Source: a candidate division KSB1 bacterium
Lineage (GTDB): Bacteria; Zhuqueibacterota; JdFR-76; DREG01
Direction of reading: 5' to 3'
NCBI GenBank assembly: GCA_022566355.1
Contig: JADFJB010000028.1
Location: 1 to 39,230 of the forward strand
DNA length: 39,230 nucleotides
Shown piece after piece: positions 1-39,230 of the stretch. The notes beneath the pieces are model-generated. The model had not been told where the DNA came from and searched no databases. It saw nothing but the letters and a program-made list of their open reading frames with translations. The translations under genes and the position numbers were made by a program. Within the stretch, counting starts at the first letter, position 1. Each line of letters starts with the position of its first letter.

Positions 1-353
1 TATAGTTATTAATATCATTAAAATAAATATATAAATACATTTTCATTATTTTCTCATACGGTACAGGTGACTGCCACAGACTTACACTGACAAAAACAGC
101 CATAGAGACTCAGAAGCACGGGGAGGTGAAGTTGTATTGTTATGTTTTTGCTCTAATGTGTGCTACTTCCTAAACAGCTTCGGCCAATATTATTTTAAAC
201 GATCAACAGGTCTGCGAACACTGGAAGGATACGATGAACAATTTGAAACATTTAATTCTATTTGACGATTTAATATAAAAAATTTGCTTTTCTTTTCTTT
301 GCTTTTAATTTGATTAGAAATTAATTTAAGGTTAATCAAATAAGATATTTCCT
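1..353. other. Upstream region of pyk, no gene seen
   Basis: No coding region is convincing here. The last 50 bases are very AT-rich. They contain an inverted repeat (308-316 with 333-341, 9 bp arms, 16-base spacer) ending 12 bases before the pyk start. No Shine-Dalgarno is visible before that start. The left part may be the tail of a gene or RNA lying outside the window; I recognise nothing in it. Confidence 0.5.
308..341. repeat. Inverted repeat before pyk
   Basis: ATTTGATTA at 308-316 is exactly complementary to TAATCAAAT at 333-341. It sits between any promoter and the pyk start codon at 354, so it could be an operator or an mRNA hairpin. The arms are AT-rich, so the hairpin would be weak and chance is possible. 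Confidence 0.35.
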
Positions 354-1784
354 ATGCGTAGAACAAAAATCGTTTGCACCCTGGGCCCCTCCAGTTCGTC
401 ACCCAAAATTCTTGAGAATCTCCTCAAAGCCGGTATGGATATTGCCCGATTGAATTTTTCCCATGGTACTCATAAAAAACATGCGGAAGTTTTAAAGCGG
501 CTCCGGGAAATTTCTGCTAAGATTGGCAAACCTGTGGCCATTTTACAAGACCTCCAGGGGCCAAAGATCCGAGTCGGGAAATTTGGAAGCCAGGGGATTT
601 TATTAAAAAAAGGGCAAAAAGTTACCGTAACCACTCGCGATGTTTCCGGCAATGACCAAACAATCCCGATCACGTATGCAGCTCTCCATGAGGACATAAA
701 GAAGGGAGAGCATATATTATTGGATGATGGTCTTTTGGATTTATTGGTTAAGAAAATTGCGGGACAAGATATTAAATGTGAAGTAGTTGTCGGTGGACTA
801 TTGAGTTCCAATAAAGGAGTTAATTTACCGGGTGTTGATGTGAAGGTTTCCAGTTTAAGTGAAAAAGATCGAACCGATTTGAAATTTGGACTGAAATTGG
901 GAGTTGATTTCATCGCACTTTCCTTTGTGAGATCTGAAGAAGATATTCATGAACTTCGGCGGGAAATTAATAAGTTGGGAAAGAGCACACCTATTATTGC
1001 AAAAATCGAAAAACCGGAAGCGGTAGATCATATTCTTGAAATCATAAATGCAGCGGATGGTGTAATGATCGCCCGCGGAGATTTGGGTGTTGAAATGGGT
1101 CCGGAGCGTGTTCCGATTATTCAAAAGGACATCATTCATCGATGCCGGGAATCCAACAAACCGGTAATAACGGCGACACAAATGCTCGAGTCCATGCGTA
1201 ATAATCCCAGACCCACACGTGCGGAAGCATCGGATGTAGCGAATGCTGTTTTTGATAATAGCGATGCGCTCATGCTCTCCGGTGAGACATCCTTAGGCAA
1301 CTATCCCATTGAATCAGTCAGGATGATGGATCGAATTATTCGCTGGTCGGAAAAACATGTAATTAAACAAACCGGGTTTGCACAATTTCGGCAGAAATAT
1401 GGTGATTCATTCGCAGAAGCAATTAGCGAAGCTGCTTTTTACGCAGCTTATAAATTGAAAGCAAAGGCTATAGTCGCCTTTACACAAACGGGATTCACTG
1501 CAAGAAATATTGCCAAAAGACGGCCGGAGACAATCATTTTTGCTTTTACACCTCATGAAGCAGTGCAGAGACAAATGCTGCTTTCATGGGGAGTGATCCC
1601 GATTCATTTGCCAATTATTCATACCATTGATGAAATGATTCAAAAAGTGGATAGTAAGCTTTGTGAAAATAAATATGTTCAGCCGGGAGATATTATTTTG
1701 ATTGTAGCCGGAGCGCCTATCGGTGAACAAGGGACTACAAATATGTTAACGCTTCATAAAATTGAAGATCATAGTTCAAACTAA
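354..1784 (+). CDS. pyk: Pyruvate kinase
   Basis: Cytoplasmic glycolytic enzyme that converts phosphoenolpyruvate and ADP to pyruvate and ATP. The 476-residue length is normal for a bacterial enzyme without an extra C-terminal PEP-utiliser domain. The family signatures are present in order: the N-terminal RRTKIVCTLGPSS and ARLNFSHG segments, the active-site AKIEKPEAV lysine/glutamate segment, GVMIARGDLGVE with its Mg-binding acidic residues, and the TATQMLESM and DALMLSGETSLG segments. The C-terminal allosteric-type domain follows. The start ATG at 354 is the only candidate before the conserved N-terminus. No strong ribosome binding site precedes it, as for several genes here. It lies near pfkA but is not co-transcribed with it. 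Function is near certain from sequence. Confidence 0.97.
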   Translation: MRRTKIVCTLGPSSSSPKILENLLKAGMDIARLNFSHGTHKKHAEVLKRLREISAKIGKPVAILQDLQGPKIRVGKFGSQGILLKKGQKVTVTTRDVSGNDQTIPITYAALHEDIKKGEHILLDDGLLDLLVKKIAGQDIKCEVVVGGLLSSNKGVNLPGVDVKVSSLSEKDRTDLKFGLKLGVDFIALSFVRSEEDIHELRREINKLGKSTPIIAKIEKPEAVDHILEIINAADGVMIARGDLGVEMGPERVPIIQKDIIHRCRESNKPVITATQMLESMRNNPRPTRAEASDVANAVFDNSDALMLSGETSLGNYPIESVRMMDRIIRWSEKHVIKQTGFAQFRQKYGDSFAEAISEAAFYAAYKLKAKAIVAFTQTGFTARNIAKRRPETIIFAFTPHEAVQRQMLLSWGVIPIHLPIIHTIDEMIQKVDSKLCENKYVQPGDIILIVAGAPIGEQGTTNMLTLHKIEDHSSN

Positions 1785-2119
1785 ATTGGAAAAGGAAATC
1801 CTTTATTCGTTTGTTAACCTGGATAATTCATAGCCACCAAAACTCAAAGACACAAAGCTTTAAAAAATAAAGGTTAAGAAAGATTGATTTTTATATTGAC
1901 CGAAAATTGATTCATAGTAATCTTCTTTATAACTTTAATATTCTTAGTGACTTAGAGTCTTTGTGGCAAAAATTCATGAATAGTGCAGGTTAATTAATTT
2001 GGATTTGATTATTGGAATTTGTTTGTTATTTAGAAACAATAATTTAGAATTTTCAGCAATACCAAGATGATGCAAACTTTTTACAGATTAACTTAAACTA
2101 ATTATAATTAGAATGGGGG
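1785..2119. other. Intergenic region pyk-radC
   Basis: Apart from the palindromic repeat at 1814-1993, this stretch holds only AT-rich sequence. A small AAAGGA/TCCTTT palindrome lies just after the pyk stop. No convincing terminator or gene is seen. The radC ribosome binding site lies at its right end. Confidence 0.5.
1814..1993. repeat. MITE-like palindromic repeat, copy 1
   Basis: A 180-base element bounded by TTAACCTG (1814-1821) and its exact inverse CAGGTTAA (1986-1993). The inverted similarity runs further in: the left side reads ATTCATAGCCAC then CAAAGACACAAAG, and the right side has the complement of GCCACAAAGACTCTAAG. The interior is AT-rich and non-coding. A second copy with the same ends lies at 4444-4615. 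The layout is that of a small non-autonomous (MITE-like) or REP-type element. No transposase is seen in the window. Confidence 0.75.
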
Positions 2120-2125
2120 GTGAAT

Positions 2126-2863
2126 ATGACCCGAAAAATATATGAAAATGCCATCGTAAATTGGCCGGAAGAAGACCGGCCGCGTGAAAAGCTGTTAAAG
2201 AATGGTGCCAGGCAGTTAAGCAATGTTGAATTGCTGGCAATTCTATTGCGTGTAGGTGTCAAAGGAAAAAGCGCAATTGATCTTGCTAGGGGAATTTTAC
2301 AGCAGATTGGAGGACTTAGGGCATTGGAACAATGGGAAACGGAAGATTTGTGCACATTGCATGGTTTAAGTCTGGCAAAGGTTGCACAAATCAAAGCAAG
2401 TATTGAATTGGGTAAGAGAGTGCTAACCGAAGCAAAAAAAACCTTTGGAAAAGTATATTCTTCTCAGCAAGTATACGATTACATTATGCCATCCATGCGT
2501 GATTTGAAGCGAGAGGAGTTTAGAGCTCTTTACCTGAATGCCAGGAACCAGATTGTAAAGGAAACCACTATAAGCAGGGGTTCGTTAACCTCTAGCGCCG
2601 TTTATCCAAGAGAGATCATGAGTGAGGCTTTCCGTGTGGGCGCGGCGGCTGTGGTTTATGTGCATAACCATCCGTCGGGTTCAATAGATCCAAGTCATGA
2701 AGATCGACGAGTGACCCGGGAATTAATCGTTGCCGGTGAGGCTTCGCAAGTATCAGTTGTCGATCATATCATTGTAGGGGAAAATGGCTACTACAGTTTC
2801 GCGGATGAAGGAGTCATAGAAGCTAACAAGAATGAATACAGGCAATTTGTTGGGAAGTTATAG
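2126..2863 (+). CDS. radC: RadC family JAB-domain protein
   Basis: RadC/YicR-family protein of unsettled biochemical role; the old link to DNA repair is weak. An N-terminal helix-hairpin-helix-like region (about residues 20-100, with NVELLAILLRVGVKGKSA) is followed by the MPN/JAB domain. The JAMM metal-binding motif is complete: HNHPSG near residue 180 and the downstream SHED aspartate. I place the start at ATG 2126, 5 bases after a GGGGGG run that serves as Shine-Dalgarno. A GTG two codons earlier (2120) would overlap that run. The gene converges on pfkA with only 7 bases between the stop codons. Family assignment is firm; cellular function is unknown. Confidence 0.93.
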   Translation: MTRKIYENAIVNWPEEDRPREKLLKNGARQLSNVELLAILLRVGVKGKSAIDLARGILQQIGGLRALEQWETEDLCTLHGLSLAKVAQIKASIELGKRVLTEAKKTFGKVYSSQQVYDYIMPSMRDLKREEFRALYLNARNQIVKETTISRGSLTSSAVYPREIMSEAFRVGAAAVVYVHNHPSGSIDPSHEDRRVTRELIVAGEASQVSVVDHIIVGENGYYSFADEGVIEANKNEYRQFVGKL

Positions 2864-2870
2864 CATTTAA

Positions 2871-4001
2871 TCAGTCAGCTCCAAAAGATGTTCCGACAGA
2901 TATGGCGGTCCGGACCAATTCCGAATCTTGTTGAACAAGGCGCTGTTTGTTGGCTATTTCTTTAATAGGTGTGGTTTTTATCTGTGTTCCAATAAGTCCG
3001 ACAAGAACTCCAAAATTGACTTTAGCAACCTGGTTCATGGCTTCACACCCAAACCGGGTTGCCAATACGCGATCAAAAGCAGTTGGAGTTCCTCCGCGCT
3101 GCAAATGACCAAGAATTGTTGCCCTCGAGGATATTCCGGTTGAAGATTCGATCTGTCTGGCCATCCATACACCAATACCGCCCAACCGGATTGGGTCGTG
3201 ACTTAATTCATCTCGATGCTTGATTTCATAATCACCGGAGGGTAATTTTACCCCTTCGGCAATAACAACTATGCTGAACCGATTACCACGGCTATTACGT
3301 TTTCTTACAAATTGAATAACAGACTCCAAATTATAGGGAATTTCAGGAATTAAAATGATGTCACCACCACCGGCTACTCCTCCACACAAGGCTAGCCATC
3401 CTGCATACCTGCCCATTGTTTCTATGACCATTACACGATGGTGTGATTGAGCCGTTGTATGCAGCCGATCGATGGCTTCCGACACAATCTGAACGGCAGT
3501 ATCAAATCCAAAAGTGACATCTGTACCGTAAATATCATTATCAATGGTTTTGGGAACGCCAACAATTCCGATGCCCTTTTTCATCAATCTATCAGCAATA
3601 CTCATAGTACCGTCACCGCCAATACACACAAGAGCATCCAGGCCAGCATTGTGAAAATTTGAGACTGCATCATCCGAACGATCGGTTTTCATAATTTTAC
3701 CCGAACTGTTTTCTTCTGCAAATTCAAATGGATCGGCGCGGTTTGAGGTGCCTAATATGGTCCCTCCCATTGTAAGAATACCACTAACGTCTGCGTATTC
3801 AAGATTTCGCATTCTATTTTGAACAAGTCCCTCAAAGCCGTCTTCGATTCCTACGACAGAACAGCCATAATCATTCATTGCAGTTTTGGCCACCGCCCGG
3901 ATGACGGAGTTCAGTCCCGGGCAATCTCCACCACCGGTTAAAATACCAATTTTTTTGATTTTCTTGTTGATAATAACCTCCTTTTTCTCAAGGTGATGCA
4001 A
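2871..4001 (-). CDS. pfkA: 6-phosphofructokinase, ATP-type (group III-like)
   Basis: Phosphorylates fructose 6-phosphate in glycolysis. Visible signatures: GILTGGGDCPGLN (phosphate-binding loop), IGGDGT near residue 128, PKTIDND near 150 (catalytic aspartate), and the ETMGRYAGW and LGHLQRGG segments. The glycine in GGDG is the residue that favours ATP over pyrophosphate. The lysine in PKTIDND is more usual in PPi enzymes, a combination known from group III PFKs. The start is uncertain. The longest frame opens with TTG at 4001. A very strong Shine-Dalgarno (AAAAGGAGG, ending at 3977) lies inside the frame, 5 bases before an ATC codon at 3971, with no ATG, GTG or TTG at the right distance. Confidence 0.93.
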   Translation of the reverse strand: MHHLEKKEVIINKKIKKIGILTGGGDCPGLNSVIRAVAKTAMNDYGCSVVGIEDGFEGLVQNRMRNLEYADVSGILTMGGTILGTSNRADPFEFAEENSSGKIMKTDRSDDAVSNFHNAGLDALVCIGGDGTMSIADRLMKKGIGIVGVPKTIDNDIYGTDVTFGFDTAVQIVSEAIDRLHTTAQSHHRVMVIETMGRYAGWLALCGGVAGGGDIILIPEIPYNLESVIQFVRKRNSRGNRFSIVVIAEGVKLPSGDYEIKHRDELSHDPIRLGGIGVWMARQIESSTGISSRATILGHLQRGGTPTAFDRVLATRFGCEAMNQVAKVNFGVLVGLIGTQIKTTPIKEIANKQRLVQQDSELVRTAISVGTSFGAD

Positions 4002-4127
4002 TAATAAATCGATCTTTAATATTTATTTGTTTCGTTTGAAATAATATTCAGATTATTTGCAGTTATCAAACTTTATCCTAAAATAATTAAAGTTTGACAT
4101 TTCCTCCACGTATCTATTGTACTTGCA

Positions 4128-4340
4128 ATTTATTGCTTAAAGCTTTCAAAATGCAGTTACGGTACCCACGCGGATCAGGAGAGGAAAAGAGTAATGTTGT
4201 GAGCATAGTCTGAAGTACGCCCTTTGGCGTAAAGTCCAATCCAAAGTTGCCGGGCGACCCCATTGGGGGGATAAAAAACCGTGTATCCCAAGAGGCGCCA
4301 CAAAAAAACCCCTTAAATTATTATTTTAAGGGGTTTTCTA
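4128..4340 (+). ncRNA. Putative structured non-coding RNA
   Basis: A ~210-base stretch framed by a TTGACA box (4094-4099) with a weak TATTGT -10 candidate about 15 bases on, and by a perfect 13-bp terminator (4305-4337). It is more GC-rich than its surroundings and has no open reading frame. It can fold locally: TACGCC 4216-4221 with GGCGTA 4226-4231, a CCCC/GGGG hairpin near 4255-4268, an alternative GGGATA/TATCCC pairing, and ACGCGG near 4170 with CCGUGU near 4280. It matches no RNA family I can name with confidence (not tmRNA, SRP RNA or RNase P by eye). 6S RNA or a cis-acting leader are possibilities. Confidence 0.4.
4305..4337. terminator. Rho-independent terminator, potentially bidirectional
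   Basis: Perfect 13-bp stem AAAACCCCTTAAA (4305-4317) with its complement at 4325-4337 and a 7-base loop. On the plus strand it is followed by TTTTC and more T-rich sequence. On the minus strand the stem continues into seven T residues. It follows the putative RNA on the plus strand. Confidence 0.8.
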
Positions 4341-4443
4341 ATTTGCCAAAAATGTCTAAACTTTCCGGATGGTTACTGATTTTCCTATCAATTTAGTCGT
4401 AATACGATTCAGTAAATAAAAATCTAGTTATTGATTAATTAAA

Positions 4444-4615
4444 TTAACCTGAACAATTCATAGCCACAAAGGCTCGAAGGCACAAAGTATTGAAAAAAAA
4501 GAAGAAAATAAGTTTTATAAAATGAATCGAAAGAAACTTAGTTTTTAATCGTAGTTCTTCTAAGTTATATAATCTTAGAGTCTTGGCGGCAGAATTTATG
4601 AATAATGCAGGTTAA
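4444..4615. repeat. MITE-like palindromic repeat, copy 2
   Basis: A 172-base element with the same TTAACCTG (4444-4451) and CAGGTTAA (4608-4615) ends as the element at 1814-1993. The adjoining inner sequences also match (ATTCATAGCCACAAAG on the left, CTTAGAGTCTTGGCGGC on the right), while the interior has diverged. AT-rich sequence resembling TTAATT flanks both copies. Different interiors with conserved ends indicate an old dispersed family, not a recent local duplication. Confidence 0.75.
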
Positions 4616-4762
4616 TTATGTTTGTTCCTGTAGTTATTAAAATAGTAAATATATGTGAAACTACCATTAGATAATCATAAATTTTAACCGAAAAATAAAA
4701 ATGTTAGTACCTTTATATTTAAGGCGAAATTGCTTCTTCGGGATTATTTGTTTTGAAATAAT

Positions 4763-6151
4763 ATGATTTTACTAAACCATAAATTCGCATTACAGATTTT
4801 CTATACCGCTTTCTTGCTTATTTCTCTTTTTAATACGATCAACTGCAAAAACCTAGGCACTAATTCAGCAATTTCGGATATATCTTCGATTTTTGATGAA
4901 CTGCCAGCATTTTCAGGTGCTGAAGGTTTTGGCTCTACAACATCAGGGGGTAGGGGAGGACGTGTCATTGAAGTTATAAACCTTAATGAAGATGGAACTG
5001 GGAGTTTTCGCGCCGCCTGCAAAATTACAGGGCCACGCATCATAGTTTTTCGCATGGGTGGGACGATCCTACTTGATAGTAATATTACAATCGAAGATCC
5101 ATACATTACTATTGCTGGTCAATCTGCACCGGGCGATGGGATTCTGATACGGGGTGCAGGTATTCTAATAAGAACACACGACGTGATTATTCGAGGTCTT
5201 CGCATTCGTGTAGGTGACGATTCAAACGGACCAGTCCCATCAGAAAGAGATGGTATCACGATAGCAAATCCGGAAGATCCACCTTACAATATTATAATTG
5301 ATCATTGTTCAATAAGTTGGGCTGTAGATGAAAATGTTTCTACCTGGAGAGAATGCAATAATATTACTTTCCAGTGGAGTATTATAAGCGAGGGACTAAA
5401 CAACAGTATACATACGGACGGTAAACACAGCATGGGAATGCTCCTCGGCAGGAATGCCGCCACAAATATCTCTGTACATCACAATCTCTTTGCACACCAC
5501 CGCGGGCGCCAACCATTAGTACAAAACGGAGCTACTACGGAGGTAATTAATAACATCGTTTACAATTGGCAGAACAAAGCCACGGATCTGGAAGGCTCGG
5601 CACATGTAAACTTAATTGGTAATCTTTATAAGCCCGGTGCTGATACGCCTACAGAAGATGGGCCGAAGAGAAAGGGTGTGTTCATTCAGAATGATAAAGG
5701 ATTATCGGTTTATGTCAGCGGGAATATCGGTCCCGGTCGACCGACAAATACGGGAGATGATTGGCTGATTACCGATGGGGATGAACAGTATCGTTCTTTA
5801 ACCCCGGCGGTTTCTCCTTCCGGGATTACAACATATCCTGTGGAGCAAATTTTTGATTTGATTTTGGCAAACGCTGGCGCAATTTCACCTACTAGGGATG
5901 CGGTAGATGTGCGTATTGTAAAATCGGTACGCGATGGTATTGGAAGGGTCATCGATTCCCAGGATGAAGTTGGAGGCTGGCCTGAATTGGCCCACGGTAC
6001 GCCGCCGGTAGATACTGATCATGATGGCATGCCGGATGCGTGGGAAAAATCCCGTGGTCTTGATCCTAACGATGCGAGAGACGGAGGCTTGGATCGGGAT
6101 GGTGACGGCTACACAAACATCGAAGAATATCTCAACGGTTTAATTCAATGA
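4763..6151 (+). CDS. Secreted polysaccharide lyase family 1 (pectate lyase-like)
   Basis: Predicted extracytoplasmic beta-helix lyase that cleaves uronate-containing polysaccharide by beta-elimination. The N-terminus (residues about 8-28) is a hydrophobic signal segment. The mature protein begins with FSGAEGFGSTTSGGRGG, typical of PL1 pectate lyases. It continues through repeated short beta-strands with IIIDHCSISWAVDEN, VHHNLFAHHRGRQP and EVINNIVYNW. The C-terminus (about 415-460) carries two Ca-binding, thrombospondin-3/EF-like loops (DTDHDGMPDAW and DRDGDGYTNIEEY). No canonical lipobox precedes Cys29. It stands alone on the plus strand and converges on the polysaccharide locus, so it could act on an external pectin-like substrate or on the cell's own uronic polymer. 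Confidence 0.88.
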   Translation: MILLNHKFALQIFYTAFLLISLFNTINCKNLGTNSAISDISSIFDELPAFSGAEGFGSTTSGGRGGRVIEVINLNEDGTGSFRAACKITGPRIIVFRMGGTILLDSNITIEDPYITIAGQSAPGDGILIRGAGILIRTHDVIIRGLRIRVGDDSNGPVPSERDGITIANPEDPPYNIIIDHCSISWAVDENVSTWRECNNITFQWSIISEGLNNSIHTDGKHSMGMLLGRNAATNISVHHNLFAHHRGRQPLVQNGATTEVINNIVYNWQNKATDLEGSAHVNLIGNLYKPGADTPTEDGPKRKGVFIQNDKGLSVYVSGNIGPGRPTNTGDDWLITDGDEQYRSLTPAVSPSGITTYPVEQIFDLILANAGAISPTRDAVDVRIVKSVRDGIGRVIDSQDEVGGWPELAHGTPPVDTDHDGMPDAWEKSRGLDPNDARDGGLDRDGDGYTNIEEYLNGLIQ

Positions 6152-6258
6152 TCCGGGATAAATGGATAATTGGTGACTTCCTCTATCTACCAATGTTAGA
6201 GTTAACTTGAATAATTAAAAGAACTCTTGTTTGATTCTCAATGCTTTTCATAACGGAT

Positions 6259-7347
6259 TTAATTCATAAGTGCTGCCTCATATATTTTCTCTAACCTTAG
6301 AGCAGCACTGGAGGCCAGAAAATTTGATAGGGCGTATTCATAATTACATATGGAGATCCTTTTATATAATTTTTTGTCCACAAATATCTGTTCAATTAAA
6401 TTGGCAAGCACCTTTGGTTCCTTGCTGGTTACAGCGAAACCATGTTTTCCATTCTCGAAAAAATCTGCTATTCCTCCAACCGGTCTTGTTATAACGGGTA
6501 ATCCGAAGGCCATCGATTCACATATTGTGTTTGGTAAACCTTCACCATAATAAGTAGGGAAGCAATAAATGTGCGCGCTTTTGAATAAGTTAGTCTTTTC
6601 TTCTCCAACTACGTAGCCGGTAAATGTGACATTTGGAATTGAATGTTTGGCTACGAAAGATCTGGCTTTATTCAATTCATTCCCATCACCAGCAATGATA
6701 AGCTCAAACATAGGGTATTTGTGTTGTAAGAGTGAAAAAGCCTCTATCGTTTCATATAGCCCCTTCTCTCTAACCAATCGTGCCAGAAAAAGAATACGCC
6801 ATTTTTTGGACTTTCCCCTGTTTGCAATAGCCTTATTTATATCAAAATCTCTTAGCGCTTCATCATCAACTACCATGCCCTCACAATAAATTTTTTGAGA
6901 AACTCTCCATGACTCGAGTACTTCCTTAAACTCCACAGCCAATACAATAAAGACATTTGCTTTACCATACAGAAATTTGAATAACCAAAGCCCATACCGC
7001 TGAATGGTCGATTCAAAGGGCTTTTGCCAGCCATGAAAAAAAACAACCACTTTTTTCCCCAGAAGCTTTCCTAATAAAGCAAAAATACCGTCTCGCATAA
7101 ATGCTTTGAAATCAAGTGAAGGGTTGGTGTGAATAACATCATGATCATTTGTTCTTAAAGTCTTTACAAAGCGGTAGTAGTCTGAAATTGCTCGGAATAG
7201 CAGCGGAATAACTCCATCTTGCTCTTCGGCCCTTTTTCCAATAATAAAGTGCTGTACAGGAATTTGAAACTTGTCTTTCAACTTCGCATAATGCGCTGCA
7301 ACGCCGCCAGGGTCTTTAAAATCCGGATGTGTGATTAATACATTCAT
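6259..7347 (-). CDS. Glycosyltransferase family 4
   Basis: GT-B fold retaining glycosyltransferase, cytoplasmic face, probably adding one sugar to the lipid-linked repeat unit. The N-terminal domain starts MNVLITHPDFKDPGGVAAHY. The C-terminal nucleotide-sugar domain shows RILFLARLVREKGLYETIEAF (about 185-205), LIIAGDGNELN, VTFTGYVVGEEK and the FPTYYGEGLPNTICESMAFGLPVI donor-binding E-x7-E region. Its ATG overlaps the stop of the upstream membrane protein gene (ATGA, 7344-7347), so the two are translationally coupled. It is the last gene of the locus. Donor and acceptor cannot be told from sequence. Confidence 0.9.
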   Translation of the reverse strand: MNVLITHPDFKDPGGVAAHYAKLKDKFQIPVQHFIIGKRAEEQDGVIPLLFRAISDYYRFVKTLRTNDHDVIHTNPSLDFKAFMRDGIFALLGKLLGKKVVVFFHGWQKPFESTIQRYGLWLFKFLYGKANVFIVLAVEFKEVLESWRVSQKIYCEGMVVDDEALRDFDINKAIANRGKSKKWRILFLARLVREKGLYETIEAFSLLQHKYPMFELIIAGDGNELNKARSFVAKHSIPNVTFTGYVVGEEKTNLFKSAHIYCFPTYYGEGLPNTICESMAFGLPVITRPVGGIADFFENGKHGFAVTSKEPKVLANLIEQIFVDKKLYKRISICNYEYALSNFLASSAALRLEKIYEAALMN

Positions 7348-8129
7348 AAAGAAAAAGTATCCTCTTTTGCATAAGCACTTTTATGCGATTCCGTTTTGAT
7401 TTCTGCCCTTTTTGACTGTCTCATTTTATAAACTCCAAATAGAGCAACAAACATAAAAAGAAAGGCAATATTGGTCTCTTTGATTTCTGTGACAGAATGC
7501 CCCGCTCCTTCAACAGAATATTCAATAAATTTGCTCACTAAATAATTACCCAAAAAAAGACTTCCCAGAAAAATAGGGACGATGGGAAAATTTAATTTGA
7601 TAAGAAAATTTTTGATAGAGGAATTGTACTTTGCTAAGAGTGGGATGATGAGGCAAAAACTTAGCCAGAATAGTGAAAATAATCGATCAATGTTGATTAG
7701 TTTTTGCCAAAAGTCTTTGCTTTCACCTGATTCAGTACTGCCATGGAACCACTTTAGATTATGAATATTTATTTCATTTTGTACATTGTATTCGGCCAGA
7801 TTATCCGGTGTTTCCAGGTTTAAAATCCTTTGTCCCCAACTTATTTCTTCCATGCAACCGATGAAAAAAACAAAACCGAGTAATAAATAAAAGATATTCT
7901 GTCGCAGCATTAGCTTTAGAGTCTTTTTTCTTCTATAGTTATAGAGAATTGTCAGACCAAAGAATATGGAGGTCATTACAAAAAATAAAGCTCCCAGAGT
8001 TTCGAAGATACCATCTTCATCGGTTAAGGAATGGATCTTTTTATCGCCTAAAAACAATGTCAGATAAGTTAATAGCATAAGAATTGAAATTATAAGCGGA
8101 ACCCCCAGTTTCGTTAATTTTCTGTTCAT
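7344..8129 (-). CDS. Uncharacterised polytopic membrane protein with EEISWGQ motif
   Basis: 261 residues with about six hydrophobic segments (roughly 10-28, 45-64, 79-93, 148-166, 180-197, 222-236). A strongly conserved-looking CMEEISWGQRIL segment near residue 91 is followed by NVQNEINIHNLKW. I recall the EEISWGQ/ETP/NEINLHN pattern from uncharacterised membrane proteins of polysaccharide loci and elsewhere, with no known function. The start ATG at 8129 follows an AGAGGT Shine-Dalgarno by 8 bases. It is coupled to the downstream glycosyltransferase. The acidic and polar residues inside a membrane region hint at an enzymatic or transport role, which is inference only. Confidence 0.75.
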   Translation of the reverse strand: MNRKLTKLGVPLIISILMLLTYLTLFLGDKKIHSLTDEDGIFETLGALFFVMTSIFFGLTILYNYRRKKTLKLMLRQNIFYLLLGFVFFIGCMEEISWGQRILNLETPDNLAEYNVQNEINIHNLKWFHGSTESGESKDFWQKLINIDRLFSLFWLSFCLIIPLLAKYNSSIKNFLIKLNFPIVPIFLGSLFLGNYLVSKFIEYSVEGAGHSVTEIKETNIAFLFMFVALFGVYKMRQSKRAEIKTESHKSAYAKEDTFSL

Positions 8130-8163
8130 AATTCTTTACCTCTAAAAGTAACGTAAATAAAAT

Positions 8164-8970
8164 CTACAAAATTTTCCGGGATACGGTTAAGTAAGTCCAG
8201 CCGGTTAGTTTCTGAAAAGAGGGGTTATCAAATCTTTCTAGCATTTTGGACATCTTAATATTCATTCGATTAAGCATGGCCATTCTATAGGTCTTCATAA
8301 TTCCGTGCGTGTGTATTAAACCGGAGATTTTTTTCAAATCTTTTTTTGATAAAATGGTATCCACCTCGCTTATGTCAAAGTAGTGCATTTTGTATAGCCT
8401 GTGGATGACTTTATCCACTTTCAGTACTCCGTAAACCAACGACTTCATAAACATGTACATGGGACTATGGTGCCACAACTTTCGGTAAATATTAAATACA
8501 GAATGTTTACTGGGGACAGAGAGGATCAAATAACCATCAGGTTTTAAGATCCTGCTTATTTCAGTTATCGCGTCTGCGTATGAGTTGATATATTGAATGA
8601 CGCCTAAACACAATACCATATCAAACTGATCATCTTTGAATGGAAGAAAATTTGTATCTCCATTAATCAAGGCGATTCCACTGTAATTTTTTTTTCCTGT
8701 TTCAAGCATTTTATTTGAAAGATCAACCCCCACTTTTTGAGAGCCCTTTAAAGGAATTTCTCCGATCACGTTGCAACTTCCGCAACCTATTTCAACCACT
8801 CTTGAGAATTCATTCTCTTGGGCTAAATCAAGGACTGTTTCAAGAACCAATTCTTTCCTAAGTTGTAAATCAAACTGAAAAATGCTTTTAGGCTCATTGT
8901 TATAATTGTCAAACCACTCCTGGCTTTCATGATCAAATCTGTTTTTTACTGCTTGACTTTGATTCAACAT
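8164..8970 (-). CDS. SAM-dependent class I methyltransferase
   Basis: Rossmann-type methyltransferase. Motif I is VVEIGCGSCNVIG (about residues 60-70 from this start), followed by VGVDLSNKMLETG (motif II), DGDTNFLPF-like INGDTNFLPFKDDQFDMVLCLGV (motifs III/IV) and EISRILKPDGYLILSVPS (motif VI). It probably modifies a sugar or another part of the surface polymer. The frame can begin at GTG 8985 or ATG 8970. Neither has a strong ribosome binding site; I prefer the ATG. It is three bases from the upstream P-loop gene if the GTG is used. The target is unknown. Confidence 0.85.
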   Translation of the reverse strand: MLNQSQAVKNRFDHESQEWFDNYNNEPKSIFQFDLQLRKELVLETVLDLAQENEFSRVVEIGCGSCNVIGEIPLKGSQKVGVDLSNKMLETGKKNYSGIALINGDTNFLPFKDDQFDMVLCLGVIQYINSYADAITEISRILKPDGYLILSVPSKHSVFNIYRKLWHHSPMYMFMKSLVYGVLKVDKVIHRLYKMHYFDISEVDTILSKKDLKKISGLIHTHGIMKTYRMAMLNRMNIKMSKMLERFDNPSFQKLTGWTYLTVSRKIL

Positions 8971-8987
8971 AACTAAGAGTTCCACGA

Positions 8988-9773
8988 CTAAACAGTAAAA
9001 TCCAACGAGCGCTTCTTTTCAACTTCTCGAGAGAATCTCTTTGTCAAAATATCGTGTAAAACGACGGCACTTTCATCCAGCTTGCCATTGTTATTTACCA
9101 CAGCACAAGACCAACCTTGTTCCTTAATACCCTGTAGGACAATCTCTATAGTCTTGGCGCAATTCCTCATGTATGGTATAAGCTCTTCGTCGAGATAGCG
9201 TCTGTATTTTCCTCTGGAAATCACCCTGTTAACGCAGATGTCTATTGCCGTGTTTACACAAATTAACAGATCTGCTTGAGGCAGGAGTTTTATATACTTA
9301 AGAATTTCATGGGGTTGGGGTTCTTCCTGTGCCGATGTATATAAACTAGTGATGCGATGAACCAATCCCTCGGATAAGATAAGTGCTTCATCCGGCCTTA
9401 AGCGGTCTTTAAAAAATTGATAGAAGCTACAGTCCATCAAAAAATACCCAAGAATTGTACGCTTTTCTTTGAAGGAGAGTTTGCTGGTGAATAATAGACA
9501 GACTGCATGTCGAACCAAGGCTTGATTGAGAAGTGCAAAATATAACCGATGTAACATCAGCAGACGACGGGAAACCGCACTGAGAACTCTTTCTTGCCAT
9601 TTTTGTGGAGTGATGATTTCTATTAACCTCCCAAGCGGCACTCTTTTTAAACAGAGAATCCGTGCTCTGTAAGGAGACACAGCGTATAGATCGAGGTCCG
9701 ACAGAATCATGTTGGTAATTGACACTAACTCACTTTTACCTGCCCCGGGAGGACCGACAAACTCAATAATCAT
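8988..9773 (-). CDS. P-loop NTPase, kinase-like
   Basis: 261 residues. The N-terminus is a textbook Walker A loop (GPPGAGKS, residues 7-14). A lid-like arginine-rich segment (NRVISRGKYRRY, about 198-209) and a preceding LLICVNTAIDICVNR strand resemble nucleoside or thymidylate kinase-type proteins. No further catalytic signature identifies the substrate. It sits between a methyltransferase and a nucleotidyltransferase/kinase-like fusion that also carries a P-loop of this type, so the two may act on related substrates. Small kinase is a reasonable guess; function is not known. Confidence 0.65.
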   Translation of the reverse strand: MIIEFVGPPGAGKSELVSITNMILSDLDLYAVSPYRARILCLKRVPLGRLIEIITPQKWQERVLSAVSRRLLMLHRLYFALLNQALVRHAVCLLFTSKLSFKEKRTILGYFLMDCSFYQFFKDRLRPDEALILSEGLVHRITSLYTSAQEEPQPHEILKYIKLLPQADLLICVNTAIDICVNRVISRGKYRRYLDEELIPYMRNCAKTIEIVLQGIKEQGWSCAVVNNNGKLDESAVVLHDILTKRFSREVEKKRSLDFTV

Positions 9774-9816
9774 ATAACAAACCCTGTAGAGGTGAATCGC
9801 CGAGTCGAGAAGATTC

Positions 9817-11301
9817 TCACATTATTTTCCACAATTCCTCTTTGGCATATAACAACGCCTGATCAAATGGCTGGTTCGCATCAATATCGATAATTTTCAG
9901 GCCATTCCTGCTCATATTTTCAATAGCCTGAATTTTGGGTTCGATTTCCTGGGGTGTATGATCTGGCTTTCTCTTTAAAGCAACGTTTGGTGCAACTTGC
10001 AGTAACAAAACACAATCCGGCGGGTAGATCTTGTTATAAAGCTTCAGCTCTAATTTAGATAGATGGGATGTCATCCAATTCATCTTCCCGTCTTGATATT
10101 TCCATTTGATTTGCGGCCCATCCATTGGTGCACGTGTTGAGTTCATCATCACTTGATGGATCCCGGACAAAGGATATCGGTCGCACAAGACGATAGATCC
10201 CCGTTCCGCTTCTTTCCTGCTGGCCAGATAACGAAAATATCGAGTCCACGCGACAGATACATAGTGAAGATCATAAGTAAAGTTGTAAATTGTTTTTAAT
10301 TTGTTTGATAACCATTTTTTGTTTCCAACGACGGCTACACTCACATTATTCAGTCTCGAAAAAAACCTTGCACAAGATTGGGTCATTCGGCTCCCGAATG
10401 ACAACCGTTTGCCCAAGCCCATGTAACAGAGTTGCACTTTTAATTTCCAGGATAACCATTTGCTCAAATTAGTAAGCATGGAGGACTTGCCGGCGCCATC
10501 CGCTCCGATTAAAGCCACAACCAGTCCCCTTGATGCCAGTTTCTTTTTCTCAGGCGATGAGTTTCCGATATTTACAGAACGCAAAGCGGACTGCCAGCGG
10601 TTGTATGTTCGGTAGGCTGCCAATTGTTTTCGTAGTGCTCTTCGAATTTGGTAAATCTTGTAGCCGGAATGAGGTGTTTTGGTAACAACCTCAAGGAATC
10701 TAATCACGATTTCTGGAGAAATAAATTTCACGTCCGATTTTAGAGTGCTTGAAATTCGCTCAATAGTAGTTTGCTTTGTAAGGTCATGAAACGTTTGTAC
10801 CGTTTTAGGAGGAATTCCGGGTGTTAGGATAGCTAGAATATCTTTTATAACATCCCGATTTCGATATCTCAAGAGCGTTATCACAACCCTTGCCAGCACA
10901 GCCAATTCAGGTGAGGCCACCTTGAATCCATTCTCACTTTTCGAGGAATCCAGGAAATTCTGCTCCAAAGGTAGTCGGTAAGTGTTAAAGGGATTGTCGC
11001 CCAAGATGATCTTGTAGTAGACATGTAAGTGAAAGCATTTTCCGGTCTTTTCATCGCAGCCAAGATAATCTTCTACGTCCGGTATTTTTTTGGCAGGAGG
11101 GGAGAGCATAAGTTTGCAGTCATGTTTCTCCAAAATTCCTTTAAACCGTTCATACTTTCTATGGTCAACAAGTAAGTCCAAATCGGAATGGCCTTGGGCA
11201 GCCTGTTGCAAATGGGTATTACCTTTCCAAATGCAGTAGTGGATTTCTTGCTCATCTAATTCTCTGAACAGGTTTTTTACCGATGTTAAGCAGCTTATCA
11301 T
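9817..11301 (-). CDS. Nucleotidyltransferase / thymidylate kinase-like fusion protein
   Basis: 494 residues in two parts. The N-terminal half (about 1-160) looks like an uncharacterised nucleotidyltransferase: IWKGNTHL followed by HSDLDLLVD (residues 38-46), the expected metal-binding aspartate pair. The C-terminal half (about 258-494) is a P-loop kinase domain with VVALIGADGAGKSS (Walker A at 266-273) and a DRYP segment at 374-377, both typical of thymidylate kinase-like proteins. The start ATG overlaps nothing upstream. The stop of the preceding wzx gene overlaps this ATG (ATGA, 11298-11301). A housekeeping thymidylate kinase is unlikely because of the fusion and the setting. It probably phosphorylates or nucleotidylates a polymer precursor. 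Confidence 0.72.
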   Translation of the reverse strand: MISCLTSVKNLFRELDEQEIHYCIWKGNTHLQQAAQGHSDLDLLVDHRKYERFKGILEKHDCKLMLSPPAKKIPDVEDYLGCDEKTGKCFHLHVYYKIILGDNPFNTYRLPLEQNFLDSSKSENGFKVASPELAVLARVVITLLRYRNRDVIKDILAILTPGIPPKTVQTFHDLTKQTTIERISSTLKSDVKFISPEIVIRFLEVVTKTPHSGYKIYQIRRALRKQLAAYRTYNRWQSALRSVNIGNSSPEKKKLASRGLVVALIGADGAGKSSMLTNLSKWLSWKLKVQLCYMGLGKRLSFGSRMTQSCARFFSRLNNVSVAVVGNKKWLSNKLKTIYNFTYDLHYVSVAWTRYFRYLASRKEAERGSIVLCDRYPLSGIHQVMMNSTRAPMDGPQIKWKYQDGKMNWMTSHLSKLELKLYNKIYPPDCVLLLQVAPNVALKRKPDHTPQEIEPKIQAIENMSRNGLKIIDIDANQPFDQALLYAKEELWKIM

Positions 11302-12878
11302 AATTTAGGAGTTGGTTCACTGTTCTCAGATTTTTTGATTCTACTGAAAAGTTCGCTTAGAATTAATCGATCTTCTTTGGAGAGCTTGAGTAGGTAGACA
11401 ATTGCTCCATAAACAAACCAGAGAATTGGTGTAAAGATAGCCAATTGCAGCAAGGGCGAATCGACTGAGAAACTCTGGGTCAGTATAAAGATTAATCCTG
11501 CTGACAAAAAGGCCGCTGTGATCGGTTTTAAGAAACTCCTGTTAAAAGGCAGTAGCCCTCCATTTAAAAAAAACACCTCAGTTGTGGCTAGTGTATTGAC
11601 AATTATCATAGTTAGAGTGCCTGCCATAGCTGCCCCAATAAGCTGCCAGCGAGAAATCAAAACAAAATCCAATATGATAGCAGCTGCAACGTAAACGATG
11701 GAGTTAAAAAGCCCTAATCTTGTATGACCTGTCATATTAACGACTGTCCCACAAAATCCTGTACTTGCTCTAAATAAAAGGCCTGAAGAGAGTATTATAA
11801 ATCCTGTTGCGCCACCGGTAAAATTTTCTCCAAAGATGGACAGCAAGTTATCTGCAAAAAACAATACAGTAAGAAAAATGGGCAAATTGAACGTTAACGA
11901 CCACTTTGTAGTGGTTTGATACAGCCGCCTTAGTTCATCCTCCTTGCCTTGACTATGCAATTCTGAAATCAATGGTTCTGATATTTTTTGCAGTGCGTTC
12001 AGACCCATGATTCCAATATTGCTCAGCCTCAAAATTGCCGCATAAATACCAACATCAGAGAACACTGCAAGTATACCCAATACTAACATTTCTAATTGTC
12101 TACTAAATTGGTATAACAAGCGTCCGAAATAGAGCGGAAGCGAAAAATGGAATATTTCGCGAATATTTCGCTGAGCATTTTTCACTGGCCTCTTTAGAGA
12201 GAAGATTCGGTTAACAAAAAAAAGCATCATAAGCGTAGCGATTGTAATAGCAACATTATGAGAAATTGCCACCCCCAATACATCCATGCCTACTGAAAGT
12301 AGTGAAATTGTTAATAATAGCTTTGTAACTTGAAACGCTATACTCCGTGAATAGACGTCATATTGTACCTTTTTAAACCCCCGCGTTACCGAGGACAACC
12401 CATCTGCCAAGACAGTTAGAGGGATTATGAAACAAAGCATGCGAAATACAGGGATGAGTGAGGGTTTTTTGAAGACTTCAATAGATATTGGTTCAGCCAT
12501 CAAGATGAGAATGGAAGTTAATATCAAACTTATGAGGAAAGGGATGCCTACCCCTACTTGAATAAGGCCCCATATCCGATTCTCGCTACGTTGCTTGACT
12601 GCAATTGGGATGAAACGCGCCAGTCCTCCATCTAATCCCATAAGACAGGCGGCAGCGGCAATAGAAGTTACCGTTAAAGACAGACGGTACAATCCAAACT
12701 GCTCTGCCCCAAGAAAGCGGGCTATAATTACACTTAATAGAAACCCGGTGATATAAGTAAACAACTCTCCCAAAAATAGAATCGCTCCACCTTTGGCAGC
12801 TATGACAATATTTTTATCAGAGGTGGGCCGGCTGCTTTGGGGAACTACTTTAGATTCAATTGATGCATCTTGCAGCAT
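11298..12878 (-). CDS. wzx: Wzx-type oligosaccharide flippase (MATE/MOP superfamily)
   Basis: 526 residues with about 12-14 membrane helices after a ~30-residue polar N-terminus. It begins AAKGGAILFLGELFTYITGFLLSVIIARFLGAEQFGLYRL, characteristic of polysaccharide flippases. Such proteins move undecaprenyl-diphosphate-linked repeat units across the inner membrane. Its presence with a Wzy/WaaL-like protein, a Wza and a copolymerase indicates a Wzx/Wzy-dependent pathway. The ATG at 12878 is the natural start. The stop overlaps the downstream fusion gene by four bases. Flippase is firm; substrate is unknown. Confidence 0.9.
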   Translation of the reverse strand: MLQDASIESKVVPQSSRPTSDKNIVIAAKGGAILFLGELFTYITGFLLSVIIARFLGAEQFGLYRLSLTVTSIAAAACLMGLDGGLARFIPIAVKQRSENRIWGLIQVGVGIPFLISLILTSILILMAEPISIEVFKKPSLIPVFRMLCFIIPLTVLADGLSSVTRGFKKVQYDVYSRSIAFQVTKLLLTISLLSVGMDVLGVAISHNVAITIATLMMLFFVNRIFSLKRPVKNAQRNIREIFHFSLPLYFGRLLYQFSRQLEMLVLGILAVFSDVGIYAAILRLSNIGIMGLNALQKISEPLISELHSQGKEDELRRLYQTTTKWSLTFNLPIFLTVLFFADNLLSIFGENFTGGATGFIILSSGLLFRASTGFCGTVVNMTGHTRLGLFNSIVYVAAAIILDFVLISRWQLIGAAMAGTLTMIIVNTLATTEVFFLNGGLLPFNRSFLKPITAAFLSAGLIFILTQSFSVDSPLLQLAIFTPILWFVYGAIVYLLKLSKEDRLILSELFSRIKKSENSEPTPKL

Positions 12879-12928
12879 TCAGTGTAAAGATCCTAGTTTT
12901 GTGTAGGTTAATTTCAATTGACCGCGTC

Positions 12929-14041
12929 TTATTGGGTGCTGTTTACACATTTCTTATATAATTCGAGGTAATTGTTGGTCATGCGGTCTAAACTAAAGTC
13001 ATTGATAACTCGTCCTTTGCCGGCCTGCCCCATTGAAGAGGCGACATCTCTATTATTGAGAAGGTATTCAACTCTCTCACTCAACATCTCGATTTCATAA
13101 GGTCGGACCAAAAATCCAGTTGTGCCGTCGATAACAATTTCATTTGTACCGCCTCCGTTTGTTGCGATGACAGGTTTTGCCAGCGCCATATATTCCAAAA
13201 TAGAGTTTGAGATGCCTTCTCCATAAACACCTGGGTTGGTTAGCAGAACACCTATATCGAATACATTAATGATGGACTCCACTTTTTTTTGATTGCCCAG
13301 AAATTTGATTTTATCTTTATGTTCCGATTTTACTATTGCTTTATATTTATCGAGATTGCTTCCGCCTCCAACTGCAAGAAATGTCACATCGGCTCTCTTT
13401 CTCAGTATCTTCATTGCGGCTTTCAAATAGCTTGCATAATCCTTTCTATTTGAAAAAACCGCCACCATACCAACTACATGTGTAGTTTTAATATTAAATT
13501 TATTTCTGATGACCTCTTTGTTTTCAAGAGTGTTTAGCCTTAAAAAGTCAAACCCATTGGGGATAAAATAGCCTTTCAACTTCGGGACATTAAAAGATTT
13601 GAGGCCTTCTTCTGAATTTGAAAGAATTATTTTTGAGAGTGGGAAAGTGAACTTTGCGCGAAGCCAGGTTTGGCTTAACGGTTTAATCTGCTCGGGCGCG
13701 ATCGTAATCATGCCATTTATAAACGGGATACCGAGTATTTTTGCAATCGGGGCAGCATAAAAAGAGCACATCGATTCCCAACTATGAATGATTTCTGGTT
13801 GCAAGATTTTACATAGCCGGTATAATTTTCTAAAAATTGTCGGATCGTGTTTAGTGGTTCTCCGCAGGAAGTGAATCTTAGAATTGAACTTGTAAATGTC
13901 CGTAAAATAAATATCGTCTGACAGAATCACGACATTTCTAGTGATATGGCCATTGTGCTTTTCAAATCCCCGAAAAAGTTCGACAAAACGTCTTTCTTTG
14001 CCGCCCAATTTTAGGCTATCTATGATGTGTAGTACCTTCAT
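12929..14041 (-). CDS. Glycosyltransferase family 4
   Basis: 370-residue GT-B glycosyltransferase. N-terminus MKVLHIIDSLKLGGKERRFVELF contains the usual acceptor-domain Gly-rich turn. The C-terminal domain has VVGMVAVFSNRKDYASYL, FLAVGGGSNLDKYK and IKFLGNQKKVESII. The donor-binding loop is NPGVYGEGISNSILEYMALAKPVIAT, carrying the paired glutamates. It lies between another GT4 gene and wzx, with short spacers on both sides. One of four GT4 enzymes in the locus; specificity cannot be read from sequence. Confidence 0.9.
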   Translation of the reverse strand: MKVLHIIDSLKLGGKERRFVELFRGFEKHNGHITRNVVILSDDIYFTDIYKFNSKIHFLRRTTKHDPTIFRKLYRLCKILQPEIIHSWESMCSFYAAPIAKILGIPFINGMITIAPEQIKPLSQTWLRAKFTFPLSKIILSNSEEGLKSFNVPKLKGYFIPNGFDFLRLNTLENKEVIRNKFNIKTTHVVGMVAVFSNRKDYASYLKAAMKILRKRADVTFLAVGGGSNLDKYKAIVKSEHKDKIKFLGNQKKVESIINVFDIGVLLTNPGVYGEGISNSILEYMALAKPVIATNGGGTNEIVIDGTTGFLVRPYEIEMLSERVEYLLNNRDVASSMGQAGKGRVINDFSLDRMTNNYLELYKKCVNSTQ

Positions 14042-14059
14042 CAGCTTTGAGTTGCCCGA

Positions 14060-15169
14060 TTACACGACCAATCGATGAAATATTTCTTCGTGCTTGTCAA
14101 CTGTCCTTTCGATGGTTAAATTCTTCTTAAAGAAATTTTTAATGACTTTCGGAGAAAAGCGTAGATTGTTTTCGAGAAATTCATTTACTTTTTCCGTCAT
14201 CTCATCCATATGTTGCACCCTCATGCCTAAGCCATTTTCTTTTATTAAATCGTCCGGGTCGACAAATGAAATCACCGGGATTCCATTGGACCAGGCTTGC
14301 AGAAAGGTGTTGGGGAACCCTTCATAGTTGGAAGTGCTGATGAAAAGTTTAGCCTTGATGAACTCTTTTATGACCTTTTCAAATGGCAAGTATCCTTTGA
14401 ATTCAAGGTTCGGGACTTTTTCAGCTTGCTTCGTGATATCTTGTTTAAATTGTTGTTCCTGGTCAAAATTACCCCCAACCATAACGAACTTTTCTTTTGG
14501 AAACCTCTTCGCAAGATTAATGAACAGATTTGGATTTTTCCGTGGTAAAATTGTTGCCACCCACAAGATGTGTTTGTTTGCTGGTGAGGTTTTTTTCACT
14601 TTTGAGAAACCGTTGTGTACGATCTGGCCTTGCAGGTTGAAGTATTTTTGCAGTGTTTTTTGTTGAACTTTGTTCTGAACTATAATCGCGTCACACCTTT
14701 TGAGCCCCCAAAAGTACATTAGTTTATCACGTTTATAGGGCAATGCAATTTTTTCCGGCTCGAAATCTGTATCATATGCTCCGCAATAAACGACTTTTTT
14801 GTTATTTAAGTACGCATAAAAAACAACCGGCGCTAAGATGAAACAGGCACAGCGAACGTAATAGATATCCGCATCCGATTTGCATAGCGCTTTCCAAATT
14901 TTATAAAGCCGCGGATAAAAAAACCGCAGAATTGGCAATCCTTCGTTTGGCTTAAAAGTAGAAATCACTTTAAAACTTTCGATCTCTTCAATGTCACCTT
15001 GCCCGTGATTCAAAGTGATATAACAAATCCGATGACCTCTCTTTGCTAATTCATGACCGATAAATGCCTGTTGAAGCTCGGCGCCGCCTATGAAGTCCAT
15101 ATTGCTGCTTTTGTTAAGCAATGGATAAATATTTTGTGAAACAAAGCAGATTTTAAGTTGCTTCCTCAA
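14060..15169 (-). CDS. Glycosyltransferase family 4
   Basis: GT-B glycosyltransferase, about 369 residues. Key segments are the N-terminal KICFVSQNIYPLL and FIGGAELQQAFIGHELAKRGH, then HILWVATILPRKNPNLFINLAKRFP, FVMVGGNFDQEQQF, LEFKGYLPFEKV and STSNYEGFPNTFLQAWSNGIPVISF, which holds the donor-site acidic residue. The frame opens at TTG 15190, deep inside the upstream polymerase gene. I prefer TTG 15169, preceded by a GGGAAAG box, because homologues begin just before KICFV. No ATG is available. It overlaps the polymerase gene by 17 bases at that start, implying coupled translation. Confidence 0.85.
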   Translation of the reverse strand: MRKQLKICFVSQNIYPLLNKSSNMDFIGGAELQQAFIGHELAKRGHRICYITLNHGQGDIEEIESFKVISTFKPNEGLPILRFFYPRLYKIWKALCKSDADIYYVRCACFILAPVVFYAYLNNKKVVYCGAYDTDFEPEKIALPYKRDKLMYFWGLKRCDAIIVQNKVQQKTLQKYFNLQGQIVHNGFSKVKKTSPANKHILWVATILPRKNPNLFINLAKRFPKEKFVMVGGNFDQEQQFKQDITKQAEKVPNLEFKGYLPFEKVIKEFIKAKLFISTSNYEGFPNTFLQAWSNGIPVISFVDPDDLIKENGLGMRVQHMDEMTEKVNEFLENNLRFSPKVIKNFFKKNLTIERTVDKHEEIFHRLVV

Positions 15170-16562
15170 CCAACTTTCCCGAATCTTCAATTAATCTGTT
15201 TATGACAATGGCAATACCCACGACAATCCAAATAAAGCTGTTTTCAGCATCTGGAAAAAACGATCTGCCGGTTAATCCTGATATTAAAAACGAGATTAAG
15301 GATACGATGACAGCGTACTGATATTCCCGCAGCCTAGGCAAGATTGGTTTGCTTAAATTCCTGAAAGCCCTCGTGAGCAACACAAAATAAAATAATACAA
15401 ATACGATTAGCCCGAGTATCCCGGCATCTAAGATTTGCTCGATATACATGTTATGCGGATGACCGGCAGCGCTAATCAAGGATCCATTGTTCGCAGAATC
15501 GGAAACTTTGATGGCATATCTTCCATTCCCGATTAGAAATTTCTTAGCACTTTGACTGTATTCATCGAATAATGGCTTCCAAATTCCCTCGATTCTTCCT
15601 GCAAAAATATCATCATATTCTTTCGATTCAAAACCGTGAGTTGCTCTTTCCTTTACGCTGGTGAAAACAGTAAAAGAAAGAACAATCACACCGACCAAAA
15701 GAATCGGAAGAAATTTGGCCCTTTTTGAAAGGAAAAGGTACAATATGAACGACAGAAGCAATGTGAGATAGGCCGTTCTCGAGTAAAGGATGCCTATCGC
15801 TGCGATCGCCAATACGATACTTAGCATGCTTATCAGGTTCTTTTTGGTAAAGTATTTGGCAAGAAGAACCGGAAACGCAATAATAAAGAAATTCGCAATA
15901 TCATTCCCATGGAGCTTGAGAATAGAGGTCATATAATCTCTGGCCAATTCGTTCTTGTCCGGTGCTTTGAATAAAAATAAGAATAGCAAGTAGAGAGAAA
16001 GAGTAATCAAAGAGAGAGTCAACACATTCGTTACGAACTCCAAATGTTTTGTTTCCTTACAAAATTTAATAATGACAATGAGCGGTATAAAAAAAAGCAG
16101 CGGTTTCACAAAATGGGACAATAGGTAGCCACTGGTGGAACGTATATCATCCGCAAGTTCAATCAACTGGTCTAAATGTGACAAAGAACGAAAGACCGCT
16201 ATCGTGAAAATGAAGAATATGGCTGTGATGAAAAAGAATGCATAATTCGATAACTTTACAGAATCTTTGTAATGCCAAATGCCTCCGGCCAGAACCAAAA
16301 AGCCGAGGATGTTGATCAGCCTGGCACCGGGCAGATCTATGATATATGTATTGAATAATTCGGTTGAGGAAAAAGGTATGAAAATGACGAAAACAAAAAG
16401 AGCATGTAAAGGGCTTTTTGATAAAAGTAATATGGTTAGTAAACCAAGCGGTATTAACCAGGCCAAATACGGAGACTTTACTGACATCACGCCTATAGTT
16501 ATGCCGAAGAGAACATAGAGAATCTCCTTTGGCATAGTAATATTTCTCGTTAATATGTTCAT
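15153..16562 (-). CDS. O-antigen polymerase/ligase family membrane protein (Wzy/WaaL-like)
   Basis: 469 residues and about 11-12 membrane helices. A large periplasmic loop in the C-terminal half contains FLIGNGRYAIKVSD and AAGHPHNMYIEQILDAGILGL, the His-Asn-x-Tyr pattern of the Wzy_C/O-antigen ligase family. In this Wzx/Wzy-type locus it most likely polymerises flipped repeat units in the periplasm, although ligation to a lipid carrier cannot be excluded from sequence. Start ATG 16562; a second in-frame ATG nine codons later (MPKEILYV) is possible. It overlaps the following glycosyltransferase gene. Confidence 0.88.
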   Translation of the reverse strand: MNILTRNITMPKEILYVLFGITIGVMSVKSPYLAWLIPLGLLTILLLSKSPLHALFVFVIFIPFSSTELFNTYIIDLPGARLINILGFLVLAGGIWHYKDSVKLSNYAFFFITAIFFIFTIAVFRSLSHLDQLIELADDIRSTSGYLLSHFVKPLLFFIPLIVIIKFCKETKHLEFVTNVLTLSLITLSLYLLFLFLFKAPDKNELARDYMTSILKLHGNDIANFFIIAFPVLLAKYFTKKNLISMLSIVLAIAAIGILYSRTAYLTLLLSFILYLFLSKRAKFLPILLVGVIVLSFTVFTSVKERATHGFESKEYDDIFAGRIEGIWKPLFDEYSQSAKKFLIGNGRYAIKVSDSANNGSLISAAGHPHNMYIEQILDAGILGLIVFVLFYFVLLTRAFRNLSKPILPRLREYQYAVIVSLISFLISGLTGRSFFPDAENSFIWIVVGIAIVINRLIEDSGKLVEEAT

Positions 16563-16644
16563 TTAGGCGAGTAAATTTGGGTGTTAATCCGGGGCTATTG
16601 AGGATTACTTTCTAATTCTTGCACTCGAGTTAAATAATCATCAT

Positions 16645-17889
16645 TTATTGGGTCTCTTCACAATCTACAAGTAGATTGTCTGTTGCGAAAGGTTCGGATT
16701 CTAATCCTTTACATTCTTTGAAGAGACCAGCTAAAGCAGCAAGCATAGTAGCCTGTCCCCAATGAAACATTGGGGTTTTGTTAGTTATTAAAGGATATTT
16801 ACGAAAGTAGAAAAATCCTTTGGAATCCTGCATGTGTTTTATGGTCCAAAGCGCAACTTTTTTCGCAAGTTCTAAAGCGGATTGATCGTACTCACATAGA
16901 TTCACTAGGGTCTGAATTCCTTGGGATGCACATTGAATATCGATGGGATAGGTTTTGTAGTCATAGTATCTTGGCGTTCCTTCTTTCTTGAAAAATGTTT
17001 CTTTATAATATTTGAAGCCTCTTATTAAATTTTCTTCGTTTGTTTTGTCTCCGGTTGCTTTTATGTAGCCATAAATTGATTCTAACACATAGCCGGTATG
17101 GAAACTGTCAACCCACGTGTATTTTTGAGGCTCGCCGTAATACCACCCGCCACTCGCCAGTTGATATTTTACAGTGTAATCGATGGCTTTTTTCGCAATA
17201 GAAAAAAGACTTTCCTTTTTAGTATAGCGATATAATCTACCTAATAACAATGCGCCTAACGCATTGGCATTGTGAATACTCTCCTCAAATGTCGGATTAT
17301 CTTTGTCTGAAGGGGTATACATTAGGCACAGCGTGTCGTTAGAATCATTGTAGCGGCCGATATCATTTACTATAAAATCACAAGAGCTTTTCGCAATTTC
17401 AAAATAGGCTGGCTCACCAAGCTGTTCGTATGCATCCAGAAAGACATTTGCAATAAGAGATGTCCAAACAATAGAAGGAACATTGCATGGTATTCTTCCC
17501 CCTCTTGATTCATAACTAAAATGATTGCCCCAGGCATAGCCTGAATAGCCTTTACTATAATTATTGCTTAGCCAATCCAAACAAAATTTCATTTTTTTAA
17601 GGTATTCTACATTTTCTGTGGCCTGATATAACTTTAGATAGCCCAAAGAGCAAAATCCCATACCTTTACTACTGGTTTCCATCTTAATTCCGAGAAGAGG
17701 CCGCATGTTGATAGGAAATCTTCTAACCGATTGTTGCAGTATGATTCTTAAATAATGGTTGTCAAATGTAAGTGTGCCCAACATTCTAGCATTCAAGCCA
17801 TCAAAGGGGTCATAAGCCTTCCAAGCATTTTTCATAATCCATTGCTCTAAGTTATAAATGCCATTAGAAATTATTTTTAATTCACTCAT
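16645..17889 (-). CDS. Alpha/alpha-toroid protein of polysaccharide loci
   Basis: 414 residues, soluble, with no signal peptide. The sequence is a run of paired amphipathic helices with recurring aromatic and glycine motifs (GFCSLGYLKLYQAT, GYAWGNHFSYES, PSIVWTSLIANVFLDAYE, NANALGALLLGRLY, GGWYYGEP, DSFHTGYVLESI). This is the pattern of (alpha/alpha)6 barrels, as in six-hairpin glycosidases, N-acylglucosamine 2-epimerase and uronyl C5-epimerases. Relatives in exopolysaccharide clusters are often mislabelled delta-aminolevulinic acid dehydratase. The start ATG 17889 follows an AAGGGA Shine-Dalgarno. With the AlgD homologue nearby, an epimerase or hydrolase acting on the uronic polymer is plausible, but this is inference. 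Confidence 0.7.
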   Translation of the reverse strand: MSELKIISNGIYNLEQWIMKNAWKAYDPFDGLNARMLGTLTFDNHYLRIILQQSVRRFPINMRPLLGIKMETSSKGMGFCSLGYLKLYQATENVEYLKKMKFCLDWLSNNYSKGYSGYAWGNHFSYESRGGRIPCNVPSIVWTSLIANVFLDAYEQLGEPAYFEIAKSSCDFIVNDIGRYNDSNDTLCLMYTPSDKDNPTFEESIHNANALGALLLGRLYRYTKKESLFSIAKKAIDYTVKYQLASGGWYYGEPQKYTWVDSFHTGYVLESIYGYIKATGDKTNEENLIRGFKYYKETFFKKEGTPRYYDYKTYPIDIQCASQGIQTLVNLCEYDQSALELAKKVALWTIKHMQDSKGFFYFRKYPLITNKTPMFHWGQATMLAALAGLFKECKGLESEPFATDNLLVDCEETQ

Positions 17890-17901
17890 GAATATTTCCC
17901 T

Positions 17902-19191
17902 TCAATTTAAGACCGGGGAGCCTTGTTTTTTATTATTTGAATGATCAAGGAGCCACTCATAAGCCGAGATTAGATTCTCTGAAACATGCTGCCATGCTAG
18001 CTCATTCACAATTCTTCGTCGCCCAAAAGCTCCCAATTCTGTTCTCTCTTCAGGATTATCCATCAATCTAACAATGGCTTCTGCAAATTCTAACTCACTG
18101 TTTGGAGTTACATAGATTGCTGCCTTTTGTGCCGTAACGCGTGTTTCCGGTAAATCGAAACTGACAATTGGTTTGCCCAAAGCCATATATTCCATGATCT
18201 TTATCCAGGTCGATACATCATTAAGCGGGCTGGAGGGGTCAGGGTCAACGCATATGTCGGCCGTGGATAAATAACGAAACATATCGCGATCGGGAATAAA
18301 ACCTGTAAACCAGACATAATCATCAATCTCCAGTTCATGTGCTAATGCTTTTGCATCCGGAAGCGAATCGCCAGATCCAATGATAACACAGTAAAAATCA
18401 CTCCTGCCAATCTCGTAAACCAAACATCTTATTGCCCTAAGCAGATAGTCAACTCCGTCTTGCGGGTTAATCTCTCCTACATAACCAAGGATTTTCTTGT
18501 TCAACTTTTTTAGCTCTCCATCCGGCGGATGCAATTTTATCCTATCCAAATCAGGACCGTTCCTCACTATAAATACATCCTCCGGCTTTTTGTCACCTCT
18601 TTGCATCGCAATATTTTTGTAAGATTCATTCGTCGCGATCACCATGTTTGCGGACCGTAAGCACAGTTTTTCAACTCTAAGAAGACCACGATGGATAAAA
18701 CCGTCATCTACTCCAAATCTTGACAAATACAATTCCGGAGACAAATCGTGATGATCAAAGACGAACTTCTTTCTAAAAAGCTTAAAAAAAGCCCCTACCA
18801 GAAAAAGGGTATCGGGAGGATTATGAATGTGAACAACATCGAACGATTCTTTTATAGCAATATAAAGACTCAATATGAGGCAAGCAGTTGTAAAGTAAAA
18901 ATATTCGATTAGGTAACCCACAACTGATTTTGCAGTTTGATATAGTTTTAGGATACTGGAATCTCGTTTTTTACTGCTTTTCTGGAATAATTCTAATTTG
19001 GGGATTCTGTAGACGCCAACCTCATTTATTTTCTCCTTTGCTGGCTGCCCTTTCTTACGCAGCGAAATTATGGTAATCTTATAACCCGCTTTTGTTAGAG
19101 TAACCGCTTCATTTCTTACTCTTACATCTGCCGGGTAGTAATCTTCCACAAGCATTAAGATTTTACCAACATATTCCTTCATAGCAGCCAT
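17902..19191 (-). CDS. Glycosyltransferase family 4 (WbuB-like)
   Basis: 429 residues, GT-B fold. The N-terminal domain has KILMLVEDYYPADVRVRNEA and DVVHIHNPPDTLFLVGAFF. The C-terminal domain has ILGYVGEINPQDGVDYLLRAI, FYCVIIGSGDSLPDAKAL, VWFTGFIPDRDMFRYLSTADICVDPDP and STWIKIMEYMALGKPIVSFD with the donor-binding glutamate. This resembles WbuB/WcaI-type N-acetylaminosugar or uronosyl transferases. It overlaps the end of the dehydrogenase gene by 29 bases, or by 20 if the second ATG (19182) is used, so the two are translationally linked. Exact specificity is unknown. Confidence 0.9.
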   Translation of the reverse strand: MAAMKEYVGKILMLVEDYYPADVRVRNEAVTLTKAGYKITIISLRKKGQPAKEKINEVGVYRIPKLELFQKSSKKRDSSILKLYQTAKSVVGYLIEYFYFTTACLILSLYIAIKESFDVVHIHNPPDTLFLVGAFFKLFRKKFVFDHHDLSPELYLSRFGVDDGFIHRGLLRVEKLCLRSANMVIATNESYKNIAMQRGDKKPEDVFIVRNGPDLDRIKLHPPDGELKKLNKKILGYVGEINPQDGVDYLLRAIRCLVYEIGRSDFYCVIIGSGDSLPDAKALAHELEIDDYVWFTGFIPDRDMFRYLSTADICVDPDPSSPLNDVSTWIKIMEYMALGKPIVSFDLPETRVTAQKAAIYVTPNSELEFAEAIVRLMDNPEERTELGAFGRRRIVNELAWQHVSENLISAYEWLLDHSNNKKQGSPVLN

Positions 19192-20473
19192 TTAATTCTT
19201 CTAAAGTTGTAAAAATTCTAATTAGATCTATTATCTTTGTGTTGCTGTTTATTCCGGCAACAGTCTCTTCATATTCTTTGCTCTTATTACCCACAACGAT
19301 AACTTTTGAATTATTAATAACCTCTTGCACCGATTTTTTCATTAATGAGGAGATATGAGGAATTGCTTGCTCTATATATTTCTTGTTGGATCCAACAATT
19401 CTCGCTAAGGATACTTCTTTGTCATGAATGCTAATTTCATATCCCTTGCCAAGCAGTCTCTCAATTAGTTCAACCATAGGGCTTTCCCGCAGATCGTCAG
19501 TCCCTGGTTTAAAACTAAGTCCCAACACCCCTACTTTTTTCATTCCGGTTTTCTTAACCAATTTATAGGCTAATTCTATCTGATTATCGTTGCTCCTCAA
19601 AATCGATCTCATTACCGGAAGGTCTAGATCAAGTTCTTTTGCTTTATAAAGTAGTGCTCTTAAATCTTTGGGCAAACAAGAGCCTCCAAAAGCGTATCCC
19701 GGCTTTAGGTAATACGACGAAAGATTAAGTTTTGTATCCTGACAAAAGATGTCCATTACCTCGTGGCTGTCTATGTCAAGATTCTTGCATATGTTGCCAA
19801 TTTCATTGGCAAAGGAGACCTTTAATGCGTGAAAAGTGTTACTAGTATACTTGATCATTTCCGCAACTTTGATGCTCGTCCTTATGATAGGAGCATTCAA
19901 ATTTTCGAATATTCCTGCAATAACGTTTCCACTCTTCTTATCCAGTTCGCCGATGAGCGTAAACGGTGGATTATGATAATCATAAATGGATGTGCCCTCC
20001 CGCATAAATTCAGGGTTCATGCATACCCCAAAGTCTACGCCCGCCTTTTTCCTGGATTCCTTTTCAAGGATCGGAATCACAGTTTCATCTATTGTCCCCG
20101 GGAGAACCGTACTGCGGATATTTACAACATGATAGGTGTCTATTTCGCGCAGGTAATCACCGATTTGCTTCGCTACTTTTTTAATATTATCCAACTGCAA
20201 ACTGCCATTTTCGTTACTCGGCGTGCCTACGCAAACTATAGAAATATCAGCAAGACCAATACTATTCACAGTTGCACTGAGCCTGTTTGAAGCGACTGCC
20301 TTTTTAATTGTTTCTTGCAGCTCTGGCTCTACAATCGGACTCCTGCCATTATTGATCATGTTTACTTTTAATTCGTCAACATCGATGCCCGCAACGTAAT
20401 TGCCATTGCGTGCCAGGCAAGCGGCGGATACGCAACCTACATACCCCAGACCAAAGACGTTGATTTTCATCAT
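19163..20473 (-). CDS. algD: GDP-mannose 6-dehydrogenase (AlgD-like)
   Basis: Oxidises GDP-mannose to GDP-mannuronate with two NAD. The 436-residue protein follows Pseudomonas AlgD closely: NAD-binding FGLGYVGCVSAACLA (residues 7-20), GRSPIVEPELQ, FICVGTPS-like IVCVGTPSNENG, STVLPGTIDETVIP, NPEFMREGTSIYDY, the middle-domain VAEMIKYTSNTFHALKVSF, and the catalytic cysteine in GYAFGGSCLPKDLRAL (Cys266). The C-terminal half has LGLSFKPGTDDLRESPMVEL. Even the terminal EGICW matches AlgD, which separates it from UDP-glucose dehydrogenases. It supplies a uronic acid donor and is the best clue to polymer chemistry. ATG 20473 is followed by a second ATG. Confidence 0.88.
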   Translation of the reverse strand: MMKINVFGLGYVGCVSAACLARNGNYVAGIDVDELKVNMINNGRSPIVEPELQETIKKAVASNRLSATVNSIGLADISIVCVGTPSNENGSLQLDNIKKVAKQIGDYLREIDTYHVVNIRSTVLPGTIDETVIPILEKESRKKAGVDFGVCMNPEFMREGTSIYDYHNPPFTLIGELDKKSGNVIAGIFENLNAPIIRTSIKVAEMIKYTSNTFHALKVSFANEIGNICKNLDIDSHEVMDIFCQDTKLNLSSYYLKPGYAFGGSCLPKDLRALLYKAKELDLDLPVMRSILRSNDNQIELAYKLVKKTGMKKVGVLGLSFKPGTDDLRESPMVELIERLLGKGYEISIHDKEVSLARIVGSNKKYIEQAIPHISSLMKKSVQEVINNSKVIVVGNKSKEYEETVAGINSNTKIIDLIRIFTTLEELNGCYEGICW

Positions 20474-20482
20474 TTATTCTCC

Positions 20483-21424
20483 TTAATGGCTTGTTGTTCT
20501 TAGGAAGTCTTTTTCTTTAATTCTCGAATAGAATTGAGCAACTTCCTTGGGCAATGCATTCCAATGCTGACCTTCATATTTGGTTTTAACGTATCTGAGC
20601 AAATCCGTATAGTATTGCACTGGAAATTCTTCCAGTCCCAGCTTTTCTCCGGCAAAGTTCATATAATCAGGATGTGTGTTCAAAAGTGCCATGCCGCCAT
20701 TCTCAGCAATCCAATCTAATTTTTTCTTCCAAATATCGATGTTCTGTTCTTTCATAATTATTAACAATGCGTGATCCTGAGCTAAGGTGTAGGGGAGCTC
20801 GACATAACCGTTTTTTGTTCCATTTCTTGCCACCCAAAATGGAAAAATCGTATTCACACCATCAGACTGGGGTTCAAAGGGGTCCGTATCAAAAGTAGAT
20901 GAGTCATATTTAATTTTCAGATTATGAATCCAATCGAGATTGTGATGCATGGATGGAGAACGAAAGCCTATCGCTTGCCACTCTTTTAGATATCGATTAA
21001 TTCGAGATGCTCGCTCTCGAAAAATTTCTACAGAATCATAAAGTTTACCATCATGTTTCAATCCATGTACACCTACTTCAAATCCATTGCTGGTTATGTG
21101 ATCACGTAGTTCAGACGAAACATGATATCGTTCAGGGACAAAATTAAAAGAGGATCTAAATCCCATTTGTGCCTCTAGCCTCATCAAAGGCATGCATTTG
21201 TCATGACCTTGCGCTGATTCCACGTCATGCGTCAAAACCAGGGCGAATTTCTTTTGGTTTGGCCAGCCGGCCCAGCCTTGGGGGGGCTTGTTAGCACTTT
21301 CATCTATTGGCCAAATATCTTTGTATAATGCTCGTTTTCGAAGAATTCTCTTTCTCCGCAATAGGATTTGTAACCGTCTTGGAATGATTGGCTTAATGGC
21401 ATAAAATATTTGTGTTGTGATCAA
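20483..21424 (-). CDS. Polysaccharide deacetylase family protein (NodB-like)
   Basis: Metal-dependent carbohydrate esterase (CE4-like) that would remove acetyl groups from an amino sugar or acetylated polymer. Motif 1 is THDVES (residues 65-70) in place of the usual TFDD. Motif 2 is VGVHGLKHDGKLYDS, with His120 and His124 as metal ligands. FRSPSMHHNL and a distal LNTHPDY complete the set. No signal peptide is evident; the N-terminus is basic (IPRRLQILLRRKRILRKR), so it may act at the cytoplasmic membrane face. The start is TTG 21424. No ATG precedes the conserved N-terminal FYAIKPIIPRRLQ stretch. The gene is nine bases from algD, in the same operon. Confidence 0.85.
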   Translation of the reverse strand: MITTQIFYAIKPIIPRRLQILLRRKRILRKRALYKDIWPIDESANKPPQGWAGWPNQKKFALVLTHDVESAQGHDKCMPLMRLEAQMGFRSSFNFVPERYHVSSELRDHITSNGFEVGVHGLKHDGKLYDSVEIFRERASRINRYLKEWQAIGFRSPSMHHNLDWIHNLKIKYDSSTFDTDPFEPQSDGVNTIFPFWVARNGTKNGYVELPYTLAQDHALLIIMKEQNIDIWKKKLDWIAENGGMALLNTHPDYMNFAGEKLGLEEFPVQYYTDLLRYVKTKYEGQHWNALPKEVAQFYSRIKEKDFLRTTSH

Positions 21425-21728
21425 TACGTAGTCCGTCTTCTTTTTTTTTGTTATTTAAGCTGTGAATTAACTTCGGGTTGATTACAGATTTGGGACTTCC
21501 CAATCGACTTAAATTTCATATTATCGTTCCTAAGATTAGGAGATCACAAATGACGATGACATTGGCACTAATTCAAAGGCGCCAACAGATCTTTGGAGTT
21601 TTGTTATACTTTTAAGGATGGGGTTTGTGATTTAGCCAGGGAGTGTCTTTGAGAAAAAGACAAAGCATCGCAACAAGGACTACCCCGGCCGCAGTGCTTT
21701 AAAGTGATACCATAAACTCTGGAATGCT
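21425..21728. other. Spacer within the polysaccharide locus, no gene seen
   Basis: A 304-base gap between the methyltransferase and deacetylase genes, the longest break inside the locus. It contains a run of nine T at 21441-21449 and only short frames, such as 22 codons on the minus strand without support. No terminator, promoter or mobile-element end could be identified with confidence. It could contain an internal promoter for the algD-containing half of the locus. Confidence 0.4.
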
Positions 21729-22418
21729 CTATATAATTGCAGCCTGCTTGATCGGTTTCTTAGTAAGCAAAAATATGTGTTTCCAAGTATTCTTATTTTC
21801 TTCCTTAATTGTAGAAAATCCATACTTTTCAAATAGTTGGTTTATGAGCGCTCGGTCCCTTCTAATCCTTCTGATCCCCCTTTGCCAATATTTTGGTAAT
21901 GCAAAATCAGGAAGATTATTTTTGACTAAATACATCAATGTTTTAGGTCTCGTGTCAAATTGTAAATACACTAATCCGTCATCATAAAGACTTTCATGAA
22001 TTTTGCAAATATAATCTTCGATAACGTCAAAATCCTCAATACACGGGAGTGTTTTTACGGAAAATATGAAATCGGCTTTGTGTTCATACCAAGGGGCGGT
22101 GGGTAGGAAACATTTCACTCCGTTTCTAACTCCATTTTTTTCAGCATTTTTCTCTAATAACTCCAACATTTTTTTGGAGATATCTACTCCTATACATTCA
22201 TTAAAATAAGAACCCATTGGAATTAGACACCTTCCGGCTCCGCATCCGATCTCAATAACAGTATTATGGTTATGCAAGAAATCTTTTACTTCAAAAAATA
22301 TCTCTTTTGCCTGCCTTATTCCGGTCTCCCAAAATTCATCGATGGTGCCATTAAAGGGCGCCAACAAGTACCAATACGGATTAGCTTTGGCAAACGATTC
22401 CCACTTATTTTCCGTCAC
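21729..22418 (-). CDS. SAM-dependent class I methyltransferase
   Basis: 229 residues. Motif I TVIEIGCGAGRCLIPMG (about residues 54-70) and the SAM-binding acidic residue in CIGVDISKKMLELLEKNAEK are clear. They are followed by DFIFSVKTLPCIEDFDVI and the motif VI-like LYDDGLVYLQFDTRP. The start is GTG 22418, overlapping the stop of the decarboxylase-like gene (GTGA) and preceded by a GAGGA Shine-Dalgarno. The tight coupling to that enzyme and the ATP-grasp protein suggests it modifies the same group, for example by N- or O-methylation. The substrate is unknown. Confidence 0.85.
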   Translation of the reverse strand: MTENKWESFAKANPYWYLLAPFNGTIDEFWETGIRQAKEIFFEVKDFLHNHNTVIEIGCGAGRCLIPMGSYFNECIGVDISKKMLELLEKNAEKNGVRNGVKCFLPTAPWYEHKADFIFSVKTLPCIEDFDVIEDYICKIHESLYDDGLVYLQFDTRPKTLMYLVKNNLPDFALPKYWQRGIRRIRRDRALINQLFEKYGFSTIKEENKNTWKHIFLLTKKPIKQAAII

Positions 22419-23260
22419 GATTTGGTCCTCGTTAATTTATTATCTTCCCCCAGGGTCCTATCAAAAGTTGCGATAACAGATAAGCCTGCCACGACTTTTG
22501 TATTGGATAAGACTTCAATTCGAATCGATAGCAAATTTGGTATAATTAAATCAACCTGAGACCCAAATCGAATCACACCAATCCTTTTCCCTCTCTGAAT
22601 CTGCTCCCCTTCCTTAATATATGGGACGATCTTTCGAACCAATCGAGAGGCAATCTGAATGATCCCTACTTTGAAGTCTCCGTTATCAATTACCGTAAAT
22701 ACTCTCTCATTTTGAAAAGCAGCTTCTTTTTTCTTTAATGAAATGAACAAACCTTTAATGCGTTTCAGAAGGACAATCTTGCCCCCTATGGGAGCACGAT
22801 TCACATGAACGTCCAAATAGTTCATCGCAATACCGATAAGATACCCACCGTTTGGAAGGACGTCCGCTTGAACAAAATCTCTCAAGGAGAATTTTTTTCC
22901 GTTTTTATCTGAAAAAGGGATTTCTCCCTCTTCTATTTTTTTGATATAAAGAATCTCTCCATCGGCAGGAGATAAAATCGCGTTGTCAATTTTAGGAGGT
23001 ATTCTATCCGGATCTCTATAAAATCTCCAGAGAAGAAGTAGAATTGCAGTTGTGGTTATCAAGATAATTTCCATGACTGGTAATTGGAAAAAACTGAGAC
23101 TATAGAATTTCGATATCCCATTAACAATGGCACCGCTAAATATTCCAATGACCAAGGCGGCAGGTAAGATGAACTTCTTATCAAGCTCCCATTTTTTCCC
23201 CAAGGTCACAAGAATGAGAAAGCTAAATACTGAACTGGAAGCGAAAATCATCCAAGTCAT
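22415..23260 (-). CDS. Phosphatidylserine decarboxylase-like protein
   Basis: Pyruvoyl-type decarboxylase of the short (class A) PSD family. Three hydrophobic segments occupy the first ~75 residues. The catalytic part follows: RFYRDPDR, ILSPADGEILYIKK, LDVHVNRAPIGGK (catalytic His region) and IGVIRFGSQVDLIIP. The Gly-Ser pair in the last segment is the self-cleavage site that forms the pyruvoyl group. I choose ATG 23260, two bases after the upstream stop and preceded by AGAGGGA, over the in-frame ATG at 23284. Placement in a sugar-polymer operon between an ATP-grasp ligase and a methyltransferase suggests a substrate other than bulk phosphatidylserine, or making of phosphoethanolamine precursor. 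That is inference. Confidence 0.82.
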   Translation of the reverse strand: MTWMIFASSSVFSFLILVTLGKKWELDKKFILPAALVIGIFSGAIVNGISKFYSLSFFQLPVMEIILITTTAILLLLWRFYRDPDRIPPKIDNAILSPADGEILYIKKIEEGEIPFSDKNGKKFSLRDFVQADVLPNGGYLIGIAMNYLDVHVNRAPIGGKIVLLKRIKGLFISLKKKEAAFQNERVFTVIDNGDFKVGIIQIASRLVRKIVPYIKEGEQIQRGKRIGVIRFGSQVDLIIPNLLSIRIEVLSNTKVVAGLSVIATFDRTLGEDNKLTRTKS

Positions 23261-23262
23261 TT

Positions 23263-24432
23263 CTAAAATTCCCTCTTCATCCATAGGTATGGAAGCATCG
23301 CAAGTTCGGCAAAAAAGGGAAGAGGGTCATCAAACGAAAATACTGCAAATTCCTTTTTCCCTTTCATTGATCTCAGGTAATCACCTATTTTCATTCTTCC
23401 TTTGAGGATCTCGAGAAAAACCGTCGGAATATCGGTGGTTAACCGTACCCACTTCATGTGGTTGGAAGTGGGGTGAATATCTAATTCTTCTCCAATCATA
23501 TTCTGATAAAGCAAGTAGGGGAGATCGACTCCAGCAGCGATGGCAAGGGTATGCCAGCCCCAAAACCTTGGATTTACTTCGATCAACTTGTATGTTCCAT
23601 TTTGGGGGTCCTGCATAAATTCGACTTCTGCAATCCCATAGTAATCGATGAGACTCAAAAATTTTTCTGCAATTGTTTGTATTTCCGGTATGTCGACTAG
23701 CTCGGCAAATGTAGAGGCATGTCCGAAATCCATGGGGTGCTGACGTGCTCTTCTGGCCATAACACTCGCGACAACTTCACCTTCTTTGAAAAATGGGCAA
23801 AATGAATACAGACCATTGGGCCCCCCCGGGATGAACTCTTGCACCAAAACCTCTGAAGCATCAATGATAGAACTAACCTGTTGGTATGTTTTTATAAGTT
23901 CTTCTCTATCATTTATGCGAAAGGCTTTGGTTTTGACCTTGCTGTAAAAGTGATCCCTAATGGAGGGCTTAATCACCACAGGGAAGTGGAGGTCCAATTC
24001 GAGCAGTTCATCGTGATTCTGGGGATAGTAGGTTTCAGGTATAGGGATATCATGTTTCTTAGCTATTTGATAAGTCTTTTTCTTTTCATAAACATTTTGA
24101 ATAATTTCCCATCCGGGTGTGGGAATTCTATAATACTCTTCCAAAATGTCCTTGAATTTGGACAGAATGAACACTGCTTCGTCGCTGTTTGGAAAAATCA
24201 CCCACCCATTAATTCCTTCCTTTATTGCCAAATTAATGAGAAAACTAACATAAGAATCTGTGTCTGACGTTTTGGGAGATCTAAAGAATCTCTTTCCAAA
24301 CCTTGAAAATCTGCCGATACAATAGTCGCTGTCCAACAGAACAGTTGGGATGCCTTTTTTCGCTAATGATCTAAGAATCCCAAGTCCCTGAAAATCTCCC
24401 CCAGTGATCACAGCGCCAATTTTTTCTCGCAT
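23263..24432 (-). CDS. ATP-grasp domain protein
   Basis: 389 residues. The N-terminal pre-ATP-grasp region begins GAVITGGDFQGLGILRSLAKKGIPTVLLDSD. The ATP-grasp core contains FPVVIKPS (about 155-162), EVLVQEFIPGG (about 195-205), YGIAEVEFMQDPQNGTYKLIEVNPRFWGWHTLA (metal-binding Glu and Asn-Pro-Arg), and a C-terminal cap. Such enzymes join a carboxylate to an amine or other nucleophile through an acyl phosphate. Relatives are seen in exopolysaccharide clusters. It runs directly into the decarboxylase-like gene, so the two are likely one pathway. The true substrates are unknown; an amino-acid or uronate amide is a reasonable guess. Confidence 0.82.
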   Translation of the reverse strand: MREKIGAVITGGDFQGLGILRSLAKKGIPTVLLDSDYCIGRFSRFGKRFFRSPKTSDTDSYVSFLINLAIKEGINGWVIFPNSDEAVFILSKFKDILEEYYRIPTPGWEIIQNVYEKKKTYQIAKKHDIPIPETYYPQNHDELLELDLHFPVVIKPSIRDHFYSKVKTKAFRINDREELIKTYQQVSSIIDASEVLVQEFIPGGPNGLYSFCPFFKEGEVVASVMARRARQHPMDFGHASTFAELVDIPEIQTIAEKFLSLIDYYGIAEVEFMQDPQNGTYKLIEVNPRFWGWHTLAIAAGVDLPYLLYQNMIGEELDIHPTSNHMKWVRLTTDIPTVFLEILKGRMKIGDYLRSMKGKKEFAVFSFDDPLPFFAELAMLPYLWMKREF

Positions 24433-24606
24433 TTTTTATTTCTCTGATACAAAATTAGATGATATTGTAGCTACTTTACAGATCACTATGGCTTTGGGTA
24501 ATATAATATATGAAAAACCGAATAACCTGTTGTGAAAGTCATTTCATTCCCTATATTGTAAAGAGATTCGAACTCTTAAGTCATTAATATATTTAGGCTT
24601 GTCTAA

Positions 24607-25671
24607 TTATCCTGAGCTCTTATTTTGAAACCTCTTTTTCTCAAAGATCATATCTGGATGGCGATTTCGGATTTCAATTGAAACACCATTTTTTTGAATT
24701 GACTCGCAAATTGCTTCAATAATAGTAACAACACGAAGCCCTGAATATCCATCGCTAATAGGAGTTTTTCTTTCCTGAATGCATTCAATAAAGTGTTCAC
24801 ATTCGGCTCTTAAAGGTTCTTTATCCTCAATTCGAGGGCTAAAAATATCACCATAACGATATGCGAATTGAAACTCGCCATAAGTGTCATATTGTGGAGG
24901 ACTGTCAATCCCTTTGTCGAATATCTTGATTTTTTCATTGGGATGTGTATCGTCATAAACCAGCATTTTTTTTGTCCCCACTAGCGTCATCTTTCTAACT
25001 TTGTAAGGATCTAGCCAACTATGATGAAGAAAAGCGATTTCGCCATTGTCAAAATTAAGAGTCGCTGTTGCTACATCATCAATTCCCTTAAAAAAATGGG
25101 CTTTCCCTTGTCCGTTAACTCTAAGTGGCGTTTTCCCCAAAAGGTACAAAATAATCGAAATGTCGTGAGGGGCTAAATCCCAGACAACGTTAATATCCTG
25201 TTGAAAAAGACCCAAGTTCAGTCTTAAACAACTTATATATAATATTTCTCCGAGATCTTCATTCTGTAATATGCTTTTTATCTTATTTACAGCTGCGGTA
25301 TATTCAAATGTGTGCCCTACCATCAATGTTCTATCCATCTCATTAGCAATCCTAATTAAATCTAAACAATGATCACTTGATAGCGCCAGAGGTTTTTCTA
25401 CTAAGACATGTTTACTAGCTAATAAAAATTCTTTAGCTAACTTATAGTGAGTATGCACCGGTGTTGCAATGATGATTGAATCGATTGCTTCAGAATATAG
25501 AATATCTTTATAATCGACAGTTGTTTTAATCCCGGGAAAGAGTTGTTGCATCCTAGTGAGATTTTTTATTTCCAAATCACAACAGATATCAACCTTGCAA
25601 CCTGGAATTGAATAAATATTGCGGATTAGATTTGGCCCCCAATATCCGCAACCAATAACTGCGATATTCAT
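24607..25671 (-). CDS. Gfo/Idh/MocA family sugar oxidoreductase
   Basis: 354-residue NAD(P)-dependent dehydrogenase. The Rossmann N-terminus is IAVIGCGYWGPNLIRN (G-x-G-x-x-G, residues 7-12). IIIATPVHTHYKLAKEFLLASKHVLVEKPLAL holds the Glu-Lys-Pro signature, and MVGHTFEYTAAV follows. The C-terminal half is the usual beta-sheet substrate domain, with WDLAPHDISIILYLLG. It may oxidise a nucleotide sugar such as UDP-GlcNAc (WlbA-like) to a 3-keto form or another sugar intermediate. No matching aminotransferase is visible in the window, so the pathway is incomplete or uses enzymes elsewhere. The gene lies 41 bases from the sugar-transferase gene. Confidence 0.85.
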   Translation of the reverse strand: MNIAVIGCGYWGPNLIRNIYSIPGCKVDICCDLEIKNLTRMQQLFPGIKTTVDYKDILYSEAIDSIIIATPVHTHYKLAKEFLLASKHVLVEKPLALSSDHCLDLIRIANEMDRTLMVGHTFEYTAAVNKIKSILQNEDLGEILYISCLRLNLGLFQQDINVVWDLAPHDISIILYLLGKTPLRVNGQGKAHFFKGIDDVATATLNFDNGEIAFLHHSWLDPYKVRKMTLVGTKKMLVYDDTHPNEKIKIFDKGIDSPPQYDTYGEFQFAYRYGDIFSPRIEDKEPLRAECEHFIECIQERKTPISDGYSGLRVVTIIEAICESIQKNGVSIEIRNRHPDMIFEKKRFQNKSSG

Positions 25672-25712
25672 AATGTGCCTCCCAATTGGTTCAGGATTTT
25701 TTAATTCCTATT

Positions 25713-26423
25713 TTAAAGAGCGCCCTCTCGACTAATAACTGCCTTAAATGTTCGCAACAAAATTTTAAAATCCAGCCATAGGGACCAATTGTTAACATAC
25801 TGAATATCTAATTTTACCATCTCATCAAATGTGGTTCTACTCCGCCCTTTAACCTGCCATAATCCCGTTATACCTGGTTTCACCTCTAACCTTTGCATTT
25901 GCCATTTATTATAATACTCAACTTCATAGGGAAGGGGTGGTCTTGGTCCTACTAGCCCCATATCGCCTTTAATAACATGAAATAATTGAGGTAATTCATC
26001 AAGGCTCCATGCCCTAAGAAATCTACCAAACCGTGTGACTCTTAAATCATTATCAAATTTGTATAAGGGTTTCAGTCTATTATTAAAATTCCTGCTTTGG
26101 GTTTCTCCCTTAATTAGCTTTTTTACAAACTCTCTATGAACCAAATCATCACAATTATGGACCATAGTTCTAAACTTTAGAAAAGTAAATACTTTTCCTC
26201 TATATCCTAAACGATGTTGGGTGAATAGCATTGGCCCGGAAGATGTAACTTTGATTCCGAGGGCAATTAAAACCATAAGAGGAAATAAGACTATGATACA
26301 AATAATAGCACAAAAAATATCAATTATTCGCTTAATTCTAAAAGCAAATAATTTCCAATTTCTGGTAATAACATTCACTCTTTTAAACTCAAAAACTTTT
26401 GGATTGAGTTGTAATTTAGACAT
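25713..26423 (-). CDS. Undecaprenyl-phosphate sugar phosphotransferase (priming enzyme)
   Basis: Bacterial sugar transferase (PF02397-type) that starts a repeat unit by moving a sugar phosphate onto undecaprenyl phosphate. A single membrane segment (about 36-58: IDIFCAIICIIVLFPLMVLIALG) precedes the catalytic part: FTQHRLGYRGKVFTFLKFRTM, DLRVTRFGRFLRAWSLDELPQLFHVIKGDMGLVGPRPPLP and KPGITGLWQVKGRS. These are the signatures of the single-domain monotopic PGTs. Only the catalytic domain is present, without the extra N-terminal helices of WbaP. It defines the first sugar, but identity (Glc, Gal or HexNAc) is not evident. Confidence 0.93.
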   Translation of the reverse strand: MSKLQLNPKVFEFKRVNVITRNWKLFAFRIKRIIDIFCAIICIIVLFPLMVLIALGIKVTSSGPMLFTQHRLGYRGKVFTFLKFRTMVHNCDDLVHREFVKKLIKGETQSRNFNNRLKPLYKFDNDLRVTRFGRFLRAWSLDELPQLFHVIKGDMGLVGPRPPLPYEVEYYNKWQMQRLEVKPGITGLWQVKGRSRTTFDEMVKLDIQYVNNWSLWLDFKILLRTFKAVISREGAL

Positions 26424-26585
26424 TGATAGTTAATAATGAATTAATGTGACGGTTAATTTGCCATCAAAGGGACTGAAGTACTTCGGTAATAAACGGCACC
26501 CCATTTCAAATAAAGTTGATCCCCTGGAGTTTTGTTAGATCATTGGGTAATATCAACTCCTGTTTCTGGTTCCTTCAAATTGTCA

Positions 26586-27590
26586 CTAAGAAAATGAATT
26601 CTTCACAATCTGCGATAAATTATCTCCTAAGTGATGCTTCTTTCTATTCAGTACGCCACCTAAAATATTTACATTGGCGTCTTCTAAGAGTTGTTTTGCA
26701 TCTACTAAATCATGCCAACCTGTCTGTTCGGCTTGTATTATTAACACAACTCCATCGCAGAGTTTGCTAATTGTAATCCCTTCAGCATGGGTAAGTAGAG
26801 AGGGAATATCGATAAATACCAATTCGAATTGGTGTTTTATTTTTCCCAAAATAGATTTGAACATCTCGGTATTAATTTGACTTGTTGCTTTCCAGTCTTT
26901 TTGCCCGACGGTTAGTAATTTCAAACTAGAGGTTGAAATATTCCTTACTATAGAATTCAATGAGAGCTTGCCATCAGGGGACCAACATGGTTCGTCCATT
27001 AACAAATCGTAAAGTCCAAGTTCGGAAGAGACATTAAATATCTTGTGGAGAGATGGATTTGTGAATTGAGAATCGATTACTATTGTACCTTGTTTTTTTT
27101 GATCATTTTGTTCCTTAATTGTGCTCCTAAATTTATTTTTCAAACCCAAAGTCCTGTTATAATTACTTTGGCCTTCCGAGATCATTAAAGAAATTATGCT
27201 TAGCAGAGTAGATGTCCCTTCTTTTGGAACTGCACTGGTAAAACCGATGACTTGAAGTTTTTTATCTTTGGCTGAGGAAAGTATGTTTTCAACAATTCGC
27301 TTAATTTCATTTAGCATCCCAGATGGTATATTGTTCAAATGATTACTAGAGGTTCTTTTATTATTGCCGTTTTTTCTGAAGTTATCTATTTCAGAATTGA
27401 TTGCGGTTGGAAGTTTTTGAGAATTTCTTTTTGAATTACTTTCAGCATTTTTTAAAGATGAACCATTTCCATTACTTGAAACTTTTTGAAAAATATGGCA
27501 ATTTGAATTAGATTGCTCCCAGGGCAATAGTCGAGGATCTAATTTTCCTTCTTCTAGTGCCTTTTTTAAGGCTTTATGGACAAAGCTCAC
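26586..27590 (-). CDS. CpsD/CapB-like ATPase with degenerate P-loop
   Basis: Cytoplasmic partner of the chain-length protein in BY-kinase systems. N-terminus VSFVHKALKKALEEGKL is the usual start of this family. A ~60-residue low-complexity linker follows, then a MinD/ParA-type domain. In place of the Walker A GxGK(S/T) motif it has TSAVPKEGTST (residues 119-129): the essential lysine is replaced by threonine. Walker A' reads IVIDSQF, not IDAD. Walker B is VFIDIPS. The C-terminus lacks the tyrosine cluster (it ends IVKNSFS). Kinase activity is therefore doubtful. The start is GTG 27590 (or TTG 27593), overlapping the stop of a 24-codon frame. Confidence 0.8.
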   Translation of the reverse strand: MSFVHKALKKALEEGKLDPRLLPWEQSNSNCHIFQKVSSNGNGSSLKNAESNSKRNSQKLPTAINSEIDNFRKNGNNKRTSSNHLNNIPSGMLNEIKRIVENILSSAKDKKLQVIGFTSAVPKEGTSTLLSIISLMISEGQSNYNRTLGLKNKFRSTIKEQNDQKKQGTIVIDSQFTNPSLHKIFNVSSELGLYDLLMDEPCWSPDGKLSLNSIVRNISTSSLKLLTVGQKDWKATSQINTEMFKSILGKIKHQFELVFIDIPSLLTHAEGITISKLCDGVVLIIQAEQTGWHDLVDAKQLLEDANVNILGGVLNRKKHHLGDNLSQIVKNSFS

Positions 27591-27661
27591 CAAACAAACC
27601 CTACATCTTCTGATTTTGAAAAAACATCTTCTCTATCTTCGTCATGTATTCTATTAATCAT
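27587..27661 (-). CDS. Possible 24-residue coupled small ORF
   Basis: ATG at 27661 opens a 24-residue frame rich in Asp, Glu and Ser (it begins MINRIHDEDRED and ends GFVW). It fills the gap between the AAA ATPase and CpsD-like genes. Its TGA overlaps the GTG start of the latter (GTGA), a hallmark of translational coupling. No clear Shine-Dalgarno precedes it. It may be a short leader peptide or chance. Codon usage cannot decide at this length. Confidence 0.3.
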   Translation of the reverse strand: MINRIHDEDREDVFSKSEDVGFVW

Positions 27662-27665
27662 TTGT

Positions 27666-28478
27666 TCAGTAGATAATTGCATCCTCGAACCCCATACTTT
27701 TAATCATCCGGGAATTAATAATGTAAGAGTTTGTCAGATAACCCTCCAAAAGTGCGTGATCACATAGTATATTAATACAACGTGGAACACCTCCTGAAAG
27801 GAAGTGGATTTTATTAATAGAGTCTGTTTCAAATAATTCTGATCCATTTTGGCTTCCAGCTACTTTAAGTCGAAGATTGATATAACTTCTTGTTTCTTCA
27901 AGATTAAGTCGCTCTAGTCGAAATTTGAAACTAACCCTCTCTAGTAATTGGCGTAACTTCATATTGCTTAGTTTAACATCTAATTCTGGTTGACCAACTA
28001 ATATTATTTGGAGGAATTTTTCTTGCTCAGCCTCAAAGTTTGATAATAATCGTATCTCTTCAAGAACATTTTCACCTAAATTTTGTGCTTCATCTAATAT
28101 AAGGATAGATTTTTTTCCAGCTCTATGGTTCGATTCTAAATATTCATGAAGTTCGAAGGTCAATTCTACCTGGGATTTATTCTTAATATCAATTCCAAAC
28201 TCTCTGCATATGATTTGAATTAAGGCTTTTGGGCTTAAAATTGTATGATTGATTTTGCATATCGATAGGTTTTTTGGCAAGCAATGTAACAATGCATTAA
28301 TCAAGGTCGTTTTTCCAGTTCCCACATCACCGGTTAAAACCATATAGCCATGTTGCTGAGTAATCGCATAAATCATTTGAGAAAGTGCCTCCTTGTGCCA
28401 GTGACTGTAAAACAGATATCTTGGATCTGGCGATAAAGTAAAGGGTTTCTCCTTTATGCCATAAAAATCTAAGTACAT
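27666..28478 (-). CDS. XrtA/ExeA-type AAA ATPase
   Basis: 270-residue AAA ATPase of the family that includes ExeA and the exosortase (XrtA)-associated ATPase. The N-terminus MYLDFYGIKEKPFTLSPDPRYLF is diagnostic. Walker A is TGDVGTGKTTLINALL (about 49-64) and Walker B ILILDEAQNL (about 130-139), with LIILVGQPEL as sensor 1 and GGVPRCINILCDHALL at the end. In exopolysaccharide loci it accompanies the copolymerase and CpsD-like protein. No exosortase or PEP-CTERM protein is in the window. It may power assembly or gating of the export complex. Confidence 0.9.
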   Translation of the reverse strand: MYLDFYGIKEKPFTLSPDPRYLFYSHWHKEALSQMIYAITQQHGYMVLTGDVGTGKTTLINALLHCLPKNLSICKINHTILSPKALIQIICREFGIDIKNKSQVELTFELHEYLESNHRAGKKSILILDEAQNLGENVLEEIRLLSNFEAEQEKFLQIILVGQPELDVKLSNMKLRQLLERVSFKFRLERLNLEETRSYINLRLKVAGSQNGSELFETDSINKIHFLSGGVPRCINILCDHALLEGYLTNSYIINSRMIKSMGFEDAIIY

Positions 28479-28560
28479 GGGTTTATATCTTTAGTTGATT
28501 TTAACATTTGATTGTTGAAAGGTAGTTTTGAAAAATATAGCATGACTAAAAAATAACTAA

Positions 28561-29997
28561 TTACAATTTACCCACTTCGTTATGCTCTTTTACAGACCCT
28601 AACACTTTTAACCCTGTAAATTTTTTAAGTTCTTGATCTGTACTAATGGAGTTACTAAAATATTCTACCAAAAACGCGATCCCGATTCCAGTTAATAAAC
28701 CTAAAAAACTAGCCAAGGTTACATTAAGTTTTTTATTCGGGCTGATTGGATTCTTAGGCTCAATTGCAGGGTTAATGACCATGATCTTCACACCTTTTTG
28801 TGTTTTAGCTAAAGAAATTCTTGCTTCTTCGCGCTGTTTCAATAATATGGAATAGACTTCACGGTTCTCATCTATCCCGCGACTTAGTTGGGTTAGTTCG
28901 TATTCTTTTTGAGCGAACTGCTTAATTTTCTCGTTTATTTTATTAATTAGTTTTTGTAGTGCTTCCTCTTCAGCTTGAAGGGCTTGGATTGATGCTTCTT
29001 CTTGTTCAATGATATCTAGTACCTCTCTTTTTATGTGCTTCTTTGTAATAGCAATAATTTTTTCCAAATCAATTATCTCCCCATATGTAGGTTTGAATCT
29101 TTGTAATAATTGTTCTTTTTGAATTTTTTTATCTAAAAGTTCCCCTTTTAGTTTAGCAATATAAAGTTCCCGGCTGTTACCCTCACTCACTTCTGTAAAT
29201 GGAATATTGATTTCTGAATCCATGGTCAATTGTTCTTTAATCACCTCGAGTTTTGCCTCTTTACCAATACGCTTTGTAAGGACAGCTGTCATGCTCTTTT
29301 CGTAATCTGATAATTTTAATAGTAGGATATCAACTTGTGTTTTGGGAGAAATCATTTCTTCACGACGCTTATAAGAAGCTTGACTTTGCTCCAATTCTCG
29401 CAAGGTTTTATCTGTTATTGTCATTTGTTCTTCGAAAAATTGATAAGTGTCAAACTCCTCATAGATTTCAGAACGATAGATTTGATAAGTTTCAATGACT
29501 TTATCAACGATTGGTGCAACTAATGATTGATCCTTGGATTTATAACTGACTTCTATAACGTTGCTATTCCTTGCATTCTCAACTTTCAAATTTACAAGAA
29601 AATTTTCTACTTCTTGTTCGAAAATCTCTTTTCTAGTTAATATTGAGCTAGTTTGGTCGATTTTCTCTAGTATTAAATCATTGACCACACGGGAAGCTAT
29701 TGGATAACTTTTTATGATTTCAATTTCTGATTTTATCCAATCATAGGTTTCATAATTTCTAGGTAAATTCATACGAAAAAAAAACGCTTTGTCTGAATTA
29801 TCTTTCCTTTCAATCAATATTTTTGATGAAGCTTTAAAAATTGGGGTTGTCATAAAACTAACAAAAGTTGCTGAAATTACAACTGAGAAAAACACTACAA
29901 GCACTATATTAAAACGCTTGCAAACTATCGTAATAAAGTTTAGTAATGATGCCGTTCTATCCTTAAAAACTCCATTATTATATTCATTAATTATCAT
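28561..29997 (-). CDS. Polysaccharide copolymerase / chain-length determinant (Wzz/GumC-like)
   Basis: 478-residue inner-membrane protein that controls polymer length and links to the outer-membrane exporter. TM1 lies around residues 30-50, directly after an N-terminal Wzz domain start. A long periplasmic coiled-coil region (about 170-390, rich in Glu/Lys/Gln heptads) follows. The SPNKKLNVTLASFLGLLTGIGIAFLVEYFSNS segment holds the conserved proline-rich stretch and TM2 (about 425-450). No C-terminal kinase domain is present, so it depends on a separate protein such as the CpsD-like one. The gene lies eight bases from the wza-type gene. The start ATG 29997 has no strong Shine-Dalgarno. Confidence 0.9.
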   Translation of the reverse strand: MIINEYNNGVFKDRTASLLNFITIVCKRFNIVLVVFFSVVISATFVSFMTTPIFKASSKILIERKDNSDKAFFFRMNLPRNYETYDWIKSEIEIIKSYPIASRVVNDLILEKIDQTSSILTRKEIFEQEVENFLVNLKVENARNSNVIEVSYKSKDQSLVAPIVDKVIETYQIYRSEIYEEFDTYQFFEEQMTITDKTLRELEQSQASYKRREEMISPKTQVDILLLKLSDYEKSMTAVLTKRIGKEAKLEVIKEQLTMDSEINIPFTEVSEGNSRELYIAKLKGELLDKKIQKEQLLQRFKPTYGEIIDLEKIIAITKKHIKREVLDIIEQEEASIQALQAEEEALQKLINKINEKIKQFAQKEYELTQLSRGIDENREVYSILLKQREEARISLAKTQKGVKIMVINPAIEPKNPISPNKKLNVTLASFLGLLTGIGIAFLVEYFSNSISTDQELKKFTGLKVLGSVKEHNEVGKL

Positions 29998-30005
29998 CTT
30001 TGATA

Positions 30006-30782
30006 TTATTTTCTATCATAGAATAATATTGCTCTAAGGTAAAGATCTAAAGGAGGTAGGAATCCCGTATATACTTGTCTCATAAAATCGGATATATTAG
30101 CAATAAACGTTTTTGGTACGAAAATAATATCCTTGGGCTGAATTAAAATATCGTTTTGTGTTACATCTGATCGGCTCTTAGCATGAACAGATTTATTTAA
30201 ATCAACTTTATCAATTTTGATATCCTCGACTATGTTCTTGTCACTGCGCCTCAACACAATGACGCTACTCAATTCTGCAGAATCTTTGGGGCCGCCCGCA
30301 ACCGCTAGTGCTTGCAAAACAGTCATGTCGCTTGTAATGGGATAACTACCTGGAGAGTTGACTTCTCCCAAAACATAAACTTGGTAGTTGCCAAACTGAC
30401 GAACAATTACAGTTACATCCGGCTCAAGAACGAACTCTGAGTAAGTTTTGGTAATAATACTGTCTACTTGGGCAGGTGTCATACCCGAAACAAGTAGCTC
30501 TCCTACTTTCGGCAAGCTAATTCTACCATCGGGTCTAATGATTACTGTTTCATCAAACTGAGTATTTCGAAAGAACTTTATATTAATTACATCTCCAAAA
30601 CCTAATTTGTATTCAGGTATGGTACCCGCAATATACAAGGGTGCAGTTAATAATGGATTTTCAATAGCACTGGTTTGAGGATTTTGTACTCTCGGACTTA
30701 CCGAACAACTTATGAATACAATTGAGTTAAAGCATAAGAAGGTTGAAATAATTCTAAAAACAATAATTAATTTTAAGGACAT
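30006..30782 (-). CDS. wza: Polysaccharide export outer-membrane lipoprotein (Wza-like)
   Basis: 258 residues. A signal peptide ends in a lipobox-like VFISC with Cys26. The Poly_export domain follows: YKLGFGDVINIKFF, VIIRPDGRISLPKVGELLVSGMTPAQVDSII and VTVIVRQFGNYQVYVLGEVNSPGSYPI. One SLBB-type domain follows, with MTVLQALAVAGG and DILIQPKDIIFVPKTF. It forms the outer-membrane/periplasmic exit channel. It is the first gene of the large polysaccharide operon, after a 303-base leader. The short length (E. coli Wza is about 380) means one SLBB repeat at most. Confidence 0.92.
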   Translation of the reverse strand: MSLKLIIVFRIISTFLCFNSIVFISCSVSPRVQNPQTSAIENPLLTAPLYIAGTIPEYKLGFGDVINIKFFRNTQFDETVIIRPDGRISLPKVGELLVSGMTPAQVDSIITKTYSEFVLEPDVTVIVRQFGNYQVYVLGEVNSPGSYPITSDMTVLQALAVAGGPKDSAELSSVIVLRRSDKNIVEDIKIDKVDLNKSVHAKSRSDVTQNDILIQPKDIIFVPKTFIANISDFMRQVYTGFLPPLDLYLRAILFYDRK

Positions 30783-31085
30783 TAGTTTTTGATTAGTTTT
30801 AAATAGACAAATATGTTAAACTAGTTTTTTCGATAGAATCTTTAATATCAATTTACTTCAGTTTAGGATATGGGCTATTCGTTAAACTAGAAAAGTGATC
30901 ATTTTTAACCTGTAAAAATAGCTCCGCCACGTAAGTCCCATTTGCAAAATCGCGTAGCTTTAGTTCATCAAATTAGAATTACCCTCAAATCTATTTGTCC
31001 TCTTAGATTTAAGAGCTGAAATATGTATTTACTGTTCAAGCAATGTTATTCGTATTCGCTAACACTTCAAAACACTGCGAAAATT
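30783..31085. other. Leader region of the polysaccharide operon
   Basis: Non-coding. I find no sigma-54 motif here. A minus-strand hairpin is possible: AGCTCCGC (30920-30927) pairs with GCGTAGCT (30952-30959), with one mismatch. Two TTAAACTAG copies lie near 30816 and 30887. A separate promoter could lie here, or transcription could come from the sigma-54 promoter at 31420. Confidence 0.4.
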
Positions 31086-31352
31086 CTATTTTAGCTCGTC
31101 TAGTATCTTTTTAATTTCTGGAAACTTTGCCTCATTTAACTGATAATATTTTTCCTGATTCTCGTATTCTATTACGACTACAAATCCTTTGGATATTAAT
31201 AGATCAAGGGCTTTACTAATGCCTTCCACAGATTGAAAAATCTGTTCTTTCAATATCCACCACTCTGAAATCCCTTGCAGAGTATCTTTGGCTCTAGGTT
31301 GTTTGACAAGGTAATGCAAAATGGAAAAGGCAACTATTTGCTCATCATTCAT
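31086..31352 (-). CDS. Small winged-helix-like protein
   Basis: 88 residues from ATG 31352, which follows a GAGGGA Shine-Dalgarno by about six bases. The frame extends to TTG 31373 but that start is unlikely. Predicted helices (DEQIVAFSILHYLVKQP, WWILKEQIFQSVEGISKALDLLISKG) followed by a beta-hairpin (FVVVIEYENQEKYYQL) give a winged-helix pattern. The last helix is FPEIKKILDEL. No enzyme motif is seen. It lies between the activator block and the wza gene, downstream of a strong sigma-54 promoter with paired upstream palindromes. It is probably a DNA-binding or partner regulator. Function is inferred from fold and context only. Confidence 0.6.
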   Translation of the reverse strand: MNDEQIVAFSILHYLVKQPRAKDTLQGISEWWILKEQIFQSVEGISKALDLLISKGFVVVIEYENQEKYYQLNEAKFPEIKKILDELK

Positions 31353-31419
31353 TAATAGTCCCTCACAGTTCAAGACAGTTCAAGGTGAAATTGCATTTTT
31401 GTGATCAAATTAAGGTCTC

Positions 31420-31435
31420 GCAATTCATATGCCAA
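31420..31435 (-). promoter_or_regulatory. Sigma-54 promoter upstream of the winged-helix gene
   Basis: On the minus strand TTGGCATATGAATTGC carries the -24 GG and -12 GC elements at exact spacing. Transcription would begin about 12 bases on, giving a ~55-base leader before ATG 31352. The match is strong, differing from the YTGGCACGNNNNTTGC consensus only in the CG positions. It may also read into wza. Confidence 0.78.
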
Positions 31436-31510
31436 AATATAAAATATGGTTTAACTACTTGATATTTAATGAATAATGGATGTGTTGATTTGACATAAAA
31501 TATTTTCAAG

Positions 31511-31527
31511 TGTGGTGTTATACCCAC
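31511..31527. promoter_or_regulatory. Candidate activator site (UAS), proximal, promoter 1
   Basis: TGTGGTGTTATACCCAC is an imperfect palindrome, 76 bases upstream of the sigma-54 element. A near-equal sequence sits at the same distance from the promoter at 33369. It is a likely binding site for one of the neighbouring sigma-54 activators. Confidence 0.55.
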
Positions 31528-31581
31528 GATTAAATCCATTAAATGTCTATAAGTCATTTATTTTTAATTTGTTAATTGACA

Positions 31582-31597
31582 TGTGAATTAACCCACA
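31582..31597. promoter_or_regulatory. Candidate activator site (UAS), distal, promoter 1
   Basis: TGTGAATTAACCCACA resembles the proximal site (TGTG-N8-CACA) and lies about 147 bases upstream of the promoter. A counterpart occurs at 33528. Confidence 0.5.
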
Positions 31598-31719
31598 GTA
31601 AAATTAGTAAAATGCCACAAGAATTTTATGGATGAATCCTATTTTTTCATTATTTTTCATAGACTGTGTTAAAATTAACAACGAAAAATAAAAGTGGAAT
31701 AATTTTATTTTGCTAAATT

Positions 31720-33096
31720 TCATTGAAGTTGTGGCTCTTTGAATTTTGGATTAAGGTTGAGTTTTTTTACTAATCTGCTAAAATCACCACGATCTTTTTT
31801 AGCTTTTTTAGCTGCTTGCGTTAAGTTGCACTGATGAGAAAGAAGCAAGCGTGTTACATAACCCCTCTCAAATTTCTCAACGGCGATTCTTTTGGCTTCG
31901 ACAAATGACAATTCTTTTTTTTCTATGGAAAAGGGAAAATCTTGAATTTCGATATTCTGAGGTGCGATGATCGGACTTGGAGAAAGAAGAATAGCCTGTT
32001 GTATGATATTTTCAAGTTCACGAATATTCCCGGGCCAACTATACATCATAAGTTTCTGAAGTGCAGCCAAAGAAAGAGTTTTATTTCTCCGACCAATGTT
32101 TTTTTGATACTTTTTTAAAAAACATTTAGCTAATAGCGGTATGTCACCTGCCCTTTCACGTAATGCAGGTAATTTCAGTGTAATTGTAAAACGATAGAAT
32201 AGATCTTCACGAAACCTGTTCTGTTGAGTATGTTGTCTTAAATCTACATTGGTTGCACCCATAACCCGAATATTAGCCTTGATGTCCTTGGTTTGACCTA
32301 GTGGTCGATAGGTTTTGTCTTGGAGTAATCGAAGTAGTTTGCTTTGAGCTTCAAGAGGTAGACTATCGATTTCATCCAGAAATAAAGTGCCTCCTTCGGC
32401 TTCTGCAACAATCCCATTCTGATTATTGTGTGCACTGGTAAATGCTCCCTTGCGGTGGCCAAATAGCTCATTCTCAATAAGGCTTGTGGGAATTGCACCA
32501 CAGTTAACCGAAATGAATGGTTGATTTGATCTATTACTTAGAAAATGAATGGCTCTTGCACACAATTCTTTGCCAACACCAGTTTCACCTGTCAAGAGAA
32601 TGGTTGCATCGCAGTCTGATACTTGTGGAATATTTGATATACTCTCAATAAAAATTGGATCCTGACCAATGAGCTGTGAATGACCTGCTTTCTGTAAGAT
32701 GTTTTTTCTAGCTAATGATTTTTTTTCACTGTTGACTTTATTTATCAACCACTTTATGCGGTAAACCACCTCAATCTCTCTCAAGGGGGTTGTGATAAAA
32801 TCATCTGCAAATGGTATTGAACGGTTTTCAGCTAAGGTCTGATCTTCGCTGCCACATAGAACAACAATTCCAGGTACAGCTGCAAGATTATTTTCGTGGG
32901 AGAGTTCATTGTAACAATTTCGATCAATGACGTAAAAAAACAAATCAAATTGTTTTTCATTGAATGTATCCATATGTGATTGAGAACTCACAACGAATTG
33001 AATTTCACAATTAATATTCGAATCTAAAATGGAGCACAAATGTTTGGCAGTGTGGTCACTGCAGTCGTTCAAAACTAGAAAATTTATTTTCGGCAT
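31720..33096 (-). CDS. Sigma-54-dependent activator, pseudo-receiver + AAA+ + Fis-type HTH
   Basis: 458 residues. N-terminal ~120 residues have a receiver-like fold pattern (KINFLVLND; FDLFFYVIDRN; DDFITTPLREIEVVYRI) but lack the phospho-acceptor aspartate and the conserved lysine, so phosphorylation is unlikely. The AAA+ domain is complete: Walker A GETGVGKE (170-177), Walker B GGTLFLDEID (235-244), arginine-finger region LFYRFTITLKLPALRER, and WPGNIRELENII. The sigma-54 contact loop is GAFTSA where the consensus is GAFTGA. The C-terminus carries a Fis-type HTH (NLTQAAKKAKKDRGDFSRLVKKL). It likely regulates its own block and possibly the polysaccharide operon. Paralogue of the gene at 33605. 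Confidence 0.9.
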   Translation of the reverse strand: MPKINFLVLNDCSDHTAKHLCSILDSNINCEIQFVVSSQSHMDTFNEKQFDLFFYVIDRNCYNELSHENNLAAVPGIVVLCGSEDQTLAENRSIPFADDFITTPLREIEVVYRIKWLINKVNSEKKSLARKNILQKAGHSQLIGQDPIFIESISNIPQVSDCDATILLTGETGVGKELCARAIHFLSNRSNQPFISVNCGAIPTSLIENELFGHRKGAFTSAHNNQNGIVAEAEGGTLFLDEIDSLPLEAQSKLLRLLQDKTYRPLGQTKDIKANIRVMGATNVDLRQHTQQNRFREDLFYRFTITLKLPALRERAGDIPLLAKCFLKKYQKNIGRRNKTLSLAALQKLMMYSWPGNIRELENIIQQAILLSPSPIIAPQNIEIQDFPFSIEKKELSFVEAKRIAVEKFERGYVTRLLLSHQCNLTQAAKKAKKDRGDFSRLVKKLNLNPKFKEPQLQ

Positions 33097-33200
33097 AGAT
33101 TGTCGCAGTTTTTATCGCTTTCTTCTAACTCTTTGTATTTAAATGACTCAGACACGGAGGTGTCTTGAGAGGATTGGTAATAAGAAAATTTCTCGTTCAT
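33084..33200 (-). CDS. Possible 38-residue leader ORF upstream of activator 1
   Basis: ATG 33200 opens a 38-residue frame (it begins MNEKFSYYQSSQDTS and ends with two cysteines in NCDNLCRK). It runs into the activator gene and stops 13 bases inside it, so translation could be coupled. The predicted ribosome site (GGATA) is weak. No relatives are known to me. It could be a leader peptide or chance. Confidence 0.25.
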   Translation of the reverse strand: MNEKFSYYQSSQDTSVSESFKYKELEESDKNCDNLCRK

Positions 33201-33368
33201 TATCCACTAGTCGGTTATGCCTCGAATGTATCCTATACGGTTGGATCATGTAGTCGTTAACTCAAAGTAGAATAGGCGAGGGTTGAGTGATTTGGCATTT
33301 TTATCCTTAATTATTGTAAACGAATATTTGTTTTGAAAATCCGGGTTTGTAACTGAGGCTTCAATCTA

Positions 33369-33384
33369 GCAATTCACATGCCAA
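33369..33384 (-). promoter_or_regulatory. Sigma-54 promoter upstream of activator 1
   Basis: Minus-strand TTGGCATGTGAATTGC, followed by T, matches the -24/-12 consensus at exact spacing. It is almost the same as the promoter at 31420 (14 of 16 bases). It implies a leader of about 260 bases before ATG 33096 and control of the activator by a sigma-54 activator, perhaps itself or its paralogue. Confidence 0.8.
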
Positions 33385-33458
33385 AATAATAAATATTCTG
33401 TAAGTAATTATAAATATATAACTTATGAGACTGACAAAATATTTTTGATTATAGAAAG

Positions 33459-33476
33459 TGTGGTTATTACCCCTCA
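33459..33476. promoter_or_regulatory. Candidate activator site (UAS), proximal, promoter 2
   Basis: TGTGGTTATTACCCCTCA, 75 bases upstream of the sigma-54 element, parallels the site at 31511 both in sequence and in distance. AAAATATTTT-like sequence precedes both. Confidence 0.5.
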
Positions 33477-33527
33477 GAGCTTTATTGAAGTACTGGTTTA
33501 AATTCTTGTTATCCTTATGGTTAACAA

Positions 33528-33545
33528 TGGGGTGAAAATCCCACA
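33528..33545. promoter_or_regulatory. Candidate activator site (UAS), distal, promoter 2
   Basis: TGGGGTGAAAATCCCACA is a palindromic GGG/CCC sequence of the same type as the other sites, 144 bases upstream of the promoter. Confidence 0.5.
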
Positions 33546-33604
33546 GTCACTATCTTTATCTGTCAATTCGTATTAAAGTAGAAGGAAAATATATTTTTGA
33601 AAAG

Positions 33605-34978
33605 TCAAGATTGATGTTTCAGGAAGGCCTTTCGGTTAAGGTTAAATTTTTTCATTAATTTACTAAAATCCCCTCGGTCTTTCTGCGCTTTATTAGCGGC
33701 ACGGGATACGTTTCCGTTATAAGAAATAAGCAAACGTGTTAAATAATCCTTCTCAAATTGTTCTAACGCCATCCTCTTAGCTTTACTAAATGATAGTTCG
33801 TCATTAGTTATATTTGTGGATGGATCTTGGATGTGAATATTGTGAGGTGTAATGACAGAGCCTGGATTGAGTAGAATCGCTTGTTGAATGATGTTCTCGA
33901 GTTCCCGAATATTTCCAGGCCAATGATAAATCATAAGCTTTTGTAAGGCTGACGGGGAAAGTGATTTATGTTCCCGGTCGAATTCCTTAAGATATTTTTT
34001 TAAAAAAGAATTAGCTAATAAGGGGATGTCACTTGCTCTTTCTCGCAATGCTGGTAATTTTAAGGTAATTGTAAAACGGTAAAATAGATCCTCACGAAAC
34101 AAGTTTTTTTTAATCTGCTGTTTTAGATCTGCATTTGTTGCTCCGATCACCCTGATATTGGCTTTGATATCTTTCGATTGGCCAAGCGGTCGATAGATCT
34201 TATCCTGAAGTAATCGAAGGATTTTACTCTGGGAATCCAGCGAAAGGCTATCGATTTCATCAAGAAATAATGTGCCCCCAGAAGCTTCAGCAATTAGACC
34301 ATATTGATTGCTTTGGGCGTCGGTAAATGCTCCTTTTTTGTGGCCAAATAATTCATTTTCTATTAAATTCGTGGGAATTGCACCACAGTTAACCGGAATA
34401 AATGGTTTGTCAGACCTTTTACTGAGATAATGAATCGCTCGTGCACACACTTCTTTTCCCACACCTGTTTCACCTGCCAGCAAAATGGTTACATCACAAT
34501 CTGCAACTTTGGGGATTTTTGATATTCTGTCCAGAAAAACTGGATCCTGGCCAATTAACCGTGAGATTCCTACTTTTTGTAGAATATTTTTCTTCGCTAC
34601 TTCTCTCTCTTCACTGTTCACTGAACCAATAAAACGCATAACGCGGTAAATAATCTCAGTTTTTCTAAGAGGTGTAAAGATAAAATCATCAATTCCTGAT
34701 ATTAAAGACCAATCTCTTTTTGCTTTCGAATCTTTGGTGCAAATTACACCTATACTTGGAATAGATTTAAATGTGTTAACTAATGTAAAATTTTCATTAT
34801 CCTTCTCATCTTTAATCCAAAAGTAAATATCAGGTTTGCTACTATTGTTAAATTCCTGTATTTGGTTTGGCTTCACTAATTGATTTTCACAGTCGAAATT
34901 GGATTGCAAGATGGAAATCAACATATCTGAAGTATTATGACTGCATGAATCTAGGATAAAAAACTTATTTTTTATCAT
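33605..34978 (-). CDS. Sigma-54-dependent activator, paralogue 2
   Basis: 457 residues, closely similar to the activator at 31720 over the AAA+ and C-terminal parts but divergent in the first 120 residues. The N-terminal pseudo-receiver (KNKFFILDSCS; PDIYFWIKDEKD; DDFIFTPLRKTEIIYRV) lacks the usual Asp and Lys. Walker A GETGVGKE (169-176), GGTLFLDEIDSL and WPGNIRELENII are intact. The sigma-54 loop is GAFTDA. The C-terminal HTH is NVSRAANKAQKDRGDFSKLMKKF. Start ATG 34978; its own sigma-54 promoter lies 169 bases upstream. Tandem paralogues with divergent sensory parts probably bind similar DNA sites but answer different signals. Confidence 0.9.
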   Translation of the reverse strand: MIKNKFFILDSCSHNTSDMLISILQSNFDCENQLVKPNQIQEFNNSSKPDIYFWIKDEKDNENFTLVNTFKSIPSIGVICTKDSKAKRDWSLISGIDDFIFTPLRKTEIIYRVMRFIGSVNSEEREVAKKNILQKVGISRLIGQDPVFLDRISKIPKVADCDVTILLAGETGVGKEVCARAIHYLSKRSDKPFIPVNCGAIPTNLIENELFGHKKGAFTDAQSNQYGLIAEASGGTLFLDEIDSLSLDSQSKILRLLQDKIYRPLGQSKDIKANIRVIGATNADLKQQIKKNLFREDLFYRFTITLKLPALRERASDIPLLANSFLKKYLKEFDREHKSLSPSALQKLMIYHWPGNIRELENIIQQAILLNPGSVITPHNIHIQDPSTNITNDELSFSKAKRMALEQFEKDYLTRLLISYNGNVSRAANKAQKDRGDFSKLMKKFNLNRKAFLKHQS

Positions 34979-35455
34979 AACAAATATTTATTTGATATCG
35001 ATATGCGAGATTAATAAGCCAATACTCAATTCATTCCTAGGTAGAGTAGCGAAAAACTTCCGCCCTCCTAGTTTGCTATTTAATAACCAAACATTTTCTT
35101 TTTAATTTTTCTGTTAACAAAAAAGGCGCAATTAACAACTAACAGGGCAAGAATAATGCCAAATTGATATTTATCGTTATTTTAATTTCATATAGTCGGA
35201 CTAAGTGGTTGATATAATTAAAGATATGTTGATCATTTTAGAAGAATAATTTCTATCATAATCTATATTTTTATTTCAAAAATATTAGTTATTATACTAT
35301 TGTATTACCAAAATGGATATAGTTATGTAAAACGGCTAAAGTATCTTTGCACCGGATTTAAAGGACCTGGAAACGTTACAAAAGTTACATTAAAATATGG
35401 TCACCTCAGTATAGCAAGTTTGATTTAGGACAGTAACATCTAATTTTGAATTACA
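34979..35455. other. Intergenic region upstream of activator 2
   Basis: AT-rich, 477 bases. It holds the third sigma-54 promoter (35147-35162). Unlike the other two, no TGTGG/CCACA palindrome is found at the expected distances. An AGGAGG-like sequence on the minus strand near 35068 is not followed by a usable start. Nothing else is recognised. Confidence 0.5.
35147..35162 (-). promoter_or_regulatory. Sigma-54 promoter upstream of activator 2
   Basis: Minus-strand TTGGCATTATTCTTGC has GG and GC at the exact -24/-12 spacing. It would drive the activator at 33605-34978 with a leader of about 155 bases. Confidence 0.7.
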
Positions 35456-35731
35456 CTAGTCATGCAATAAGCAATGGAAATGAAACGAATACTGAAAACT
35501 TGTAGGTCCCCAGTTCGAATTTCGTAATTTAATTCCAGGTGCAATGCATTCTGCCATGCTGGTCATCGAGAATTGCATCAATTCGGATGGCTGTGAAAGC
35601 TTTTGGAATTTCATTAGGGAGACTCTTGTGGTAACTTTCTCACCGCCATTGGATTTATATGCAGTAACAACATTAGCGCCAGTTATTGTGAACAGCAATA
35701 TAGACAATAAATAATAGCAAACGCGTTTCAT
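35456..35731 (-). CDS. Small exported peptide, unknown
   Basis: 91 residues. A clear Sec signal peptide (MKRVCYYLLSILLFTITGANVVTA, cleavage near residue 24) precedes a ~67-residue mature part with no recognised domain, ending with an aromatic/His-rich FQYSFHFHCLLHD stretch and two cysteines. The start ATG 35731 follows a strong AAAGGA Shine-Dalgarno by about 8 bases, good evidence that it is, or was, translated. The C-terminal part reads like non-coding sequence, so the gene may be truncated. It lies in a decay-prone zone. The Shine-Dalgarno lies within one arm of a perfect inverted repeat. Confidence 0.5.
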   Translation of the reverse strand: MKRVCYYLLSILLFTITGANVVTAYKSNGGEKVTTRVSLMKFQKLSQPSELMQFSMTSMAECIAPGIKLRNSNWGPTSFQYSFHFHCLLHD

Positions 35732-35734
35732 TGC

Positions 35735-35829
35735 AATGTCCTTTCAAATGTTCAGATAGGAATGTTAAAGGCTAATAATATACATAAGACGTAAATGGCA
35801 TGGGTATAGTTAATATTTGAAAGGACATT
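35735..35829. repeat. Perfect 15-bp inverted repeat
   Basis: AATGTCCTTTCAAAT (35735-35749) and its exact complement ATTTGAAAGGACATT (35815-35829) are separated by 65 bases. The left arm contains the ribosome binding site of the small exported peptide. Too AT-rich and too widely spaced for a terminator. It could be a relic of an inverted duplication of a gene start, or a protein-binding pair. Confidence 0.7.
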
Positions 35830-35929
35830 TTGGTAATCTCCAGGTTTTAAGATTTTTTTTATCCCACATCTCTTACCCTTTGCTTGTTATTTATCCAAGA
35901 AACAGTACAAACATTCCAAATTCTTCTTT

Positions 35930-36194
35930 CAATAAAAACCTTTGGCGAGAAAATACCGGGGTCAAAGAAACGCTGCTTCGGTCCAGTTTAAAGAGATTGG
36001 AACAACAAATTCCATTTTCTTTCATTGTTTGCTGCCATCGTTCATTTATTATCAATTTAAGGAAGGTAAACTCGATAACGGGAAATGCGAATGGATATAG
36101 GCTTTTATTGCAAAAGCATGATTGATCCATTCCAGTTGCAAGACGGTTTGGGAAGGACGTGTTGGGGGTGTTGGAGGACGGCAGGAAGTCATGA
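35930..36194 (+). pseudogene. LytTR DNA-binding domain remnant with in-frame stop
   Basis: The plus-strand frame reads through KETLLRSSLKRLEQQIPFS, CCHRSFIINLRKVNSITGNA and NGYRLLLQ, a typical LytTR domain (helix, then the RCHRS-type strand and GNANGY loop). TGA at 36123-36125 interrupts it. The same frame continues SIPVARRFGKDVLGVLED, the expected C-terminal LytTR strand and helix, and stops at 36194. Upstream of about 35930 no receiver or membrane domain is recognisable. It is therefore the tail of a dead LytTR regulator (or an extreme case of sequencing error at one codon). Confidence 0.7.
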
Positions 36195-36221
36195 TCTTTA
36201 ATAAAATCATAATCGTATTTC

Positions 36222-36480
36222 CCCACCAAAGCCATTTTCTCCTTGACTTTTAACCTAAAAATTAGTCCTCGATACCTATCTAAAACAACCCCATTTCTAA
36301 CACCAAATCCTCGACGCGGAGAAAACATTGTAAGCGCCGGTATCGTTCTCATTAGCGCCATGTTGGGGAATTACCTGCTGCTACTGTTTCTTGCGAGTAA
36401 TGGCGCCCAAACCGTATAGCAAACATTATCAATATTGGACCTGCGGTGTTCTATTTTGTCATAGGCACAATAACCATTCT
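36222..36480 (+). pseudogene. Collapsed copy of the DUF819 gene
   Basis: Three blocks match the intact DUF819 region: 36222-36325 matches the 105-base upstream region and ribosome site (37380-37488); 36326-36352 matches 37681-37707; and 36354-36479 matches about 38285-38410. About 190 and 577 bases are missing between them. The blocks carry scattered substitutions and the frame is lost (TAG at 36416). This is an old duplicate eroded by internal deletions, separated from its parent by the toxin-antitoxin genes. Confidence 0.8.
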
Positions 36481-36560
36481 AACAAACAAATAAGTTTCGA
36501 TCATCATGGAATGAATGAATACTTTTTGGATATTTTTGACAATAGACAGGATTGAATTCA

Positions 36561-36964
36561 CTAAGATTTCAAAAACTTCTCTACAGACGTGGCTTTAGTT
36601 GGAAATTCACGGATAATTCTTTTATCTCGAGTCACTAATGGAACATTAATGTCTTCAGCTAATGCGATATATTCACAATCGTAAGATGAACACTTTGATT
36701 GATTGACTAATTCAAGAATTTTACCAGAATTAACTTCATATTCAGAATCTACCATCATATTTTCGGCTTGTTGAATTAGAAATGTTTCTTGTTGAACTGT
36801 TAAGTATTTTTTACGGATATATAAAGATAAAACGCTTACAAATTCACTTCTCCAAAAATTGGAGCAATCCAATCAGAATCCTTGGTTAATATTTGTTTTA
36901 CAATTTCAGTTTTTTGGCCTTGAATAAATAGATATGATATTATATTCGTATCTACGACTATCAT
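36561..36964 (-). pseudogene. vapC: VapC-like PIN-domain toxin, frameshifted
   Basis: A PIN ribonuclease toxin. ATG 36964 overlaps the antitoxin stop (ATGA). The first frame gives MIVVDTNIISYLFIQGQ with the catalytic Asp5, up to DSDWIAPIF, and then runs off to a stop after GEVNL. The other frame continues WRSEFVSVLSLYIRKKYLT (catalytic Glu), SSYDCEYIALAEDINVPLVTRDKRI with the remaining acidic residues, and ends at 36561. The break lies at a run of five T (minus strand, 36854-36858); one more T would restore the ORF. It is either a recent inactivation or a homopolymer error. Confidence 0.85.
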
Positions 36965-37203
36965 TTTCTACCCTCTTCTTTTGCCTCATTTATTATTGCG
37001 TCAGTAAGTGGGGGTATATTTGTATTTTTATAAAAATTGTCAAGTGTAGAAAACAAGTTTTTGATGTCAATTTTTTTACTACTTAAGGAATCCCCCAATC
37101 GTTTTATAATTTCATTGTTGATACTTCTTCGATTTTCCTTGGCGGTAATTTTAATTTTTTCATATAACTCTTCAGGAACATTTTTTATTGTGATGTTATG
37201 CAT
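36961..37203 (-). CDS. vapB: FitA/CopG-like ribbon-helix-helix antitoxin
   Basis: 80 residues. The N-terminal HNITIKNVPEELYEKIKITAKENRRSINNEIIKRL is a ribbon-helix-helix domain. The C-terminal tail (LTDAIINEAKEEGRK) is the toxin-binding part. It pairs with the PIN-domain gene directly downstream (4-base overlap). Start ATG 37203 follows a GAGGT Shine-Dalgarno. A palindrome at 37225-37235, just upstream, is the likely autoregulatory operator. The antitoxin seems intact while the toxin is frameshifted. Confidence 0.88.
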   Translation of the reverse strand: MHNITIKNVPEELYEKIKITAKENRRSINNEIIKRLGDSLSSKKIDIKNLFSTLDNFYKNTNIPPLTDAIINEAKEEGRK

Positions 37204-37224
37204 TTTATTACCTCATAAATTTAT

Positions 37225-37235
37225 ACCATAATGGT
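37225..37235. promoter_or_regulatory. Probable antitoxin operator
   Basis: ACCATAATGGT, an 11-base near-perfect palindrome 22 bases upstream of the antitoxin start and next to a TATAAA -10-like box on the minus strand. It fits autoregulation by the antitoxin. Confidence 0.5.
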
Positions 37236-37489
37236 GCCATTTTGGAAACTATGATAAACTAAGGAAAATTTCAAAACTATTTCGTTTACACAAGACCGAC
37301 TTATTTGAGACCCATTGGCAATTGTAAAAATCCAATGATTTTAGTTGAATATTTTTGACACTGACTCAGAACTAGATTTCCCACCCATCAAAATTATTTT
37401 CCCCTTGACTTTTATCTTAAAAATTAGTCCTTGGTACCTATCTAAAACAACCCTATTTCTAACACCAAATCCTCAACGCGGAGAAAACT

Positions 37490-38641
37490 ATGGTATCAGA
37501 TCCAATCACAATAATCTTTATTCTTGCAGTTGTTGTTTTTATTGCTATCTGGCTTGAGGAGCGTTACAGGATGTTCCGTTCGCTTGGAGCGGCGCTGGTC
37601 GGGATTCTATTTGCCATGGTGCTCTCCAATGTTGGCATTTTGCCTGGTAATTCTACCGCGTATGAGATATTGGTCGGACCCATTGTAAGCGCCGGTATCG
37701 TTCTCATCTTACTCAGTGTGGATATTAGCTCGATCCGCAAAGCCGGTCCGGTGATGCTTAAGGCGTTTGGTATCGGCGCTGTAGGTACGGCCATCGGCGC
37801 TGTGATCATGGGCTCCATATTGGCTTCATCCATCGGCGAGGAAACCTGGAAATTGACCGGCCAGTTCACCGGCACCTATACCGGCGGCGGTTTGAACTTC
37901 GCGGCGGTAGGACAGGCGCTTGGCACCAGCAGCTATTTGTTCTCGGCGGCCATCGCAGCGGATGTTCTGGTTACTGCTATCTGGATGGTGGCTTGTTTAT
38001 CGGCGCCGCTTTTCCTGGGAAGAAAAAACGCCAATGCTGATAAAGAAGTTCAGACCAAACCAGATTCTCAAGAGGTGGAGGAGTTCACCCTGGCGCGGTC
38101 ACTTTACAGCAGCGGCAGATCCGTTCCACTGCTGCATTTTGCAGCTTTGGCTGCAATCGCAATCGGGGCACTGTGGGGTTCAAGCTTGTTAGCCTCGTGG
38201 TTTTCATTCTTTCCACAAGTCCTGTGGTTAACTACCATTGCACTCCTTGCTGCTCAAATACCTGCCATTAAAAAGTTGTCGGGCAGTGCGATGTTGGGCA
38301 ATTACCTGTTGCTGTTGTTCCTGGCGAGTAATGGCGCTCAATCCGTTATTGCAAACATCATCAGTGTCGGGCCGGCGGTATTTTACTTTGCCATCGGCAC
38401 GGTAACCATTCATGGCATATTCATTTTCGGCGTTGGCCGCCTCTTTCGAATCGATGCCGGCACTTTGGCTGTGGCCTCCCAGGCAAATGTCGGCGGACCT
38501 GCATCAGCCATGGCTTTGGCAAGCGCCAGGGGCTATACGGATCGATTCCTGCCTGGAATAGCAGCGGGATTACTGGGGTATGCTGTGGGAAGTTATTTGG
38601 GGCTTATAGTTGCGAATATGATGAAAGGATTTCTAGGATGA
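37490..38641 (+). CDS. DUF819 family membrane protein (YjcL-like)
   Basis: 383 residues, about 10-11 membrane helices. It starts with VSDPITIIFILAVVVFIAIWLEERYRMFRSLGAAL and has the glycine-rich TGTYTGGGLNFAAVGQALG segment and the C-terminal SQANVGGPASAMALASARG stretch typical of DUF819. Function in the family is not established; transport is a common guess. ATG 37490 follows GGAG by seven bases. The gene is clearly more GC-rich than the polysaccharide locus. A 105-base leader identical in type stands before the collapsed copy at 36222. No downstream partner remains intact. Confidence 0.9.
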   Translation: MVSDPITIIFILAVVVFIAIWLEERYRMFRSLGAALVGILFAMVLSNVGILPGNSTAYEILVGPIVSAGIVLILLSVDISSIRKAGPVMLKAFGIGAVGTAIGAVIMGSILASSIGEETWKLTGQFTGTYTGGGLNFAAVGQALGTSSYLFSAAIAADVLVTAIWMVACLSAPLFLGRKNANADKEVQTKPDSQEVEEFTLARSLYSSGRSVPLLHFAALAAIAIGALWGSSLLASWFSFFPQVLWLTTIALLAAQIPAIKKLSGSAMLGNYLLLLFLASNGAQSVIANIISVGPAVFYFAIGTVTIHGIFIFGVGRLFRIDAGTLAVASQANVGGPASAMALASARGYTDRFLPGIAAGLLGYAVGSYLGLIVANMMKGFLG

Positions 38642-38662
38642 AATAATAACCAAATCACAAAT

Positions 38663-38796
38663 AACAAAATTTTATCTAAACCGACAAATATCGATTTGTG
38701 GTTATTTGTTTTTGCCAGCGGTTTTGCACTGTTTATCGCCCTGTTAATGGTAAGTTTCCAAGCTCTCAAGGCGGCGGTGGCGATCCGGTGGAATAG
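38663..38796 (+). pseudogene. C-terminal remnant of an FtsX/MacB-like ABC permease
   Basis: The translated stretch LWLFVFASGFALFIALLMVSFQALKAAVA resembles the last membrane helix and the SFQALKAALANPV end of FtsX/MacB-like permeases. Restoring one A in the next codon would continue NPVE and then a stop at 38794. The rest of the permease is absent. Only this terminal exon-like scrap remains, directly after DUF819. Confidence 0.6.
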
Positions 38797-39230
38797 TCAA
38801 GATATAGATACTACTATTGTTTGTCTGATTCTCCTTTTCGAGCGAGACGGCGGAAATGTGCCAAAGCGAAAAAGCGATGCTGGTCCAGATTAGAACCTGC
38901 AACTCATTTAGACCTGCCCGTTTGAGGGAAGCCCACAACCAGCCCCGAAGCTTTCCTCCGTAAGAAGGACCATAATGACACCCACGGAACTCATGAGCGC
39001 CATGTTGAGGCCGGCCTTCTCCCAATCAGCGCCACCACCGAGGTCCACGGCCCCAAGCAGGAAGACGATAAGCGTAATCGTTCCGAGAACGATTATCGGA
39101 TAAAGCACGGCCAGACCATGATCCCGCAAGCTGCCCCACTCAAGTCCCATTTCCTTAGCCGGGAATCGCTGCCAATACCATAAGACACCATGCGGAAAAT
39201 TCTCAGGTTCCATTACTTGGTTAGCGCCTG
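38790..39230 (-). pseudogene. CPBP-type intramembrane protease, frameshifted and cut by window edge
   Basis: Frame 1 (from before 39213) encodes LEWGSLRDHGLAVLYPIIVLGTITLIVFLLGA and KAGLNMALMSSVGVIMVLLTEES. It then loses frame. Frame 2 continues RGWLWASLKRAGLNELQVLIWTSIAFSLWHISAV. Together they restore the EE-x3-R and downstream His motifs of CAAX/CPBP proteases (LLTEE..FRGWLWASLKRAG). The shift lies near 38945-38957. The C-terminal part is cut off beside the permease remnant. The reading frame is open to the right edge, so the start may lie outside the window. Confidence 0.7.

Follow-up and report, generated by a model that had tools for sequence, protein, structure and literature searches.

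The window, that is, the whole analysed stretch of 39,230 nucleotides, carries an exopolysaccharide locus on its minus strand. It includes genes for Wza, Wzz, an ATPase, a tyrosine-kinase-like protein and a sugar transferase. They share the locus with genes for a Gfo/Idh oxidoreductase, an ATP-grasp ligase, a phosphatidylserine decarboxylase (PSD)-like protein, a methyltransferase, a relative of NodB-like deacetylases and a sugar 6-dehydrogenase, and further with glycosyltransferases, a Wzy-like protein and a Wzx-like flippase. The relevant features are located as follows:

24607..25671, minus strand: Gfo/Idh/MocA oxidoreductase, UDP-GlcNAc 3-dehydrogenase-like
23263..24432, minus strand: ATP-grasp ligase of 389 aa, encoded by the first gene of the pair
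22415..23260, minus strand: PSD-family decarboxylase proenzyme, 281 aa from its likely start (longest ORF 22415-23284, 289 aa)
22415..22418, minus strand: GTGA stop/start overlap of the PSD and methyltransferase genes, 4 bases, exact
21729..22418, minus strand: generic class I methyltransferase of 229 aa with a GTG start (PF13847/PF13649/PF08241)
20483..21424, minus strand: NodB/CE4-like polysaccharide deacetylase relative, a recurrent partner of the ATP-grasp/PSD pair
19163..20473, minus strand: nucleotide-sugar 6-dehydrogenase, a uronate source (TIGR03026, 400.9 bits, above the cut-off)

The ATP-grasp, PSD and methyltransferase ORFs, described as a tight unit in the first-pass annotation, are all present on the minus strand with the coordinates listed. 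The GTGA overlap was confirmed, and the two-base gap between the ATP-grasp stop codon (TAG at 23265-23263) and the PSD gene holds when the latter starts with the ATG at 23260. This ATG is the ninth codon of the longest PSD ORF, which starts at 23284 and from there overlaps the ATP-grasp gene by 22 bases. The start at 23260 seems likelier than that at 23284, because several relatives begin at or beside the inner ATG. PSD residue numbers given below follow the longest ORF (22415-23284).

The decarboxylase matches PF02666 with an E-value of 4e-41 (141.4 bits against a cut-off of 22). It consists of three hydrophobic N-terminal helices followed by the catalytic domain, and is predicted to be membrane-anchored. 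The residues of decarboxylation and self-cleavage, D108, H160 and G241-S242, are invariant in all 31 PSDs from loci of this kind (hereafter locus-type PSDs), and D108, H160 and S242 correspond to D90, H144 and S254 of the E. coli PSD (alignment and PMC7952604). In a Foldseek search with the AF2 model (pLDDT 87.7), the best match was the E. coli PSD, followed by PsiD, a tryptophan decarboxylase, and by arginine decarboxylases of fungi. As PsiD and the arginine decarboxylase share the fold, the PSD family can accept other amino acids.

The window PSD is not the only psd of its genome. The genome (4.6 Mb, 98.5% complete) contains two PF02666 genes. The other copy, located on contig 19, encodes 215 aa, is shorter than the window PSD and lies directly upstream of pssA (TIGR00473, 134 bits). 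In a tree of 49 PSDs, the 31 locus-type sequences are separated by one branch with 100% support from 18 housekeeping PSDs, all from the window's phylum; the second psd of the window's genome is included in the latter and groups with them. The window PSD is a paralogue and not the housekeeping enzyme. In accordance with this, its score against TIGR00164 (166 bits) lies below the cut-off of 230.

The window PSD resembles the E. coli and TIGR00164-type enzymes in its PF02666 domain, its D-H-S residues, the GS site of self-cleavage and the N-terminal membrane helices. It is placed in a separate clade, is longer, is partnered with an ATP-grasp gene and has FGSQ in place of FGSR or LGST. K127, S182-L183, R194, S213-R214, V216 and Q243 are fixed in all 31 locus-type PSDs, and the positions which differ between the two groups lie around the active site. 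The residue following the cleavage serine, for instance, is Q243 in 31 of 31 locus-type sequences and R in 18 of 18 housekeeping ones. The equivalent of Tyr137, which binds the lipid phosphate in the E. coli PSD, is A, G, S, D or E in every locus-type PSD (31 of 31). A loss of phosphate recognition was considered on this basis, but the claim is weakened by the equivalents of two other lipid-phosphate contacts, Ser166 and Val167, which are kept as S182 and L183. A phosphoserine-type substrate or a phosphorylated head group would still be compatible with these two residues.

The ATP-grasp protein matches PF15632 (E 7e-8, 32.7 bits, cut-off 29.1) and PF02786 (E 8e-7, 29.2 bits, cut-off 19.8). The ATP-grasp residues K117, K155, Q198, E271, N287 and R289 are invariant in 30 relatives, and among them the ATP- and Mg-binding K155, E271, N287 and R289 are intact. 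The nearest structures to its AF2 model (pLDDT 91.9) are L-amino-acid ligases, PylC and the CarB-like 2pn1, among generic ATP-grasp enzymes. The modelled fold indicates a carboxylate ligase only, and the substrate is not readable from it. In the ATP-grasp tree there is a sister branch, mostly of Acidobacteriota, whose members have no PSD and are placed beside a Pyr_redox / Lys-Orn oxygenase-type FAD oxidoreductase. At one locus (L110), the PSD and the FAD oxidoreductase both accompany the ATP-grasp gene, and three loci with close ATP-grasp relatives (L057, L063, L075) have neither. The sister branch and these three loci indicate that the ligase is not always dependent on the decarboxylase.

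Profile searches of 82 genomes of the window's phylum located a high-scoring ATP-grasp gene (at least 545 bits, next-best 320) and a long PSD (at least 170 bits, next-best 157) in the same eight genomes, and the two genes are adjacent in all eight. The long PSDs reach at least 313 bits, save one copy at 170, whose match is interrupted by an insertion. By simple counting, with relatedness ignored, the chance of this co-occurrence is about 3e-11. The association of the ATP-grasp and PSD genes is far beyond chance. In the seven other genomes of the phylum, the long PSD is 32-46% identical to the window copy, and an ATP-grasp gene (42-47% identical to that of the window) is directly upstream of it in each case.

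A scan of the collection with the ATP-grasp profile gave 80 loci. After removal of duplicates, and with the seven same-phylum genomes counted in, 31 loci are PSD-positive. Those outside the window's phylum were all found via the ATP-grasp gene; a scan of the genome contigs with a single PSD sequence gave no match, whereas the ATP-grasp alignment did give loci. In 29 of the 31, the ATP-grasp gene is directly beside the PSD gene on the same strand, at -97 to +134 bases. By record title, the loci belong to Calditrichota, Chloroflexota, Ignavibacteriota, Planctomycetota, Actinomycetota, Thermodesulfobacteriota, Bacteroidota, Spirochaetota, Pseudomonadota and Acidobacteriota, in addition to the window's phylum. 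The pair thus spans about ten bacterial phyla; most records are metagenome bins and some phylum labels may err, and this breadth rests on no single one of them. Its scattered distribution suggests horizontal transfer. A search of the literature on PSD with ATP-grasp, exopolysaccharide or exosortase found nothing on this pair. The ATP-grasp and PSD genes form a conserved pair, undescribed in the papers searched.

Polysaccharide genes are found at 21 of the 31 pair loci, and in the window's phylum the order of the Wzc and sugar-transferase genes is near-constant. The Gfo/Idh/MocA oxidoreductase also lies upstream of the pair in loci of Calditrichaceae, Geobacteraceae and Syntrophales. Compact clusters of Dehalococcoidia consist of deacetylase, acetyltransferase, ATP-grasp, PSD, amidotransferase, formyltransferase and radical SAM genes, with few polysaccharide genes reachable. 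Two Dehalococcoidia loci with the pair (L045 and L094) have none within reach, and a lipid or a small molecule might therefore be the acceptor.

A NodB-like deacetylase occurs in 25 of the 31 loci, in the form encoded at 20483-21424 of the window or in a longer one, and in several of them (e.g., L040, L042, L061, L067 and L070) it directly follows the PSD gene. The window relative has no Pfam or NCBIfam match on its own. Its metal and catalytic motifs are kept, with T65-H66-D67-V68, H120, H124, R155 and H251 invariant. Less frequent neighbors are a B12-binding radical SAM protein (16 of 31 loci) and a formyltransferase-like protein (9 of 31).

In the first-pass annotation, the ATP-grasp, PSD and methyltransferase genes were seen as a trio that could act together in polymer decoration. 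The first two do go together across many phyla, for the most part within polysaccharide loci. The methyltransferase gene has no share in this conserved association, and the trio as such does not recur: close relatives of the window methyltransferase (21729-22418) are absent from the other pair loci, where the deacetylase is the recurring third partner. The methyltransferases at four of the 31 loci are generic and closer to another methyltransferase gene of the window (8164-8985). The conserved unit is the ATP-grasp and PSD pair, usually with a deacetylase, and the trio is one local arrangement. A search of a defence-system library gave a weak match to a methyltransferase domain and nothing else.

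Among 20 pair genomes outside the window's phylum, nine contain a further PSD together with a pssA homologue (at least 99 bits, mostly beside that psd). The other 11 have the locus-type PSD alone, with no TIGR00473 match above 29 bits and no E. coli-type PssA in any of them. The search for the eukaryote-type synthase (PF03034) gave no match even in control genomes. The genomes without a detectable phosphatidylserine synthase track the phylum and include all five Chloroflexota, both Actinomycetota and both Pirellulaceae. The 11 include a Dehalococcoidales chromosome assembled as a single contig of 2.3 Mb (CP070842.1), in which the sole CDP-alcohol transferase detected resembles a phosphatidylinositol-phosphate synthase; most of the others are draft assemblies. 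The absences of the second psd and of pssA are not independent events, because the two genes are usually neighbors and one missing contig could remove both.

As 11 of the 20 genomes have neither another PSD nor a detectable phosphatidylserine synthase, phosphatidylserine is an unlikely substrate, and the locus-type PSD is probably independent of it. PF02666 proteins are routinely read as enzymes making phosphatidylethanolamine; this reading looks wrong for roughly half of the tested hosts, since no phosphatidylserine synthase was found in them. A role in decoration fits these 11 hosts better than phosphatidylethanolamine synthesis, and the earlier interpretation as a whole is partly supported.

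Several known systems resemble the window locus in part. In the HS:2 capsule of Campylobacter jejuni, Cj1436 decarboxylates serine phosphate, and the ATP-grasp domain Cj1438C amidates glucuronate with the resulting ethanolamine phosphate (PMC12409886, PMC11800379). The likeness of this system (Cj1436, Cj1438C, Cj1435) lies in the pairing of an ATP-grasp amide ligase with a decarboxylase inside a polysaccharide locus, in the ethanolamine-type group and in the sugar dehydrogenase which supplies the uronate. However, the C. jejuni ATP-grasp is TupA-like, whereas that of the window has PF15632 and PF02786 and no TupA-like Pfam match, and the serine phosphate decarboxylase is replaced in the window by a membrane pyruvoyl enzyme of the PSD family. 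No PLP decarboxylase or phosphatase appears among the Pfam matches of 30 window proteins. The capsule route is a functional precedent and not a homologue, and by analogy the window pair could work alike.

PsiD and the fungal arginine decarboxylases have the PSD fold and act on substrates besides phosphatidylserine, but their fold match to the window PSD is weaker than that of the E. coli enzyme. Neither is known to have an ATP-grasp partner. The archaeosortase-linked PssD (NF038088; PMC7157517) is also a specialised PSD relative and serves surface anchoring; the window PSD scores below its cut-off (106.6 of 240 bits) and has no pssA partner in the locus. The window also has genes for Wzz, Wza, an ATPase and a tyrosine-kinase-like protein that are related to those of XrtA/PEP-CTERM exopolysaccharide loci, and in one locus (L046) the pair is next to genes related to the XrtA-associated ligase and hydrolase. 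The assignment to XrtA/PEP-CTERM was rejected, with all XrtA models below cut-off in the window, as was a link to exosortases, with no PF09721 match in the window's genome.

The pair probably makes an amine decoration. The reading we favor, to which we give slightly less than an even chance, is that the ligase attaches an amino-acid-type unit to a glycan and the PSD relative decarboxylates it to an amine in the tailoring of the exopolysaccharide. The NodB-like deacetylase would prepare or trim the site, probably by baring an amine on the glycan. The ATP-grasp ligase would then spend ATP to activate a carboxylate and form an amide or ester, linking the unit to the exopolysaccharide or to a lipid-linked glycan bound for export. 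The membrane-bound PSD relative, after self-cleavage at Gly241-Ser242 to the pyruvoyl enzyme, would decarboxylate a unit with free alpha-amino and alpha-carboxyl groups, leaving an amine-bearing side group that may be ethanolamine-, beta-alanine- or aminobutyrate-like. A pyruvoyl decarboxylase requires a free amino and a free carboxyl group, and therefore the substrate would be either a free amino acid or one attached through its side chain. In the window, the methyltransferase whose gene overlaps that of the PSD might methylate the product further, as a weak inference. We infer the intermediate shared by the two enzymes, the glycan acceptor, the order of the steps and the choice of amino acid.

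The order of the steps could also be the reverse, with the PSD relative acting on a free or phosphorylated amino acid and the ATP-grasp enzyme then amidating a uronate carboxylate. The sugar 6-dehydrogenase of the window, the chemistry of the Campylobacter capsule (PMC12409886, PMC11800379) and the use of free amino acids by PsiD and arginine decarboxylase are all in line with such a route. It appears unlikely to us, as the three hydrophobic helices hint at a substrate carried on a lipid, soluble serine analogues are not taken by the E. coli PSD (PMC7952604), and the window sugar dehydrogenase has no homologue in the other pair loci within reach. Alternatively, the pair may act on a membrane lipid or a small metabolite, the polysaccharide genes being merely frequent neighbors. 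Such a role would suit the compact Dehalococcoidia clusters; against the presence of polysaccharide genes in 21 of 31 loci and the near-constant Wzc/sugar-transferase order in the window's phylum, it seems rather improbable.

We give equally little credence to the PSD paralogue as a dedicated source of phosphatidylethanolamine, either as phosphoethanolamine donor or as lipid anchor, with the ATP-grasp linkage due to shared expression. In favor of this role, the protein belongs to PF02666, has membrane helices and keeps its catalytic residues intact, phosphatidylserine is likely present in the window's genome given its pssA, and the archaeal PssD does serve an archaeosortase anchoring pathway (PMC7157517). 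These points are countered by the 11 of 20 pair genomes with no TIGR00473- or E. coli-type synthase, by the substituted Tyr137 position in all 31 sequences, by the proteins scanned near the window pair, none of which is pssA-like, and by the lack of both an EptA-type phosphoethanolamine transferase domain and an exosortase in the window's genome.

Extended from the window to all hosts, the favored ligation and decarboxylation would amount to a widespread, horizontally spread route of deacetylation, ligation and decarboxylation, in which a recruited PSD gives exopolysaccharides a new amine decoration even where phosphatidylserine appears to be missing; we regard this generalisation as possible, though doubtful. 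The pair raises the questions of what a PSD fold does without phosphatidylserine and which amine groups these polysaccharides or glycolipids carry. In many uncultured phyla, an ATP-grasp gene beside a long PSD with FGSQ can serve as a simple marker for this putative tailoring route. On a Priestia plasmid, a distant ATP-grasp relative (33%) lies next to a PIG-L deacetylase and a glycosyltransferase, a neighborhood that matches the logic of deacetylation followed by ligation only loosely.

The sister clade in the ATP-grasp tree, found for the most part in Acidobacteriota (loci L068 to L119, e.g., L068:7700-8935), has as its partner an FAD oxidoreductase of the Pyr_redox/Lys-Orn oxygenase type in place of the PSD. 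In locus L110, all four genes are present, that is, the ATP-grasp, the PSD, the FAD enzyme, and the deacetylase. In the PSD of L039 (8120-9040), a stretch of approximately 37 additional residues lies between the NER motif, which it closely follows, and the QIASR motif; this segment is absent from the other aligned PSD copies.

The Dehalococcoidia loci L041, L045, L047, and L094 are compact clusters that contain, in varying combinations, a deacetylase, a GNAT acetyltransferase, the ATP-grasp, the PSD, a WbuX-like amidotransferase, a formyltransferase, and a B12-radical SAM protein. On a Priestia megaterium plasmid (L174), spore coat and exosporium genes are located near the following row:

6040-10237, consecutive genes for a PIG-L deacetylase, a glycosyltransferase, an ATP-grasp relative, and a phosphotransferase

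Within the polysaccharide operon of the window, three proteins show weak or no family matches:

7344-8129, minus strand, 261-aa protein
8988-9773, minus strand, 261-aa protein
9817-11301, minus strand, 494-aa protein

Neither 261-aa protein has any Pfam or NCBIfam match, and the sole match of the 494-aa protein is a weak, C-terminal one to thymidylate kinase.

Two genes are candidates for polymer degradation:

4763-6151, plus strand (opposite to the operon), PelZ-like pectate lyase relative
16645-17889, minus strand, within the operon, weakly matching GH88/GH76-like protein

Kinases of the tyrosine-autokinase type usually carry the Lys of GKS/GKT in their P-loop. The respective protein of the window reads Thr at this position:

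26586-27593, minus strand, tyrosine-autokinase-like protein, P-loop SAVPKEGTST

It is possibly an inactive kinase.

Upstream of the export genes, two sigma-54 activator genes lie close together:

31720-33096, minus strand, sigma-54 activator
33605-34978, minus strand, sigma-54 activator

Both may regulate the polysaccharide locus.
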